A stretch of DNA of 64,000 bases from Hoylesella pleuritidis JCM 14110. Its GTDB lineage: Bacteria; Bacteroidota; Bacteroidia; Bacteroidales; Bacteroidaceae. Positions 1 to 64,000 of the stretch are shown in pieces (within the stretch, counting starts at the first letter, position 1; every line of letters begins with the position of its first letter). Below the pieces are notes generated by a model. The model searched no databases and was not told the DNA's origin. It worked only from the letters and a program-made list of their open reading frames with translations. The translations under genes were made by a program, and so were the position numbers. The stretch spans positions 1 to 64,000 of the forward strand of contig NZ_BAJN01000009.1 of the NCBI RefSeq assembly GCF_000613725.1. The letters are read 5' to 3'.

Positions 1-76
1 GATCCTCCCAAGCCTCCCTATACCTTTTTCTATCCCGTTTCTCCTTCCTTATTTATACTCTTTTGTATTTGTTGCC

Positions 77-108
77 TTTGGTAAAGTGCAGGGATTATGG
101 TATCTTTG
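77..108 (+). promoter_or_regulatory. Bacteroidetes-type promoter for the gene at 113
   Basis: TTTG at 77-80 and TATCTTTG at 101-108 are separated by 20 bases, which matches the Bacteroidetes -33/-7 pattern. The -7 box ends only 5 bases before the ATG at 113, so the transcript would have almost no leader. Confidence 0.6.
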
Positions 109-112
109 CAGT

Positions 113-697
113 ATGAACATTTTTGGGCAAATTTTCCGGCGGCTTTTACGGATTCCTCGTTCGTATGGCTTCGGTGTGCAGTCTCCCTTTGCCTACGAGT
201 TCGTGCGATGTGTGGTCAATGAGAAATATCCTTATTATGCCTATGAGGAGTTGTACGATAGAGAGGCCGTAAGAGATAAGACTGAGCTGAAGCGCTGCCG
301 GCTTTGTTTGCGGCTGGCGAACTATGTACAGGCAAGCAGTTGGGGGATTGCACAGGAGAAAAACCAAAGATATGAGAAGTATATCAATGCCGGATGCCGA
401 AAGACGAAGGTGCTGACGGGCTGTTCTGCTGACAGAAGATCTGAACTTGGCAGTTGTCAAGTGTTATTGATGACATTGCTGGACGATTGGAGACCGATGT
501 TCGATTCCTTTGTCGAAACAGCTACATCCCGATCCGTTTTGCTGGTGATGAATATTGATGTCACGAGGGAAACGAGGCAGGTGTGGCGGCGAATAATGGA
601 TGACAGTCGGACAGGCGTTACTTTTGACCTTTTAGACTGCGGAATCGTGTTCTTCGATTTGAAAATGCACAAACGGAATTATAAAATCAATTATTGA
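113..697 (+). CDS. Conserved Bacteroidetes protein, degenerate SAM methyltransferase family
   Basis: This 194-residue protein has the ends of a Bacteroidetes family usually annotated as class I SAM-dependent methyltransferase: an N-terminal block (RIPRSYGFGVQSPFAYEFV, then EKYPYYAYEEL) and a C-terminal block (LLDCGIVFFDLKMHKRNYKI). The middle, where the glycine-rich SAM-binding loop should follow LANYVQ, has no such motif, so methyltransferase activity is doubtful. I chose ATG 113 over an upstream in-frame ATG at 86 because 86 lies upstream of the -7 box at 101-108. It stops 9 bases before the adenosyltransferase gene, so the two are probably cotranscribed. Family assignment is from memory of homologues; the lack of the motif is seen directly. 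Confidence 0.6.
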   Translation: MNIFGQIFRRLLRIPRSYGFGVQSPFAYEFVRCVVNEKYPYYAYEELYDREAVRDKTELKRCRLCLRLANYVQASSWGIAQEKNQRYEKYINAGCRKTKVLTGCSADRRSELGSCQVLLMTLLDDWRPMFDSFVETATSRSVLLVMNIDVTRETRQVWRRIMDDSRTGVTFDLLDCGIVFFDLKMHKRNYKINY

Positions 698-706
698 GAC
701 GTGTCG

Positions 707-1261
707 ATGAAGATTTATACCAAGACCGGCGACAGTGGTACAACGAGCCTGATCGGGGGCCGACGGGTGGCTAAATGTGACAAACGAATAGAGGCTTACG
801 GTGCGTTGGATGAGCTCAATGCTCATCTTGGAATGCTTGTCTCGCTGACGGCCGATGAAGATGTGAGGGTGTTTGTTGAACAGATTCAGTACGATCTGTT
901 CGACATCGGCAGTTATTTGGCTGCCGATCCGCCGGGAAACCTGTGTCGGGGTGTCTCCGTTATTGATGACGGTGCTGTCCGGAGACTTGAAGAACAGATC
1001 GATGCGATGGTGTTCTCAATTCCTGAACAGACCAGCTTTATCATTCCCGGAGGCTGTCGTGAGGCGGCGTGGACTCACGTTTGTCGAACTGTTTGCAGAC
1101 GAGCCGAGCGTCGGATGGTAGATTGTGGCAAGGATGTCTGCCTTTCTCCTCAGATTCTCCATTATATGAATCGGCTCTCCGATTATTTGTTTGTCTTGGC
1201 AAGAAAATTGAATTTTGTTGCCCATACAGCAGAAAAAAAGTGGCAAAGTACTTGCAAATAG
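707..1261 (+). CDS. PduO-type ATP:cob(I)alamin adenosyltransferase
   Basis: This 184-residue cytosolic enzyme transfers the adenosyl group of ATP to reduced corrinoid, the last activation step to adenosylcobalamin. The N-terminal ATP-binding signature TKTGDSGTTSLIGG is clear, followed by RIEAYGALDELNAHLG, and the C-terminal helix carries the family motif CRTVCRRAERRMV. Length is normal for a single-domain PduO-type enzyme. I use ATG at 707, which gives MKIYTKTGD, rather than the GTG two codons earlier. It closely follows the gene at 113 and likely shares its promoter. The window holds no other corrinoid gene, so it probably serves salvaged cobamides (inference). Confidence 0.9.
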   Translation: MKIYTKTGDSGTTSLIGGRRVAKCDKRIEAYGALDELNAHLGMLVSLTADEDVRVFVEQIQYDLFDIGSYLAADPPGNLCRGVSVIDDGAVRRLEEQIDAMVFSIPEQTSFIIPGGCREAAWTHVCRTVCRRAERRMVDCGKDVCLSPQILHYMNRLSDYLFVLARKLNFVAHTAEKKWQSTCK

Positions 1262-1318
1262 CGCAAAATTGTTTATTTTTGCACGCACAATTAATGATAA
1301 ATCAGAAAACCGAGAGAT

Positions 1319-1540
1319 ATGTATTGGACACTGGAATTAGCTTCAAAGTTGGAAGATGCACCTTGGCCTGCAACGAAAGACGAATTGATTGACTATGCGA
1401 TTCGTTCGGGTGCACCTCTTGAAGTGTTAGAGAATTTGCAGGAAATTGAAGACGAAGGCGATGTTTATGACAGTATCGAAGACATCTGGCCCGATTATCC
1501 TACTAAGGAGGACTTCCTTTTCAATGAGGATGAATACTGA
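1319..1540 (+). CDS. DUF2795 family small acidic protein
   Basis: A 73-residue acidic protein that matches the DUF2795 family by its pattern: MYWTLELASKLEDAPWPATK, then ELIDYAIRSGAP, then an EDEGDVYDSIEDIWPDYP tail. Function is not established for the family. A -7-like box TATTTTTG lies at 1274-1281, about 40 bases upstream of the ATG, so it likely has its own promoter. A small hairpin follows the stop codon. Confidence 0.85.
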   Translation: MYWTLELASKLEDAPWPATKDELIDYAIRSGAPLEVLENLQEIEDEGDVYDSIEDIWPDYPTKEDFLFNEDEY

Positions 1541-1545
1541 CGAAT

Positions 1546-1561
1546 AACCGACGAGTCGGTT
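1546..1561 (+). terminator. Short hairpin after the DUF2795 gene
   Basis: AACCGAC at 1546-1552 pairs with GTCGGTT at 1555-1561 around a 2-base loop, immediately after the stop codon at 1540. The following bases (GTTTCG) are only weakly T-rich, so termination strength is uncertain. Confidence 0.45.
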
Positions 1562-1933
1562 GTTTCGCCGAGTGTGAGGTATGCTGTTGATTTGTGCATA
1601 CCCTGCTTTTCTTTGTGGGAATTTGAATGAAAAAACACTGTATAAAGAATATTATAACTCTCTAATTTATTTTGGTGGTTGGGCGTTGAGAGAACGTTCA
1701 GCCATTTTTCTTTGGTTGCGGGTTAGGTAAATAGGCATCGGCTGTCCTCTTGGATTTCTGAGTTGGGAGGCTGAATATATCTCTCAGTTCGGAGTTTAGG
1801 GAACTAAAAAGCAATGTCGGTTACTTACTCGTGCAATCGTTTGCACACTGTCTGGATGCAATTAGAGAGCTTTTGCGTAGCGATTCTGTGTGAATAATGT
1901 GTAACTTTACGGCATATTCACTAACTTAAACCA
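1562..1933. other. Intergenic region upstream of malQ
   Basis: There is no convincing gene in this 370-base gap. A 48-codon open frame starts at 1580 on the plus strand but matches nothing I know. A -7-like TAACTTTA lies at 1902-1909, 25 bases before the malQ ATG. A TTTG at 1872-1875 is somewhat too far upstream to be its ideal partner. Confidence 0.4.
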
Positions 1934-4635
1934 ATGATTTTAGATTTCAGTATTGACTATAAAACAGTCTATGGAGAGCAACTCGTTCTCAATGTCGTGG
2001 CTGACGAGACTGCCGAAACGGCGGAAACAACCGCGTATAGAATGGTAACGACCGACGGATTGTATTGGACTTGCCGAATGAATATCAAACAGGCGGATCT
2101 ACAACCGCGGTTAGATTATTATTACTCCGTATTCAATGCTGATGGAGAAACAACTCACGAATGGCTCACAGAGGCTCATCGGCTCGATTTCTCTGCGCTC
2201 AACGGCACGCATTATGTCGTTTACGACCATTGGATCGATATTCCCGAGGACACCTATTTGTATAGTTCGGCTTTTACGGAGTGTATTCATCATCGGCGAG
2301 AAACCGATGTCAAGGTTACTCGTTTTGGTAAAACGTTGCGTCTGGCGGTGCGGGCACCACAGCTCAGGACATCTCATCGTCTGGCGATTGTGGGTGCGGG
2401 TGAGGCACTCGGAGCGTGGAATCCTGCGCGGATGATTCCGATGTGCGAGCACCATTACAATGAGTGGGTGGTAGATCTTGATGCTTCGGAACTTGAAAGT
2501 CATCAAATCGAATTTAAATTCATTGCTTTCAACGCCACTGATAAGGCTGATGTGCTATGGGAAACGGGAATGAATCGAACGGCGGAAGTACCTCGGATGA
2601 GCGCAGGTGATGTCGTGGTGTATAGTCTTTCACAAGCATTCTTCCCGCTGTACGATGTTAGACTGGTCGGAACGATGGTTCCCGTATTCTCGCTTCGGTC
2701 GAAAACGAGTTTCGGAGTGGGTGATTTCGGCGATCTGAAAAAGATGATCGATTTATAGCTCTTACCCGTCAGCGCGTGCTTCAGGTGTTACCCATCAACG
2801 ATACCACCACTACCCACACGTGGACAGACTCTTATCCGTATAGCTGTATCAGTATTTTCGCTATTCATCCGCAGTATGTCGACCTCACACAGCTACCTAC
2901 GCTCAAAGACGAAAACGTAAGAACGCATTTTGAGGCATTGAGAACGGAACTCAATTCGCTGCCGCAGATCGACTACGAACGTGTTAACGAAGCTAAGACG
3001 GCCTACTTGCGTGCCGTCTATGAACAGGAAAAGACGAAGGTGTTGAAGTCTTCCGGTTTCAAAACTTTCCTCAAAGAGTCCGGTCGTTGGCTGGTTCCTT
3101 ATGCCCGATATTGCAGCCTTCGCGATGCATATGGTACCGCAGAGTTTGACAAATGGCCTGCACACAACACGTGGGATGAGGCCGATCGCAAGGTGCTTAC
3201 AACCGCTTCGACCAAGGTTTTCAAAGAAGTGGCATTCTATTATTTCATTCAATATGTGCTCAGTGAGCAGATGTCGGCCGTACACCAGTATGCACGTGCC
3301 AAGGGAGTAATCCTTAAAGGAGATATTCCTATTGGTGTGAGCCGTTACGGTTGCGATGTTTGGATGGAGCCGAAATACTTTAATTGCAACGGACAAGCAG
3401 GTGCCCCACCTGACGATTTCTCTGTAATGGGACAGAACTGGGGCTTCCCTACCTACAATTGGGATGCTATGCTGAAAGACAACTGCCGCTGGTGGGTGCG
3501 CCGTTTTAAAGCAATGGCCAAGTATTTCGATGCTTATCGCATTGACCATGTACTCGGATTTTTCCGCATTTGGGAGATACCTATCGACTCGGTACACGGT
3601 TTACTGGGTCAGTTCTCACCCTCGTTGGGAATGACTCGTGATGAGATAGAGGCTTACGGACTGCATTTCCAGGAACAACAGTTCACCAAACCTTTTATTG
3701 CCGACTGGGTTTTAGATCGCGTTTTCGGTCAGCACGCTGCCGAAGTAAAAGCAAAGTACCTCGTTCATACACACGATGACATCTACGATTTACGGCCGGA
3801 ATACGACACGCAACGCAAAGTCGAGGCTGCGTTCGAGGGCAAGTTGTCGGCAACGGACATTCAGATTCGCGACGGTTTGTATGCACTCATCAGCGATGTG
3901 CTGTTCGTTCGCGACCGCAAAGACCGTGATAAGTTCCATCCCCGCATATCCGTTCAGTTCAGTTTTGTTTACGAAGCTCTTTACGACAGTGATAAAACAA
4001 TCTTCAATCGCATTTATAACGACTATTATTATAGGCGTAACAACCGGTTCTGGTACTATGAAGCGATGAAGAAACTACCGCGACTCGTTGAGGCAACACG
4101 TATGTTGGTGTGTGCCGAAGACCTTGGAATGGTGCCCGATTGCGTGTCGTGGGTGATGAATAAATTGCGCATTCTCAGCCTCGAATTGCAATCTATGCCC
4201 AAGGATTCAAGTGTTCGGTTCGGTAATTTGGCGCATAACCCATACCGAAGTGTATGTACCATCAGCAGTCACGACACCCCGACGCTGCGCCAATGGTGGC
4301 AAGAAGACCGCGAGCGCACGCAAGTCTACTATAACTCGATGCTCTATCGCGGGGGTGCCGCACCTCAACCGCTGCCCGGTTGGCTTGCACGCGACATCCT
4401 TTCAAACCATCTCGCCTCTCCGTCAATGCTTTGCATTTTCAGCATCCAAGACTGGATGGCCATTGACGAACGGCTACGCATTGCCGATCCTGATGCCGAA
4501 CGCATCAATATTCCGGCCAATCCGAAGCACTATTGGCGCTATCGGATGCATGTAAACATCGAGGATCTTATTGCCGATCGCGATTTCCGCGACAACATCT
4601 CAGAGTTGGTGGAGCAGAGTGGGAGAAGTAATTAG
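1934..4635 (+). pseudogene. malQ: 4-alpha-glucanotransferase (amylomaltase), one-base frameshift
   Basis: GH77 disproportionating enzyme that rearranges maltodextrins in the cytosol. Residues about 1-120 and 130-230 are two N-terminal CBM20-like starch-binding domains (second one: RLAIVGAGEALGAWNP). The GH77 domain follows, with GVILKGDIPIGVSRYGCDVW, the nucleophile aspartate in YRIDHVLGFFR, the acid/base glutamate in CAEDLGMVP, and ISSHDTPTLRQWW. The reading frame breaks at 2750-2758: frame one ends at TAG 2756 just after FGDLKKMIDL, and the next frame continues with ALTRQRVLQVLPINDTT. Adding one base restores 900 residues, the usual length for the Bacteroidetes form. Both halves are well conserved, so a sequencing under-call is more likely than true loss. 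Confidence 0.9.
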
Positions 4636-4774
4636 GAGTTAAGACATCGGAAATTAAGGAGTTGAGCCATTGCTTTTGACTTCTTGTCGGGGCGCGTCGG
4701 CGTGTTCTCTCGCTGTTAAGAGACACCCCTCTCACCGTTTATCTCTCATCGCTTATCCGTCCACAGCATTGCAA

Positions 4775-4884
4775 CTAACAGTCTTTCGCCTTGCGATTAG
4801 ATGCTTTTCGCACGCCATTTAACGGCTTTTCGCCTTGCGTTTAACAGTTAATTATCGTGCGTTTAACGGTTAATCGTTGGAGGA
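4775..4884. repeat. 22-bp phased array 1 (five units)
   Basis: Five degenerate 22-bp units start at 4775, 4797, 4819, 4841 and 4863. The last three carry the core TTAACGG or TTAACAG and a GC-rich spacer such as CCTTGCG or ATCGTGCG. Units one to three carry the variant right half CTTTTCGC. The array lies between malQ and the pullulanase gene, ending 34 bases before its ATG. The remaining bases of the gap (4636-4774) hold no gene that I can see. Confidence 0.85.
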
Positions 4885-4918
4885 TATACGGTAACGGAGA
4901 ATTTAAACAGATATAACG

Positions 4919-6844
4919 ATGCTGATAAGAAAAATGTTTTTCACGGGTCTTTTATCGCTGATCATCGGCCAGACGACGGCCGGACAGCCCTTTGAAGAGA
5001 TGATATACAGTAAGAAAAAGACTGTTTTCAGACTCTTCGCACCCACGAATGCCAAGCGTATTGTGGTCAGATTGTATGCTGATGGACTCACTGGCACACC
5101 GTTGAAAACTGTTAAGATGAAATCGACTGGTGCTGATCGATGGGAAGTTTCAGTACCAGGCGACTGGCGAAATCGCTTTTATACGTTCGAGATTCCAAGT
5201 TTCGGACGAGGTGAAACACCCGGAGTCTTTGCCCGTGCAGTAGGTGTCAACGGTAAGCGTGGTGCTATTTTGCCGCTCGGAGCGACCGATCCTGTGGGCT
5301 GGGAACACGATGTTCGACCGGCATTGAAGTCGCCCGCCGACCTCGTTATTTATGAAATGCACCACCGCGACTACTCTATTTCGCCTACGTCGGGCATCAA
5401 ACACAAGGGTAAATTCTTAGCTTTGACCGAACCACAAGCCATCAATCATTTAAAGGAGTTGGGCATTAACGCCGTTCATTTGCTGCCTTCGTTCGACTAT
5501 GCATCGGTTGACGAAACGAGACTTGATACTCCTCAATACAACTGGGGCTATGATCCGCTCAACTATAACGTACCCGAAGGCTCGTATTCTACTGATCCTT
5601 ACGACCCTGCCGTGCGTATCCGTGAGTTCAAACAGATGGTGCAGGCTTTGCATAAAGCCGGTATTCGCGTCATCTTAGACGTGGTTTATAACCATACGTT
5701 CGATATAAATGGCAGCGGTTTTCAGCGTACTTACCCCGACTACTACTATCGCAAGCGTACCGACGGCACTTATTCTGACGGGTCGGGATGCGGCAACGAG
5801 ACTGCCAGCGAGCGTGAAATGATGCGCCGCTTTATGATAGAGTCGGTGCGTTTTTGGGCCAAAGAGTATCACATTGACGGTTTTCGGTTCGATCTGATGG
5901 GCATTCACGACATCGAAACGATGAATGCCGTGCGCCGCGCTGCCAGTGAAATAGATCCTACCTTATTTATATATGGCGAGGGATGGAGCGCCGGAGGCTG
6001 TGCACTTCCCATCGAAAAATTGGCCGTCAAAGCACATATCAGTCAGCTTCCGGGCATCGCAGCCTTTTCAGATGAGCTTCGCGATGCCCTGAGAGGACCT
6101 TTCTCGGACGATCACAAGGGTGCTTTCCTGGTCGGTTTAGCCGGTTCAGAGGAAAGTATCAAGGCCGGAATTGTCGGTGTTATTCGTCATCCGCAGGTCG
6201 ATTATGCGCAAGTCAACTATACAAAAGCACCTTGGGCCACATCGCCTACACAAATGATAGCGTACGTAAGTTGTCACGACGATATGTGTCTTGTGGACAG
6301 GCTACGTGCAAGTGTGCCCCAAATCACCGACGACGAACTGATTCGCTTGGATCTGTTAGCGCAGACTGCCGTGCTCACTTCACAAGGAGTGCCCTTCATT
6401 TTGTGTGGAGAAGAGATGCTTCGGGATAAGAAAGGCGTACACAACAGCTTCAATTCGCCCGACAGCATCAACCGGCTCGATTGGCAAAACTTGGCAAAAT
6501 ACCCACAGGTTTTCCGTTATTACAAGTCGCTGATACAGCTTCGAAAGCACCATCCGGCCTTTCGGTTGGGCAATGCAGACCTCGTTCGGCGTCACTTAGA
6601 GTTTTTACCCACGCAGCCATGTGTGGTCGGTTTCCGACTAAAAGATAATGCCGGCGGCGATGAATGGCGTGATATCATCGTCATTCTGAATGCCAATAAG
6701 GATGCAAAGATGGTCGAGATTCCGGCCGGTCGGTATACAGTCGTGGCCTGCGATGGTGTGATAGACGAGCGCGGTTTAGGCGAAATGGAAGGTGGAAAAG
6801 TAGAAGTTGATCCGCAATCGGCGCTGATTCTCTATCGAATGTAG
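4919..6844 (+). CDS. pulA: Type I pullulanase (GH13)
   Basis: Debranching enzyme that hydrolyses alpha-1,6 bonds in pullulan and starch-derived dextrins; 641 residues. An N-terminal signal-like segment (about residues 1-22, ending near QTTAG) suggests export, probably to the periplasm. A CBM48-like domain (VFRLFAPTNAKRIVVRLYADG) follows. The type I pullulanase hallmark YNWGYDP is present, as are the four GH13 regions: DVVYNHT, GFRFDLMG (nucleophile Asp), YGEGW (acid/base Glu) and VSCHDD. It lies downstream of malQ and upstream of a SusA-like amylase in the same direction. No clear consensus promoter is visible directly upstream, so transcription from malQ or from within the repeat array is possible. 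Confidence 0.93.
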   Translation: MLIRKMFFTGLLSLIIGQTTAGQPFEEMIYSKKKTVFRLFAPTNAKRIVVRLYADGLTGTPLKTVKMKSTGADRWEVSVPGDWRNRFYTFEIPSFGRGETPGVFARAVGVNGKRGAILPLGATDPVGWEHDVRPALKSPADLVIYEMHHRDYSISPTSGIKHKGKFLALTEPQAINHLKELGINAVHLLPSFDYASVDETRLDTPQYNWGYDPLNYNVPEGSYSTDPYDPAVRIREFKQMVQALHKAGIRVILDVVYNHTFDINGSGFQRTYPDYYYRKRTDGTYSDGSGCGNETASEREMMRRFMIESVRFWAKEYHIDGFRFDLMGIHDIETMNAVRRAASEIDPTLFIYGEGWSAGGCALPIEKLAVKAHISQLPGIAAFSDELRDALRGPFSDDHKGAFLVGLAGSEESIKAGIVGVIRHPQVDYAQVNYTKAPWATSPTQMIAYVSCHDDMCLVDRLRASVPQITDDELIRLDLLAQTAVLTSQGVPFILCGEEMLRDKKGVHNSFNSPDSINRLDWQNLAKYPQVFRYYKSLIQLRKHHPAFRLGNADLVRRHLEFLPTQPCVVGFRLKDNAGGDEWRDIIVILNANKDAKMVEIPAGRYTVVACDGVIDERGLGEMEGGKVEVDPQSALILYRM

Positions 6845-6854
6845 CCCCTTCCTA

Positions 6855-6886
6855 ACTTATAAACTTGTGAACTTATAAACTTAAAA
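6855..6886. repeat. 8-bp tandem repeat, four units
   Basis: Four octamers ACTTATAA, ACTTGTGA, ACTTATAA and ACTTAAAA fill the gap between the pullulanase stop and the next ATG at 6889. The same octamer type recurs at 44587, 50433 and 52832. Confidence 0.7.
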
Positions 6887-6888
6887 TA

Positions 6889-8748
6889 ATGAAATGGCTT
6901 TTTCTTTCTGCCCTCATAGCAATGAATATGATGGCTAAGGCTGCTGTAAATATCGATAGAATCGATCCCGCCTATTGGTTTGCGGGAATGAAAGATGCGT
7001 CTTTACAGCTGATGGTTTACGGCAAAGATATTCGCAATTGCACGGTAACGGCAGGTAACCAAAGTGTTAAAGTAGACAGCGTTGTGCGTTTAGATAACCC
7101 CGATTATCTGCTTGTTTACCTCGATGTAAGTGCTGCTAAACCCGGCGTTGTACCGTTGAATTTTGTTTCGGGAAGTGCTAAACGGCAAGTGAAATACGAA
7201 CTTCGGGCCCGCGAGATGAGCGGAGAAGACCGTCGCGGATTTACCAATGCCGACGTGCTTTATATGCTGATGCCTGACCGTTTTGCGCGAGGCGGCAAAC
7301 AGAAAGATCCTATCAAAGGGCTGAAGCCCTATCGTGTGGATCGCAATCAGCCCAGTTTACGACACGGAGGCGACCTTGAAGGCATTCGCAAACACCTCGA
7401 TTATTTCAACGAACTGGGTGTAACGGCGCTGTGGTTTACGCCTGTTTTGGAAAACAATTCACCCGATCGCGACGGGCAAAGTACCTATCACGGCTATGCA
7501 ACGACCGACTATTACCGGGTAGATCCGCGTTTCGGAACCAACGAAGAGTATCGAAATCTCATTCACGAAGCCCATCAACGGGGCTTGAAAGTGGTGATGG
7601 ATATGATCTTTAACCATTGCGGGAAAGACCATCCGTGGCTTGTTGATGTTCCATCGAAGGATTGGTTCAATTCGCCCGAGTATTTGCAAGGCGGCAAATA
7701 CTCGCAAACCAGTTACAAACTGACGCCTGTACTCGATCCGTATGCATCCCAAATAGATAAACAGGAGGCCGTAGACGGCTGGTTTGTACCCACAATGCCC
7801 GACCTCAACCAGCGTAATCCGCACGTTATCAAATACCTGATTCAGAACAGTAAATGGTGGATCGAGACCGCAGGAATCGACGGAATACGAATGGATACCT
7901 ATCCTTATGCCGACCGAAAAGCAATGTCTGAGTGGATGAAAGCGATTGATTGGGAGTATCCCAACTTTAATACCGTAGGCGAAACGTGGGTTACCGAGCC
8001 TGCATATACGGCTGCTTGGCAAAAGGATTCGAGGTTATCCGCGATCAATAGTTACCTCAAAACAGTGATGGATTTCAGCTTTTTCGATAAGCTGAATCAA
8101 GCTAAATACGAAGAGACCGACGGCTGGTGGAAGGGCTATAACCGTGTTTATAATAGTCTGGTTTACGATTATCTCTATCCCGATCCATCATCGGTGATGG
8201 CCTTTATAGAGAACCACGACACCGACAGATTCCTCGGATCAGGACAGAATGTGCCTGCTTTGAAACAGGCATTGGCGCTCTTGCTCACGATGAATCGTAT
8301 TCCCCAGCTCTATTACGGGACTGAAATCTTGATGAATGGAACGAAAGAAGTGACCGACGGTAACGTGCGTAAAGACTTCCCCGGAGGCTTTCCGGGCGAT
8401 AAGCGCAATGCTTTCACCGCTGCCAGTCGCACCGAAGCGGAGAACGAAATGTTCTCTTGGTTGAGCCGATTGTTGCATTGGCGCAAGGGAAATGATGTAA
8501 TTTCGCGAGGTCGACAGACGCAGTTTCTTCCCTATGAGGGCGTTTATGTCATTGCACGTCGTTATCAAGGGCGTACTGTTCTGACCATTCTCAACGGTAC
8601 AAATAAGGCTGCAGTGATGCCTGTGGAGCGTTATGCGGAAGTCATCGGAGCCGCCACCGAAGGCACGGATATTCTCACCGGCACCTCGATCCGCTTAGAC
8701 CGAGACATCCGTTTACAGCCGCGCCAAACGTTGGTTGTAGCGTATTGA
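6889..8748 (+). CDS. susA: SusA-like neopullulanase / alpha-amylase (GH13)
   Basis: Periplasmic-type GH13 enzyme that cleaves maltodextrins; 619 residues, close to SusA of Bacteroides thetaiotaomicron. It has a signal peptide (MKWLFLSALIAMNMMAKAA), a cyclomaltodextrinase-type N-terminal beta domain (about residues 20-115), a catalytic barrel and a C-terminal beta domain. GH13 motifs visible are MDMIFNHCG, GIRMDTYPYAD (nucleophile Asp), VGETW (acid/base Glu) and ENHDTDR. No susB, susC or susD lies beside it, so the gene is part of a malQ-pulA-susA enzyme group rather than a full starch locus. The symbol is by similarity; neopullulanase versus cyclomaltodextrinase specificity cannot be read from sequence. 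Confidence 0.88.
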   Translation: MKWLFLSALIAMNMMAKAAVNIDRIDPAYWFAGMKDASLQLMVYGKDIRNCTVTAGNQSVKVDSVVRLDNPDYLLVYLDVSAAKPGVVPLNFVSGSAKRQVKYELRAREMSGEDRRGFTNADVLYMLMPDRFARGGKQKDPIKGLKPYRVDRNQPSLRHGGDLEGIRKHLDYFNELGVTALWFTPVLENNSPDRDGQSTYHGYATTDYYRVDPRFGTNEEYRNLIHEAHQRGLKVVMDMIFNHCGKDHPWLVDVPSKDWFNSPEYLQGGKYSQTSYKLTPVLDPYASQIDKQEAVDGWFVPTMPDLNQRNPHVIKYLIQNSKWWIETAGIDGIRMDTYPYADRKAMSEWMKAIDWEYPNFNTVGETWVTEPAYTAAWQKDSRLSAINSYLKTVMDFSFFDKLNQAKYEETDGWWKGYNRVYNSLVYDYLYPDPSSVMAFIENHDTDRFLGSGQNVPALKQALALLLTMNRIPQLYYGTEILMNGTKEVTDGNVRKDFPGGFPGDKRNAFTAASRTEAENEMFSWLSRLLHWRKGNDVISRGRQTQFLPYEGVYVIARRYQGRTVLTILNGTNKAAVMPVERYAEVIGAATEGTDILTGTSIRLDRDIRLQPRQTLVVAY

Positions 8749-8779
8749 TGGCCGACATATTGTTTTATATTTCCTCTTT

Positions 8780-8811
8780 TTTGGTATTTCGCCATAAAAG
8801 AGGTAATTTTG
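8780..8811 (+). promoter_or_regulatory. Promoter of fabI
   Basis: TTTG at 8780-8783 and TAATTTTG at 8804-8811 are separated by 20 bases, an excellent Bacteroidetes promoter. It ends 24 bases before the fabI ATG at 8836. Confidence 0.7.
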
Positions 8812-8835
8812 CAGCGGATAATATATAAGAAGATT

Positions 8836-9693
8836 ATGGCTTACAATTTATTAAAAGGTAAAAGAGGTATCATCTTCGGCGCATTGAACAATATGTCTAT
8901 CGCCTGGAAAGTAGCTGAACGCTGTGCCGAAGAAGGTGCCAAGATTGTTTTGAGTAACACTGAAATGGCGCTCCGAATGGGCGAGTTGAACGAGCTTTCA
9001 GATAAGATCAATGCACCGATTATCGCTGCCGACGCCACGAACTATGATGATTTGGAGAACGTTTTCGTCAAAGCGCAGGATGTTTTGGGCGGAAAGGTCG
9101 ACTTTGTACTACATTCCATCGGGATGAGTCCTAACGTTCGGAAGCACAGAACATACGATGACCTTGATTATAACTGGCTGAACAAGACGTTAGACATATC
9201 TGCCATCTCATTTCATAAGATGTTGCAAGCAGCCAAAAAGACGGATGCCATTGCCGAATACGGCTCTGTCGTGGCGCTGACTTACATTGCTTCGCACCGC
9301 ACTTTCTTCGGATACAACGATATGGCGGATGCAAAGAGCCTCTTGGAAAGCATTGCCCGCAGTTTCGGTTACATCTACGGTCGTGAGAAAAGCGTGCGAA
9401 TCAACACCGTTTCGCAGTCTCCCACGCCCACGACAGCAGGCAAAGGAATCAAGGATATAGATAGTATGATGGACTTTGCAGATAAGATGTCGCCGTTAGG
9501 TAACGCCTCGGCAGACGACTGTGCAGACTATTGCGTAACGCTGTTCAGCGATTTGACGCGTAAGGTTACGATGCAAACGCTGTTTCACGACGGTGGTTTC
9601 TCGAATATGGGAATGAGTCTTCGAGCGATGAATCAGTACAGTAAAGATTTCGATGCCTATAAAGACGAAGAAGGAAAGATTATCTACGGATAA
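8836..9693 (+). CDS. fabI: Enoyl-[acyl-carrier-protein] reductase FabI
   Basis: NADH-dependent reductase of the last step in each fatty-acid elongation cycle; 285 residues, cytosolic. The Rossmann N-terminus reads GKRGIIFGALNNMSIAWKVA, typical of FabI with its modified glycine motif. The substrate region FVLHSIGMSP and the catalytic block with Tyr and Lys (YNDMADAKSLLESIARSFG) are present, and INTVSQSPTPTTAGKG is the substrate-binding loop. I use ATG 8836, which follows the promoter at the right distance, not the in-frame TTG-type start at 8809 that lies inside the -7 box. Confidence 0.95.
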   Translation: MAYNLLKGKRGIIFGALNNMSIAWKVAERCAEEGAKIVLSNTEMALRMGELNELSDKINAPIIAADATNYDDLENVFVKAQDVLGGKVDFVLHSIGMSPNVRKHRTYDDLDYNWLNKTLDISAISFHKMLQAAKKTDAIAEYGSVVALTYIASHRTFFGYNDMADAKSLLESIARSFGYIYGREKSVRINTVSQSPTPTTAGKGIKDIDSMMDFADKMSPLGNASADDCADYCVTLFSDLTRKVTMQTLFHDGGFSNMGMSLRAMNQYSKDFDAYKDEEGKIIYG

Positions 9694-9865
9694 GTTAAGT
9701 GATAATTAAGAATTGAAAATCGAGAGTTGAGAGGACTTTGATTATCTTTTAAACAGAAAGATATCATAGCTAACTTGTAGGGGCGGATCGGTATATCCAC
9801 TCTCAAAAAAGCATATAAACGATCATCTCTTATCTCTTACCATTCATCCGTTAAAACCATAAATA

Positions 9866-10063
9866 AAAGGGGATTTGTATGTGCTTGATTTTTAGTACAT
9901 ATAAATCCCTTTTCTATTAACGGTTACTTGCACGCTGATTAATGGTTAAACGCCGCGCGTTTAACGGTATTTCGCACGGTAATTAACAGTTAAATGCACG
10001 ATGATTGACCGTTAGTTGTAATTGGAATTATATCTGTTTGATTTTCAATGCAATATAAGTTCC
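9866..10063. repeat. 22-bp phased array 2 with flanking inverted repeats
   Basis: The array runs from 9917 to 10026 with five exact 22-bp steps (9917, 9939, 9961, 9983, 10005). Cores include TTAACGGTTAC, TTAATGGTTAA and TTAACAGTTAA; spacers include TTGCACGCTGA and ATGCACGATGA. On the left, AAAAGGGGATTTGTATGT at 9866-9883 pairs imperfectly with ACATATAAATCCCTTTT ending at 9914. On the right, GGAATTATAT at 10024-10033 pairs with ATATAAGTTCC ending at 10063. The element sits between two convergent genes, so either arm could also act as a terminator. The rest of 9694-10080 shows no gene. Confidence 0.85.
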
Positions 10064-10080
10064 ATTCAATTCTGATTCTA

Positions 10081-10980
10081 TTATTTCCTTGTTTGAGATG
10101 CAACGCGTTTGCGTAACACTAAAAGCAGCACGGAAATAATGATGAGCAGGAAACCGAAAACGATGGGAACGGTGAGGTGTTCGTTGAAAACGAGGATGCC
10201 GATAACCATTGCCGTCATCGGTTCAAAGGCTCCAAGAACCGCTACCATTGTGCTGTTTGTCTGTTTAAGGGCGATAATCAGTGTAACGTTACTGATTGCC
10301 GTGGGGAACAAACCGAGCATTACAAGATTGAAAAAAGCTTGTGGTGAGGAGATGGGTTGGATGTGACCTGTGGTGAACGAGGTGTAAAACAGCATCAAAA
10401 TCATCGTGAAAAAGAAGATGTAAAATGTGAGTTTCAACGATGGCATCTTGCGAACTTTTATCACGGGAAATGTCACCATATAGACGGCATATAGCAAACC
10501 TGCCAACATTTCAAATACAGGTCCGAGGAAAGACTTGATTTCTCCGCCTCCGCCTAATCCCGAAAGTAATGCCACCCCACCTACGGCAAGGATGATGGCA
10601 ATAGTTGTTCGCCGAGAGAGATGCTCGTGGAGAAAAGCTATCGAGAGTAAAGCCGTCCATACGGGATAGGAAAAGAGCAATGTGGTAGCTATGCCGCCGG
10701 GCATATATTTGTAACCTTCGAGCAAGGCAATAGCCGACACTGCATAGAGGGATGATAAAAAGAGAATGCGCAGGAAATCGCCGAAGCCGATGTACATTCG
10801 CGTTTTATTGAACATTAATACGCCCAACATTATCAGACATCCGAATGCAAATCGATACATCAGAACGGATGACGACCCCATCCCTTCATTCAGAACGGGA
10901 ATCGTAAAGAGTGGAATCAGACCGAAAGAGGCGGCCGAGAGAATTGCGTTGCTATATCCCTTGATGGTTGTTTTGTCCAT
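10081..10980 (-). CDS. EamA/DMT-family transporter
   Basis: A 299-residue inner-membrane protein with about ten hydrophobic helices in two EamA halves. The first half includes the segment YMPGGIATTLLFSYPVW and the second ends with VFGFLLIIISVLLLVLRK. Members export metabolites or drugs, but the substrate cannot be told from sequence. A -7 box TACCTTTG is read on the minus strand at 11011-11004, just upstream of the ATG. It is convergent with fabI. Confidence 0.85.
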   Translation of the reverse strand: MDKTTIKGYSNAILSAASFGLIPLFTIPVLNEGMGSSSVLMYRFAFGCLIMLGVLMFNKTRMYIGFGDFLRILFLSSLYAVSAIALLEGYKYMPGGIATTLLFSYPVWTALLSIAFLHEHLSRRTTIAIILAVGGVALLSGLGGGGEIKSFLGPVFEMLAGLLYAVYMVTFPVIKVRKMPSLKLTFYIFFFTMILMLFYTSFTTGHIQPISSPQAFFNLVMLGLFPTAISNVTLIIALKQTNSTMVAVLGAFEPMTAMVIGILVFNEHLTVPIVFGFLLIIISVLLLVLRKRVASQTRK

Positions 10981-11075
10981 TTTCGTTTTGTTTTAAATGC
11001 CTGCAAAGGTATTGCTTTTTTATGAGAACGACAAGTTGTAAGTGCTATTATCCTTGCCGAAAACGATAAACGAAA

Positions 11076-11108
11076 ATCCCCCGCACGCTCGAAAGCAGTG
11101 CGGGGGAT
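11076..11108 (-). terminator. Strong terminator of the SusCD operon
   Basis: ATCCCCCGCAC at 11076-11086 pairs perfectly over 11 bases with GTGCGGGGGAT at 11098-11108. Read on the minus strand, the stem is followed by a short T run, so it ends the operon that finishes at 11141. Confidence 0.85.
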
Positions 11109-11140
11109 CATAAATGGTGTGGCCATTGGGCCGCATACGT

Positions 11141-12142
11141 TTATCGATAGACTTTCACTTCACCGATAGCCATATATCCACCGGTATAAGTTTTAAGTGG
11201 AATTACACGGATATAAGGATCCGTTACAGGATTGTAAAAGCGAATATGGAGCGGTGTCGGCGCATCAACTCCGGAGAGTGTGATGGTTCCTTGGTCGGTC
11301 CACGTTTTCCAATCTTTGCTCGTTTCGACCCGTACCTGTGTCAGGAAATACTCTGAATAGCTCCCGTATGTCGTAGGATAAATGGTGATTCCGGCCACAG
11401 ACACACCGCTTCCGAAGGTGAATATCAACTTGGGATTGCGCCTGAGATAGATGGAATAATAGGTTTCCATATCGCCGTCGACCAGCTGACTGAGCGAGCG
11501 ATTATAGGTATCATAGAGTCCGAAAGACGAACCGAGAATCTCGGTGAGACCGTCCATCTTGCCGTTTGGTACGATGTTGGTAGACCGTACGTCAGCATTG
11601 ATCTGCACTTTGTTGTAATTCGTACCTACGGAAGCACCTTCGGCCGACTCGATCATCACTGCCGTGACGCCATTTTTGCCGCCGGCTGCCAATTGATCGA
11701 TGCTTTTTCCTTTCTTGATCACCACTTTTACGGGAGCCGCAGATCGCATTTCACCTTTGGCTATGGTAACAGTGGCGTTGAGAATATGGATGGAACCGGC
11801 ATCCATTACGACTGCTCCATCTTTCTTGACAGCCGCAGACGGCGCTTCCTTGACAGTTACTTTCACGTCCTGTGCTACCGGTTTGTTCAGCTTTACATAA
11901 AAAACGGCGGTGTCGTTAGGCACGATTGGCCCTGCGGGTGTCTGGAAAACACGGAGCGAGAAGTTGTTGCCTTTGGGCGTATTGGTATTGATATATGCCT
12001 TGGCATCATAGTTTTCGGCCGGCGTGGGATACAGTGTGCTGCCCACTTCGGGGTCGCTCTGGCAGGCCGCTAACAGTAAGGGCAGTGCCAACAGGGCGGG
12101 AGTTGTTTTCTTTATGATCTGTTTTATCATTTTCATTTTCAT
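11141..12142 (-). CDS. PUL surface lipoprotein with DUF1735-type and C-terminal carbohydrate-binding-like domains
   Basis: A 333-residue lipoprotein (lipobox LLAAC near residue 27) and the last gene of the SusCD operon. The N-terminal half (about residues 60-190) is a beta-sandwich typical of DUF1735 lipoproteins of polysaccharide utilisation loci. The C-terminal half (about 195-333) looks like an F5/8 type C discoidin-type domain: SQLVDGDMETYYS, then ITIYPTTYGSYSEYFLTQVRV and a final IGEVKVYR. It probably binds glycan at the cell surface. It starts 19 bases after the preceding gene stop and is followed by a strong terminator. The exact ligand is unknown. Confidence 0.75.
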   Translation of the reverse strand: MKMKMIKQIIKKTTPALLALPLLLAACQSDPEVGSTLYPTPAENYDAKAYINTNTPKGNNFSLRVFQTPAGPIVPNDTAVFYVKLNKPVAQDVKVTVKEAPSAAVKKDGAVVMDAGSIHILNATVTIAKGEMRSAAPVKVVIKKGKSIDQLAAGGKNGVTAVMIESAEGASVGTNYNKVQINADVRSTNIVPNGKMDGLTEILGSSFGLYDTYNRSLSQLVDGDMETYYSIYLRRNPKLIFTFGSGVSVAGITIYPTTYGSYSEYFLTQVRVETSKDWKTWTDQGTITLSGVDAPTPLHIRFYNPVTDPYIRVIPLKTYTGGYMAIGEVKVYR

Positions 12143-12161
12143 CTAATGGTTTGTTGATTGA

Positions 12162-13325
12162 TTACTTGCCGTCGATGCGAACATCCTGAATCCATTCGGG
12201 AACAGATACCACTTTACCCGTGTTCCTGTGTCCGGTAGCGTCGTTAATGATGTCGCCCTTGCCTTCGTTCATCTTCCAATAAGCCTCAAGTCCGGGCGTT
12301 TTCGGAGTGCATGAATACATATTGTTGATGATTTCGGACTGTGTGCGGGCCTTGGTCCATAGTCTTAATTCACTCACTTTCACATTGGCTCTGAGGTAAT
12401 CGGTGTTACCGAAGTTGATATTCTTAGCCAAATTGGTCACCTTTCCGGGTAAATCCATCGACGAGTCGAGCGCACCGTTGACGTAAAGAGAAAGTTTTTT
12501 GCCTTCGCAAACAAATGCCAAGTGGTACCATTTGTTCTCTTCAAAGAGCATTTTACTATTCATTTGTGTGCCCTGTGTCTTGATTTGGAGTCGGTTTCCT
12601 TCGATGGGGGCATCGCCGAAGCGAGTATAAATCTCGCCGTCTTTCCCCTTGGGAGCCCATCCTCCGAATAAAGCTTGGTTGTTATAGGCACCGATTGTCT
12701 TACCCAGCAGACTCATATTAACACACATCTCCAATGTCCACTCGGTGAGGGCGAGTTCGGTTCGCATCGTGAAATGGATGTTATGGGTGCTGTTGATGAC
12801 AGGAACGGGCTGGATAACAACTTGATCTAAGATATAGACAATGGTGCTCCCGGATGCCAAGACGTTCTTACGACCGTCCTTACTTGCGAGTTTCAGCGCT
12901 ACGGCATACTTCTCTCCGCTTTTCTTTAAAGCAGCACTCAGCGGGTTAACGGTGAGTTTCAGCGCCTGCGAAGCAGACTGTCCGGGCTCGATCGAAATCT
13001 CGCTTGTAGAGAGACTGAACTGATCTGCGGGCAGCGCTTTGTACGAAGTCTCGTTGCGTCGATTAAAAGCCGTGACGGCGGCAGTGTCTGCTGCAATCTC
13101 AAACGTGCATTTTTCGTCGGTCGGATCAGAGAGACGCACATTCAGTTCTTGTGTCACTGCCTCTTTACCGAGTGTGATTTTGACAGACGTATTACCATCT
13201 GTCTGCGTCTGTGCAATATAGGCTTGATTGGTCAATACGGAATATTCGGCGTTGTTGCACGATGAGAGCGCAAGGGTTCCGGCCGTCATTCCGCACAGTA
13301 TCAATGATGCTATGTTGTGTTTCAT
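12162..13325 (-). CDS. PUL lipoprotein: DUF1735 plus LamG/concanavalin-like domain
   Basis: A 387-residue lipoprotein (lipobox LALSSC near residue 22). Residues about 30-165 form a DUF1735 beta domain (LPADQFSLSTSEISIEPGQS). Residues about 180-385 form a LamG-like jelly roll, with WTLEMCVNMS, NKWYHLAFVCEGKKLSLYVNG and a final LEAYWKMNEGKGDIINDATG. Proteins of this build sit on the surface next to SusD and bind glycan. It lies between the GH18 gene and the last lipoprotein with 19-base gaps on both sides, so cotranscription is very likely. Confidence 0.8.
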   Translation of the reverse strand: MKHNIASLILCGMTAGTLALSSCNNAEYSVLTNQAYIAQTQTDGNTSVKITLGKEAVTQELNVRLSDPTDEKCTFEIAADTAAVTAFNRRNETSYKALPADQFSLSTSEISIEPGQSASQALKLTVNPLSAALKKSGEKYAVALKLASKDGRKNVLASGSTIVYILDQVVIQPVPVINSTHNIHFTMRTELALTEWTLEMCVNMSLLGKTIGAYNNQALFGGWAPKGKDGEIYTRFGDAPIEGNRLQIKTQGTQMNSKMLFEENKWYHLAFVCEGKKLSLYVNGALDSSMDLPGKVTNLAKNINFGNTDYLRANVKVSELRLWTKARTQSEIINNMYSCTPKTPGLEAYWKMNEGKGDIINDATGHRNTGKVVSVPEWIQDVRIDGK

Positions 13326-13344
13326 TTTGTTTGTTGTTTAGTGA

Positions 13345-14445
13345 TTAGTGAACGGACGGGTTCATAATTTGAATGGCCCGACGCAGGAAAGGATAAGTAA
13401 CGGCTGCTGACGAACCGTATTCATATTCCATATGATAGGTTCCTACGCCTCCTTTTCGATAAGACTTACCGTTGTATTCGGGGCTCCAATAAGCGAAACC
13501 AAGCAGCGACGGCACCACAGTTCCATCCGGAGTGGTGAAGTTTACACCGCCGGAGCTGGCGTAACGTTCGAAGTTTTCACAGACGATCAGCTTCTTGGCT
13601 ACTTGCTCGGGAGTAAGATATGCCTTGAAATGTTCGACTTGTCGGGCATAGCGTCCATTCAAACCGCTGTTAGAACTGCCGCCATACGCCTGCAAAATGA
13701 AGTAATCGAAATGCGAACCGAGTGAATCTAAGAATGCTTCGGGCTCTCCGTCGACCACCAACAAACGGCCGGTGCCCGACTTGGGACCGATTCGTTTCGA
13801 GAGCGTTTGCACAAACTTGGTCATTACCTTCTTGTTTTCCCAAAGCTCTCTATCGGTTGCAAAGGGTTGCGCATAGCTGGGTTCGGCATCAATATCGAAA
13901 CCATCGTAGTTGTATTTGTCAATCGTATCGCAGATGGCATTTGCAAACTTCTCGGTTGCTGCGAGCTGAGATGCTTCGTCTTTACCCCATCCCCAGAACT
14001 TGTGTCGCCATTCCTTAAAAGTCATTCCGGCTGCTTTCTTATCTGCGGGAATCTCTGGTGTGATCTGATCTCCTATGTCGAAGACGAGGAAACAGATAAG
14101 AGCTTTCGTACCTTTGGTTTGTTGTACGAAACGAAGATCACGCAATTGGGCCTCCGACGGATTTTTCCAGTTGCCCCAAAGAGAAACGAAATCGGTGCTG
14201 TCAGGCAGTCCGGCAAGTGAGTTTTCAAGTACAACGCCGCTACCGGTCCAGTTTCCGAACCAGCCGAACGACATCTGGTGATCGCTCTTTTTGTATTCGC
14301 GAAGCTGCGCATAGTAGGCTTCGCTCTTGTTGGTTTTTGTTAAATCTGCCGGGTCTTTAATCTCTGTGTCGGTCCAATCGCTGCAAGACGATAGGGCCAT
14401 TACGCTGCAGGCAGATAACAGAAACGTCTTCAATATATTCTTCAT
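13345..14445 (-). CDS. GH18 lipoprotein (endo-beta-N-acetylglucosaminidase-like)
   Basis: A 366-residue lipoprotein (lipobox ALSSC near residue 21) with a GH18 barrel. The catalytic signature is YDGFDIDAEPSY, which keeps the DxDxE pattern including the acid glutamate. Downstream segments FDYFILQAYGG and LGFAYWSPEYNG are later strands of the barrel. GH18 enzymes of this type in Bacteroidetes PULs cleave the chitobiose core of N-glycans or act as inactive glycan-binding proteins; the intact DxDxE favours activity. It lies 27 bases after susD in the same operon. The N-glycan assignment is inference from gene order. Confidence 0.8.
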   Translation of the reverse strand: MKNILKTFLLSACSVMALSSCSDWTDTEIKDPADLTKTNKSEAYYAQLREYKKSDHQMSFGWFGNWTGSGVVLENSLAGLPDSTDFVSLWGNWKNPSEAQLRDLRFVQQTKGTKALICFLVFDIGDQITPEIPADKKAAGMTFKEWRHKFWGWGKDEASQLAATEKFANAICDTIDKYNYDGFDIDAEPSYAQPFATDRELWENKKVMTKFVQTLSKRIGPKSGTGRLLVVDGEPEAFLDSLGSHFDYFILQAYGGSSNSGLNGRYARQVEHFKAYLTPEQVAKKLIVCENFERYASSGGVNFTTPDGTVVPSLLGFAYWSPEYNGKSYRKGGVGTYHMEYEYGSSAAVTYPFLRRAIQIMNPSVH

Positions 14446-14472
14446 TGTGTATATTCGTTTTACGTTTTACAA

Positions 14473-16028
14473 TTATTTCTTCTGCCACCACATTTTGGTT
14501 GCATAGTCATCGGCACCGCCCAAGAGTTCGACTGCCTTGACATAGTTGGCCGCATTGTTGATGGTCTCATCGTTATCGAATGGGATTCGGTTCGGCACGC
14601 GTATGTTATAGCTGCCCGTACTCTGTGCAACGGGGAAGACTTTTGGGTAACCTGTGCGGCGAATTTCATTCCATCCCTCTTGTCCTTCGGGAAAAAGTGC
14701 AATCCATTTCTGCGTAATCAGACGCTCGAGTTTCACCTCGTCGGATGCCGAGTCATCCCATTTGATGGTGATGGTACTCACTGCCGATTCGTCGTGTCCA
14801 TATCCGCCGTTGGCGTCTTGATAGTTAGCTCGGTAGAAGTAGCATCTGCCAGGTAAGCATCTGCACCTGAAGCACCCCACTGATCGAATGAAAGCTTCAC
14901 GCCTTTTTCATACAGCGACTGGGCTGTTCCGCCCATTCCGCTCCATCCGATCAATGCACCCTCGGCGCGGCAGAATGCCATTTCAGCTGCGGTTAACCAC
15001 ACGCCGCGCGTGTTCTGCTTGACATTGGCTGCCGAATAGAGTTTATCGGCATTAGCTTTGTTACCGATTTTGGCACCGGCTAAGCATCCGATAATTTCGC
15101 GTGAGCCCGAAGTGGCAGGCGTATTGAAGTATTTCGTGATGCGAGGATCCTTGAATCCTGTCATAAAACTCTCCAAATCAGCGCACGCCCGACTGTCACC
15201 CCACTCCACGGAAGTCTTATATTGTCCGTTGGGAATATATGTGATGGCACAGTTTTCGGCGTTTTCCGTAATCACGCCGGCCTTAACGGCAGCCTCACCG
15301 ACCTGCTTTGCGAGCGCTGGATCAACGTAACGGATGCGGATTGCAATGCGGAGCTTCAGCGAATTGGCAAATTTGAGCCAGCTACTGAACTTTCCTCCGT
15401 ATACTTTATCATACTCTTCGCTCGACTTCAAGTCAGGATTTGCAGCCAATAAAGGCTGTAAAATCGTAGTGGCCGTATCGAGACAAGCAATCAAATGCTT
15501 GTAAACTTTCTCCTGAGAAGAATACGCATTGGGGTCGCTTTCGGCTCCGATGGGTAGTGGTCCGTACATATCCGTCAGGCGAAGAAACTCCTGACTACGC
15601 AGAATCAGTGCCCAAGCGTAGTTGATTCCCTGGCGATTGGTCAGGCGGGCAACTTCATTAAAGGCTGAGACTACCTTTGGCATTGCATCCTTGAAAGGGT
15701 AACGCACCCAACTGTTGGGGGCATTGAAGCGTGCGAAATTCTTCTCGGCAAAGCCGTTGTTGGCGTAAGTCATATAGCGACCCAGGTAATTTCCGATGAG
15801 GTCTATATTCATTTGGTAAGCGTTTTCCTGCTCGGGGAACGCCTCATTCTGCATCTGTGTGATGAAGGATGCTGTGATATAGTTGTCTCGTTTGAGCTCT
15901 TCGGCCGACGCTTTTGTACCCGGTCGGTTGGCTGACTCAAAGCCGTCGGTGCACGAAGTCAATGCTCCGAAACCCGCAGCAATGATTGCACAAGAGGCGA
16001 AAGCTTTGCTTATATTGTTGTATTTCAT
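14473..16028 (-). pseudogene. SusD-like glycan-binding lipoprotein, one-base frameshift
   Basis: SusD family outer-membrane lipoprotein (SusD/RagB; lipobox ALTSC near residue 26) that lids the partner SusC pore. The N-terminal frame runs from 16028 and ends after ATSTEL; the remaining frame carries NYQDANGGYGHDE, then the family C-terminus with LITQKWIALFPEGQEGWNEI and FDNDETINNAANY. The break lies near 14828. Adding one base (for example a third A in CTAAC) gives 518 residues, a normal SusD-like length. Both parts are well conserved. It starts 34 bases after the susC stop. Confidence 0.88.
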
Positions 16029-16062
16029 ATCAATCTTGTCTATACATTATATATATGGTTGC

Positions 16063-19000
16063 TTAAAACTTCAACTTTATGTTGAAACCTAACGTGCGGA
16101 GACTCGGCTGCATAAAGTAGTCGAAACCCTGATAGTAGGTTCCTGTGGACGCAGTTGACTCGGGATCGAACGGTGCCTTGCAGTAAATCATAAAGAGGTT
16201 GTTAGCCGTTAAGCCCAACGACAACTCTGTTCCACCGAGCATCTTGCGCGGGAATGTGTAGCCGATGTGTGCTTCTTGCAGGCGTGCATTGGTGGCACTG
16301 TAAATGTATTCAGACCAAATTGGGTTGTCGCCACCTACTACTGAGTAATAGTTTTCGGCTGGAACGCGCCCAGTGTTGACGGGAACACCGCCGGCGTTAC
16401 GGGCCTTTGCTGAAGCTTTAGATACACCGTAAGCGTCGAGAAGAGCCTGTGTCTGCGAGAGAACGATGCCTCCGAAGCGAGCTGTAATGACGAAACCAAG
16501 GTTGAAACCACGCCAACTGAAATCGTTGGAGAAGCCTATATTGCCTTTCGGTAATACTGAACCGCGATATTGCGGATTGGAAAGGTTCTCCTGAATGACG
16601 TTACCTTTTGAGTCGAGAGCGATATTTCCTTCTGCATCGCGCTTGAAATCAGTGCTCGTATAGATGTCACCCATTGTGCCGCCTTTCTTCAAAATGACTT
16701 CGGCTCCGCTCAAACCGCCTTGCTTTACTACCTCATTGGGATCGTCAAGAAGGTCTATAATCTTGTTGCGATTGGCACTGTAAGTCAGCGAACTGCTCCA
16801 ATCAAACTCACCCCAAGACTTGTTATAACCGATAGTTAGCTCGATACCGCGGTTGCGTACGTTACCGGTCTGGATGTATTCTGCATTATAACCTTCGGCC
16901 GCTGTAATGGAACGGAGGAACGTTTGTTTGCGAGTGTTCGACTGATAGAGCGTCAGATCCAACGTCAAAGCATTCTTAAAGAAGCGTGCTGTGATACCGG
17001 CTTCCCACGAATCGGTACGTTCGGGATAAAAAGTTTTAGGGAATTTGTAAGTCACTGTCCTGTAAGTGCCCGACCTCGGGTCGTATTCGTAACGCCATTT
17101 AGACGTGATATTAGGTTTGATAGCTGAACCAACCGATGCCCACGAGCCGCGAACTTTCAAGTAATTGATGAACTCCGGCAACTGCGCCATTGATGAGATG
17201 ACAGCCGAAGCACCCACAGAAGGATAGAAGAACGACTCGTGCGAGGTGCCGTCGAGTGCCGAATCCCAGTCGTTACGACCTGTCAGCGTGAGGAAAAGCA
17301 TACTGCGCCAACCCAATTCAACGTTTGCAAAGAGCGAGTTAATATAGTGTCTGTTGTGATCATAGATAGGACGGTTATCATTGGTAGGTGTTCCATAATC
17401 GATGGAATTAGGCGTGAAGATATTCGACGGAGCCTTCAAACCACCCTGAAAACCGGTTACATCATATTTGGTTCGTGAAAAAGAGCCACCTAAGTTGGAT
17501 GCAATAGAGAAAGTCTCGAACGACTTATTGATATTGAACATCAAATCGCCGTAGAGCGACTGGTCGTTGATTTTATCGTAACCATAGAATCCGTACTTCG
17601 AGTGTGCAAACAAATCGATAGTTGAAGCATAGCGTTTGTCTTCCTGTTTGGTAGCTGCATCGTCCCAACGCAGACGTCCGGTGATGTCCACCCAATCTGT
17701 AATCTTGTACTTAATACTACCACTTACCATATAGCGATTGCGCTGGTTGGTGCGGTTCATACGCTTAGCCACCCAATAAGGGTTCTGCATTTTGAGCGCA
17801 TCTCCATAGTTCCAGTTCTGCACGTGGATGCCGCGTGCAGGATCGAAAATCTCGAATGTGCGGATGGCATCAAAGCTCTCGCCGCGTGGGAAAGATAAGT
17901 CGATGTCAGCGGGTTGAAATATTGGCCCTGCGCCGTTAAGTTACGGTCGTTCTCTTTGATGTAGTTGAAACTGAAATCGACAGTCATCCGATCTTTCAGC
18001 AACGATGTGGTGTTACGGAAAGTGAAGTTGTAACGATCGTATTTGTTATTGGGAATGATTCCCGAAGCGTTCGTCGTACCCACCGAAAGATAGGTTTGGT
18101 TCTTGTCGGTACCCGTTGTCAAGGCTACATTATTCTGTATGTTGGTACCCGTATTGAAGAAATTCTTCGGGTCGTATTTGCCGTAAGCCGATGCCGTACG
18201 CGGCCCCCAAGACTTCACTTCACCCGGTCTGTTGATGTATTCATTCTGGAATTCGGGCATCTTGAACGGATTGGCGAACTGCGAACTATGACTGATCGTT
18301 ACGCTCACCTTACCCTCTTTACCTTTCTTTGTTGTGATCATAATCACGCCCTGAGCTGCAGCCGAACCGTAAAGAGCAGCTGCGGCCGGACCGCTTAATA
18401 CGCTGATAGACTCGATGTCTTCCGGATTCAGGTCGGCAATACCCTCTGATCCCGGTTGGTTTGCATAGATATTGCTCGACTTGTCACCCTGAGACGTGTT
18501 GGTGATAGGCACACCGTCAATGACGTACAGCGCCTGGTTGCTCTGCGTAAGCGACTTCGGACCGCGCATAACGACGCGTGTTGCGCCACCCATTCCGGCC
18601 GAAGAAGCATTGATGTTGACGCCGGCCACCTTGCCGGAAAGCGAATTCATAAAGTTGGCACTCTTCACTGTGGTGAGGCTTTCGCCACCAACCTTCTGTA
18701 CATTGTAACTCAACGCCTTCTCTGAACGCTTGATACCGAGGGCCGTTACCACCACTTCTTCGATTTGACGAGACTCGGGTTGCAGGACGATTGAGAGTCG
18801 GCCGTTGGCCGGAACAGTCACTTCCTGGGTCTTATACCCCAAATAACTCACTACGAGGACGCCTCCTGCGGGGGCTGAAATGGTAAATTTCCCGTCAAGA
18901 TCGGTCACAGTTCCGCCTTGTACTCCTTTTACTCTGACGGTCGCTCCGATGACAGTCTCACCGCTGTTGTCCGTTACCACACCCGTAACTTTTACGTTGC

Positions 19001-19175
19001 CGTCTGCCGGCAGCATACGCATTCCGCTCGCAGTAGTGCGAGGACCGTTCGCCGCCAGTGCCAAAATGTATCTTGCCGAGGTGCTGCCACTGATGTGGGC
19101 AGAACTTTTGGCCGATGCATTTATGCACAGACAAGGCAAAAGAACGGCTAATGTTAGGATCTTTTCCTTCTTCAT
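16063..19175 (-). pseudogene. SusC-like TonB-dependent outer-membrane transporter, one-base frameshift
   Basis: Outer-membrane TonB-dependent porin for oligosaccharide import, SusC/RagA family. In order: signal peptide (residues 1-23), carboxypeptidase-D-like regulatory domain (about 60-135, VKVTGVVTDNSGETVIGATV), a TonB-box-like segment IEEVVVTALG, plug domain (ALYVIDGVPI, then SISVLSGPAAAALYGSAAAQG), and a barrel ending in an aromatic-rich strand (LRTLGFNIKLKF). No STN domain is visible. The frame breaks near 17895, where TYL is followed by SHAAR in one frame and FPRGESFDAIRTFEIFD in the other. Adding one T to a TTT run restores 1037 residues. It is the first gene of the operon. Confidence 0.9.
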
Positions 19176-19435
19176 AAATGATGTTAGTGAATGTAATGTA
19201 ATGTTGTTTAAGATATCTCTTTTTACGCGTGCCGCACTGATTTCGCAGTCGGCAAACTGTCTGCCGGCATACGTTTCTCACAAAACACGATTATTGTTGT
19301 CTGTCAAATGTAACTCAGTTAGGCTGATTGCGGTTTAAAGTTTAATGCTCCTAAATACCCTTATTAGTATATATAGATGCTTGTTTGTTATCGTTATTTG
19401 GTTTATTTATTATACCCTCTTTTAGTTATCTTTGT

Positions 19436-19468
19436 GCAAAAGTACGACAAAAATGTAAATGTACCAAA
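19436..19468 (-). promoter_or_regulatory. Promoter of the SusCD operon
   Basis: On the minus strand TTTG starts at 19468 and TACTTTTG starts at 19444, with a 20-base spacer. This is a near-consensus Bacteroidetes promoter and implies a leader of roughly 250 bases before the susC ATG at 19175. Confidence 0.7.
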
Positions 19469-19576
19469 TAGTTTTTCAATTATTTGCGTTTTATTGTTCC
19501 CTAATTCGGCGTATCGGTCCACAGTAAGATGCAGGTCCGTTGCATCTCAAACGGGGAAATATAGGATTAGAATTAA

Positions 19577-19870
19577 ATGAGAATTGTATCTTGTTGAAAA
19601 TCAAATAGATATAAATTTATTTCTAATTAACCATTAATCACCGTGCAATTAACCGTTAGTCACACTGCGAAAAGCCGTTAAACGCACGCCATTTAACCGT
19701 TAGTCATAATGTGTTTAACCGTTAAATAGGAATAGATTTGTATGTAGTTGAGAATTAGTTATATACAAAGCTAAATTTATTTATATTCTTTTGGCTTCCT
19801 TCTTAAACCACAGTGACTCTCTGTTTACAGCCCCTTGTCTCTCTAATTTAGGGGGCGAAGAAGAATTATA
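19577..19870. repeat. Composite element: 22-bp phased array 3, inverted repeats, GC hairpin
   Basis: The array has five 22-bp steps at 19627, 19649, 19671, 19693 and 19715 (to 19736), with cores TTAACCATTAA, TTAACCGTTAG and TTAACCGTTAA. AT-rich imperfect inverted repeats with TTGAAAATCAA-like centres flank it at 19577-19620 and 19732-19780. About 90 bases further on (19826-19870) lies a module containing CTCTAATTTAGGGGGC followed by GAAGAAGAATTAT. The element sits between the divergent susC and serB genes. The rest of 19176-19951 holds only the two promoters. Confidence 0.8.
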
Positions 19871-19951
19871 AATGCTGAAACGCGAATTAAGAATTATTAT
19901 TTGGATATTTTACAAGAATCCATTAACTTCGCGACTAAAAGCAAAGCAGAT

Positions 19952-21196
19952 ATGGGAAAGATGAATAATAGAGAAGAACAAATACTGATTAATATTACCG
20001 GTCAGGACCGCCCGGGACTCACTGCATCGATAATGGAGATTCTTGCACACCACGATGCACAGATATTAGATCTCGGACAGGCCGATATTCACAGTTCGCT
20101 GTCGCTCGGAGTGCTCATTCGTATCAACGATAAACAGTCGGGCGATGTGATGAAAGAGTTGCTCTTTAAGACCAGCGAACTCGGAGTGAACATCGGGTTT
20201 GCCCCCATCACCGACGATAACTACGAAGATTGGGTAAATCAACAGGGCAAAAATAGATATATTCTGACCGTTATCGGGCGCAGTCTGTCGGCTAAACAGA
20301 TTGCGGCTGCAACCAAAGTGATTGCCGATCAAGGGTTGAATATCGACTCGATACTTCGACTGACGGGGCGGATGAGCGTCAAACGTCCTGAACGTAACGT
20401 GCGGGCCTGTATCGAGTTTTCGCTTCGTGGCACGCCGCACGCGCCTTCTGACTTGCAGGCCGAGCTGATGAAGTTGTCTACTTCGTTAGGAATCGACTTC
20501 TCGTTCCAAAGAGATAATATGTACAGACGTATGCGTCGGCTCATCTGTTTCGATATGGACTCGACGCTGATACAGACAGAATGTATCGACGAATTGGCCA
20601 AACGGGCCGGCGTTGGCGAGCAAGTGGCTGCCATTACAGCACGTGCTATGCGTGGCGAAATAGACTTCAAGGAGAGTTTTAAAGAGCGAGTGGCCTTGTT
20701 AAAGGGACTTGATGTGAGCGTGATGCAGGACATTGCAGAGCATCTTCCCATAACGGAAGGAACCGATCGGTTGATGTCTGTGCTTAAAAGATGTGGTTAT
20801 AAGATCGCTATTTTGAGCGGAGGCTTTACTTATTTTGGTGAATTCCTGCAACGAAGATACGGTATTGACTATGTCTATGCAAATGAGTTGGAGATCGATG
20901 AAGATGGAAAACTGACAGGAAATTATGTCGGTGAAATCGTGGACGGCCATCGCAAGGCCGAACTTTTGCGGCTTTTGGCGCAGGTGGAGAAGGTGAATCT
21001 CGCGCAGACTATTGCCGTAGGGGACGGTGCCAACGACCTTCCGATGATTGCAGAAGCGGGTCTCGGCATTGCATTTCACGCCAAACCGCGTGTCGTAGCC
21101 AATGCAGAACAGAGCATCAATACCATCGGTCTCGACGGCATTCTTTACTTCTTGGGATTTAAAGACAGTTATTTAGGCGAGCAGGGAAAACTCTGA
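19952..21196 (+). CDS. serB: Phosphoserine phosphatase SerB with N-terminal ACT domains
   Basis: Last step of serine synthesis: O-phosphoserine to serine, cytosolic. The 414-residue protein has ACT-type domains at about residues 8-185 (ITGQDRPGLTASIMEIL opens the first) and a HAD phosphatase domain after about 195. HAD motifs are visible: FDMDSTLIQTECIDELA (nucleophile Asp), LSGGFTYFG, and VGDGANDLPMI. I use ATG 19952. The longer frame to TTG 19901 would start inside a promoter-like stretch (TTTG 19900, then TAACTTCG near 19924). Confidence 0.92.
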   Translation: MGKMNNREEQILINITGQDRPGLTASIMEILAHHDAQILDLGQADIHSSLSLGVLIRINDKQSGDVMKELLFKTSELGVNIGFAPITDDNYEDWVNQQGKNRYILTVIGRSLSAKQIAAATKVIADQGLNIDSILRLTGRMSVKRPERNVRACIEFSLRGTPHAPSDLQAELMKLSTSLGIDFSFQRDNMYRRMRRLICFDMDSTLIQTECIDELAKRAGVGEQVAAITARAMRGEIDFKESFKERVALLKGLDVSVMQDIAEHLPITEGTDRLMSVLKRCGYKIAILSGGFTYFGEFLQRRYGIDYVYANELEIDEDGKLTGNYVGEIVDGHRKAELLRLLAQVEKVNLAQTIAVGDGANDLPMIAEAGLGIAFHAKPRVVANAEQSINTIGLDGILYFLGFKDSYLGEQGKL

Positions 21197-21257
21197 TGCC
21201 GAAATGCGGACAATGTTTGATATGGTAAGTTTTATCTCTCCTTGCTTTATAAATATG

Positions 21258-22159
21258 TCAAACAACTTGTGCTTTTTTCTTTTTATGAATCAGCATACTG
21301 ATAAACGATTGCTCGGCCATATACGAAGAACGAACCAACGGACCGCTTTCGGCATTGTCGAAGCCTATCCGTAGCGCCTCCTTTTTATATAAAGCGAAGA
21401 CGTCAGGATGCACATACTCTTGCACATCGAGTTGCTTTTCGCTTGGTTGCAGGTACTGACCGATGGTGATCATACGGCAACCTGCATCGTAAGCCTCGTG
21501 CAACAGCGTGATGACTTCATCCTGCTTCTCGCCTAATCCCACCATTATGCCGGTCTTGGTAATGATTCTCCGTCGGGCGATTTCCTGCAAAACGCCCATA
21601 CTGTTACGGTAAGTGGCTTTACTGCGAACGCTCGGCGTAAGTCTCTCTACGGTCTCCAAGTTATGTCCTACGATGTCGGGTTGCTCGTCGAGAACGACAT
21701 TCAGGTTCGTTCCTCGATAGTCGGGGATGAGTATTTCGATGATAACGTCGGGGTTGGCAAGTCTCACTTCGCGGATGGTTCGGGCCCAATGGGCAGCCCC
21801 TTTATCTGGAAGATCGTCCCGATCGACCGAAGTGATGACGCAATGACGCAGCTTCATCGCTTTGATACTGCGTGCAATCTTCATCGGTTCATTGGGATTC
21901 GGGGGTAGAGGGTGCCCCGTTTGTGTGGCACAGAACCTGCAAGCGCGAGTGCATCTGTCGCGAGAATCATAAAAGTAGCTGTTCCCATCTTCCAGCAATG
22001 CCCTTTATTGGGACATTTCCCACTGCTACATATCGTGTGAAGATGGTTCATTTCCAACGTCTCTTCTACGAAACCGTACTTCTCTCCGCTCTCAATCGTG
22101 GTGTAAAGCCATCTTGGTTTTCTTAATATCGGCCGTTTCCCGCCAGTCTTGTCTTCCAT
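21258..22159 (-). pseudogene. lipA: Lipoyl synthase, one-base frameshift
   Basis: Radical SAM enzyme that inserts two sulfurs into octanoyl groups on lipoyl domains. The auxiliary cluster motif CSSGKCPNKGHC lies near residue 50 and the radical SAM motif CTRACRFC near residue 78. The C-terminal SYMAEQSF with its serine is also present. The frame breaks near 21960: the first frame reads GTATFMIL and then degenerates, and the second resumes at DRCTRACRFC. Adding one G gives the expected ILGD and a 300-residue protein. ATG 22159 is chosen because the -7 box TAACTTTG lies at 22199-22192. Loss of lipA would be costly, so a sequencing error is the likeliest explanation. Confidence 0.92.
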
Positions 22160-22188
22160 TGTGATTACACTTAACAACGTTACTCTGC

Positions 22189-22252
22189 TTGCAAAGTTAC
22201 AACTAAAATCTGAGAAACAGCATAGATCCGTTTGCCTTTTCTGTGGTAAACG
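22189..22252 (-). repeat. Direct repeat copy 1 (lipA promoter)
   Basis: Bases 22189-22243 are identical over 55 bases to 23682-23736, and similarity continues to 22252 with three mismatches. The repeat includes the -7 box TAACTTTG read on the minus strand, so this copy is the lipA promoter. The fic gene lies between the two copies. Confidence 0.85.
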
Positions 22253-22345
22253 GGTGGCATTGGGTTACATATGATACAGTAAGTCGAAGTATAATGAATT
22301 CTCAAATGTGTTTAAAAAAATACGGTTTTTATACATATCGACAAT

Positions 22346-22381
22346 AACGTGTTCAAAAAATGCGTTTTTTTTGAACACGTT
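22346..22381 (-). terminator. Hairpin terminator downstream of fic
   Basis: AACGTGTTCAAAAAA at 22346-22360 is the reverse complement of TTTTTTGAACACGTT at 22367-22381, a 15-base perfect stem. Its A and T tracts mean it can act in either direction. It lies between the fic stop and the lipA promoter and would insulate lipA. The rest of 22253-22491 holds no gene. Confidence 0.7.
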
Positions 22382-22491
22382 CTGATGCACATTCTCATAA
22401 GATCCGAGATTTTAGTAAACCCAAAAATTGTCTCGTAAAACAAATAATTCAAATAAAGACCGGCTATTATTCGTTTGCCTATTCAGCTCTT

Positions 22492-23627
22492 TTACGATAC
22501 GGATTCAATTGTAGGAGTAGCCGGAGGGACTTCTCCTTTCAATAAGAATAATCGTATAAGAGGAAGATTCATATAATAATTTTCTTTGCCGTACTTTACT
22601 TTTCCCAAGAGATTCATTGCCACAAGTCGATCTAAATACTTAGCTGCGGTAACCCTACTCACCATTATATCTCGCTGCATAAACTCTATTTTCGTGTAGG
22701 GATGAAAGAAAAGATTGTTGATTAAACCGTGATTGTACCGATTACCGAATACCGGTCGGAGTTTATTCTTAAACTCATTCATTAGCTTTCGAATACCTTT
22801 GACCAAGCCAAGTGTATAATCTGACATTTCTTCGATACCTTTCAGCATAAACATTATCCATTGAATCCACTCCTGTAAATTGTCTTTATTCTTGTCACGA
22901 ACAGCTTGTATCAAACGATAATATTCTGCTTTGTTGTGCGTAATATAACGACTTAAATAGAGAATGGGCATATCCAATCTTTTGGTGTAGACGAGATAGA
23001 GAATATTCAGTATCCTCCCTGTACGTCCGTTGCCATCATAAAAAGGGTGAATACTTTCAAATTGATGATGAATGATGGCCATTTTAATCAGTGGGTCATA
23101 ATCCGATAAAGAGGGATCATTAATGAACTGCTCTAAATTATTCATATACCCGGTGATGTCTTCAGCATTTTGGGGCGGTATATATACCGCAGAACCATCA
23201 GCGCTACTCCGCAATATCGTACCCGGATTAGTTCTGAATCCGGCTGTATTCTCTTCTAAATGCTGTTGAACAGATTTGAGAATATTATTCGTTAAAACTC
23301 CTTTTGTCTTAACGGCATTATATCCTTGCATTATAGATTCACGATAACGTAAAATCTCTTTGGTAGCTGCATTGATGATGTTTATATCGGTTATAACACT
23401 CGATCGATACAAATCATCGTGTGTAGTCACGATATTTTCAACGGCAGAACTGTCTTTTGCTTCTTGCAAAGTTAGACTACTGATCAATATGTCTTCGTTA
23501 GGTATGTTCCTTGCTTCCGCATTCAGCTCTGCTAATTTCATATTAGCACGATTCACTTGTTTTAAACTTCCTTAGTTTCGAGGTCGTAAGGCAAAGGTAA
23601 ATGCGGAATATGATAGTTTTGTTTCAT
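22492..23627 (-). pseudogene. Fic family protein (AMPylator/antitoxin-type), one-base frameshift near the N-terminus
   Basis: Fic proteins transfer AMP or other nucleotide moieties to target proteins. The active-site loop HPFYDGNGRTGR is complete, with catalytic His and nucleotide-binding Asn and Arg residues. An N-terminal inhibitory-helix motif SSAVEN matches the (S/T)xxxE(G/N) autoinhibition signature. The C-terminal 90 residues look like a winged-helix region (MQRDIMVSRVTAAKYLDRLVAM). The main open frame starts only at GTG 23556, but upstream, in another frame from ATG 23627, lies HLPLPYDLETKEV, which directly precedes LKQVNRANMKLAELN in family members. Adding one T near 23566 joins them into 378 residues. 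The promoter in the duplicated segment at 23684-23692 then sits at a normal distance. Confidence 0.85.
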
Positions 23628-23681
23628 ATCGATTGTGTTTTGCTGCCTATCTTTTCACTAAATCAGCAGCCGTTTCCCATT

Positions 23682-23745
23682 TTGCAAAGTTACAACTAAA
23701 ATCTGAGAAACAGCATAGATCCGTTTGCCTTTTCTGCGGCAAATG
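23682..23745 (-). repeat. Direct repeat copy 2 (duplicated promoter upstream of fic)
   Basis: Copy of 22189-22252, identical over the first 55 bases. It carries TAACTTTG on the minus strand at 23692-23685, about 58 bases upstream of the fic ATG at 23627, so the lipA promoter sequence appears to have been reused for fic. Confidence 0.85.
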
Positions 23746-24249
23746 AGAGGATCTTCATATCTATTCACAGGGAGGAAAACATATCGGTGACAGTTAATAA
23801 ATACATATCGGGCACGAGTTTAACTTTCGAATTTTACTCTGTATGATGTCTTCTGAAAGGAGAAAGAATGTCGGCCGATTGTCAAAATTTATGATAATGA
23901 AGTGGTGTTGATACTTCGATATTTCTCAATAAACAATCACTCGGTTGGAAATATGCGAGTTTTGGCGAAAATAGAACAGGCTGATTATCAGATGATTGAA
24001 TGCTGCTGCTTATTCAAATGACTATGAAAATGAGGCGAAAAGGTGTTTATCGCCTTTCGGATAAGGCTCTTTTGCGTGCTCATTCACGGTTTTTCATAGG
24101 ATCAAATGCTGTCTTTTGCAATCGAAAAGGTATTTGACGGATGTCTGATAGGCGTTTTCTGAGTTGATAAATGCAATTTTCCGCTCTGGATGATAACATT
24201 TGCTCGAGCGTCTTTTGTCAATTAAATTCATAACAATTAATATGAAATC
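23746..24249. other. Gene-free stretch between fic and the LysR gene
   Basis: I see no credible gene, array or hairpin in these 500 bases. The longest open frames on either strand are short and lack recognisable protein features. It may contain regulatory sequence or decayed DNA from the event that brought in fic. Confidence 0.4.
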
Positions 24250-25176
24250 TCAATGGCGTGAAGATGAAGATAAGATATCTTTGAGGGCAAAGTTGGCAAA
24301 GACCGATGTCGAATGGCTGAGCATTCGGATGAATTCCTGTGCTGAGTTTTTGATATATGAGTCTTTCAAAAGGTGAATGCAGCCTACCATCTCATTGTCG
24401 TTGCACGCGATGGGCACTGCTTTGAGACCCTCTTCACGTACAACTGTCGATTCGGAAAGTACGGTTACGTAATTGGTTCGATGTAAAAGATGGAATATTA
24501 TGTCTACATTGTTAACCTCAACTTTGATTTTGAAGTTGAGATTTGCAGCTTCTGCCAGTTTCTCGAACGTATTCCGCGCCTGCAATCCGCGTGAAGGCAG
24601 CAGCAGTTCATACCTCTCTAAGTCGGTCAGTTGCACCGAAGTTTGTCGTGCCAATGGATGTCCGGCGTTGACGATTGCTGCCAATCGATTGCTGAAAATT
24701 ATGCGGCTATCGATTGATTTATCCGTTACGATCGGCTTGAAAGCCAAGACAAAGTCGAGTTCTCGTGCTTTCAGCTTCTCCATCAGATCCTCCATTGTTT
24801 GGTAATAGATGTTGAGTTTCACGCCGGGATGTGCCCGAAGAAAGTCTATCAACGTCTCAGACAGAATTGTACTGAATGAATAGGTGACGCCGATATGCAG
24901 TTCACCGGTGAGCATTTGTCTCAAATTTTCGATGTGATTGAGACAAGAGTCAGCCGCAATGATTGTCTTTTGTGCGTAAGGCAGTAACTCTTTGCCTACT
25001 TCGGTGAGGCAAACCTTATGACTGTTTCGCTTAAACAGCGGTACGCCTAATTCCTGTTCGAGGTGGCTGATTTGCTGAGAGAGCGTGCTTTGAGTGATAT
25101 ATAGCCTACGACTTGCCTCTGAAAAGTTGAGCGTTTCGGCTACTTTCAGAAAGTATTTCAGTTGTCTGATTTCCAT
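24250..25176 (-). CDS. LysR-family transcriptional regulator
   Basis: A 308-residue DNA-binding regulator. The N-terminal winged helix-turn-helix reads MEIRQLKYFLKVAETLNFSE, then ASRRLYITQSTLSQQISHLE. A substrate-binding effector domain follows from about residue 90 (GELHIGVTYSFSTILSETLI). I use ATG 25176; the upstream extension is not LysR-like. A -7 box TAACTTTG lies on the minus strand near 25213-25206, giving it its own promoter. The AspT-type transporter upstream in the same direction is a plausible target, but no operator is proven. Confidence 0.9.
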   Translation of the reverse strand: MEIRQLKYFLKVAETLNFSEASRRLYITQSTLSQQISHLEQELGVPLFKRNSHKVCLTEVGKELLPYAQKTIIAADSCLNHIENLRQMLTGELHIGVTYSFSTILSETLIDFLRAHPGVKLNIYYQTMEDLMEKLKARELDFVLAFKPIVTDKSIDSRIIFSNRLAAIVNAGHPLARQTSVQLTDLERYELLLPSRGLQARNTFEKLAEAANLNFKIKVEVNNVDIIFHLLHRTNYVTVLSESTVVREEGLKAVPIACNDNEMVGCIHLLKDSYIKNSAQEFIRMLSHSTSVFANFALKDILSSSSRH

Positions 25177-25297
25177 AACATCACGTTGTTTAACATTGTT
25201 CCGGGGCAAAGTTACGGATTATTTCTTGTATTCCGCCGTTTTGCCTTGTCGTTTTTCGGATCGGGAGCAACTGTATTACGCGGCTTAATTCGTCCCT

Positions 25298-26986
25298 TTA
25301 TCCAAGGGCGAAAATCATTATCTGAATCGTGATAATACGTAAAAACATCGCGAAAGGATAAACAGTCGAGTAGCCAACAGCAGGCGAATCGCTTTGTGTC
25401 ATATCTCCCGCATAGGCTTGAGCGGGTGGATTCGTATTGGATCCGGCCAATACTCCCATCAGCGTATAGTAGTTAATGTGGAACACATAACGACCGATCA
25501 GACCGCCCAATAGTACAGGAACGATTGTAATCAGCAGTCCGTAGCCCACCCAAATGAGCCCCGACTGGCAGGCAACAGTGCTTACGAAGTCGCGACCGGT
25601 ACCTAATCCCACGCAGGCTAAGAAGATACAGATGCCCACTTCACGAATCATCAGATTGGCACTGATGGTGTTATAGGTCACGAGATTATATTTCGGACCG
25701 AAGTATCCGATAAGAATAGCCACGATTAAAGGCCCTCCTGTCAGGCCCAGTCGCAGCGGTTCGGAAATGAACGGCAACCTAAACGGAATGTTGGCAAGGA
25801 TACATCCCAATACAACTCCGAGGAAAATAGGAATCAAGTTGGGGTTATTGAGCCGTCTCATAGAGTTTCCGAGCACTGTCTCCGTATGACTGATGGCCAG
25901 CTCATTGCCTACAACCGTCACGCGATCACCCATTTGCAGCCGTAGGTTCGGTGCTGCAACGAGTTCTATTCCGGAGCGATTCACCCGCGTGATATTGGCT
26001 CCGAAGTTAGAGCGTATGCGCAACTGGGCCAGCGATTTACCGTTCACCTCGGGCTTGGTAATCAAGATTCGGCGAGAAATAAACTCTTTTCCGGCTTTCG
26101 TCCAATCTTCTTCGACTGGTGTTCCGAGCAAAGCACAGATGGAATCTTGGTCTGCCGGACGGGCAACAATCATCAAAACGTCTCCCAAATGCAATTGAGT
26201 GTCTCCGTCGACGACCCCATACGGATGCTCACAATCTGCTTTTCGGATACGGGAAATGATGAAATCGCGCTTGAGCAGCTTCTGAATGTGCTGCACTTTA
26301 TCGCCATCCACCATCTCGTTGCTGACTTTGACGGAGAAAGTATTCACTGTCATCGCCTCCAAATAGCCGCGCCCACGTTGCGCATCAGCCTCTTCCGTTT
26401 TGGAGTTTATCCTGAGCACATAACGCAGAAGGATGAAAGAAAGAATCACGCCGAGTACACCCATCGGGTAAGTAACGGCATACCCTGTGGCTATCTCAGG
26501 TGCATCGATGTGGCGCAAGTCGCTGAATGCCTGCTGGGCGGCCCCGAGTCCCGGTGTATTTGTCACCGCACCCGATAGCATTCCGGCGATAGTCGTTATC
26601 GGAATGTCCGTTATATAGAAAATAATCAATGCTATGATGATGCTGAATGCAACCACCATCGTCACCAATCCGTTGAGAGTTCGCCCGCCGTTTTTGAATG
26701 ATGAGAAGAAGCCCGGTCCCACTTCGAGTCCGATGGAATAGACGAACAGAATCAGTCCGAATTCTTTCAGGAAATGAAGCAGATGCTCATTCAGATCGAA
26801 ATGGAAGTGACCGAATACCAAACCGGCAAATAATATCCACGCCATTCCTAACGAAACGCCTTTCACTTTGATTTTTCCGAGACACAATCCGATGGTGATG
26901 ACCAAAGAAAGTATCATCACCGAGTGGGCAACTCCACCTCCCCACAACTCCGGGAAACCACGGAAAAGGTTTTCTATTATATCCAT
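25298..26986 (-). CDS. AspT/YidE-YbjL-type putative antiporter with TrkA-C domains
   Basis: A 562-residue inner-membrane transporter of the aspartate:alanine exchanger superfamily. Two duplicated membrane halves (about residues 10-185 and 375-562) flank two RCK_C/TrkA-C regulatory domains (about 200-365, with HLGDVLMIVARPADQDSI and LQMGDRVTVVGNE). Each membrane half carries the repeat GVLxGxxTNxPxxxAA-like segment (GMLSGAVTNTPGLGAAQQA and GVLAGSNTNPPAQAYA). The substrate is unknown; characterised relatives exchange carboxylates. The -7 box TACCTTTG sits on the minus strand at 27018-27011. I use ATG 26986, 11 residues from a longer but less likely start. Confidence 0.87.
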   Translation of the reverse strand: MDIIENLFRGFPELWGGGVAHSVMILSLVITIGLCLGKIKVKGVSLGMAWILFAGLVFGHFHFDLNEHLLHFLKEFGLILFVYSIGLEVGPGFFSSFKNGGRTLNGLVTMVVAFSIIIALIIFYITDIPITTIAGMLSGAVTNTPGLGAAQQAFSDLRHIDAPEIATGYAVTYPMGVLGVILSFILLRYVLRINSKTEEADAQRGRGYLEAMTVNTFSVKVSNEMVDGDKVQHIQKLLKRDFIISRIRKADCEHPYGVVDGDTQLHLGDVLMIVARPADQDSICALLGTPVEEDWTKAGKEFISRRILITKPEVNGKSLAQLRIRSNFGANITRVNRSGIELVAAPNLRLQMGDRVTVVGNELAISHTETVLGNSMRRLNNPNLIPIFLGVVLGCILANIPFRLPFISEPLRLGLTGGPLIVAILIGYFGPKYNLVTYNTISANLMIREVGICIFLACVGLGTGRDFVSTVACQSGLIWVGYGLLITIVPVLLGGLIGRYVFHINYYTLMGVLAGSNTNPPAQAYAGDMTQSDSPAVGYSTVYPFAMFLRIITIQIMIFALG

Positions 26987-27170
26987 ATGACAGTAATTTG
27001 ATTTCTTTTGCAAAGGTACGGAGAATCCGGAATGCAGAAAAACATCGGCATTGGATAAAGCCGATACCGGCTATAAGTATTTCCGATATTCAACGGATAA
27101 CTGGCAATGAACGACCGGTTGCTTGCCGATTGCTTTTCGGATAGAACGACAAACGAACATAAACGAAAAT

Positions 27171-27362
27171 AGATTTGTATCTGGTTGATTTTTAATCAGA
27201 TACAAATCTCATTTCAATTAATGGTTACTTGCTCTGCAAAAAGCCATTAAACGCACGGTGATTAGTGGTTAATCACCCTCCGTTTAACCGTTAGTTGCAC
27301 GGCAATTGACGGTTAAACGCAGAGTGATTTGTATGTGCATAGGAATCAGGCACTTACAAATC
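27171..27362. repeat. 22-bp phased array 4 with near-perfect flanking inverted repeats
   Basis: Five units start at 27218, 27240, 27262, 27284 and 27306 and end at 27327. On the left, AGATTTGTATCTG at 27171-27183 and CAGATACAAATCT at 27197-27209 form a perfect 13-base stem. On the right, GATTTGTATGTGC at 27326-27338 pairs with GCACTTACAAATC at 27350-27362 with one mismatch. This is the cleanest copy of the element. It lies between the hcp 3' end and the transporter promoter. The rest of 27019-27408 shows no gene. Confidence 0.88.
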
Positions 27363-27408
27363 GCTCTTTATGTAGGCTCTTTTGTTGCCCGATTTAAAAT
27401 ACATCGGC

Positions 27409-29057
27409 TCAGCCAATCATCGTTTTGAGGTCTTCTTCAACGGTTGTGATACCGCCCAAACCGAACTGTTCTACAAGTACTTTGAGCACGGCCGGAGAGA
27501 CGAAGGCGGGCAATGTGGGGCCGATGTGAATGTTTTTCACACCGAGACTGAGCAGCGCCAGCAAAACGATAACGGCCTTTTGCTCGTACCAGGCAATGTT
27601 GAAAGCGATGGGCAAATCATTGATATCGGCAGCCCCGAAGATTTCTTTCAACTTCAAAGCAACTACTGCCCACGAGTAAGAATCATTACATTGGCCGGCG
27701 TCGAGCACGCGAGGGATTCCGTTGATGTCGCCTAAATTCAACTTGTTATACTTGAATTTGGCGCACCCCGAAGTAAGAATGACTACGTCTTTGGGTAATT
27801 GTTGCGCAAACTCCGTATAGTAATTGCGACTCTTCATACGGCCGTCGCAACCGCCCATAACGACGAATTTGCGGATGTCTCCACGTTTCACGGCCTCTAC
27901 AATCTTATCGGCCAGGGCGAAAACCTGGTTATGTGCAAAGCCGCCAACGATATGGCCGGTCTCGATTTCAGTCGGAGCGTCGCATGTTTTAGCCAGAGCG
28001 ATGACCTCTGAGAAGTCTTTATGTCCGTCGGTTCCTGCTTCGATGTGTTTCCATCCGGGATAACCCGTGGAGTTCATTGTGAATACTCGGTCTTTATAAA
28101 CAGCGTTAGGTGCAGGCGGAACAATGCAATTCGTGGTAAAAACGATAGGTCCATTGAAGGTGGCAAACTCTTCTTTCTGCTTCCACCAGGCGTTGCCGTA
28201 ATTGCCGACAAGGTGTTTATACTTTTTCAGTTGCGGATAATAGTGTGCTGGAAGCATCTCGCCATGGGTGTAAACATCGATACCTGTGCCTTCGGTTTGC
28301 TTCAAAAGGTCTTCTATATCGTGTAGATCATGACCGCTGATAAGGATTCCCGGCCGCGTGCCTACACCGATATTGACCTGCGTTATTTCAGGATTGCCGT
28401 ATGAAGAAGTGTTTGCCCGATCGAGCAAAGCCATCACATCTACACCATATTTACCCGTAGCGAGCACGGTATTGAGCAATGTTTGCAGGTCGGCATCAGG
28501 ATCAGCGATGGTCGAAAGAGCCTCGCACATAAAGTCGATAATATCTTGTTGCTCGTAGCCCAGACGCGAAGCGTGTTCGTAGTAAGCCGCCATTCCTTTA
28601 AGTCCGAGCACGGTTAACTCTTTCAGCGAGCGTAGATCGCGTCGGTGTTACGTAAAATCGTCTCGCGTTCGCCCTCTGCATCATAGTCGGTTTTCTCTCC
28701 GCCCCATTCCACTTCGTGATATTTAGGCAACTCGACACCTGCCTTTTGTGCTGTGTTTAACAACTCGCGTTTCAGTACAATGCCTTTATCGACACGCCGC
28801 AGGATGGCCGCATCGTCGAAGTTTGCATTGGTAATGGTCGAGAAAAGTGCGTCTACGATGAAGGCGCCCACACCTTGCGGCCTTTCCACTTCGGCCTTTC
28901 GGAGCGCCGTGTCGATGGCTCCGACGCCACGAACCACACCTAACAGCAAGTCCATATACTTAGAGGTGGAGGGCAGTTTGCCGCAAACACCCTTGACAGT
29001 GCAACCTATTCCCTTTGCCGTTTCTTGGCATTGGAAACAAAACATTTGATTTTCCAT
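27409..29057 (-). pseudogene. hcp: Hydroxylamine reductase / hybrid cluster protein, one-base frameshift
   Basis: Hybrid-cluster protein implicated in nitric oxide and hydroxylamine detoxification, cytosolic. The N-terminal iron-sulfur motif is CFQCQETAKGIGCTVKGVCG. Later cluster ligands are in [27 protein letters not shown] and the C-terminal region [15 protein letters not shown]. The first frame (from 29057) ends with RNTDAIYAR at 28623; the second continues [15 protein letters not shown]. The break is at about 28634-28638, and one added base restores 549 residues, the family length. It is divergent from a Crp/Fnr regulator that probably controls it. Confidence 0.92.
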
Positions 29058-29094
29058 AATCGTTTTTGTATAATACCGTTATTCAATTTTACGT

Positions 29095-29198
29095 GCAAAA
29101 TTATCGTCTTCACCGTGAGCGACCGGTAACAATTGTGCCGACAACACGATAAAAAACGTTAAACTTTGATACAGCTTCATCCGATTCGGCGTATCTTT
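29095..29198. promoter_or_regulatory. Divergent promoters of hcp and the Crp/Fnr gene, with candidate operator
   Basis: For hcp, TAATTTTG is read on the minus strand at 29103-29096. For the regulator, TTTG at 29164-29167 is followed by TATCTTTG at 29191-29198. Between them lies the perfect 8-base palindrome ACAATTGT at 29129-29136 within GGTAACAATTGTGCC, placed where a regulator could act on hcp. The operator is a candidate only. Confidence 0.5.
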
Positions 29199-29234
29199 GC
29201 GGCACGGATTCACTCAAATTCATTCTCGATTGCG

Positions 29235-29903
29235 ATGATGACAACTAAGATATTGAATGCCTTGGGTCGTTGTCCACTGTTCAGGGGACTGACTCAAGCA
29301 GAGATAGAGACGATGATGGAGGGTGTGGCTTATCGTCTCGTGGCTTTTGAAAAGAAAGATATTTATGCATTGACAGGCTATCCTTGTCGTTATGCCGACA
29401 TTATTGTGAGCGGCGAAATGGTGGCAAGAATGGCGGGATTGTCGGGTAAATCGGTTGAGGTCAGCCGTTTGGTGCCGGGCAATATCATTGCACCCGCGTT
29501 CATCTTTGCGCAAGACAAACGGCTGCCTGTAAGCGTTGAGACTGATGTTGATACCCAAGTGCTACGTATGTCACCGCAAGAGTTGAAACGACTTATCGAT
29601 ACCGAGGAGACGATTCGGATGAATTTTATTCAGTCTTTGTGCGACATCGATGTCTTTCTTACCCGTAAAATGCGTATCCTTTCATTGTTGACGGTGCGCG
29701 AGAAAGTGTCTTACTTTATTCTGACAGCCGCCAAAGAGCAAGGATCTGACACGATTCGGTTAGACAAGTCGCGGCAAGAGATTGCCGATTCGTTCGGTAT
29801 TCAGAAATTCTCTTTGCTACGTTCGATGTCCGAACTGGTAGAAGCCGGCGCCATTCAAGTGGATGGAAAGACTATCACAATTATCGATCGAGGGAAGATG
29901 TGA
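29235..29903 (+). CDS. Crp/Fnr-family regulator, HcpR-like by context
   Basis: A 222-residue regulator with an N-terminal cyclic-nucleotide-binding-like sensor domain (about residues 15-130) and a C-terminal helix-turn-helix (SRQEIADSFGIQKFSLLRSM). No FNR-style cysteine cluster is seen at the N-terminus. I use the ATG pair at 29235-29240, since an earlier in-frame start at 29166 falls inside the promoter. Divergence from hcp suggests a nitrosative-stress regulator of the HcpR type; that name is inference from context. Confidence 0.85.
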   Translation: MMTTKILNALGRCPLFRGLTQAEIETMMEGVAYRLVAFEKKDIYALTGYPCRYADIIVSGEMVARMAGLSGKSVEVSRLVPGNIIAPAFIFAQDKRLPVSVETDVDTQVLRMSPQELKRLIDTEETIRMNFIQSLCDIDVFLTRKMRILSLLTVREKVSYFILTAAKEQGSDTIRLDKSRQEIADSFGIQKFSLLRSMSELVEAGAIQVDGKTITIIDRGKM

Positions 29904-30431
29904 CGGTTTGCTGTTTTTTGTTTTATCCCGATGGGTGTATAGACAGGTAGAGAAGAAGAAATGAAAAGACTTTTGTTGATAGCCGTCAGGGCTTTGGCGA
30001 TGATACAAATTGACGTGAGTAGCTTATCGGTCGCAATTCGAAGACATGCGATTAACAGATAAACGTGTCACGTTTGTTCCTTTCCGATAATAAGATGATG
30101 AGTCTTTCGTCTTCTGACTGTATCCGACTTAAAGTCGGAACTCTGGTTTCCGACCGCACGTTTATCGACAGTATGCGCACTTATTCCACTAATATCGAAA
30201 TGCAAACACTACGCATTTACAGTGCCAATCCGGATAAAGCACCGGCCACTTGCAGTGGAGAGGTCATCGAAAGTCATATCTGTTGGTTTCACAATGACAG
30301 TCAGTAAGATTCGCGAGAAATACAAATCAGGTAAATAAATCCATCATTTTTAGGTATTGCGAGTGTCTGCAAATATAGTTACTTTTGCACGCAAAGTGAG
30401 TAAATTACAATAAACAGAATCATTCAAACGT
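29904..30431. other. Intergenic region with a possible decayed small gene
   Basis: Near the end there is a good promoter for gpmA: TACTTTTG at about 30382-30389. Between 30046 and 30307 two overlapping plus-strand frames join into a protein-like string (MRLTDKRVTFVPF, then SDNKMMSLSSSDCIRLKVG). They need one base removed rather than added. I do not recognise the product and cannot say whether it is expressed. Confidence 0.3.
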
Positions 30432-31124
30432 ATGAAAAGATTAGTAATTGTCCGCCACGGGGAGAGTGAGTGGAATCAGAAAAACCTCTTTACAGGTTGG
30501 GTTGACGTAGAGTTATCAGACAAAGGGCGCGCTGAAGCCAAGCGTGCCGGACAGGCATTGCGTGCTGCCGGCATCGACTTCGACATCTGCTTCACCTCTT
30601 ATCTGCGCCGCGCCATCAACACGCAGCAGATTATCTTGAAAGAGATGGACCGCGAGTGGCTACCCGTTTACAAGTCGTTCAAACTCAACGAACGTCATTA
30701 TGGTGCGCTGTCGGGCCTGAACAAGAAAGAAACAGCTGCAAAATACGGCGATGAACAGGTGCATATCTGGCGCCGAAGCTTTGATGTTCGTCCCCCGAAG
30801 ATGGAAGATGATAACCCGTATAACTCTCAGAAGAATCCCGCTTATCGTGATGTGCCGGCACAGGAAGTACCTATGTGCGAGAGTCTCAAAGACACAATAG
30901 CCCGCACTGTGCCCTATTTCGAGAAAGAAATCAAGCCGCTTGTAATGGCCGATAAGCGTGTAATGATTGCCGCCCACGGTAATTCGCTGCGTTCACTCAT
31001 CAAGTATTTCGAGCATATCTCCGATGAAGAGATCATCAATGTGGAGATTCCCACGGGCACACCGTTGGTTTATGAATTCGACGACGACTTCAATGTCGTG
31101 AAGAAATACTACCTGGATAAATAA
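30432..31124 (+). CDS. gpmA: 2,3-bisphosphoglycerate-dependent phosphoglycerate mutase
   Basis: Glycolytic enzyme interconverting 3- and 2-phosphoglycerate; 230 residues, cytosolic. The phospho-histidine motif VRHGESEWN is at residue 8-16, followed by NLFTGWVDVELSDKG. ERHYGALSGLNK and the second histidine motif AAHGNSLRSLIKY complete the active site. It has its own promoter and is followed by a strong terminator, so it is monocistronic. Confidence 0.95.
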   Translation: MKRLVIVRHGESEWNQKNLFTGWVDVELSDKGRAEAKRAGQALRAAGIDFDICFTSYLRRAINTQQIILKEMDREWLPVYKSFKLNERHYGALSGLNKKETAAKYGDEQVHIWRRSFDVRPPKMEDDNPYNSQKNPAYRDVPAQEVPMCESLKDTIARTVPYFEKEIKPLVMADKRVMIAAHGNSLRSLIKYFEHISDEEIINVEIPTGTPLVYEFDDDFNVVKKYYLDK

Positions 31125-31203
31125 CAAGACGTTCTTACTTCTTTCTCCATTTCTTTCGAGAAGAAGGAAGAGTAATGCTTCAGTCGTTTCCATTTTTATA
31201 TTG

Positions 31204-31242
31204 ATCGCGCCCCATTTTATTAAAAGTGGGGCGCGATTTTTT
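31204..31242 (+). terminator. Rho-independent terminator of gpmA
   Basis: ATCGCGCCCCA followed by TTTT pairs with AAAAGTGGGGCGCGAT, and the stem is followed by seven Ts. It is the clearest intrinsic terminator in the window, about 80 bases after the gpmA stop. Confidence 0.9.
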
Positions 31243-31413
31243 TCTTATCTGCAAAATAAATGCACTGTTCAGGAGGTACGATTATCCGCTTCGGCATTCA
31301 ATTATGCTTGTGCGTCGATAACCGAGTCAACACCATCGGCATTGCACGGTTTGATGATTTAAAAGACGGGAAAGATGGAACGATTTTGTATGCAGTCGTT
31401 TCTTCCATTCTGA

Positions 31414-31660
31414 AATACCGTTAAACGGCGTGCGATTAACGGTTAAACGCACGCCGTTTAACGGTTAATTGCAAGGTGATTAACTGTTAATTGGAAATGG
31501 ATTTATATCTATTTGATTTTCAATGAGATGTGACTCTCATTTAATTCTTATTCCTCTATTTTTCTGTTTGGATATCAATTAAAGGATGAGCAATTGTCAA
31601 TCATCAATTAGGTACAGCCCACCAGCCTCTAACTTAGGGTGCCAAGAAAAATTATCAATG
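31414..31660. repeat. Composite element: 22-bp phased array 5 plus GC hairpin module
   Basis: Four units start at 31414, 31436, 31458 and 31480 and end at 31501. An AT-rich segment with a TTGATTTTCAATGAGA centre follows at 31498-31550. The GC module at 31612-31660 contains CTCTAACTTAGGGTGCC followed by AAGAAAAATTATCAATG and resembles those at 19826, 37407 and 62276. The M16 peptidase -7 box TAACTTTG is at 31702-31709. The rest of 31125-31818 shows only the gpmA terminator. Confidence 0.82.
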
Positions 31661-31818
31661 ATTTTCCGTACTATAATAGAGACTTTTTCGGAAAATATTT
31701 TTAACTTTGCGGACGTATTGCTCATTTGCGGAAGCAAGGTCAAGAGAGACGGAACAAATGAGAGAAAAGATGAAAACGACAATTATTCAATATGTATAAA
31801 CTTATAAAACAGTAAGCT

Positions 31819-34643
31819 ATGAGATTAAGAAAGCTACTTATTGTGGTCCTGTTGGCGGTGGTTTCGCTGGCCCGGGCACAGATGGAGATGCCGCCGATAC
31901 CCGTAGATACGGCCGTGCGCATCGGTAAATTAGACAATGGATTGACTTATTACATCCGTTACAATAATTGGCCTGAACACCGTGCTAACTTCTATATTGC
32001 CCAGAAAGTGGGTTCGATACAAGAAGAAGAGGCACAACGCGGACTGGCACATTTCCTTGAACATATGTGCTTTAACGGTACAGACCATTTCAAAGGCAAT
32101 GAACTTATCCGTTATTGCGAGTCGATCGGCGTGCAGTTCGGCCGCGATTTGAATGCTTATACGGGCATTGACCAGACGGTATATAATATAGATAATGTAC
32201 CCACCAATCGCCAGAGCGCACTCGACTCGTGTCTGCTTATTCTGCGCGATTGGGCCAATGGGCTGACACTCGATCCCAAAGAGATTGACAAAGAGCGCGG
32301 TGTGATCCACGAAGAGTGGCGTTTGCGTACTAGTGCCAGCAGCAGAATGTTCGAGCGAAACTTACCGACACTCTATCCAAACTCTAAATACGGCGTTCGT
32401 TATCCTATCGGATTGATGAGCGTTGTGGATAATTTCAAACCGAAAGAGCTGCGTGATTATTATGAGAAATGGTATCATCCCACTAATCAGGGCATCATTG
32501 TCATCGGCGATGTGAATGTCGATCACGTTGAGGCTGAAATTAAAAAGCTTTTCGGAAGCATTAAAAATCCTGCGAATGCAGCACCTGTTGTGAACGAGTC
32601 TGTGCCCGACACGGCCGACCCGATTGTGATTATCGACAAGGATAAAGAGTGTACTACCAGCGACGTTGATGTGCTATTTAAGCACGATGTGTTCCCCGAC
32701 TCGATGAAAAACTCAATGATTTATCTGGTCAACAATTATGTGAAGAATGCCGCAATGAGTATGCTTAACGACCGATTCAGTGAAACCGCACAGAAAGCCG
32801 ACTGCCCGTACGTGAATGCTTCGGCATCGGACGGCAATTATATCTTTGCTAAAACCAAAGATGCTTTTACTGTTTCAACCACGCCTAAGGATATTTCACA
32901 GGTAACTTCATCGTTGAAAGCTGCAATGATCGAAGCTCGCCGTGCTGCCGAATTCGGCTTTACACCGACGGAATACAGTCGTTATAAGGCTAATATGCTG
33001 AGTTCGCTCGACAAGATGTACAGCAATCGCGACAAGCGTTACAGTTCTCAGTTCTACGCCGAATGTAAAGGCAACTTCCTTTCCAATGAGCCGATGCCTT
33101 CGATCGATTATTATTATACGACGATGAAGCAGCTCGTGCCTAACATTCCGCTTGAAGCCATCAATGAATATATAAAAGAACTGTTGCCTGCTAACGACAG
33201 TAATATGGTCATTATCAACTTCAACAACGAGAAAGAAGGTAATGTTTATCCTACGAAAGCCGGTTTGTTGCAGGCCGTGAAAGAAGCGCGTACAACGCAA
33301 ATTGAGGCTTATGTAGACAACGTGAAGGACGAACCGCTGATGGCTACGATGCCAAAAGCCGGTCGAATTACCAAGGAGGTGAAGAATGCTAAATTCAATT
33401 ACACGGAGCTTACACTGTCGAATGGTGCACGGGTGATATTGAAAAAGACTGATTATAAGAAAGATCAGGTGCTGCTTTCGGGTCAAGGAGAAGGCGGGAG
33501 CTCGCTCTACGGACCCGCAGACTATGTCAATGCGCAAGTGTTCGACAATGTAATCGGCATCAGCGGACTTGCAAACTTCTCAAGTACAGAACTCGAAAAG
33601 GCGCTCGCCGGTAAGATTGCGAATGCTAATCTCTTAATGGGCGACGAGTATATGGATATCGGTGGCAGTTCAACTCCTAAGGATGTGGAGACAATGTTGC
33701 AGATGGTCTATCTCTATTTTACCAAGATCAACAAAGATCAGAAGGCTTATGACAACCTCATCAGTCAATTGGAAGTATCTTTGAAGAACCGTTCTATCTC
33801 GCCGGATGCAGCTTTCAGCGACTCGCTTACGGCCACAATCTATGGCCACAATCCGCGTTTGGTGCCGTTGACAACGGCTTCTCTGAAATCCATCAACTAC
33901 GATCGGATTCTCCAAATGGCCCAAGAGCGTACGGCAAATGCTGCCGGTTGGACTTTCACTATTATCGGAAACTATGACGATGCGACCATTCGACCGCTCA
34001 TTTGTCAGTATCTTGCGGCACTTCCGACCAAGGGTAAGGTTGTCAAAGGTCATCGCACGAAAACGATGCAGGCCGGAATCATCGACAATCAGTTTGTCCG
34101 CAAGATGGAGACTCCTAAGGCAACGTCGTATATGGTGTGGCATAACGAGAAACTGCCTTATACACTTGAAAATGCCATTAAGGCCGACATTGCCGGTCAA
34201 GTGCTCAATATGGTCTATCTGAAAAAGATTCGCGAGGATGCCAGTGCAGCTTATTCGTGTGGCGCCCGGGGCTCGGCCTCTATTCAAAATGCCTACCATA
34301 ATATTGTCATCTTGCTTATTGCCCGATGAAACCGGAGAAAAAACAATTGGCATTAGACATTATGCGTGCAGAGGTTCCGGCCTTAGCACAGAGCTGCGAT
34401 GCGTCAATGCTCACCAAAGTAAAGGAATATCTGCTCAAACAAAACGATGATCAGATCAAGACCAACGGCTATTGGATGGGCGTGATCGATATGTATCGCA
34501 AGTATGGAATCGATATGCACACCGACTTCAAACGCCTTGTTACGGCGCAAACGCCACAGAGTATCTCCGCATTTGTCAAAGAGTTCCTTAACGTCAACAA
34601 CCGAGTCACCGTGACGATGTTGCCGGATGAAAGCAAGAAATAA
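31819..34643 (+). pseudogene. M16-family zinc metallopeptidase, one-base frameshift
   Basis: Periplasmic or outer-membrane-associated M16 (pitrilysin/insulinase) peptidase with a signal peptide (residues 1-21, ending SLARAQ). The inverted zinc motif is HFLEHMCFNG, with the distal glutamate in ERGVIHEE. A second, inactive M16 half lies in the C-terminal part, as is usual for this two-domain family. The first frame stops at 34329 after IQNAYHNIVI; the next frame continues AYCPMKPEKKQLALDIM to 34643. The break is at about 34310-34312; one added base gives 941 residues, the expected length. The substrate is unknown. Confidence 0.9.
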
Positions 34644-34671
34644 TTCTTTTGAGAATTAAGAATACAACGAT

Positions 34672-34717
34672 AAAGGAGTTAAGCTATTCGTTTTTACGCC
34701 AGGCTTAACTCCTTTAT
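34672..34717. terminator. Bidirectional terminator between the M16 peptidase and the O-methyltransferase
   Basis: TAAAGGAGTTAAGC at 34672-34685 pairs perfectly with GCTTAACTCCTTTA at 34704-34717. The A and T tracts at the ends suit the two convergent genes that finish here. Confidence 0.85.
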
Positions 34718-34742
34718 TTCTTTTATTCGTAAGTCTTTTATC

Positions 34743-35414
34743 TTATAATTTACGGATAATCGTCAGTCCGTCGCGCAACGGAAGAATGACGCGTTCTACC
34801 CGGCGGTCTGTTGCAACGAAGTCATTGAAACGCTCGATACCGCTTGTTTGCCGGTCGTTGTCATACGAACGATCAATTACATGACCGTCCCAAAGCGTGT
34901 TATCGGCCAAGATGTAGCCGCCACTGCGGGTGACAGAGAGTGCCATTTCATAGGTTTCGAGATACGTTCGCTTGTCACTGTCGATGAAAACCATATCGAA
35001 TGTGATGCCCAATCGAGGCGCTTCGACATTTGCATCACCGATAATGAAGTTGATGCGGTCGGCAAATTGACTTCCTTCTAACCACGGACGCGTGAAGTCT
35101 TCCATCTCATCATTCACCTCAAAAGTCCATACTCGGCCTCCCTCCGGCAGTCCTTCGGCCAGGCAAATGGCGCTGTAGCCGCTGAAAGTACCTACTTCGA
35201 GGATGTTCTTAGGCCTGATCATCGTGACCAACATTTTGAGAACGCGGCCCTGCAAATGCCCGCTCGCCATTCGTCCATGCACCGTATGGATATTCGTTGC
35301 ACGATAAAGACGATGCAGATAATCGCCCTCGGGGTCGCTGTGAGCAAGGATATAGGCGTCGAGAGTCTCCTCCGGACTCTCCGAAAGCGAGGAGATCTTC
35401 GTTGGTTTTATCAT
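34743..35414 (-). CDS. Class I SAM-dependent O-methyltransferase (caffeoyl-CoA OMT-like)
   Basis: A 223-residue O-methyltransferase family 3 protein. The SAM-binding motif is ILEVGTFSGYSAICLAEGL, followed by VWTFEVNDEM and the metal-binding stretch MVFIDSDKRTYLETYE. The substrate in bacteria is usually unknown. It starts 39 bases after the aroQ stop in the same direction, so the two are probably one operon, ended by the hairpin at 34672. Confidence 0.88.
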   Translation of the reverse strand: MIKPTKISSLSESPEETLDAYILAHSDPEGDYLHRLYRATNIHTVHGRMASGHLQGRVLKMLVTMIRPKNILEVGTFSGYSAICLAEGLPEGGRVWTFEVNDEMEDFTRPWLEGSQFADRINFIIGDANVEAPRLGITFDMVFIDSDKRTYLETYEMALSVTRSGGYILADNTLWDGHVIDRSYDNDRQTSGIERFNDFVATDRRVERVILPLRDGLTIIRKL

Positions 35415-35453
35415 ACTTCTACTTACTTTAAGACTGAGATCGTGTCTCCTTTC

Positions 35454-35891
35454 CTATTGAAAAGGACGTGGGAAGCCTGTTGTCAGATACTCGATTGCCA
35501 GTCGATAAGACTCCAATCCGAATCCTGCAATCACGCCGATGCAGGCACAACTGAGCATTGAATGATGCCGGAATTCCTCGCGCTTGTGCACATTCGAGAT
35601 ATGAACTTCAATCACCGGGCACGCCAGCGACCGAATACAATCCTGCAAAGCGATGCTCGTGTGGGTGTAAGCGCCCGCATTCAGCACGATGCCATCATAC
35701 TCGAAGCCTACTTCTTGCATCTTATCGATCAGTTCGCCTTCGATGTTACTTTGGTAGAAATCAAGCTGAACGCCTGCAAATTGCTTGCGTAACGCTGCGA
35801 GATAGGTCTCGAACGACTGGCTGCCATATATCTCCGGCTCGCGCTTTCCGAGCATATTCAGATTGGGGCCGTTGATAATCTGTATTTTCAT
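35454..35891 (-). CDS. aroQ: 3-dehydroquinate dehydratase, type II
   Basis: Shikimate-pathway enzyme converting 3-dehydroquinate to 3-dehydroshikimate; 145 residues, dodecameric in the family. The opening motif INGPNLNMLGKREPEIYG contains the catalytic Arg/Tyr region. LNAGAYTHTSIALQDCI and EVHISNVHKREEFRHHS complete the active site. I use ATG 35891, since the family starts at this point. The upstream minus-strand box TATATTTG near 35929-35922 is its likely promoter. Confidence 0.95.
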   Translation of the reverse strand: MKIQIINGPNLNMLGKREPEIYGSQSFETYLAALRKQFAGVQLDFYQSNIEGELIDKMQEVGFEYDGIVLNAGAYTHTSIALQDCIRSLACPVIEVHISNVHKREEFRHHSMLSCACIGVIAGFGLESYRLAIEYLTTGFPRPFQ

Positions 35892-36000
35892 TTCACTGTA
35901 TGGATGATTCGTTTGCAGCGCAAATATACCACAAATTTTCAAAAATCGCTCTCCAACTTGCACTTTTTCGTGCGCCGTACGACTGTCTTCAAGAAAATCC

Positions 36001-36009
36001 GTAACTTTG
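36001..36009 (+). promoter_or_regulatory. -7 box of xerD
   Basis: GTAACTTTG at 36001-36009 lies 21 bases before the xerD ATG at 36030. It is part of the divergent promoter region shared with aroQ. Confidence 0.5.
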
Positions 36010-36029
36010 CATTGCAACACGAAACGCAA

Positions 36030-36983
36030 ATGAAGAAAACGGATTCAGCTCCCGACAGCATTGTCAAAAACTATCTACGCTATCTTAAACTCGGGCGAAA
36101 CTATTCGCCGAATACCGTCGATGGCTATCACAGAGACCTCCGAAAACTGCTCGATTATCTCCATCGGGAAACTGTTTCCGTGCTCGATGTCAAGCTCGAA
36201 CACCTCCAACACTTTGCCGCTACGCTTCACGAACTCGGCATCGGTCCCTCATCGCAGGCACGAATATTAAGTGGCATCCGCGCATTTTATCGTTTCCTGC
36301 TGCTCGACGGCTATCTCACGGCTGATCCGACGGAGCTTCTCGAATCGCCCACTTTGGGTGAACATCTGCCCGAAGTGCTCTCAACCGCCGAGGTAGATGC
36401 CCTTGAAGCGAGCTTGGATATGTCTAAACCCGAGTCGCATCGCAATCGAGCCATCATCGAAGTACTGTTTTCCTGCGGCCTGCGCGTATCTGAGCTCACC
36501 CATCTTCGCCTTTCCGATCTCTTTCTGAGCGATCGTTTCATCCGTGTTTTGGGTAAGGGCAACAAGGAACGACTCGTCCCCATCTCGCCCAAAGCTATCA
36601 AAGAGCTTGACCTCTGGTTTGAAGATCGTCGCCGAATGGATATCAAACCCGGTGAAGAAGACTATGTTTTCCTCAATCGCCGAGGCTCACATCTCACTCG
36701 AACAATGATTCTGATTATGATCAAACGCCAAGCCTTGCAGGCCGGAATCACCAAGACTATCTCCCCGCACACCCTCCGTCACTCATTCGCTACAGCTCTT
36801 TTGGAAGGCGGAGCCGACCTGCGCGCCATTCAGGCGATGCTCGGTCACGAAGATATCAGTACTACCGAGATTTACACGCACATCGACACGCACACCCTCC
36901 GACAAGAAATCCTCGAGCATCATCCCCGCAATCGCCGTGAAATCATACGCGGACAAAAGGCTGATTTGCCAATAGATCATTGA
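36030..36983 (+). CDS. xerD: Site-specific tyrosine recombinase XerD
   Basis: Chromosome dimer-resolution recombinase; 317 residues. The N-terminal SAM-like core-binding domain spans about residues 8-95 and the catalytic domain about 115-310. Catalytic residues are visible: Arg in SCGLRVSELTHL, Lys in GKGNKERLVPI, His and Arg in SPHTLRHSFAT, and His and Tyr in LGHEDISTTEIYTHI. I use ATG 36030, directly after the -7 box. It is divergent from aroQ and not next to phage genes, so the housekeeping role is likely. XerC cannot be fully excluded. Confidence 0.9.
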   Translation: MKKTDSAPDSIVKNYLRYLKLGRNYSPNTVDGYHRDLRKLLDYLHRETVSVLDVKLEHLQHFAATLHELGIGPSSQARILSGIRAFYRFLLLDGYLTADPTELLESPTLGEHLPEVLSTAEVDALEASLDMSKPESHRNRAIIEVLFSCGLRVSELTHLRLSDLFLSDRFIRVLGKGNKERLVPISPKAIKELDLWFEDRRRMDIKPGEEDYVFLNRRGSHLTRTMILIMIKRQALQAGITKTISPHTLRHSFATALLEGGADLRAIQAMLGHEDISTTEIYTHIDTHTLRQEILEHHPRNRREIIRGQKADLPIDH

Positions 36984-37136
36984 TCATAAACTGTTAATCG
37001 TTTTTCTTCTCACCTCTCTCCCTTTCGGGATGAGCCCGAAGGAGCCGGTTAAGAGTATGTACCCAATTGGTGATTGACAATTAAGAATCCTTGGACTGAC
37101 ATTCAAGTAAGAGCGTAAAAGGGCGCAAGAGAAAGA

Positions 37137-37450
37137 AGATTTGTATCTTACTGAAAATCAACAACATATAAAACGCTTTACAACTAACCGTTAATCATCG
37201 TGCGTTTAACCGTTAATCACCTTGCAACTAACCGTTAAACGCTCGCCGTTTAACGGTTAATCAGCGTGCAAGTAGCCACTATTTGGAAAGGGATTTGTAT
37301 GTCATTAAAAATCAATGATATACAAATCTATTTTTATTTGTGACTTTCTGCTTTTCTACTTGAATACTGACCGAAGAACTTTCAATTATCAATGAGTGTT
37401 TGATTACATATCCCCAGCCCCCTAACTTCGGGAGCTAAGAAGGATGATCA
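37137..37450. repeat. Composite element: 22-bp phased array 6, inverted repeats, GC hairpin
   Basis: Five units start at 37184, 37206, 37228, 37250 and 37272 and end at 37293. The right inverted repeat pairs GATTTGTATGTCATT at 37292-37306 with AATGATATACAAATC at 37314-37328 with one mismatch. The left arm, around 37137-37175, is more degraded. The GC module at 37407-37450 contains CCCCCTAACTTCGGGAG followed by CTAAGAAGG. The element separates the convergent xerD and exporter genes. The rest of 36984-37468 shows only a weak hairpin near 37021-37046. Confidence 0.85.
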
Positions 37451-37468
37451 ACTGTCAATCATCATTTC

Positions 37469-40400
37469 TCAATTGGAAAAGTACTCCGCAACAAACCTGC
37501 GATAAACTTCCTTTTTGAGTGCCAACGCGGTGCTGCCCATCGTCTTTTGTTCGGCAATCGTTATCCGACGACCGATCTTGACGGTAATATCGCCGCGGTC
37601 GCAGAGCATTGAACCGCGGGGCATTATCGTGCGCAAGCCGTATAAATAGACCGGAATGAGGTCGACATTAAGTTGCTGTGCGAGCAGAAAAGCACCGTTG
37701 TGGAAACGCCCGATGCCGTCGGTCAGTGGCCGTTCGCCCTCGGGGAAGATCGCAATGCTGTATCCTTCGGCTATGCGTTGGCGGCATTGGGTCAGTAGAA
37801 CATCTGCTCCCTGCTCTATCGAAAGGAAGTCGGCGAACTTTAAGATACGATGAACCACGGGATTATGCCACACCTTTTTTCCCGTGATAATCACGATTTT
37901 GGGCGACAGGGCCATCAAACAAACGGGGTCGAGAATAGACTGGTGATTGCAGATGATAATGCCCGGACGCTCGAAGTCTTCGTTATCGGGGTTTAGAATG
38001 GTGGTCTTTACGCCGGAAATCCGATGTATGTCGAATTTGAAAAAGCGGTACATCCGGTTATGAAGCGTACGTACCCGAGCCGGCGTTTTGCGGCGAATCT
38101 TGAAGAGATACGTACTCAGACACAACCCGTAAAATATCTGCCCGAGATAGACCATAGCGGCAAACGACGTAGCCGCGAGTCGCCGGACGGTGACGGGGAA
38201 TGGCCTGTCGCTACCGTCGCTACGTGTGTACAGCCATCCGAAAACTATCGGAGGAAGCACGTAAGTCATTGCAACCACCGAGGCCATACCCACTATCGTA
38301 ATCTCACCTAACGAATGAAGCGCCGGGTGGCGGGCAACAATCAGTGTGCCCATACCGATAAACATTATCGCGGCCGATAGCAAAATGCTGCGTGTATAAG
38401 AGGCAAGCATCCGGCGATGGTGCGTGCGTTCGTAAATCAAACCTTCTGTAATGAAAATGCTGTAATCGTCGCCCTGACCGAAGATGAATGTTGCCAGAAT
38501 TACATTTACCAAGTTGAAGCGCATTCCGAAAAGGTGCATCGTGCCAAGAATCCATATCCACGACACCGCCATCGGTAAGAAAGCGACGAGTGCGTGTTCG
38601 ATTTTGCCGAACGAAAGCCATAAGAATACGAACACGATCAGTCCGCAGGCCCAACCGATGTAATTGAAGTTGTCGGACAAAGAAACGGCTATCGTGCTGT
38701 TCATCGACTGTACATCGAAAGCCCAACGGCCGTTATTTTGGTCGGCACAGGCTGTAATGAGGCTGTCGGCAACAGCTGTCGGCACGTTCGTTACACGCAC
38801 GGCGGTGCGCCCGATGATACGAGTCCCGATTCCGTTGGCCGTGAGCGGTGCAAAGAAACGGATGTCTTGGGGATGAAATGGAGTGTTTAAAAGGGAATAA
38901 AAATCGGTGAAAGCCTCGGTCGAGAAGCCGATTCGGGCAGCCGTTTGAGGAAGATGGATGTAGAATTCGGCGTGATGTCGGTGCACGAAAGCATTCCATC
39001 GGTCGATTCGGCGTTGCTGTTCGCGCCGGCTGGTGATAAATACATCAGCACTGTCTTGCTCACTCCGCGTGAGCGCTTCATTAACCGTCGCGCCCTCGGA
39101 AGCGATATATAGCTGTGTTTCGCCGGGTATTTCGTTGCGCATTTTGCTGAGACCGGCCAGCAGCTCACGCTGATTGGGATCGAGATAGTTGATGTTTTGC
39201 ATATTCGTATCAAACGACGTGGAAAGACTGAAATAGCCCAACACGAGCGTGATAACGATGAGCGAGCCGGCTACCCATTTGTTACGGGGATAAGTGGGGG
39301 TGTATTCCGCGGTCTCGTTTGTCTCTTCCTGCAGCTGGCCGACCACTTTTTGCACTGCGTTTTGCTTGCAAAGGTGGGGCAAAAAGACCATAACGAAGAG
39401 GATAGTGCCCATTAACATCAACGCAGCAAATATACCCAAGTCGCGCAAAGCGGTAGAATCGAGCGGTATCAAGGCGCAAAACGCTCCCACGGTAGTGATG
39501 TTTCCGATGACCAAAGGCTCGGCAATATCTTGCAAAACAGCGCGAGGCGAAGGTTGATGAGATAGATGCGAGACAAAATGTAACGGATAATTGACAGCAA
39601 TGCCGATGATAATCGAGGCGATGCCGAGCACGATTACCGACACGTGTTGGTGCAGAACCGACATCCCTGCCATAGCAATGAGCCAGCCGAAAGCCAACGA
39701 AACCACGATGAATAACATCTTGCGGAGGCTGCGTAATGCGTAAAAGAGCAGCGAAAGGATAAGAACGGCAGCGATACTCACGGCCCAAAGACTGTCGGTT
39801 TTGATCTGTCGGGCATTCTGAACAGCGATAACGGGGGCGCCGGTAGCTTGTATCTGCACGCCCGGTATGGCTTGTTCAACAGCCGAGGCAGCGGTGTTTA
39901 CCCGATTGATCAGCGCCGTATTCTTGCTGGTTTCACTCGACCCGTAAGGCGAATCGATCATAGTGATGGCGCGTTTGTTATCGGGTGTGAAGATGAAACC
40001 GTCGTTGAGCGCATAGCGAATGTTGCTATTGGCAGTTTGAAGTCGAGTTATCAAGGGTGTGAACAGTCCCAAAGGGTCGCGCTGAATGTTGTTACTTACA
40101 AGGCTGCCGGTCGGAAACAGCAGTTGTTCTTGGGCTCGTTGCAGGGCCGAAGCAATGCTGTCGGGTGCCAGTTGGCGTTCCATTCGCTTGTAGTCGGCCG
40201 CTGTCAGGAAGAGTGGTGCATTGCGATAAACGAACGAAGCAATGTTTATCAGCTTGTCATAGTCTACTTGCGCCGTCATTTTCCAATGCTCTCCGGCTGT
40301 CTGTTTGCCGAATAACTCGACGGCAGAGATCAGCTTTTCGGTGTCGGTTTGCGATGAATCGCGCAACTGGAAGACAACGAAGATGCGGTCGGCCGCATTG

Positions 40401-40588
40401 ATTTGCCGATAAATCGACATCGATTTCTGATATGCCTCATCGTTAGGCAGAAAGTCGCTGATGTCTTCATTGAAACGAAGACGCAGCGTGAGCAATACTG
40501 ATCCAACGACAATCGCGGCCAAAAGAACGTAACATAGCCATCGGTTTCGATGCAGATAGTCGTACAAACGCAGTACAAAGGTCGTCAT
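37469..40588 (-). CDS. MMPL/RND-type exporter fused to a PlsC-like acyltransferase
   Basis: A 1039-residue inner-membrane protein and the last gene of the aryl polyene operon. Residues about 1-780 are an MMPL/RND-type transporter, with about 12 membrane segments in two sets and two large periplasmic loops. A further hydrophobic segment leads into a C-terminal PlsC-like acyltransferase domain (about 830-1035) with the motifs NHQSILD (His-x4-Asp) and FPEGER. MMPL proteins in aryl polyene clusters are thought to move the lipid-linked product across the inner membrane. The fusion suggests acylation is tied to export. It starts 8 bases after the stop of the preceding acyltransferase gene. Confidence 0.85.
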   Translation of the reverse strand: MTTFVLRLYDYLHRNRWLCYVLLAAIVVGSVLLTLRLRFNEDISDFLPNDEAYQKSMSIYRQINAADRIFVVFQLRDSSQTDTEKLISAVELFGKQTAGEHWKMTAQVDYDKLINIASFVYRNAPLFLTAADYKRMERQLAPDSIASALQRAQEQLLFPTGSLVSNNIQRDPLGLFTPLITRLQTANSNIRYALNDGFIFTPDNKRAITMIDSPYGSSETSKNTALINRVNTAASAVEQAIPGVQIQATGAPVIAVQNARQIKTDSLWAVSIAAVLILSLLFYALRSLRKMLFIVVSLAFGWLIAMAGMSVLHQHVSVIVLGIASIIIGIAVNYPLHFVSHLSHQPSPRAVLQDIAEPLVIGNITTVGAFCALIPLDSTALRDLGIFAALMLMGTILFVMVFLPHLCKQNAVQKVVGQLQEETNETAEYTPTYPRNKWVAGSLIVITLVLGYFSLSTSFDTNMQNINYLDPNQRELLAGLSKMRNEIPGETQLYIASEGATVNEALTRSEQDSADVFITSRREQQRRIDRWNAFVHRHHAEFYIHLPQTAARIGFSTEAFTDFYSLLNTPFHPQDIRFFAPLTANGIGTRIIGRTAVRVTNVPTAVADSLITACADQNNGRWAFDVQSMNSTIAVSLSDNFNYIGWACGLIVFVFLWLSFGKIEHALVAFLPMAVSWIWILGTMHLFGMRFNLVNVILATFIFGQGDDYSIFITEGLIYERTHHRRMLASYTRSILLSAAIMFIGMGTLIVARHPALHSLGEITIVGMASVVAMTYVLPPIVFGWLYTRSDGSDRPFPVTVRRLAATSFAAMVYLGQIFYGLCLSTYLFKIRRKTPARVRTLHNRMYRFFKFDIHRISGVKTTILNPDNEDFERPGIIICNHQSILDPVCLMALSPKIVIITGKKVWHNPVVHRILKFADFLSIEQGADVLLTQCRQRIAEGYSIAIFPEGERPLTDGIGRFHNGAFLLAQQLNVDLIPVYLYGLRTIMPRGSMLCDRGDITVKIGRRITIAEQKTMGSTALALKKEVYRRFVAEYFSN

Positions 40589-40596
40589 CTTCCTAC

Positions 40597-41736
40597 TTAT
40601 TTGAGCGTTCGTTGAGAGATAACGGGGTTGGCATAAATGCCCAGAAAGATTTCGCGCAATGCCGAGTCGGACAGCGAATTCATTCTGTCGACGAACGCCG
40701 AGCGCTCTTCTACCGTGTAAGGAGCAGTCGGTTTGGGTGCATTGTTCACCAAATCATAAGCAATGTAATTGTTTGTCATCAACCGATAATTGCTGATGAT
40801 ACGGCGATCGATGAGCCTTGCCACGCTGCTTACGGCGTCGTGGGCCGGCAACGAACGGTAAGCGAACAGCTCATCGGCCGTTAAAGGCTCGCAAACCTCA
40901 AAATGTACGCGCCCTTTCGGCTGTAAAATGCCCGTCAGAATACTGTCGATGTCTTCGCCGGGACGCTTTACATACTTTTCGGTTCGTGTCCGATGGAGTT
41001 CTCGAACCTTTAAGATGTCGCAGGGTTCCCACTCATAACTCACGGCAACGGGCACGATGTGAAGTTCCGAAAGTGCTTTCATCTTATCGTGTCCGCCTGC
41101 TATCGAGAACATCTTAATTAGTCCTTGGTCGGTCGCATCGATGCCGTTCTTGGTGCGCCCGTTACGCTGTGCGATCCAAACTGACGACTTCTTGTGCGTC
41201 AAAACATAGTGAATATATTGCGATAAATGCAGCGAACTGCGATAAAACTCGCGTGCATTTCCACCGCGTTCTACACGAAACATCTTGTTGCTTTTACCTA
41301 TATCGATGAGCAATGGATGGCACATCAGATTGGCGCCGAACGTGATTTCGCTGGTCGGAAATCCCGCATCGGTGAGTGCCATTTGCAAGAGTGATGCGTC
41401 GAGAACGATGTCTCGATGGTTGCTTACAAACATATAAGACTGCGATGGCGATAAATTCTGCAAGCCGTTGCAGGTGAATTGCGTTACCGAATGTTTGATT
41501 ACCTGTACGTTGAAATCGTACATCACCTTGTGTTGAAACTCGTCCGATGTCTTGATTTCACGCAACAGGGCTCGGATTTTGTCGACAGAAACGCCGGGAA
41601 AGATAAACGCTGCCAACTTCGGCAACAGTTCGCTGTCGGCAATCCGGTGCATTGCTGCGGGTATTTCTGCGTTGTTATAGGGCCGGATATCATCGAAAAA
41701 GCTGGGCGAATAATGGTTTTCTGCGGTGTGTGTCAT
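40597..41736 (-). CDS. 1-acyl-sn-glycerol-3-phosphate acyltransferase-like protein
   Basis: A 379-residue acyltransferase with the PlsC-type motif NHRDIVLDA (His-x4-Asp) near residue 107 and the substrate motif FRVERGGNAREF. The usual FPEG motif is replaced by a less conserved stretch (VWIAQRNGRTKNG), which is typical of one branch of the superfamily. It overlaps the ligase start by 4 bases and lies 8 bases before the exporter, so the three genes are one transcript. It probably acylates the aryl polyene lipid or a carrier; the exact acceptor is unknown. Confidence 0.82.
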   Translation of the reverse strand: MTHTAENHYSPSFFDDIRPYNNAEIPAAMHRIADSELLPKLAAFIFPGVSVDKIRALLREIKTSDEFQHKVMYDFNVQVIKHSVTQFTCNGLQNLSPSQSYMFVSNHRDIVLDASLLQMALTDAGFPTSEITFGANLMCHPLLIDIGKSNKMFRVERGGNAREFYRSSLHLSQYIHYVLTHKKSSVWIAQRNGRTKNGIDATDQGLIKMFSIAGGHDKMKALSELHIVPVAVSYEWEPCDILKVRELHRTRTEKYVKRPGEDIDSILTGILQPKGRVHFEVCEPLTADELFAYRSLPAHDAVSSVARLIDRRIISNYRLMTNNYIAYDLVNNAPKPTAPYTVEERSAFVDRMNSLSDSALREIFLGIYANPVISQRTLK

Positions 41737-43046
41737 TGTTTTTTGCGTTCGTCGATGAATTTAATGGGCTTGCGACTTTTGGCCGGAAAGTTGATTTTCT
41801 GCACTTCTCCGACCGGCAACAGTTCGATAATCGGTGCCACACGAATGCGTGAACGGAAGTGATCTTTAAGGTCTTTGACGATATTTTCGGCCGACTTGTT
41901 TGTTGCGGTGGGCTTGATTCCGACGCGAATAACCACTTCGTCGGTACCGGCTGCCGACTCTCGCACGATGACCACATAGTTCTCTATGTAAGAAGTATTG
42001 TCAAGTACGTCGTTGATAGCGGGCGGATAGAGCGTGGTTCCTTTGAGTTTGATGAGGTTGTTTTTACGACCCACGAGCGGAGTAAGCCGATATGCCCACC
42101 TGCCGCACTCGCATTTGTCCACACGTTTGGCTGCAATGTCACCTGTTCTGAATCTTAACAGTGGCATTGCTTGCACGCCGAGCGTGGTCACGACGACCTC
42201 ACCCGCTTCGCCGTCAGCCACAGGCTGGTCGTCGTTGCCAATGATTTCGACAATGATTAACTCGGGATGGACGTGTCCGCCACAACCAAACGCACACTCG
42301 GAAAACGTTGCACCCATCTCAGTACTTGAATAAGTGGCGAAGAGTTGTACTTCGGGCCACTTCTCTTGAATGCGCCTGCCAAGCAGATTGAGTGTGAAAT
42401 CCTGTTCACGAAGTCCCTCGCCGATACCGATAATGCGCCTGATGGAGGAGTGTCGGTAATCGATTCCGTGTTCTTCTGCATATTCGATGAGCCGCAAAAT
42501 AAATGAAGGCACGCACATAATGGTGTCCGGATGGATGCGCATTACGGTGTCCCATTGCAGTTCGGGAATGCCGTTGCCCACGCGAATAACGCCTACGCCC
42601 AACTTGCGTAGCCCGAGAAAGTAAGCCATTCCGGCCATAAACCGCTTGTCGAGTGTGGTCATCAATTGCACGATATTGCCCTTTTTGAGTCCCGCACATT
42701 CAAAAGACTTGGCCTCATTGAAGGCCAATCTATCCAGGTCTTGATCCGTACAGCCGAATGTTACGGGGTCGCCCAAGGTGCCGGAAGTGGTAATATAGTC
42801 GATGATTTCATTCTTCGCGACACACAAAAAGTCGTCGTTGAAGAGCTGTAAGTCGCGTTTTTCGGTGAAGGGGAGACGTGTTAAGTCTTCAAGATACCGC
42901 ACCTTTGCGATGTCGATACCGTGCTGATCGAACATCCGTTGGTAGTATTTTGAATGTGTGTTGAGGTACGCCAACTGTTTATGAAGCAGCTTTTCTTGAA
43001 AGCATTTGATGGCTTCAGGCGATTGAAATTCGATGTCTTGTGACAT
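41733..43046 (-). CDS. PaaK-like AMP-dependent acyl ligase of the aryl polyene pathway
   Basis: A 437-residue adenylating enzyme of the phenylacetate-CoA ligase family. Visible motifs are ITTSGTLGDPVTFGCTD (phosphate loop), YSSTEMGATFSEC, RTGDIA and the C-terminal lysine region GRKNNLIKLKGTTLYP. In this cluster it most likely activates 4-coumarate made by the tyrosine ammonia-lyase and loads it on CoA or on an acyl carrier protein. No promoter is seen immediately upstream, but the box at 43558-43566 could drive it. It overlaps the next gene by 4 bases. Confidence 0.85.
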   Translation of the reverse strand: MSQDIEFQSPEAIKCFQEKLLHKQLAYLNTHSKYYQRMFDQHGIDIAKVRYLEDLTRLPFTEKRDLQLFNDDFLCVAKNEIIDYITTSGTLGDPVTFGCTDQDLDRLAFNEAKSFECAGLKKGNIVQLMTTLDKRFMAGMAYFLGLRKLGVGVIRVGNGIPELQWDTVMRIHPDTIMCVPSFILRLIEYAEEHGIDYRHSSIRRIIGIGEGLREQDFTLNLLGRRIQEKWPEVQLFATYSSTEMGATFSECAFGCGGHVHPELIIVEIIGNDDQPVADGEAGEVVVTTLGVQAMPLLRFRTGDIAAKRVDKCECGRWAYRLTPLVGRKNNLIKLKGTTLYPPAINDVLDNTSYIENYVVIVRESAAGTDEVVIRVGIKPTATNKSAENIVKDLKDHFRSRIRVAPIIELLPVGEVQKINFPAKSRKPIKFIDERKKQ

Positions 43047-43091
43047 ACTTATTGGTTGTTTTCTTATACGTTGATATTTATTGCATTTTAA

Positions 43092-43179
43092 TTAACGGCT
43101 TTTCGCACGTCGGTTAACGGTTAATTGTCGTACGTTTAACCGTTAGATGCACAGTGATTAACCGTTAGTTGTAATGCTG
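43092..43179. repeat. 22-bp phased array 7 (four units) inside the aryl polyene operon
   Basis: Four units start at 43092, 43114, 43136 and 43158. The first has the variant TTAACGGCTTTTCGCACG; the others have TTAACGGTTAA or TTAACCGTTAG. The outer edges, GCATTTTAATTAACGG on the left and CCGTTAGTTGTAATGC on the right, are imperfect inverted repeats. It lies upstream of the ligase gene and downstream of a small open frame. Confidence 0.82.
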
Positions 43180-43201
43180 TTTCTATCTTATTGTTAATCA
43201 G

Positions 43202-43381
43202 CTAATTATAGAAGTGTTTGGCAAGCAGATCTTTTGCCGGAATGTTTACAATCTGATTGTTCTCATCTCTAATCGTAACCGACTCGTTATAAAGGGTTTT
43301 TTCTTCTAACATTTGCCGTTTGGCAGCCTTTAACCCTTCATCGAGTGTTTTGAGATATAATTCTATTTCTTTATCCGACAT
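43202..43381 (-). CDS. Small unrecognised protein, 59 residues
   Basis: A 59-residue open frame: MSDKEIELYLKTLDEGLKAA at the start and NQIVNIPAKDLLAKHFYN at the end. It has no signal peptide or membrane segment; the first half is a likely charged helix. It sits in the only large gap (560 bases) of the aryl polyene operon, next to array 7. Upstream, a -7 box TACTTTTG (minus strand 43566-43559) precedes a 33-residue frame at 43542-43441 that would end shortly before this one. Removal of one base would join that frame to CSDDIENAFNRKEKEKSEKV and overlap this ATG. It could be a small module or a remnant. Confidence 0.5.
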   Translation of the reverse strand: MSDKEIELYLKTLDEGLKAAKRQMLEEKTLYNESVTIRDENNQIVNIPAKDLLAKHFYN

Positions 43382-43440
43382 AACGCTTTACTTTCTCGCT
43401 TTTCTCTTTTTCTTTTCTGTTAAAAGCATTTTCTATATCA

Positions 43441-43542
43441 TCAGAACAATGCTGCAATCTTCCGAATCTCGGCAAAACGACCTGCGATTTTCCCATTTTT
43501 TCTTGCTGTTTGCAGATTATAGTCGCTCTGCATTCGCGTCAT
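43441..43542 (-). CDS. Possible small ORF, 33 residues, perhaps truncated
   Basis: The frame MTRMQSDYNLQTARKNGKIA, then GRFAEIRKIAALF, starts 16 bases after a -7 box at 43566-43559. A shifted frame continues as a lysine-rich helix up to the next small gene. I do not recognise it; it may be a short leader, half of a two-gene module or chance. Confidence 0.3.
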   Translation of the reverse strand: MTRMQSDYNLQTARKNGKIAGRFAEIRKIAALF

Positions 43543-43557
43543 AGCATATCTTTCTTT

Positions 43558-43566
43558 GCAAAAGTA
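43558..43566 (-). promoter_or_regulatory. Internal promoter box in the aryl polyene operon
   Basis: TACTTTTGC is read on the minus strand from 43566 to 43558. It would transcribe the small frames and possibly the ligase, acyltransferase and exporter genes separately from the upstream genes. Confidence 0.45.
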
Positions 43567-43605
43567 ACACTTTGTTTTTACATTCGCGAATAAAGTGAGT
43601 CGTTT

Positions 43606-44547
43606 TTATTCATTGCTGTGTTGTGTCGTATCGCGAGTCGAAAGGTCGTGTTGCGCTTGGCGGCTTAAAATCTCCTGCAACCACGACAGGAACATTTCTT
43701 TCCATCGGCGACACTCCTTTGTGCCACGCGTGGCACTTGCTCCGAAGCCGTGTCCGCCCGTATTGAAGCGGATGTAACGGTGATTGATATGGCGAGCGGT
43801 CAGTGCCGAGTCGAGCAAAGCGGCGTTTGCGGGATGCACGACAGGGTCGTCAGCACAGCAAGCAATGAATGCCGGTGGACAGTCTGATGGCACGTGACGC
43901 TCTAACGAGAGTGAGTCGCGCATTTGTCTATTGTTCTTTCCCCACTCACCGAGCAGTCCCTTGCGCGACCGTTTGTGCACGAATCGCTTGTCAGAAAGTG
44001 TAACCACGGGATAAAGAGCGGCTACAAAGTTGGGCCGTAACGACACGTTGGCGTGTATTCCGATTGGAGCCAGGAAGTCGGTTGCGGCAAATTCGGCCGC
44101 CGCCATTGCCAGATGTCCCCCTGCCGAGAAGCCCATCACGCCTACACTGTCGGTTGCTATGTTCCACGTTTGTGCCCTTTCGCGCACCAATTGGATGGCA
44201 CGCTGAACGTCGCGGAACATATCCGGATGTCTCACTCCTCTGAAAAGGAGGCGCGAATGGGTGATAAACGGGATGATGCCCACTGTCCGATAGCTCAATA
44301 CAAAGGCCGCAATGCCTTGTGACTGCAACCAATGCGCCACGTCGATACCCTCTGCCTGACGGTCGAGCCAGTGATAGCTGCCGCCTGGACAGATGATTAC
44401 GGCCACGTGTTTACCGCCCGTGGCTGGGAGATAAGGCGTTAGCGTCACACTCGGTGCACGTTCGTCAGTATCCGCCCAAATACGAATTTGGGCGCGAGCG
44501 GCGGTGGCTGAAAGGATCAACATCCATAAAATAATGGTTTTTAGCAT
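43606..44547 (-). CDS. Secreted alpha/beta hydrolase
   Basis: A 313-residue alpha/beta-hydrolase fold enzyme with a signal peptide (MLKTIILWMLILSATAARAQ). The oxyanion and lid region CPGGSYHWL is followed by the nucleophile elbow GFSAGGH. The catalytic Asp is probably in CADDPVV and the His in GGHGFG. It resembles acetyl-xylan-esterase-like and endo-xylanase-associated hydrolases, but its place between the FAD enzymes and the gap may mean an ester-cleaving role on the aryl polyene lipid, or it may be a passenger. I use ATG 44547 for the clean signal peptide; 44574 is possible. Confidence 0.8.
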   Translation of the reverse strand: MLKTIILWMLILSATAARAQIRIWADTDERAPSVTLTPYLPATGGKHVAVIICPGGSYHWLDRQAEGIDVAHWLQSQGIAAFVLSYRTVGIIPFITHSRLLFRGVRHPDMFRDVQRAIQLVRERAQTWNIATDSVGVMGFSAGGHLAMAAAEFAATDFLAPIGIHANVSLRPNFVAALYPVVTLSDKRFVHKRSRKGLLGEWGKNNRQMRDSLSLERHVPSDCPPAFIACCADDPVVHPANAALLDSALTARHINHRYIRFNTGGHGFGASATRGTKECRRWKEMFLSWLQEILSRQAQHDLSTRDTTQHSNE

Positions 44548-44581
44548 CGATCTGATAATGTAACTAATATCCATATAAATT

Positions 44582-44613
44582 CAAAAACTTACCAACTCAT
44601 TGCCTCACTTTAC
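44582..44613. repeat. 8-bp tandem repeat, degenerate
   Basis: Degenerate octamers CAAAAACT, TACCAACT, CATTGCCT and CACTTTAC lie in the gap between the hydrolase start and the upstream FAD enzyme stop. They match the octamer type at 6855 and 50433. Confidence 0.5.
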
Positions 44614-46100
44614 ATTTTTCGGATAATCTGATTCACTCCCACGATTGCCTCGGCGGTGTTAATCGCCGAGAGAGGAACGCCGCAAATGCCGTGAAGTCCG
44701 ATATTCTGGCCCGTCAACAAGAGGTTGCTTACTTTGGTGAATATCGGTACTTGCGAGCGCAGAAAGTTCTCGCAGTCTTTTTCATAACCGTACAACGAGC
44801 CGTGTTTGGTGTGGAAATAGTCGCGAACAGTAAGCGGTGTAGCTGTGTAAATGTGCTTGATGGCACGGCGAAAGTCGGGATAACGCAGTTCCATCAGCCG
44901 GATAATATCTTCCTGCCGGGCTTTTTTCCACGCCTCATAGTCGGCTCCCCGCCGACCCGTCAATGTATTTTCCCATTGCGCCACGGCCTCATATGGCATA
45001 ATACTGTTGATGATCATATGCGTGGCAAACGGTCCTTGACAGGCCGAAGTGGGCGTCATAAACATAAAACCGACAGGCCATTGGCCCTCTACATACTCTC
45101 CGAGGCGCCAAATATGACGGTAATCGCGCTCGTAATAACACGTGTGATTGATATAGGGGAACGCTCCTTCGTGCAGCTCAATGAATAAGTTGAAGGTGGA
45201 ATAAGTATTCGGAAGGCTCTCCAAACGATTGCGATAAGCACGCGGGAAAGCGTTTTCGTCGGTGATACGGAATAGTTCTGATGGATGAATAGCAGCTATA
45301 TAACGATCGGCTTGATATTCGGTTCCGTCGTGTGTTACCACTTTTTGCACTGCTTTCTCACGCACTTCGATATGCTCTACGGGTGCATTGGCAATGACAC
45401 GACCGCCTGCCTGCTCGATAACCGACTGTAAAGCCAGGGCCATTTGCAGACTTCCGCCCTCGAAACGAGACGGTCCTTCGATGTAGAGAACATTGATCAG
45501 TGCGTGTATGTAAGCAGGTGTGTGTCCCTCAATGCCGCCATACATCGGATTCATATACGCCAGAAGGTCGCGCAGTTTTGGGTCGGTGACATAGTGGGCA
45601 ATGAACTTATCGACCGGCCAAAGAAACTGTTCGCTGTGCGAAACAATGTTTTCCGGGGCGGGACGAAGATGAAATATGTCGATTTCATCAGTGAGTTTGT
45701 AGAGCGCTTCGACATAATTGTGCAACTGTTCGCGCTGCTTAGGGAAGTAGACTGCAAGACTTTCGGCAAATGCTTGTCTGCCAGCCGCAATGCGATAAGT
45801 GACGTTATCCTCGCCGTAAGTAATCTCATCCATACACCACTCGTCCATATCGCGCAGCCGAAGACGGTCGATGATACCGAGATACGTGCAGATTCGGTGC
45901 AGGGTTCCACCCTTTCGGAATCCTCCGAGTATGTGCATTCCGGTCTCGAACTCGATGTTTCCGCGTCTGAAAGTCTGCAAACCACCGCCGATAACGGCGT
46001 TTTTCTCTAAGACGATAACGCGTAATCCCTCTTTGGCTAACAACGCTCCGGTTGTCAGTCCGCCCAAACCGCCACCTATTATAATAATGTCTGCATTCAT
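44610..46100 (-). CDS. FAD-dependent phytoene desaturase-like oxidoreductase, copy B
   Basis: A 496-residue NAD(P)/FAD oxidoreductase. The N-terminal dinucleotide-binding motif is IIIGGGLGGLTTGALLAKEG, then VLEKNAVIGGGLQTF. The C-terminal FAD motif LLTGQNIGLHGICGVPLSA is typical of carotenoid desaturase-like enzymes. Homologues are regular members of Bacteroidetes aryl polyene and flexirubin clusters, though their reaction is not settled. It starts 1 codon before the stop of the paralogous copy A, showing tight coupling. I use ATG 46100 since the longer frame overlaps copy A. Confidence 0.85.
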   Translation of the reverse strand: MNADIIIIGGGLGGLTTGALLAKEGLRVIVLEKNAVIGGGLQTFRRGNIEFETGMHILGGFRKGGTLHRICTYLGIIDRLRLRDMDEWCMDEITYGEDNVTYRIAAGRQAFAESLAVYFPKQREQLHNYVEALYKLTDEIDIFHLRPAPENIVSHSEQFLWPVDKFIAHYVTDPKLRDLLAYMNPMYGGIEGHTPAYIHALINVLYIEGPSRFEGGSLQMALALQSVIEQAGGRVIANAPVEHIEVREKAVQKVVTHDGTEYQADRYIAAIHPSELFRITDENAFPRAYRNRLESLPNTYSTFNLFIELHEGAFPYINHTCYYERDYRHIWRLGEYVEGQWPVGFMFMTPTSACQGPFATHMIINSIMPYEAVAQWENTLTGRRGADYEAWKKARQEDIIRLMELRYPDFRRAIKHIYTATPLTVRDYFHTKHGSLYGYEKDCENFLRSQVPIFTKVSNLLLTGQNIGLHGICGVPLSAINTAEAIVGVNQIIRKM

Positions 46101-47593
46101 TCTTTTATCTGTTGATAAATGGTTTCGGCCGTAAGTAGCTCGCTGCAAGTGATAATCGTGCCTACAAGTACGCCCAACATTCCGTGCGAATTGATGTTCT
46201 GCCCGGTGAGTAAAAGGTTCGGAATCTTCGTCTTATGCTGTACGTGACAGGCCGCTCCTTTGTTAATGTCTTTGGCAACACCGTACATCGAGCCTGCTTC
46301 CGTACCTGTATAGTCGAGGTAAGTGAGTGGAGTAGATGTCCAATAAGCCGCTATCGCCGCCCTCAAACCGGGACACTGGCGATTCGCTTCATCGATAAGC
46401 CGCTCGGCTTTAGCCTGTTTGAAGGCTTCGTAATCGGCTCCGCGATGTCCCACTTGGGTGCCTTTCCAATGTTCTACTTCATCGAATCGCATATAACTCA
46501 GCAGTTCGCCACACTCGGCAAAACGCGGAATCGCACCGTCAGTTACGGTCGGACACATATGCATGTATAAGAATCCGCGGGGCCAATCTTCGTCGGTGTA
46601 TTGCTCGCAAGCCCACGGCGAGGGATCGCGATAGCCGTAATAATTGTGGTTTAAATAAGGCATTGTACCCGGTTTGAATTTCATATAGACTGCGAAACCA
46701 CCCATGGTATTGGGCAACTGATGTATACGGGCCCTGTAAGCAGGACGTATCAGTGGTATATCGAGTAGCATTTCTACTAATCGGGAGGGATGAACAGAGG
46801 CTAAAATGAGGTCGGCTGCATAATGGCTTTCGTCTTCTGTGACCACACCCGTAGCTTTTTCGCTATCGCAAAGAATGCGGGTGACTTTCTTTCGAGTCAT
46901 CACATCGCCACCATAACGTCGCAAAGTGTCGGTCAACGAATGTGCAATAGCATCGCTTCCGCCAGGTATTCGGAAGGCACTTTGATTGTAAAAGTCGGTA
47001 ATAAAGGCGTGAGTGGCAAAGGGAGTCTTACCTTTTTCGGCAGCGTAGAGCGGCAAATTTCCCACGAGAACATTGCGAAGTATTGGGTCGGTAATGATCG
47101 AGTCGACGACGTTGTCGATACTCCGTATCTGGTACTCGGTATTGATGGCAGCATTGTTGTCGGCTTGTCGCAGGGAGTGGAGCGATGAGGCGCGGGCAAT
47201 TTCTTCAATTAAATCGTAGTATGTAACAATGTGATCGGTTTCATGCGGGAATCTTTCGGATAATTGTTCGATGAAAGGCCCCCGACCGTTAGCCAGCCGG
47301 AAACATTCGCCTGACAGTGAAATAACGTCGTAACCGTGCTTGTCGAGCCTGCTCAAAGGTATATTATCCATTTCAAGATAGTGCATCAGACGGTGCAAAG
47401 TCTGCCCTCTTTCGGCACTTCCGATGAAATGCATCCCTGTCTCGAACTTCACTCCGTCTCGCCGGAAACATTGAAGACAACCGCCGATTTGTGTTCCTTG
47501 TTCGAGAATCGTTACCTGATAGCCGTTCCGAGCGAGGATAACGCCACACGAAAGACCGCCTAATCCACTGCCAATAATAATGCAACGCTTCAT
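46097..47593 (-). CDS. FAD-dependent phytoene desaturase-like oxidoreductase, copy A
   Basis: A 498-residue paralogue of the downstream enzyme. It has IIGSGLGGLSCGVILARNG, then ILEQGTQIGGCLQCF, and the C-terminal LLTGQNINSHGMLGVLVGT. Sequence layout matches copy B throughout, so the pair arose by tandem duplication and then diverged. It lies 8 bases after the stop of the glycosyltransferase-acyltransferase gene. It probably acts on the polyene or its aryl head. Confidence 0.85.
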   Translation of the reverse strand: MKRCIIIGSGLGGLSCGVILARNGYQVTILEQGTQIGGCLQCFRRDGVKFETGMHFIGSAERGQTLHRLMHYLEMDNIPLSRLDKHGYDVISLSGECFRLANGRGPFIEQLSERFPHETDHIVTYYDLIEEIARASSLHSLRQADNNAAINTEYQIRSIDNVVDSIITDPILRNVLVGNLPLYAAEKGKTPFATHAFITDFYNQSAFRIPGGSDAIAHSLTDTLRRYGGDVMTRKKVTRILCDSEKATGVVTEDESHYAADLILASVHPSRLVEMLLDIPLIRPAYRARIHQLPNTMGGFAVYMKFKPGTMPYLNHNYYGYRDPSPWACEQYTDEDWPRGFLYMHMCPTVTDGAIPRFAECGELLSYMRFDEVEHWKGTQVGHRGADYEAFKQAKAERLIDEANRQCPGLRAAIAAYWTSTPLTYLDYTGTEAGSMYGVAKDINKGAACHVQHKTKIPNLLLTGQNINSHGMLGVLVGTIITCSELLTAETIYQQIKE

Positions 47594-47600
47594 TGAAATA

Positions 47601-49046
47601 TCATTCGTTTTGAGTCCATTCGATATATTTCCGACGGAAAGTCTTGGCTATTTCCATCGGTGTCGAGCCGTATTCAGAGTCGGTTATGCGTATTCGGGGC
47701 TTGATTTCGACCGTAATCTCGCCGGGAGTGATATGCTTTGCCCGTTTGTTGAGCACCACTCCGGTACCGTGAAGTACGACAGGCACAATGTCGAGAGCGA
47801 ACTTTTGTGCTAAGTAAAACGCTCCTTGCGAGAACCGATGCACGTCTAAATCGGCCGAACGGGTGCCTTCTGGGAAGATCATTATCGAATAACCGCGCTC
47901 GGAAAGACGTCGAAGCAGCCGCTCGTTCGTATCGAAATCGTGTGTTACGGGTAGATATTCGGCGTAGCGAATGGCCAAACCGTAGAGCGGATTTCGCCAA
48001 ACCCAACGTTTGGTCATTATGACTAAGCGAGGTGTGAGCATCATAATGCACAGCAAATCGAGGTGACTCTGGTGATTGCTGATGATGACTGCGGGGCGGA
48101 GAAAGTCTTCTCCACTTTCGTTGAGAACGCGTGTCGTAACGCCAGGAACGTGTTTCAGCAACCAACGCGATACTTTTTGGATATACGAATGATAGCGAAG
48201 TCGCTGGTGTTCGGTTACTCGATGCGAGTTGAAGAAGATGAAAAGGGCCAGCTGAACGAACAACATCACGATGAAAAGAAGCAACAACGTACCCACGGTG
48301 AGCACCGTTCGGATGAGTCGTTTGGGCCAAGCGTACACGAGAGCAATGCCGCACAGCACGGTATTCAATACAGAGATGCGGGCGAAGTCATAGTAAGGTC
48401 GGAAGTGACTGACGCGCTCCGACTGTGGTGGATAGTACACTTGAACGGGAATACTGCGGATGCCGACGTTGTGCCAAGCGGCAAACACCAGCAGCTCTAA
48501 CTCGGCTTCGTAACGCGAAGTGATGCCATTCAGCCAGCGAAGCTGCCTGAGCGGATAAGCGCGGAAGCCTGTTTGCGTGTCGTCTAACCGTATACCGGTC
48601 TGCAAACGAAACCAAAAATTGCTGAATTTATTGGCAAATCGGCTCTCGGCATTCATATTCCGGCCTGTGGTTTCATTGAAAAGGGATGGGTCGAAACGGT
48701 TACCGACGATAAGATAGCCCGCATATCGGCGGATGGCTGCGATGAATTTGGGGATATCTGATGCGTAATGCTGTCCGTCACTGTCGATAGTAATGGCATA
48801 ATCGAAGCCTTGTCGGCGTGCTTCCTCAAATCCTTTGCAAAGCGCTCGGCCCTTACCTGCATTACGCGGAAGCGTGATCACGGTGATGGGTAACGTGCAG
48901 TCGGCAAGCAGTTGAGCCGTAGCGTCGGTCGAACCATCGTCAACTACGATAATATCGGCCACATATCGGCTTACTTCCTGAATCACCTCGGACAACGTTC
49001 GGGCGTTGTTGAAGGTAGGAATGACTACACACACGCGTTTATTCAT
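47601..49046 (-). CDS. Bifunctional GT2 glycosyltransferase / PlsC-type acyltransferase
   Basis: A 481-residue fusion. Residues about 1-220 are a family 2 glycosyltransferase with VVIPTFNNARTLSEVI, VVDDGSTDATA and the metal-binding TIDSDGQH. One or two membrane helices follow (about 225-270). Residues about 285-470 are a PlsC-like acyltransferase with NHQSHLD and FPEGTR. E. coli-type aryl polyene clusters encode a comparable glycosyltransferase-acyltransferase, and it is thought to help build the lipid anchor. I use ATG 49046, which overlaps the preceding dehydratase stop by 8 bases. Confidence 0.87.
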   Translation of the reverse strand: MNKRVCVVIPTFNNARTLSEVIQEVSRYVADIIVVDDGSTDATAQLLADCTLPITVITLPRNAGKGRALCKGFEEARRQGFDYAITIDSDGQHYASDIPKFIAAIRRYAGYLIVGNRFDPSLFNETTGRNMNAESRFANKFSNFWFRLQTGIRLDDTQTGFRAYPLRQLRWLNGITSRYEAELELLVFAAWHNVGIRSIPVQVYYPPQSERVSHFRPYYDFARISVLNTVLCGIALVYAWPKRLIRTVLTVGTLLLLFIVMLFVQLALFIFFNSHRVTEHQRLRYHSYIQKVSRWLLKHVPGVTTRVLNESGEDFLRPAVIISNHQSHLDLLCIMMLTPRLVIMTKRWVWRNPLYGLAIRYAEYLPVTHDFDTNERLLRRLSERGYSIMIFPEGTRSADLDVHRFSQGAFYLAQKFALDIVPVVLHGTGVVLNKRAKHITPGEITVEIKPRIRITDSEYGSTPMEIAKTFRRKYIEWTQNE

Positions 49047-49410
49047 ATGTAACAGACAGTTTGGCAAATACTTGTTCATCGCCGAAGATTTCGCCTTTCA
49101 CGGCATATTTTGCGGTTTCTCCGGTTTCGACTTGATAGGAAAAAGATATCGAAATAACCGGAACGGCAGCCGGACTCAATTTATTCAGGAACTTGATGTT
49201 CCTTACTTTACACAGGAACAACGGTTTCCCGATACGTTTCTCCATCAATTCCGTAAGCATTTCGATCATACATACTCCCGGCGTTACGGGTTGATTGGGG
49301 AAGTGAGCACGGTAAATCACATGCTCGCTGTTGAGTTTCAGTCGGGCTACAGCACCACTTTTACACTCTTCGTAAGTCTCGATACGGTAGAAATCATTCG
49401 CTAATCGCAT
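49039..49410 (-). CDS. FabZ/ApeI-like 3-hydroxyacyl-ACP dehydratase
   Basis: A 123-residue single hot-dog domain. The catalytic segment is HFPNQPVTPGVCMIEM, which keeps the His and the downstream Glu expected for a FabZ-type dehydratase. With the second hot-dog protein at 55130 it likely removes water in each polyene extension cycle; in characterised aryl polyene systems two such proteins work together. It overlaps both neighbours, so translation is coupled. Confidence 0.83.
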   Translation of the reverse strand: MRLANDFYRIETYEECKSGAVARLKLNSEHVIYRAHFPNQPVTPGVCMIEMLTELMEKRIGKPLFLCKVRNIKFLNKLSPAAVPVISISFSYQVETGETAKYAVKGEIFGDEQVFAKLSVTYE

Positions 49411-49816
49411 TGTGTTCTTGTTCTAAGGGTTTGAAGATATAGTCGATCCCGTATTTTAGATCAGTGTATTCGCATGACCCGCGGGTGATGAGTTGCGGAA
49501 TGATTTTCCGCAGATCGCGACGCAGAATGTGACGGATGTACCACTTATCGAGCATCGGCATTATATCGATTAGGCGTACCTTGTGTTTCCGTTCGTTGTA
49601 AATGAAATTGAAAGCTTTCACTCCGAACTCGTTGATAACGGCTCCTTTGATCATCCGATTGCTATCGATAGCCATTATACAGATGCCCGAAAGTACTGCT
49701 TTTTTCATTCCGATCTGCACCGAAAGCTGCAAAGTGTCTTGCCGGGAAGCCGCTGTCGAGAGACTGACCAACAAGCAGATGCTCAGTAAGAGACACTTAA
49801 TCAATCTTGTATTCAT
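49394..49816 (-). CDS. Secreted protein of unknown function in the aryl polyene operon
   Basis: A 140-residue protein with a hydrophobic signal (MNTRLIKCLLLSICLLVSLS). The mature part is basic and contains FNFIYNERKHKVRLIDIM and LRRDLRKIIPQLI. I do not recognise a domain. I use ATG 49816, since the longer version starts inside the LolA gene for little gain. It overlaps the LolA-like gene by 20 bases and the dehydratase gene by 17, so a periplasmic role in carrying or anchoring the product is plausible (inference). Confidence 0.7.
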   Translation of the reverse strand: MNTRLIKCLLLSICLLVSLSTAASRQDTLQLSVQIGMKKAVLSGICIMAIDSNRMIKGAVINEFGVKAFNFIYNERKHKVRLIDIMPMLDKWYIRHILRRDLRKIIPQLITRGSCEYTDLKYGIDYIFKPLEQEHNAISE

Positions 49817-50429
49817 TGCCGTTGACAGATGCATTTTTAATTGGGTCGAGTAGTTCTATCACTGTATTGTCGCCTTCTTTTTCAATCATCTCAACGCGAA
49901 CGGCCACCATCCGCTTAGTATCGAACGTGATGAGGAGTTGTGAAAACAGCTGTCTCAGTTCCTTTTTAACCGGTGTGAGGCGTGCAATCCAGCTTGTTCC
50001 GCTCGTCGACATCTGCGTTTTGAAGTTCTGATGATCTGTTAAACACTTGCCGGTAACGCTACTCATCATTATGGATGTTATCTGTTTGAACACTTTGTTT
50101 TTGTTCGCGTCGATGACATCGGTACGTTTACTGTTCTTCATTAGTACCTTGTTGCCGTTCACAATGAATACATACTGATAAGGACTCGTATATTCCCAGC
50201 GCAGTTGCGAGGGCTGACTGTAACACATCCGGCCCTTGGCCACCATCTTGTTTTTCAGTATTCGTAACGTCTTTGTCTGTCGGAAGGTGCATTGCAACGT
50301 CTTCATCGCCTGTGCGGCTTTATTTACTTGCTCCGTCATCTGTCGTGCCTGCGCTTCATTGACAGGTGTCTGCGCAGTTGCACTCACAGTGAGAAACTGT
50401 ATGAAGACTATCAAAAGAACTTGTTTCAT
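49797..50429 (-). CDS. LolA-like outer-membrane lipoprotein carrier
   Basis: A 210-residue periplasmic protein with a signal peptide (MKQVLLIVFIQFLTVSATAQ). The LolA fold is suggested by LQCTFRQTKTLRILKNKMVA, then GRMCYSQPSQLRWEYTSPY, and NTVIELLDPIKN near the end. Such proteins in aryl polyene clusters probably carry the lipid product to the outer membrane. It follows the small transporter after a 49-base gap filled with 8-bp repeats. Confidence 0.85.
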   Translation of the reverse strand: MKQVLLIVFIQFLTVSATAQTPVNEAQARQMTEQVNKAAQAMKTLQCTFRQTKTLRILKNKMVAKGRMCYSQPSQLRWEYTSPYQYVFIVNGNKVLMKNSKRTDVIDANKNKVFKQITSIMMSSVTGKCLTDHQNFKTQMSTSGTSWIARLTPVKKELRQLFSQLLITFDTKRMVAVRVEMIEKEGDNTVIELLDPIKNASVNGNEYKID

Positions 50430-50432
50430 ACT

Positions 50433-50472
50433 GTTTGAGTTTCTGAGTTTATCAGTTTTTAAGTTTGTGAAT
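50433..50472. repeat. 8-bp tandem repeat, five units
   Basis: GTTTGAGT, TTCTGAGT, TTATCAGT, TTTTAAGT and TTGTGAAT fall in exact 8-base register in the gap between two operon genes. Read on the other strand they match the ACTTxxxA octamers at 6855. Confidence 0.7.
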
Positions 50473-50478
50473 TATGCT

Positions 50479-50841
50479 TTAATAGCCTTTTTGAACAACT
50501 AATACTACTCCGATGATTATCAATCCAAGTCCGATCCAACGTGTAACGGGTACGTGTTCGTGGAATATCAGTACGGCGGCAAGCATCCCCATCACGTAGC
50601 TGAGACTAATCATCGGGTAGGCCATACTTAATGGATAGTGCTTGATAATGTACATCCAAAGGAGCGATGACACACCGAAACAAAGTCCGCAGAGGGCAAA
50701 CCACACATTGGTGAACGTGCGCGCGAAAAACTGCCAAGACCAACTGAACGTGCCGATCTGCTGTAATGAGATCTTCAACGTTACTTGACCCAAGGCCAAC
50801 AATGCTGATTGCAGTAAGGCTAATGGCAATAATCCCCACAT
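50479..50841 (-). CDS. Small EamA/SMR-type membrane protein
   Basis: A 120-residue protein with four hydrophobic helices, similar to EmrE-like and ArnE/ArnF-type small transporters (segment YPLSMAYPMISLSYVMGML and the end WIGLGLIIIGVVLVVQ). In this cluster it could flip a lipid intermediate across the inner membrane. It overlaps the ketosynthase 3' end by 22 bases, so it depends on that gene for translation. Confidence 0.75.
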   Translation of the reverse strand: MWGLLPLALLQSALLALGQVTLKISLQQIGTFSWSWQFFARTFTNVWFALCGLCFGVSSLLWMYIIKHYPLSMAYPMISLSYVMGMLAAVLIFHEHVPVTRWIGLGLIIIGVVLVVQKGY

Positions 50842-52562
50842 AATTCACAAATTTTCGTGTCGTCAAGAACGACTGATTGGCCGTCGTTATCACCACTCAG
50901 GAAGATGCATAAGCTTGTTTCGTCTTGCTCGTCATATAGACCTACAAGTGCATTACGGCTTTCTCCCATTTCGATTTGCAGTTGGGCATCGAGCAACGCA
51001 CTGTGCAACGACTCCCGTCCGTGTGAAAACGTGTTGTTATAACCGTGCGAATGCGTGTAGATTGCAATGAGGCTACCGATCGTATTGTGTGTAGACTGCA
51101 TAAAATGAGTGGGTTTCAGCAATTCTTCTCCGCGTTCCTTGATCTCTTTCAAGAAGCAAACTGTGTCGTGAACACAACCCATCGCCGTGCCCGTAACAAT
51201 GGCATCTGGACTTGATATACCCACTCTCTGCAAGGTGACAAGTGCTGTCAGTAAGGCGCGTTTCAATAAACTGCTCAATCGACGGGCCACCATCGGCGGA
51301 ATCTTAGGCATTGTTTCGGGAGCAATATCTTGATACTTCACCACCGTTTTCACGTAAACAGGGCGGCGCTCGACCATTTGAGGTATCGCTTTCGCGTGCT
51401 CATAATCGGAGAGAATGAGTGAAGTATCGTTGCCACCGAACCCGAACGAGTTGCAGAGAACGTGCTGTAAGCGTCGGTTGCGGATGGTTTTCGTCACGGG
51501 TATAATGCCGTCCGGCATCGGCGTTTGCCAATGGAGTGTAGGCGGAATGAACTTGTTCTGAATGGCCAAAAGGCAGATTACTGATTCGATAGCCCCCGAA
51601 GCACTCGTGGTGTGCCCCGTCATCGACTTGGTAGACGATATGGGTGGCATTGCGTTTGCAAATATCCGTTGCAACGCCCGACACTCGCTGGCATCGTTGT
51701 TAGGCGTTCCCGTGCCGTGAACATTGATGTAATCGATGTCCGATGGGGTCAAACTGGCCCTTTCGAGCGCCTTTGTCATAGCCCGAAAGGCTCCCTCGCC
51801 TTCATCCGATGAGGCCGTTTGATGGAATGCGTCGCACGCATTGCCCCAACCTGAGAGTACTGCCAAGGGCTTCACACCGCGTCGGTGAGCGCTCGCTTCG
51901 GTCTCCATCACGAGGAAAGCAGCGCCTTCGCCCAAGTTGAGACCGGCCCGATCGGCATCGAACGGACGACAAGGCGCCTTGTCGAGAATCATCAACGTGC
52001 GGAAGCCATTGAAGTGGAAGCGCGACAAACATTCGCTGCCGCCGACCACAACACGTTCGAATCGGCCGCTACGCAACAAGTTGGCGCCCACCAAAATGCT
52101 GTTGGCAGCTGACGAACAAGCTGTGCTGCACGTCGTAACCAAGCCCCAATCGCCGAAATAGGAGGCCATATCTTGCGTAGTCTTTCCACAGTTTCCGATG
52201 GCCGATTCGTCCTGACCGGCAACGTAACTAAGCTCTGTCAGATCCATACTTCCGACCGTCGTGCCGGAGATCAAAGCCGTAGTTGCTAAATGATTAACCG
52301 TTAATGACGCTGCATTTAACGCTTCTTTGAGTGCCAATATACCGTTAATCGTCGTGCGACTAACAGTTAGTTGCGATGCGTTTAACCGTTGTTTGATTTC
52401 CGCATTGCTCATTTGCACTTCGCCGACAGGATATTCGCGGTGCTCGGTAGCTAAAAATCGCACGCCACGAATGCCTTCCCGACCTTCGAGTAGGGCCTGG
52501 CAAACCTCTGTCTGATTGTTGCCGATGGCTGAAACGATGCCGGCGCCGGTGATAACGATCAT
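50820..52562 (-). CDS. Beta-ketoacyl-ACP synthase with fused C-terminal Ketoacyl-synt_2-like domain (A)
   Basis: A 580-residue protein. Residues about 1-390 are a ketosynthase with the active-site Cys in TCSTACSSAANS, the His in VHGTGTPNND and the second His in TKSMTGHTTSASG, so the triad is intact. Residues about 400-575 look like a separate ketosynthase-N-type accessory domain (VTGTAMGCVHDTVCFLKE). It likely extends the polyene with the carrier proteins. Codons 54-90 coincide with a five-unit 22-bp array and contain two copies of a LNAxxLTV peptide spaced 22 residues apart. It overlaps the ACP gene by 4 bases. Confidence 0.87.
   Translation of the reverse strand: MIVITGAGIVSAIGNNQTEVCQALLEGREGIRGVRFLATEHREYPVGEVQMSNAEIKQRLNASQLTVSRTTINGILALKEALNAASLTVNHLATTALISGTTVGSMDLTELSYVAGQDESAIGNCGKTTQDMASYFGDWGLVTTCSTACSSAANSILVGANLLRSGRFERVVVGGSECLSRFHFNGFRTLMILDKAPCRPFDADRAGLNLGEGAAFLVMETEASAHRRGVKPLAVLSGWGNACDAFHQTASSDEGEGAFRAMTKALERASLTPSDIDYINVHGTGTPNNDASECRALQRIFANAMPPISSTKSMTGHTTSASGAIESVICLLAIQNKFIPPTLHWQTPMPDGIIPVTKTIRNRRLQHVLCNSFGFGGNDTSLILSDYEHAKAIPQMVERRPVYVKTVVKYQDIAPETMPKIPPMVARRLSSLLKRALLTALVTLQRVGISSPDAIVTGTAMGCVHDTVCFLKEIKERGEELLKPTHFMQSTHNTIGSLIAIYTHSHGYNNTFSHGRESLHSALLDAQLQIEMGESRNALVGLYDEQDETSLCIFLSGDNDGQSVVLDDTKICELCGDYCH
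52294..52403. repeat. 22-bp phased array 8, within the ketosynthase coding sequence
   Basis: Five exact 22-bp steps start at 52294, 52316, 52338, 52360 and 52382. Cores are TTAACCGTTAA, TTAACGCTTCT, TATACCGTTAA, CTAACAGTTAG and TTAACCGTTGT; spacers include TGACGCTGCAT and TCGTCGTGCGA. The 110-base span equals the intergenic five-unit copies. The gene reads through it with an open frame. Confidence 0.8.
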
Positions 52563-52816
52563 TGTTTGCTGTGGGTTTTTATGTAATCGGTCATCGAATT
52601 GATGGAAGTGAAGATGGCTTTTCCTTCTTTCGGGTTGTCGAGTCGTATACCATACTCTTTCTCCATCAATACAATCAGCTCGAGTGCATCGATTGAATCG
52701 AGGCCTAAACCTTCACCGAAGAGCGGTGCTTCATCGTCGATGTCGGCAGGAGTCATCTCTTCTAACGACAGCGCTTCAATGATTTGCGCCTTTAAAGTGT
52801 CTTTTAATGTGTCCAT
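52559..52816 (-). CDS. Acyl carrier protein (aryl polyene pathway), A
   Basis: An 85-residue acyl carrier protein with the phosphopantetheine serine in GLDSIDALELIVLMEKEYG. Acidic helices are typical. It lies between two ketosynthase genes and overlaps the downstream one by 4 bases. The upstream gap of 118 bases is filled with 8-bp repeats. No phosphopantetheinyl transferase gene is visible in the window. Confidence 0.9.
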   Translation of the reverse strand: MDTLKDTLKAQIIEALSLEEMTPADIDDEAPLFGEGLGLDSIDALELIVLMEKEYGIRLDNPKEGKAIFTSINSMTDYIKTHSKQ

Positions 52817-52831
52817 ATTTTATTTGTTTAT

Positions 52832-52955
52832 AGTTGACGAGTGAACGAGTTGGCAAGTTGACGAGAGGCTTCCGCCTTGTTAACTTGTTTACTTTGTCTA
52901 CTCATTTACTTCTCCTTGCCTCCTTGTTTACTCGTTAACTTATCTCCTTATTTAC
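52832..52955. repeat. 8-bp tandem repeat with opposed halves
   Basis: The left half is AGTTGACG, AGTGAACG, AGTTGGCA and AGTTGACG from 52832 to 52863. The right half, after GCTTCCGCC, has TTGTTAAC, TTGTTTAC, TCATTTAC, TTGTTTAC, TCGTTAAC and TTATTTAC with a few interruptions. The halves are roughly reverse complements, so the RNA could fold into a long imperfect hairpin. The right end runs into the last codons of the ketosynthase that ends at 52935. Confidence 0.65.
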
Positions 52956-54677
52956 TGTATATAATCCGAGCGAAGCCTCGAAATTGTCGTCATTATCATA
53001 TTGAATCCACCCACCGATGATTTTATCTGTCTCGGCGTCATCGAATGTCGACGTGATGATTCGGTGGAAAAGCGTCTTGTTGAAAGTACTAAGTGCATAG
53101 TAAGCTGTCTCTCCGTGAATCTTGTGTCGAATGGCAATCTCGCCCGTTACGATGTTGGGCAGGGTGTAAACGAACACGGCCGGACTGGGGAAAAATTGCT
53201 GTTGGTCTTGTATCGTACGTTGATAGCGCTTGTCAGTAGCCAGACATCCGGTGTTGCCTACGAGTACGATAGCGCTGTTGGAGATGTCGATCGCAGGGTC
53301 GATCGTGGTGAGTAGGAGCTCAGTAGCGATGAATCCCAACTTGCTTAATCCGTCCATCTTGTGGAATTTTGGGTAATCGCCGATGTAGGTCTTATATAAA
53401 TAGGTGAGACGAGTAGCTCCTTCGGGTACGTTCGGTATCGGTTTGTGGTCGCGGACGATATGGGTCGCACTGAGGTAAACGGTGTGCGAAATGTGGCCTC
53501 GCATACTTTTAACCGGTTCCTGTATGCGTTTCGCCGGTCCGTTGGTCCATCTTACGGCGGCATTGCAACCTCCGAAGCCCGAGAGGAGCTTGATAAACTG
53601 GTGCTGATCGGTAGCTTCAAGGTTGTGAACGATGTTTACCGGGTGTGTCACTCCTAACTGTCGGAACCCCCGCGTGGGCAGAATGACACCCTCTTCGACG
53701 GCTTTCATTGAAAGGATCGTCTCTAAAACGCCGGCCGCTCCCAATGTATGTCCGTAGTAACCTTTCATTGCATTGACTGGAACTGATGTGAGACGGGCGC
53801 GCGAAAGGGCGATAGCTTCCATCTCATCGTTATATGGCGTGGCCGTGCCGTGCACATTGACGAAGGCGAGTTGCGCCTTGTTGCGTGGTAAGACATACTT
53901 CAACGCCCGGTAACTGCCCTCTCCTGTGCGTGAAGGACCGGATATATGGTTGGCATCATTACGAACAGCTGCGCTTTGGATGACCCAACTTTGCGGTCTC
54001 GTTCGCTTTGTTCCGCAGGCTTGCAGGACGATGGTTGCAGCGGCTTCGCCTAAGTTTAGCCCGCGCCTTTCGCTGTCGAAAGGTCGGCATTCGGCGTCGG
54101 ACAGCGCTTTGAACGACTGAAATCCCGACACGATAAACTTGGAAAGGATATCGCATCCGCATACAACGGCACGACGATAATAGCCACGTTCCAAGAGTCT
54201 TTTGGCTATAACCTGAGCCGAGACACCCGAAATGCAGGCGTTGGAAACGACTACTACGGGGGCGTGAAAGCCGAAAAAGCTGTTGATTTGTTGTGCAGCC
54301 GCACAGATAGAAGCCCGTTCGCGAGGGATGTTCGGTTGCTGATCGGGGTCGAGGAGTTCGACATTGGCCTTGGTGGTAGATAAAATCAAGACCGTCTTTG
54401 CATTGATAACGCTGAATGAAAGTCGGTCGATGGCCTCGCGAATAGACAAGATGGCGAGTTTCTCAAACCGTGTATAAGCGTCGCCGTCAGGGCTGATGGC
54501 GGCGAAACGGGCCTCAATGGCTCCGTCGTCGAACATCGAACCGACAAATGATTCTGGCAATCCCCACAGGCTGTCATATCGTTTCAAGCGTGTATCTCCA
54601 CGCTTTACGTGCTCGAAATTCTCATTGGTCGTCCAGCCGAGAGGCGAAGTGATATTATCGCTAATACATTCAATCAT
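52935..54677 (-). CDS. Beta-ketoacyl synthase-like protein with fused C-terminal domain (B)
   Basis: A 580-residue paralogue of the other fused ketosynthase. Residues about 1-385 contain the active-site Cys in SNACISGVSAQVIAKRL, the His in VHGTATPYND and the second His in YYGHTLGAAG, so the triad is present although the Cys context differs from typical enzymes. It could be an active partner or a chain-length factor. Residues about 395-570 are the accessory domain (IALVG-type core: IVLVGNTGCLATDKR). It overlaps the thioesterase gene by 4 bases. Confidence 0.83.
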   Translation of the reverse strand: MIECISDNITSPLGWTTNENFEHVKRGDTRLKRYDSLWGLPESFVGSMFDDGAIEARFAAISPDGDAYTRFEKLAILSIREAIDRLSFSVINAKTVLILSTTKANVELLDPDQQPNIPRERASICAAAQQINSFFGFHAPVVVVSNACISGVSAQVIAKRLLERGYYRRAVVCGCDILSKFIVSGFQSFKALSDAECRPFDSERRGLNLGEAAATIVLQACGTKRTRPQSWVIQSAAVRNDANHISGPSRTGEGSYRALKYVLPRNKAQLAFVNVHGTATPYNDEMEAIALSRARLTSVPVNAMKGYYGHTLGAAGVLETILSMKAVEEGVILPTRGFRQLGVTHPVNIVHNLEATDQHQFIKLLSGFGGCNAAVRWTNGPAKRIQEPVKSMRGHISHTVYLSATHIVRDHKPIPNVPEGATRLTYLYKTYIGDYPKFHKMDGLSKLGFIATELLLTTIDPAIDISNSAIVLVGNTGCLATDKRYQRTIQDQQQFFPSPAVFVYTLPNIVTGEIAIRHKIHGETAYYALSTFNKTLFHRIITSTFDDAETDKIIGGWIQYDNDDNFEASLGLYTVNKEIS

Positions 54678-55117
54678 TGTTGTTTGCTGTTATTGAATAC
54701 GTCCCAACGGGTTTGCCATGCGGCGTAAAAGTCGGGACGATACCACATCAGGCGGTATTGCTTGTCCATAAACGCCTGCACGCTACGGCCTTTTGCCATC
54801 AACTCGTCATCGGCTGAACTATGAATCTCGTAGTCAAAGACTATTTTTGCTGCCTCGGTAGGGCGATAAATAATATCTACGCGACACTTCATTCCGTAGC
54901 GAATAGGCCTGAGATATTGGAAAGAAAGGTCGACAAGTGGAGCGAAACAGCCGTTATCGGCGATGGTCATATACGCTAATCCGAATTTTGCTCCGAATGC
55001 TTCGCGGGCGTCTTCAAAGTAAAGCGCGTACGAACCGTGCCACACTACGTTCATCGAATCAACCTCGCTGAAACGTATTTCAAACTCTTTGGATGCTGTC
55101 AATGTTGCCATTTGCAA
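54674..55117 (-). CDS. Acyl-CoA/ACP thioesterase, 4-hydroxybenzoyl-CoA thioesterase type
   Basis: A 147-residue hot-dog thioesterase. The catalytic segment FSEVDSMNVVWHGSYALYFEDARE has the conserved Asp followed by the WHG-type segment of YbgC/4HBT enzymes. It may release the finished polyene acid or clear mis-loaded carrier proteins. The start could be ATG 55117 or the second Met at 55111; the difference is two residues. It starts 12 bases after the dehydratase stop. Confidence 0.83.
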   Translation of the reverse strand: MQMATLTASKEFEIRFSEVDSMNVVWHGSYALYFEDAREAFGAKFGLAYMTIADNGCFAPLVDLSFQYLRPIRYGMKCRVDIIYRPTEAAKIVFDYEIHSSADDELMAKGRSVQAFMDKQYRLMWYRPDFYAAWQTRWDVFNNSKQQ

Positions 55118-55129
55118 TGCGTTTACGGG

Positions 55130-55588
55130 TCAGATGGTTTGTTCGGCGAGTGCAATTTTGATCTGTGTCGTGGCAATTCGCTCACCATCTACTTGTATCT
55201 CGGCCGACGCCAAGGTCATTCCCATTACGCTTTCTTCGACATCGACGGTGGTGATGAGCGTTTCACCGACACGCGGTTCGCGAGAAATCACGAGATTGCG
55301 CACGGCTCCGATGTAGCCGATCTGCACTGAATGGCGAAGAATATACTTGTTGATGAAACCCAGACGAGCGGCACATGACTGTGCGATATTCTCGATCAGG
55401 CCTGCTGCTTTGAACACACCTGCTTCGCAAAACAGATTGTCTTCCGGAACGGTGAAACTGCAAACTGTGCGCGTCTCATCGTAATGCAACAAGCGATCGA
55501 TCATCACAAAGGGCGGTTGTTGCGGCAACAGCGTGTGTATGTCAATGCTCTTGAAAGGCGGAAAATGATTCGGTTGCATCTGATTCAT
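55130..55588 (-). CDS. FabZ/ApeP-like hot-dog dehydratase with altered active site
   Basis: A 152-residue hot-dog protein. The segment LLPQQPPFVMIDRLL aligns with the FabZ helix LLPHRxPFLLVD, but the catalytic His position is Gln here. The acidic segment AAGLIENIAQSCAARLG keeps the Glu. It likely works with the intact dehydratase at 49039. The Gln may be normal for this branch, which I recall from Bacteroidetes homologues, so loss of function should not be assumed. It overlaps the acyltransferase gene by 4 bases. Confidence 0.8.
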   Translation of the reverse strand: MNQMQPNHFPPFKSIDIHTLLPQQPPFVMIDRLLHYDETRTVCSFTVPEDNLFCEAGVFKAAGLIENIAQSCAARLGFINKYILRHSVQIGYIGAVRNLVISREPRVGETLITTVDVEESVMGMTLASAEIQVDGERIATTQIKIALAEQTI

Positions 55589-56481
55589 TTATTTTTAGCA
55601 TTGGGATCGGCCCAAAAGTCGAAGAAGTTAAACCACTGCGTAGGATACGCCCGCACGGTTTTCTCTACCCAAGCGGCGTATTGCTGTGCGATATTTTCGA
55701 TCAATTCGTGCTTGGAGACGTCCTTTTCGGGCATCGAAAGACGATGAACGAAAACGTGATAACGACTGATAGACTCCTTCATAACAAAGATGGCGAGGGC
55801 CGGAACATTGCGTTGGGCGATTGTTGCAAACGGTCCCATCGGGAATTTGGCCGTCTGTCCGAAGAACATACACGGCACCGTGCGCTCTGACCCGTGGCAT
55901 CTGTCGGCCGGCATACTTACTATTTCGCCGTCGCGCAACGCCCGATTGATGGCGAATAGATGACTCATATCTGGGCGAATGGGAATCATCCGGATGTTAG
56001 TTCGGCCGAACTGGAGCGTGCGATTGGTCATAACAGTCTCTGTTTCGCCAGCAAAGACAATGGCATTAATCGGCTTTTGCTCGGAGACAAGGCTGTAACC
56101 GGCCATTTCGTAATTACCCGTATGGGCGCTAAGCATCATAAACGAATCCGGCTGTGCGGCCAACTTGGCGAACGACTCATAATCGTCGACGTCTATCCGG
56201 AATCTTTTGCCGGCGTAAGTAGCAAACCGATCGATCATCACTTGCCCGAAACGGAAGAAGTTCTGATAGGTCATTGCAAACGCACAGAATCTTCCGCAGC
56301 CGATACGATGCCTGAAAAAGTTATACGATGAACGGAATCCGCGTCCAAAAATCATATAGAACGGCACGACAACCGCTACTCCCGCGTAATAGATGCGGAG
56401 GTTAAGAAACCGGAAACAGTTGATGAGTTGCTGCTGCATCCACCTGTTGCCGTCGGTCGATCCTTGCCATTCTTGCTGCAT
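55585..56481 (-). CDS. LpxL/HtrB-type lysophospholipid acyltransferase
   Basis: A 298-residue inner-membrane acyltransferase of the lipid A LpxL/HtrB family. An N-terminal hydrophobic segment (about residues 27-50) precedes the catalytic motif SAHTGNYEMAGYSL, where the His-x4-Glu is visible. The later ADRCHGSERTVPCMFFG and FPMGPFATIA match the family. In aryl polyene clusters this enzyme type probably adds an acyl chain to the lipid anchor. It overlaps the acyl carrier gene by one base and the dehydratase by 4. Confidence 0.85.
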   Translation of the reverse strand: MQQEWQGSTDGNRWMQQQLINCFRFLNLRIYYAGVAVVVPFYMIFGRGFRSSYNFFRHRIGCGRFCAFAMTYQNFFRFGQVMIDRFATYAGKRFRIDVDDYESFAKLAAQPDSFMMLSAHTGNYEMAGYSLVSEQKPINAIVFAGETETVMTNRTLQFGRTNIRMIPIRPDMSHLFAINRALRDGEIVSMPADRCHGSERTVPCMFFGQTAKFPMGPFATIAQRNVPALAIFVMKESISRYHVFVHRLSMPEKDVSKHELIENIAQQYAAWVEKTVRAYPTQWFNFFDFWADPNAKNK

Positions 56482-56726
56482 CAGGCGTTCACTTTGCGCT
56501 CGATATAATCACAGAAGTCTTTAAGGGTGACAACTCCCGACATCTCCTCGGGCTTGATTTTGAAGCCGAAGTTGTTCTCGACGATCACCACGATGTCTAC
56601 AAAATCCAAACTGTCGATGCCGAGATCGTCTTTCAGTTTGCCCTCGGGCTTGATCTTTTCTTCATCGATTTCGAGATCCTCAATCAAAAAATTACGTACC
56701 TTTTCTTCTATTTCTGCACGTGTCAT
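56481..56726 (-). CDS. Acyl carrier protein (aryl polyene pathway), B
   Basis: An 81-residue acyl carrier protein with the phosphopantetheine serine in GIDSLDFVDIVVIVENNFG. It differs clearly from the carrier protein at 52559, so the two may serve different steps, such as starter loading and chain extension (inference). It lies 10 bases after the methyltransferase stop. Confidence 0.9.
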   Translation of the reverse strand: MTRAEIEEKVRNFLIEDLEIDEEKIKPEGKLKDDLGIDSLDFVDIVVIVENNFGFKIKPEEMSGVVTLKDFCDYIERKVNA

Positions 56727-56736
56727 AATATTTGTT

Positions 56737-57831
56737 TTATTTTAATGTAACATCTAATATTGTATGTCCTTGGCCCAATCCGTCGTGGACTTCGGCTACT
56801 CGGAGACCCGCATCAGCAATCAATCGGATCATATCATCGCTGTGATACATTTTCGAGTTGCCGTTGGCCATCACCGTGAAATAAACGCTTGTCATCGTGA
56901 GACACAGTGAGGCAGGTTCGAAACGCTGTCGATCCCAGAACGTTTCCATAATCAACAGATGCGTATTGGCTGTCATTGCCTGTGCTGCACGACGCAGGAT
57001 ACTGCTGATTTCGGCCTCGGAAAAGCAGTCGAGAAACTGACTCATCCAGATGATATCCCACTGGCCGCGGGGCAATTCGCTATCCTCATCGAGCAGATTG
57101 GTGGCAAAACCGGTGATGCGATCGGCTCCGGCACACTCTGAAACATTGTTCTTCATCATCTCGATTTGCCCGGGTAGGTCGACGATTGTCACCTGTACGT
57201 CGGCATCGAAGCCCACACAGCGCAGCGCGAAACGTCCCGTATTACCGCCGACATCCATCAAACGCTTGGGCTTTCGAGTGAAAACGATGGGCAAGGCTTC
57301 GTCGAACGAGTGATCACTGTAAAAATGATCGAAGCTGAACCAGCTCTCTTGCACTTGCTTAGGCAAATGAGACAGCCCTTCGTAAATCGTCGACCATTGG
57401 CCTAAAGTCTTCAAACCGGCAGGCTTACTGCGGCGAAGCGCCTCCTCTAAATAGAACATTCCGCGGTAGTTGACATCGTGATTGAAATTGAGATTGACGC
57501 GTGTGGCAGGGTCGGTGAGTAAAAACCAGCCTGTCTTCGACAATGTGAAGCGGTCGGTTTCAGCGTCTACGAGAATTGTTCCTGCACTCAGTGAGGCATC
57601 CGTAAGTATCTTCACGGTGTATTCTGACAACTTCGTATGCTTCGAAATGTCGCTCACGGTGAGCCCGTCACGGTTATCGCGCAGCAGATCGAGTATGCCC
57701 AACTTCACCATTAGGCGTGAAACTTGAAACACAATAGGTCCCCACGCGATGAGTTCAGCCTTCCGTTGCGCTTCACGCGCTGACAGATGCTCTCGCGTAT
57801 AGGCGTCGGCGATGGGAGGAAATAGATTCAT
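56737..57831 (-). CDS. Acetylserotonin-type SAM-dependent methyltransferase
   Basis: A 364-residue methyltransferase of the plant-like O-methyltransferase family 2 build. An N-terminal winged-helix dimerisation domain (about residues 30-110, LGILDLLRDNRDGLTVSDIS) precedes the SAM-binding fold with DVGGNTGRFALRCVGF and VTIVDLPGQIEMM. It most likely methylates the aryl head group of the polyene. No canonical catalytic His is obvious in the usual place, where the sequence reads IWMSQFLDCF, so the acceptor may not be a standard phenol. Confidence 0.82.
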   Translation of the reverse strand: MNLFPPIADAYTREHLSAREAQRKAELIAWGPIVFQVSRLMVKLGILDLLRDNRDGLTVSDISKHTKLSEYTVKILTDASLSAGTILVDAETDRFTLSKTGWFLLTDPATRVNLNFNHDVNYRGMFYLEEALRRSKPAGLKTLGQWSTIYEGLSHLPKQVQESWFSFDHFYSDHSFDEALPIVFTRKPKRLMDVGGNTGRFALRCVGFDADVQVTIVDLPGQIEMMKNNVSECAGADRITGFATNLLDEDSELPRGQWDIIWMSQFLDCFSEAEISSILRRAAQAMTANTHLLIMETFWDRQRFEPASLCLTMTSVYFTVMANGNSKMYHSDDMIRLIADAGLRVAEVHDGLGQGHTILDVTLK

Positions 57832-57878
57832 TGGTGTTGCCGTTTAGGAATAATGTCTGTTCAACCGGTATGAGTCGA

Positions 57879-58454
57879 TTACTCGCGATTAAATACATCG
57901 TCGTTTGATTCACGTTTCACCTTCTTGGCAGAAAGGAACTTTGCGAAATCTTTTCCATTCTTTTCACCAGCATCTCCGATAAGATTCTTGAAGGTTCCGA
58001 ATGTTCCTCCCTTAGGCGAATCCCATTGCACGACGGCGATTTTACGGCCGCCTTTATCGGTAAAGGTATATTCTGCCGATGCCTGTCCATTGCGATCCAA
58101 TCTGTTATAATCCACAGTCAACTTATAATCGGCTTTTTTCGATGTGAATACCGGTAGGTTTTTGCGATTCGCTATCTTGTTATAGCCTTCGATGAAGCGA
58201 TAAAGAAGCTCGGGTGCAAGACTGCGATTCCATTCGTCTTTGAAGTCTTTGTAGTTGCGATTACTGAATTCTCGTTGTTCTTTTTCCATAAACTCAGCAT
58301 AGGGAAGTCCCTGCACGACGGCGTTCTTGTACTCGAACACGACTTGAATGGCTTTTATCTGTGTTAAGTTTTTCAGCGAACCGTCGATCAATCGTTGTGC
58401 ATTAGCACAAAGCGTGGCCGTGAAAGCCAATGCTAATAATATCACCTTCTTCAT
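57879..58454 (-). CDS. Secreted protein of unknown function in the aryl polyene operon
   Basis: A 191-residue protein with a signal peptide (MKKVILLALAFTATLCANAQ). The mature part includes a helical stretch (YAEFMEKEQREFSNRNYKDF) and a beta-rich centre (YKLTVDYNRLDRNGQASAEY). I do not recognise a domain. It overlaps the ketosynthase 3' end by 4 bases and lies 47 bases before the methyltransferase, so it is cotranscribed. A periplasmic or outer-membrane role is likely (inference). Confidence 0.7.
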   Translation of the reverse strand: MKKVILLALAFTATLCANAQRLIDGSLKNLTQIKAIQVVFEYKNAVVQGLPYAEFMEKEQREFSNRNYKDFKDEWNRSLAPELLYRFIEGYNKIANRKNLPVFTSKKADYKLTVDYNRLDRNGQASAEYTFTDKGGRKIAVVQWDSPKGGTFGTFKNLIGDAGEKNGKDFAKFLSAKKVKRESNDDVFNRE

Positions 58455-59686
58455 ATCTTTATTGTATTTTGAATAACCAAAGCGCTGTTCGTGCCGCCGA
58501 ACCCGAATGAGTTGGAGAGCACGGTATGCAGTTCTGTCTCTATGGTTTGCGGTGCAATGTGTAACGGTGCGGAGTATTCGTCGGGGTTTTCAAAATTGAT
58601 GTTGGGTGCAACGAAGCTGTTTTGCATCATCAAAATGCTGTAAACGATCTCGCTGGCACCTGCCATCCAGCACTCGTGACCGGTCATACTCTTAGTCGAA
58701 GATATCCAAGCGCGACGTCCGGAGAACAGTCTTGCAAGAGCTTTTGCCTCAAACATATCGCCCTGCGGCGTTGAGGTGGCGTGTGCGTTGATGTAATCTA
58801 CATCGTCGGGTGTGATTCCTGCGTCGGTCATTGCACGTTGCATCGCCAGCACACTACCGTCGTCCGAGGGCTGAGAGATGCCCCCTCCGTTACTCGAAAA
58901 GCCGTAACCGGTTACTTCGCAGAGTATTTCGGCACCGCGTGCAACAGCGTGTTCGTAGTCTTCAAGTACCAAAGCGGCAGCTCCTCCACTCGGAATCAGT
59001 CCGTCGCGATCGCGATCGAAAGGCCGAGATGCCTTTTCTGGCTCGTCCATTCGTTTGGAGAAAGCATTCAAAGCATCGAAAGTGGCCATCGAATAGCAAT
59101 TAACCTCTTGCGCGCCACCGCATAAAACCATCTCTTGCAGGCCCTGGCGGATCATCATATAACCGAGCCCAATGGAGTGACTGCCGCTTGCGCAGGCTGC
59201 ACTTATGGTAAAGTTGACGCCGCGGAGATGGAAAATGGTGCTGAGATTCATCGTAACTGTCGAGTTCATCGATTGAAAAATATAACCGCTTCCGAGCAAT
59301 GCCGAGTCGTGTTTGGCATCCATTATACGGGCGGCTTCAATCACCGGCGTAGACGAAGAGTCGTTGCCGAAGATACAACCGATTTCGTTTTTCAGCATAT
59401 AAGCATCGTCGATGCCGGCCATTCTGAATGCTTCGCGACTCGCCATAAAGGCATATTCGCCTTCTTCGGGCAGTCCTGTGCGCACGCGTCGGTCGAGAAG
59501 ACCTTTTAGTTTGGGCCGTTCTACGAGGCCGGTCAGCCCCGATTGATAGCCGTATGTCAATCGGTCGCGATCCAATCCGATGCCGCTGCGCCCCGCTTTG
59601 AGGCTTTCCGTTACTTCGTCGATATTCTTTCCGAGGCATCCCCATAGTCCGATGCCTGTGATCACTACTCTTTTCACCATTATCAA
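58451..59686 (-). CDS. Beta-ketoacyl-ACP synthase (FabF-like), single domain
   Basis: A 411-residue ketosynthase of standard length. The active-site Cys is in SAACASGSHSIGLGY, the first His in NAHATSTPQGD and the second His in TKSMTGHECWMAG, so the Cys-His-His triad is complete. It is the first of three ketosynthase genes in the operon and overlaps the ketoreductase by 4 bases. The second Met at 59680 is an equally good start. Confidence 0.9.
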   Translation of the reverse strand: MIMVKRVVITGIGLWGCLGKNIDEVTESLKAGRSGIGLDRDRLTYGYQSGLTGLVERPKLKGLLDRRVRTGLPEEGEYAFMASREAFRMAGIDDAYMLKNEIGCIFGNDSSSTPVIEAARIMDAKHDSALLGSGYIFQSMNSTVTMNLSTIFHLRGVNFTISAACASGSHSIGLGYMMIRQGLQEMVLCGGAQEVNCYSMATFDALNAFSKRMDEPEKASRPFDRDRDGLIPSGGAAALVLEDYEHAVARGAEILCEVTGYGFSSNGGGISQPSDDGSVLAMQRAMTDAGITPDDVDYINAHATSTPQGDMFEAKALARLFSGRRAWISSTKSMTGHECWMAGASEIVYSILMMQNSFVAPNINFENPDEYSAPLHIAPQTIETELHTVLSNSFGFGGTNSALVIQNTIKI

Positions 59687-60408
59687 TACATTCCTCCGTT
59701 AATGCCGATAACTTGTCCTGTGATATAAGCCGCCTCTTCTCCGGCGAGGAAAGCGACCAAAGCTGCCACTTCTTCGGGTTTACCGAAACGGCCGACAGGC
59801 ACGAGTCGTTTAAGTTCCGACTCGTTCAGGTCTTTCGTCATATCGCTTTCTACAAAGCCGGGAGCTACTGCGTTGACTGTGATTTTACGCGGAGCAACCT
59901 CTTGCGCCAATGCTTTCGTTGCGCCGATAAGCGCTGATTTCGAGGCCGAATAGTTCACCTGGCCAGGTAATCCTTTCAATCCCGAGAGCGACGAGATGTT
60001 GACGATGCGCCCGTCACGCTTTGTCATCATCCGCTTTAATAGTCGGCGCGTGGTGTAGAAGAATCCGTTGAGCGTTGTGTCGAGCACTTTTTGCCACTCG
60101 TCATTCTGCATAAAAATCATTAAGTTATCGCGACGGATGCCTGCATTGTTCACCAATACGCCGATGAAATCATCAGGATGGGCATCTTCCCACGCATTAA
60201 TGGCCTGCTCGATTTCCTCCGGTTGCGACACGTCGAAGCGTAAAAGCTCGGCTTGTCCGCCCACTTTCTCTATCTCGGCCTTCGTTTCCGTGGCTGCCGT
60301 TTCATTCTGAACATAGTTGATTACAACGGGAATGCCAGCCTGTGACAATCGAATGGCGACGGCCCGACCGATTCCTCGGCTTCCGCCTGTTACCAAAGCA
60401 TATTTCAT
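59683..60408 (-). CDS. FabG-type 3-oxoacyl-ACP reductase
   Basis: A 241-residue short-chain dehydrogenase. The cofactor motif is VTGGSRGIGRAVA, the NNAG motif is in VLVNNAGIRRDNL, the catalytic Ser is in NISSLSG and the Tyr-Lys pair in NYSASKSALIGA. It is the only ketoreductase in the cluster and probably serves every polyene extension cycle. It overlaps both neighbours by 4 bases. Position in the cluster rather than sequence separates it from the housekeeping FabG. Confidence 0.9.
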   Translation of the reverse strand: MKYALVTGGSRGIGRAVAIRLSQAGIPVVINYVQNETAATETKAEIEKVGGQAELLRFDVSQPEEIEQAINAWEDAHPDDFIGVLVNNAGIRRDNLMIFMQNDEWQKVLDTTLNGFFYTTRRLLKRMMTKRDGRIVNISSLSGLKGLPGQVNYSASKSALIGATKALAQEVAPRKITVNAVAPGFVESDMTKDLNESELKRLVPVGRFGKPEEVAALVAFLAGEEAAYITGQVIGINGGMY

Positions 60409-61918
60409 TTTTTCAAGTATTCTATTACGTTTGCTATTTCTTCGTAGAACGGTGTGTCCTCAACAAACTTGGGACAAATATCTCTTACCTTATTATATAT
60501 AGCTCTTGTAGCGGGTGCTAAATCGTCGGTAATGGCCAGACAATCCGTCGCCTGTGCCAACGCAATCATCTGAATGGCCATCACTTGATAAGCATTTTCG
60601 ATCACTTCTTTGCATAATAGCGCGGTGTTCGTGCCCATACTTACGATGTCCTGATTGTCGTTGTTGTTGGGAATAGAGTGTACATAGTTGGGCATTGCCA
60701 GTGTCTGACACTCTGCCGTGGTAGAAGTGGCCGTGAATTGGCAGGCCTGCATTCCGTAGTTCAGTCCTAACTTACCGAGGTTTAAGAACGGAGGCAGGAT
60801 GCCGTTAATGCGGTCGTGGAAGAGATAATTTAGTTGCCGCTCGGTCGTCATAGCAAGTCTTACCACGCAATCTTCACTTTATCCTCTTCCAACGATATGT
60901 AATCGCCGTGGAAATTGCCGCCGTGATAAACGTTGTTCGTATCGGGATCGATGACGGGATTATCACAGGCAGAGTTCAACTCTTCGTCGATGACCTGATG
61001 GGCAGCAGTCAACGTGTCGTAAACAGGGCCAAGAATCTGCGGCGTACACCGTAAAGAGTAGTACGCCTGTACCTTATCGCGGAACACTTTCTCCGTATGT
61101 CGGCCCTGCGCATACAGTTCGTGTTCGCGCTTTACGAGTCGTTTACTGCCCTGTGCAACGGCTCTCATCCGTTCGGCCATTGCTTGCTGACCGGTGTGCC
61201 GGCGACAAACGTTGAGCCGTTCGCTCATCCAGTCGTCGTAAGAAGCCGCTATTTCGTTCATCCAAACGGCTGAAATCACGCACCAATCCAATAGCTTTTC
61301 GGCATAGATTTGATTGACAATACTGATTCCGGTCATCACGCTTGTGCCGTTGACAGCCGACAAACCTTCACGGATATAAATCTGAATAGGCTTGATATCA
61401 TTCTCTTTCAGCACCTCTGCCGTAGGTCTCCACGTACCCCGGTAATGCACTTTCCCCTCTCCGATCAACGTCAGTGCGATGTGGGCCAATTGTACAAGAT
61501 CGCCGCTCGCACCTACACTTCCGTGGCGGGGAATGAATGGATAAATGCCCGCATTAATCATTTTGACCAGCGTTTCCACCACACTCGGGTGAATTCCGGA
61601 ATGTGCTTGGACGAAAGTTCCTACTCGGGCGATCATCGATGCCTTGACATATACATCCTCAAGCGGCTCTCCTGCGCCCGTGGCGTGACTGCGAATGATG
61701 TTGTATTGCAGATCTTTCAGGTCTTGATTGTCCACTCGCCATTGTGCCATTGGCCCAAATCCGGTATTGATTCCGTAGATAATCCGATCCTCGGCAAATG
61801 TTTTCAGAAAATCGTAACAGTGCCGGATATCTTGATAAATACCGTCATCAAGTACCACCTTTTCATCATAGAAAAGGTTTCTTTGAACCGAATTGACGGA
61901 AAACACACGTTCTTTCAT
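60405..61918 (-). pseudogene. Tyrosine ammonia-lyase (HAL/PAL family), one-base frameshift
   Basis: First gene of the aryl polyene operon; it removes ammonia from tyrosine to give 4-coumarate, the probable starter. The MIO cofactor arises from Ala-Ser-Gly in GSVGASGDLVQL. It closely follows the Flavobacterium johnsoniae tyrosine ammonia-lyase as I remember it: YGINTGFGPMAQ, LQYNIIRSHATGAG, and YVHSIPNNNDNQDIVSMGTN. The frame breaks near 60865: the first ends at DKVKIAW and the second resumes at VVRLAMTTERQLNYLF. Adding one G gives 504 residues, matching the family. I use ATG 61918, which follows the promoter at 62008-62000. Tyrosine preference is by similarity. Confidence 0.88.
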
Positions 61919-61999
61919 ATTCTTCTGACTATTCTCTCGGCAGCTCTCTATCTTTCTTCTCCCTCCATATGACGTGATAGAGCTTTGTTCTAATTGATT

Positions 62000-62008
62000 G
62001 CAAAGGTA
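62000..62008 (-). promoter_or_regulatory. Promoter -7 box of the aryl polyene operon
   Basis: TACCTTTGC is read on the minus strand from 62008 to 62000, about 80 bases before the ATG at 61918. An AT-rich stretch lies at the -33 position. It precedes the whole overlapping gene series, so it is the main operon promoter. Confidence 0.6.
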
Positions 62009-62088
62009 GAGATTAATTTTTAAAATACCAATATCTTTCAGTACTTTTATCGGTGTTATACCGAAAAAGGAAAACGGCAAATCGTAAT

Positions 62089-62320
62089 GCGCTTTCCAAC
62101 TAACGGTTAATTACCTTGCGAAAAGCCGTTAAACGACGGGTAATTAACGGTTAAATACAAGGCGGTTAACGGTTAGTTGGAAAGCGCTTTGCATCTTGTT
62201 GATAGTCAATGAGATATGGGGATGCTTTGATCTGTATTCTTGTGCTTTTCTGTTCGGGTCGAAATGAGTCTCTGTTTACAGATCTCCATCCCCCTAACTT
62301 GGGGGCTTAGAGGGGCGAGT
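62089..62320. repeat. Composite element: 22-bp phased array 9 bounded by a 16-bp inverted repeat, plus GC module
   Basis: Four units start at 62100, 62122, 62144 and 62166 and end at 62187. The outer 16 bases are a perfect inverted repeat: GCGCTTTCCAACTAAC at 62089-62104 and GTTAGTTGGAAAGCGC at 62172-62187. The AT-rich centre TTGATAGTCAATGAGA follows, and the GC module at 62276-62320 contains CCCCCTAACTTGGGGG. The element lies between the divergent aryl polyene operon and porP. No gene is seen in the rest of 62009-62433. Confidence 0.85.
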
Positions 62321-62433
62321 ACACCTGTTCTGACTTACGAAAGGAGAGGAATAGCTTGATGATTTGAAACATAATTAAACTCGATAACCGAATTTTTATA
62401 TAATAAATTGAAATAAAAGGCGTTGTTGTCAAT

Positions 62434-63372
62434 GTGCTGAAACGAGTAGGAATCATAGGGATGTTGCTGGCACTTGCTGTCGGAGAGGCAAGGGCGCAGT
62501 ATGATGTGGCGTTCAGTCACTACTTTGATATGGAACCGTCGTTCAATCCTGCCGCAGTGGGTAAACAGCAGTTGCTGAACGTGTCAGGGGCTTTTGCGCT
62601 CGACTTTGCAGGTTTTAAACACAATCCACGTACGATTTATGTTGCAGGAGATGCTCCTTTGCCTTTTGCTAAGGGAGCACACGGGGCTGGATTGCAACTG
62701 ACGGATGAGAAGATCGGGCTCTATACGCACCGGCGATTGGCTCTGCAATATGCTTATAAACGGCCTTTCGGAAGCGGAACTGTGAGCTTCGGCATACAAG
62801 CCGGACTGCTGAATGAAGACTTAGATGCCACAAAAGCGGATGCAGAAGACAGCGGAGATCCGGCTTTGTCGGGACAGAAAGTGAGCGGAAACGGGCTTGA
62901 TTTCGCACTCGGTGTGTATTATATGCATCGCAAATGGTATGTAGGCCTCTCGGCACAACATATCAACCGACCTCGGATCAGCCTCGGAGAGAAATCGGAT
63001 TTGCGAATTGACGGGACGTATTATTTCACTGCCGGATACAATATCGGACTGCGAAATCCGTTCTTGAAGATAAAGACTTCGCTGCTGGCTCGCACTGACG
63101 GAAAGAGTTATCGGGGAGATGTGACCGGCCGATTGGTCTATCATCGCGAAAAGAAAATGCTGTATGCGGGCATTGGTTTCAGTCCGATGAACTCGGTAAC
63201 GGGTCTTGTCGGCGGTACATTTCACGGTGTTGTAGTGGGTTATAGTTATGAACTTTACACCTCGACAATCTCTCCCGGTAATGGCAGTCACGAGTTTTTT
63301 GTGGGCTATCAATGTCCTGTCAATGTCTTGGGAAAGGCGAAGAACAAACATAAAAGTGTGAGAATACTCTAA
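62434..63372 (+). CDS. porP: Type IX secretion system PorP/SprF-family membrane protein
   Basis: A 312-residue outer-membrane protein of the PorP/SprF family with a signal peptide (residues 1-21, ending EARAQ). The family opening is YDVAFSHYFDMEPSFNPAAVG, and the rest is a beta-barrel-like pattern ending SHEFFVGYQCPVN. PorP works with the type IX translocon in surface attachment. The start is GTG 62434; no ATG fits the signal peptide. The gene is 4 bases upstream of porK, matching the conserved porPKLMN order. Confidence 0.87.
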   Translation: MLKRVGIIGMLLALAVGEARAQYDVAFSHYFDMEPSFNPAAVGKQQLLNVSGAFALDFAGFKHNPRTIYVAGDAPLPFAKGAHGAGLQLTDEKIGLYTHRRLALQYAYKRPFGSGTVSFGIQAGLLNEDLDATKADAEDSGDPALSGQKVSGNGLDFALGVYYMHRKWYVGLSAQHINRPRISLGEKSDLRIDGTYYFTAGYNIGLRNPFLKIKTSLLARTDGKSYRGDVTGRLVYHREKKMLYAGIGFSPMNSVTGLVGGTFHGVVVGYSYELYTSTISPGNGSHEFFVGYQCPVNVLGKAKNKHKSVRIL

Positions 63373-63376
63373 GAAA

Positions 63377-64000
63377 ATGATGAAAATAAAAGGCATTATT
63401 ATGCTCGGTGTCCTGTCGCTGACCTTCATTCTGACAGGATGTTTCGGCTCGCGGTCCTCGTCTTCGGGCTCTCGGGGCGGTGAAGTGGTAGGAGTGAGCG
63501 GTCGGGTGATGCCCGAACCCACACCGTATGGGATGACTCGCATCAACCGCGGGTATCTTCGGATGGGGCCGGAAACGCAAGACAGTCTGTGGGGTAATGA
63601 TCTTTCACAGAAAGATGTGTCCGTAGACGGCTTTTGGATGGATGAAACCGAGGTGACGAATGCCAAGTACAAGCAGTTCGTAATGTGGGTACGCGACAGC
63701 ATTTTACGTACTCGCTTAGCCGATCCGGCGTATGGTGGAGACGAGACTTATATGATTACGGAAGATCGGGAGGGTAATCCTGTGCCTCCGCGGGTGAATT
63801 GGAAAAAGTCGTTGCCGCGTAAACCGAATGAAGACGAACAGCGAGCCTTTGACAGTATGTATGAAACTAATCCTGTAACCGGCGAGAAGTTGTTGGACTA
63901 TCGGCAATTGAACTTCCGCTATGAGATATATGATTATGCCTCTGCTGCGCTTCGTCGCAATCGGATTCGGCCCGAAGAGCGTAATCTGAATACGGATATT
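63377..64000 (+). CDS. porK: Type IX secretion system lipoprotein PorK/GldK, 5' part
   Basis: The first 208 codons run off the window edge. The protein starts MMKIKGIIMLGVLSLTFILT and has the lipobox ILTGC, so it is a lipoprotein. A formylglycine-generating-enzyme-like (SUMF1) domain begins with GYLRMGPETQDSLWG and SVDGFWMDETEVTNAKYKQF, as in GldK/PorK. In the type IX system PorK forms a periplasmic ring with PorN. A long insert follows the VTNAKYKQF segment, as in homologues. It is probably followed by porL, porM and porN outside the window. Confidence 0.92.
   Translation, partial: MMKIKGIIMLGVLSLTFILTGCFGSRSSSSGSRGGEVVGVSGRVMPEPTPYGMTRINRGYLRMGPETQDSLWGNDLSQKDVSVDGFWMDETEVTNAKYKQFVMWVRDSILRTRLADPAYGGDETYMITEDREGNPVPPRVNWKKSLPRKPNEDEQRAFDSMYETNPVTGEKLLDYRQLNFRYEIYDYASAALRRNRIRPEERNLNTDI

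Follow-up and report, generated by a model that had tools for sequence, protein, structure and literature searches.

A five-unit 22-bp array within a ketosynthase gene of Hoylesella pleuritidis and its putative place among regularly spaced DNA landmarks

The closest published relative of the arrays reported here is PINSR, a 188-bp repeat of the Prevotella intermedia/nigrescens group, which the parts of Naito et al. (2015; PMC4755523) concerned with it describe as intergenic, present in 177–184 copies per genome, judged non-coding and without terminal inverted repeats. We compared the two by description only. Both are found in Prevotella and between genes, and the 188 bp of PINSR stand beside ~198 bp for an array with both flanks; PINSR may represent this kind of element in P. 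intermedia. However, sections 3.4 and 3.5 of that paper are silent on 22-bp units, on copies within genes and on even spacing, the terms '22-bp' and 'repeat unit' do not occur in its main text, and 13 of 129 arrays here depart from the intergenic rule by lying in open reading frames (ORFs). Among the matches listed in a search for PINSR literature, Naito et al. was the only one on Prevotella. Another element from the Bacteroidales, the BrickBuilt MITE minisatellite of Porphyromonas gingivalis (PMC4596501), resembles the arrays in its tandem 23-nt units, but the passages describing it give it terminal inverted repeats and another consensus, and our arrays carry no sign of insertion or tandem duplication.

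The nearest functional parallel is offered by the sites of Noc (NBS) and SlmA (SBS), which the relevant passages of PMC4726725 present as dispersed palindromes under-represented at Ter. The arrays are likewise palindromic and dispersed, but where those passages count ~70 and 24–52 single palindromes per chromosome, we find 129 four-to-five-unit tandems in half a genome; the depletion at the terminus may have a counterpart here, in arrays that are sparse on the draft contig where GC skew switches (C49) and dense on the one with dnaA (C44). DNA uptake sequences (USS/DUS) share with the arrays a partial location in ORFs, an even spacing, which for uptake sequences has been both claimed and disputed, and species dialects, which are the subject of PMC3630211, but are short motifs, neither palindromic nor arranged in multi-unit arrays. 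As far as the excerpted text of PMC5859096 goes, BldC is a model for cooperative side-by-side binding to repeats, although BldC binds asymmetric repeats head to tail and the units here are dyad-symmetric. Among the matches listed in searches of the open-licence literature (core string, 22-bp repeats in Porphyromonas and Prevotella, P. enoeca repeats, nucleoid arrays, Prevotella synteny, PINSR), we found no description of these arrays; the core string gave one unrelated paper. To our knowledge, no nucleoid-occlusion or macrodomain system has been described in the Bacteroidales, and among the matches listed for that subject the only one to mention Bacteroidetes concerned P. gingivalis Fur.

An array inside a ketosynthase reading frame

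We analysed a window of 64,000 bases (bases 1–64000 of contig C41) from the 2.56-Mb draft genome of H. pleuritidis, which is in 49 contigs. Arrays were scored with a palindromic motif model of 22 columns, built from eight other arrays of the window and refined on the first 850 kb sampled (79 arrays in the last round); other copies in ORFs were included, the copy in the ketosynthase (KS) gene never. The model is symmetric by construction, the symmetry having been imposed after it was seen in the units, and genes were called with our own ORF script. Scored in this way, the five units of the KS array reached 16.1, 7.1, 17.5, 19.7 and 15.4 bits, with a sum of 75.7. A first-pass annotation had placed a five-unit array at 52294–52403, which is the same array read in a register shifted by six bases from that of the palindrome (Table 1).

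Table 1. Positions of arrays, palindromes and genes discussed in the text, numbered along the window
Feature	Position	Strand	Remarks
Array	4769-4878		score 91.2
Array	9911-10020		score 93.7
Array	19621-19730		score 103.0
Array	27212-27321		score 100.3
Array	31386-31495		score 89.6; four strong units
Palindrome-like 44 bp sharing the 22-bp phase of the array at 37178, on its left	37134-37177		by eye; class enriched beside arrays
Array	37178-37287		score 103.4; five strong units
44-bp palindrome ATTTGTAT...ATACAAAT on the right of the array at 37178	37288-37331		by eye; class enriched beside arrays
Array, left neighbour of the KS copy	43064-43173		score 78.7
Co-directional gene run around KS	43606-61918	minus	widest internal gap 118 bp (own gene calls)
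KS gene	50820-52562	minus	580 aa; array at residues 56-92
Five-unit 22-bp array within the KS gene	52288-52397		units at 52288, 52310, 52332, 52354, 52376
Array, right neighbour of the KS copy	62072-62181		score 82.4

The reading frame stays open across the array, and the gene does read through it, as that annotation had stated. Its product carries the N- and C-terminal ketoacyl-synthase domains (Pfam PF00109, 1.3e-25; PF02801, 3.2e-35), followed by a partial second KS domain (Ketoacyl-synt_2), and the Cys-His-His motifs are present, which identifies it as a ketosynthase. These motifs, TACSSA (residue 147), HGTGTP (282) and GHTTSASG (316), which we take to mark the active site, are intact and lie outside the array, again in agreement with the earlier reading. 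The peptides LNASQLTVS and LNAASLTVN begin at residues 60 and 82, 22 residues apart, as the annotation had also stated. The likeness that had been drawn between this copy and the intergenic ones stands as regards the 22-bp step, but not throughout: many intergenic copies have a palindrome of the TTGATWATCAA type at their side, none of which we saw by eye at the printed edges of the KS array, and five units are not a fixed number (exactly five in 26 and four in 31 of the first 88 arrays, counting units over threshold in register).

The KS gene belongs to a tightly packed run of genes on one strand, whose widest gap adjoins the acyl-carrier gene next to KS. Among the 12 ORFs of this run that were searched we found an FAD oxidoreductase, glycosyl- and acyltransferases, an acyl carrier protein, ketosynthases, a thioesterase, a methyltransferase, a ketoreductase and an aromatic ammonia-lyase, presumably the content of an aryl-polyene/flexirubin-type cluster. 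The KS copy sits in the middle of this ~19-kb run, with neighbouring arrays 9.2 kb away on one side and 9.8 kb on the other.

The first-pass annotation had left two origins for the array: insertion followed by retention as protein, or convergence of codon choice on a binding-site pattern. Of 18 KS loci (L017–L034), 14 were aligned after an ORF filter removed L019, L020, L021 and L027; the partial L035 and weaker KS matches were left out. The 14 orthologues are 46–58% identical to KS. The distance from PVGE to TVG[GS]MD is 50 residues in KS and 48–60 in the orthologues, and the family-common residues SRT, G, A and EA, mostly shared by the orthologues, are kept within the array segment. Because the distance between the flanking motifs falls within the orthologue range and family residues are retained, the array was not inserted; these lengths refute the first option for KS. 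The alignment of residues 54–90 that the annotation had proposed thus shows no change in length but a different sequence, with a pooled identity to the orthologues of 0.37 within the array, 0.50 in the part before it and 0.56 in the part that follows. Neither of the findings that the annotation had named as refuting its reading was made: the LNAxxLTV repeat is absent from all 14 aligned orthologues, and the 22-bp DNA pattern from the first 600 nt of each, where array scores range from −45 (best −45.2) to −67.

The fit to the motif is visible in codon choice. The KS array outscored all 3,000 of 3,000 synonymous recodings, and at informative sites the motif was matched at 23/23 third, 20/24 first and 19/23 second codon positions. 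Codon adaptation, which the annotation had suggested checking, is low in the segment (0.73 vs 0.82; lower than in 96% of same-length windows in the gene), with a rare CTA and repeated TTA. Motif mismatches were not concentrated at family-conserved residues (2/16 there vs 6/45 elsewhere), contrary to expectation. Computation on these alignments and recodings shows that the KS array arose in place, by base substitution in a coding sequence of unchanged length. The evidence also supports that codon choice in the segment was bent to the motif and that amino acids changed too; the second option is thereby supported in a wider form, with the binding itself putative.

Twelve further in-ORF copies were found in the genome sample described below. 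Their hosts are panB, a MurU-like nucleotidyltransferase (first 194 aa searched), recN, a Ca-translocating ATPase, a thioredoxin-like protein with DUF4369, an M23 peptidase, a GDSL-like protein (below the Pfam cut-off), an RsmF-like methyltransferase, DUF349 and DUF5683 proteins, a HAD protein and one 984-aa ORF. For each of the 13 in-ORF arrays, KS included, none of 3,000 synonymous recodings of the encoded peptide reached the score of the array. Synonymous codon shuffles within genes (20 rounds, 978 ORFs) gave 0–2 ORFs with an array per round and a top score of 34.8; among the real copies, two of 13 score lower than this (34.2 and 26.8). The reading frames of the 13 split 6, 5 and 2, so no single peptide is under selection. 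In PanB the array covers residues 230–259, with no gap there in the alignment to 3vav and 3ez4, and residues 11–268 map to positions 1–258 of the Pfam model, leaving the net length unchanged. With the 50 vs 48–60 residues in KS and the gapless PanB, we rejected insertion, including by a MITE-like element, for the in-gene copies.

A genome-wide set of arrays and its spacing

In a sample of 1.23 Mb, about half the genome, we found 129 arrays at a score of at least 20; the reversed sequence of the same 1.23 Mb gave none. Intergenic copies account for 116 of the 129 and in-ORF copies for 13, with ORFs making up ~83% of the sample. Convergent gaps, which make up 18.9% of the room, are favoured and hold 35/116 arrays (p = 0.004); there is no such preference for divergent gaps (27/116 vs 29.4% of the room). 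Many arrays are accompanied by TTGATWATCAA palindromes: of 113 matches with at most one mismatch, 49 are no more than 90 bp away from an array, where 2.1 were expected.

The unit has the consensus NTGCRATTAACSGTTAATYGCA, 22 bp long and dyad-symmetric about S. Across 566 units the two halves showed no compensating covariation, and several symmetric positions matched less often than expected (z down to −3.4). This argues against hairpins or cruciforms and for a putative symmetric dimer that would read each half separately. At the junctions between units, the flanking bases depend strongly on each other, with 107 cases of A then G and 96 of C then T (complementarity z = −8.0), which would suit contacts between putative neighbouring dimers. 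Units are nearly as similar between arrays (0.558) as within them (0.567; adjacent units 0.580), and on this ground we rejected recent tandem duplication, as in a minisatellite.

Array density varies along the genome, from 16.4 per 100 kb on C48, 13.0 on C41 and 12.8 on C44 to 8.9 on C46, 8.0 on C47 and 6.0 on C49; arrays on C49 and C47 are also weaker, and C46 turns from dense to sparse within one contig. The dense contig C44 carries dnaA. On the sparse C49, near 240 kb, GC skew changes from positive to negative, as is usual at a terminus. Origin and terminus are placed by dnaA and GC skew alone, on draft contigs.

We next quantified spacing where arrays are dense. This dense part, delimited after inspection of the data, comprises C41 and the first 142 kb of C44, 262 kb of C48 and 65 kb of C46. 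Its 85 gaps between arrays have a mean of 6.0 kb, a median of 5.6 kb and a coefficient of variation (CV) of 0.44. A null of 5,000 draws, each placing one array per random intergenic gap with length weighting, had a mean CV of 0.87 and a minimum of 0.61. Short gaps (<2.5 kb) numbered 4 against a null minimum of 9, and long gaps (>12 kb) 3 against a null minimum of 4. With only strong arrays (score at least 60), evenness on C48 was weaker (CV 0.61, P 0.015). The sparse contigs were no more even than the null (C49, CV 0.80 vs 0.83; C47, 0.85 vs 0.83).

In-ORF copies stand out in this pattern. On C41, C44 and C48, seven in-ORF copies have a neighbour on either side, and all seven fall no more than 5% away from the midpoint, against 13/65 intergenic copies. 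Off these contigs the count is 0/4; one of the four, C46:19140, lies in the dense stretch of C46, so the count for the dense part is 7/8. Taken together, 7 of 11 in-ORF copies are at the midpoint (p = 2e-5 against uniform position; p = 0.0019 against the intergenic rate of 21/106).

Gene order and competing explanations

Hoylesella (Prevotella) enoeca JCM 12259, of the same genus, carries the same arrays, again on dense contigs (26 in 127 kb, 22 in 140 kb) and a sparse one (8 in 120 kb). Our comparison with 387 kb of H. enoeca shows 35 collinear blocks with a median length of 4.5 kb; identity between the two species is mosaic (~75–99%), and 184 of 1043 genes were mapped. An array stands no further than 400 bp from 45/67 block ends on the H. 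enoeca side and from 37/70 on this side, where random intergenic points come as close in 32% of draws. Where both neighbours are mapped, 11/15 array-bearing gaps break adjacency, compared with 3/42 array-free gaps that measure 110 bp or more (Fisher p = 2e-6); with the minimum raised to 250 bp, the counts are 9/12 and 1/10 (p = 0.004). We also read by eye 15 printed edges of 96–99%-identity blocks, selected because one genome or both had an array there. One match ends within the array and another abuts it, while the rest stop 17–159 bases short; at 7/15 edges only one genome has the array. As matches mostly end short of them, the arrays are not proven crossover points.

The H. enoeca blocks cover three in-gene arrays, in KS, the Ca-ATPase and the thioredoxin-like gene; H. 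enoeca carries them at homologous places, where they score 72.5, 28.2 and 35.2, respectively. None of the three is a breakpoint, and the KS-bearing block is collinear across its array. In four arrays aligned between the two species, from 20 stretches tried, differences numbered 37/418 in arrays and 199/3193 in flanks; excluding one locus of 81% identity, 3/308 and 54/2399, which gives no clear support for the expected conservation of arrays.

We propose that the arrays are putative binding stations of a candidate chromosome-organising protein and that the KS copy is one station of the genome-wide set, a reading whose chances we judge to be about even. Each unit would bind one dimer of this DNA-binding protein, and neighbouring dimers, 22 bp or about two helical turns apart and hence on the same face, would bind cooperatively. 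The protein would organise the chromosome or couple it to division, much as Noc, SlmA or ParB work through dispersed palindromic sites. Selection, or a drive, would then have built a station mid-run inside the KS frame, since the packed run leaves hardly any intergenic place for one. We favour this because 129 arrays stand against none in reversed sequence, spacing is even in the dense part, in-gene copies there mostly sit at midpoints and those in KS and PanB entailed no change in length; the homologous in-gene copies in H. enoeca, the density near dnaA and the sparseness on C49 point the same way. Even spacing and in-gene copies suggest a system of DNA landmarks at regular intervals, powerful enough for proteins to be reshaped by it. 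Against it count the draft state of the genome, the delimitation of the dense part after inspection, the spacing on sparse contigs and, with strong arrays only, on C48, the in-ORF copies off C41, C44 and C48 (0/4 near a midpoint) and the KS mismatches that are not concentrated at conserved residues. Nor does a purely architectural role predict gene-order breaks at arrays.

Those breaks would best be explained by a role in recombination, with arrays as junctions, or amplified repeats of the PINSR type, at which genome segments are cut, rejoined or swapped between strains; parts of PMC4755523 report that some P. intermedia inversions and translocations lie between PINSR copies. This reading is unlikely, although the broken adjacencies (11/15 vs 3/42) speak for it: edges mostly miss the arrays, with one end inside, one abutting and an array in one genome only at 7/15, the covered in-gene copies are not breakpoints, in-gene copies arose without insertion, and a random intergenic point, too, comes within 400 bp of an array in 32% of draws (block ends, 37/70). 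We regard as quite unlikely that the arrays are DNA-uptake or self-recognition sequences, spread by a bias of the transformation machinery, a molecular drive that would even out spacing. Such a drive would also account for the in-gene copies and the even spacing of the dense part, and genome-specific units and the mosaic identity of the two species fit it. But the ~110-bp palindromic format is far longer than known uptake motifs, which measure ~9–12 bases, and just 13 of 129 copies lie in ORFs that fill ~83% of the sample. The passages of PMC1939737 on this point cite one study for even spacing and place uptake sequences partly in ORFs, yet hold that they lack palindromic form and that their spacing is too uneven for compaction.

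A global transcription regulator with these arrays as operators is improbable in our view. In-phase, dyad-symmetric units do resemble regulator sites, and BldC is described in part of PMC5859096 as binding direct repeats cooperatively; such operators would nevertheless hardly prefer convergent gaps, show no preference for divergent ones and lie mid-gene in some cases, and their even spacing would be unexpected. Still less probable, to the point of being very hard to defend, is an RNA-level element such as tandem hairpins, terminators or attenuators. Palindromic units, often between convergent genes, would suit it, but symmetric positions show no excess pairing (z down to −3.4), Rfam at the gathering threshold found no family in the 64-kb window, and the KS mRNA would need five hairpins within its ORF; with no covariation between half-sites, we rejected RNA hairpins. 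Chance can be practically dismissed, as can a repeated peptide typical of the protein family, for LNAxxLTV occurs in 0/14 aligned orthologues, the KS score of 75.7 compares with a maximum of 34.8 in codon shuffles, and we found nothing in favour of either.

If the arrays are stations of a chromosome organiser, the binding protein should be recoverable directly with array DNA. The in-gene copies, in panB, the Ca-ATPase, the ketosynthase and others, are natural experiments in which a constraint at the DNA level bends protein sequence and codon preference. The link between arrays and gene-order breaks may shed light on the way in which this group comes to rearrange its genes.

Arrays across the genus

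In a first draw of relatives, this unit sequence was found in 0/35 same-genus genomes and 1/24 others; among 398 genomes of the genus it was present in eight, our own included, and in many copies only in our own, H. enoeca (56 pairs) and RUG136 (11 pairs). We also surveyed 22-bp periodicity with a test blind to the sequence of the unit (lag similarity above 0.54–0.55), on genomes and contigs that were not randomly chosen, the contigs being known from other matches and the RUG136 and Hallella places chosen around pattern matches. The survey runs partly against a uniform picture: G019 showed no lag-22 excess in 60 kb, with matches at lags 21, 28 and others, G024 had a single array in 140 kb, and several of the six arrays in 60 kb of G010 are AT-rich and of low complexity. 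Three genomes of other families had no 22-bp arrays in 19–40 kb each.

It is possible, although we hold it doubtful, that chromosomes of the genus carry a lattice of putative binding arrays, of about five units at a 22-bp pitch and every few kilobases, with a lineage-specific and fast-changing unit code. Such a lattice would be selected strongly enough to enter the coding sequences of conserved enzymes wherever spacers are missing, and the segments between arrays would be the units of reshuffling between species. In other genomes of the genus, arrays of other 22-bp units were found seven times in 140 kb of G016, five times in 60 kb each of G003 and G026, and twice in 40 kb of G032. In the places chosen around matches, Hallella seregens had three 22-bp arrays in 20 kb and RUG136 five in 100 kb.

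Unit junctions and flanking palindromes

Across all arrays, we found that the last base of one unit is coupled to the second base of the unit that follows, and this junction coupling favours A..G or C..T (complementarity z = -8). Many intergenic arrays are also flanked by a palindrome built around TTGATWATCAA, which by eye shares the 22-bp phase of the array; in the sampled sequence, 49 of 113 near-matches to palindromes of this type adjoin arrays. In the same-genus genomes G026 (L165-L167) and G003 (L159-L161), the units, often palindromic, differed from one 22-bp array to the next, whereas in the window genome one consensus is common to the arrays.

Identity to H. enoeca and interrupted reading frames

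When contigs C41, C44, C46, C48 and C49 of the window genome were compared with H. enoeca, adjoining blocks ranged from ~76% to 99% identity, a mosaic suggestive of segment exchange between these species. The ketosynthase gene of H. enoeca JCM 12259 lies in two frames, and its alignment contains a one-base gap. In recN, the frame breaks shortly downstream of the in-gene array and the remaining RecN continues in a different frame. The aromatic ammonia-lyase of the gene run with aryl-polyene/flexirubin-type content is represented by two ORFs (406 aa and 153 aa) in differing frames, a split that would reflect either a frameshift or a sequencing error.

Coordinates of the features described
Feature	Locus	Position	Remark
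Ketosynthase locus, H. enoeca JCM 12259	L104, L106	C115 (H. enoeca contig):75661-77399	98.7% identical
recN with in-gene array	L061	C49:98094-98675 and 97018-98028	
Flanking palindrome, example spacers beside array		window 37134-37177 and 37288-37331	
Split aromatic ammonia-lyase		window 60405-62080
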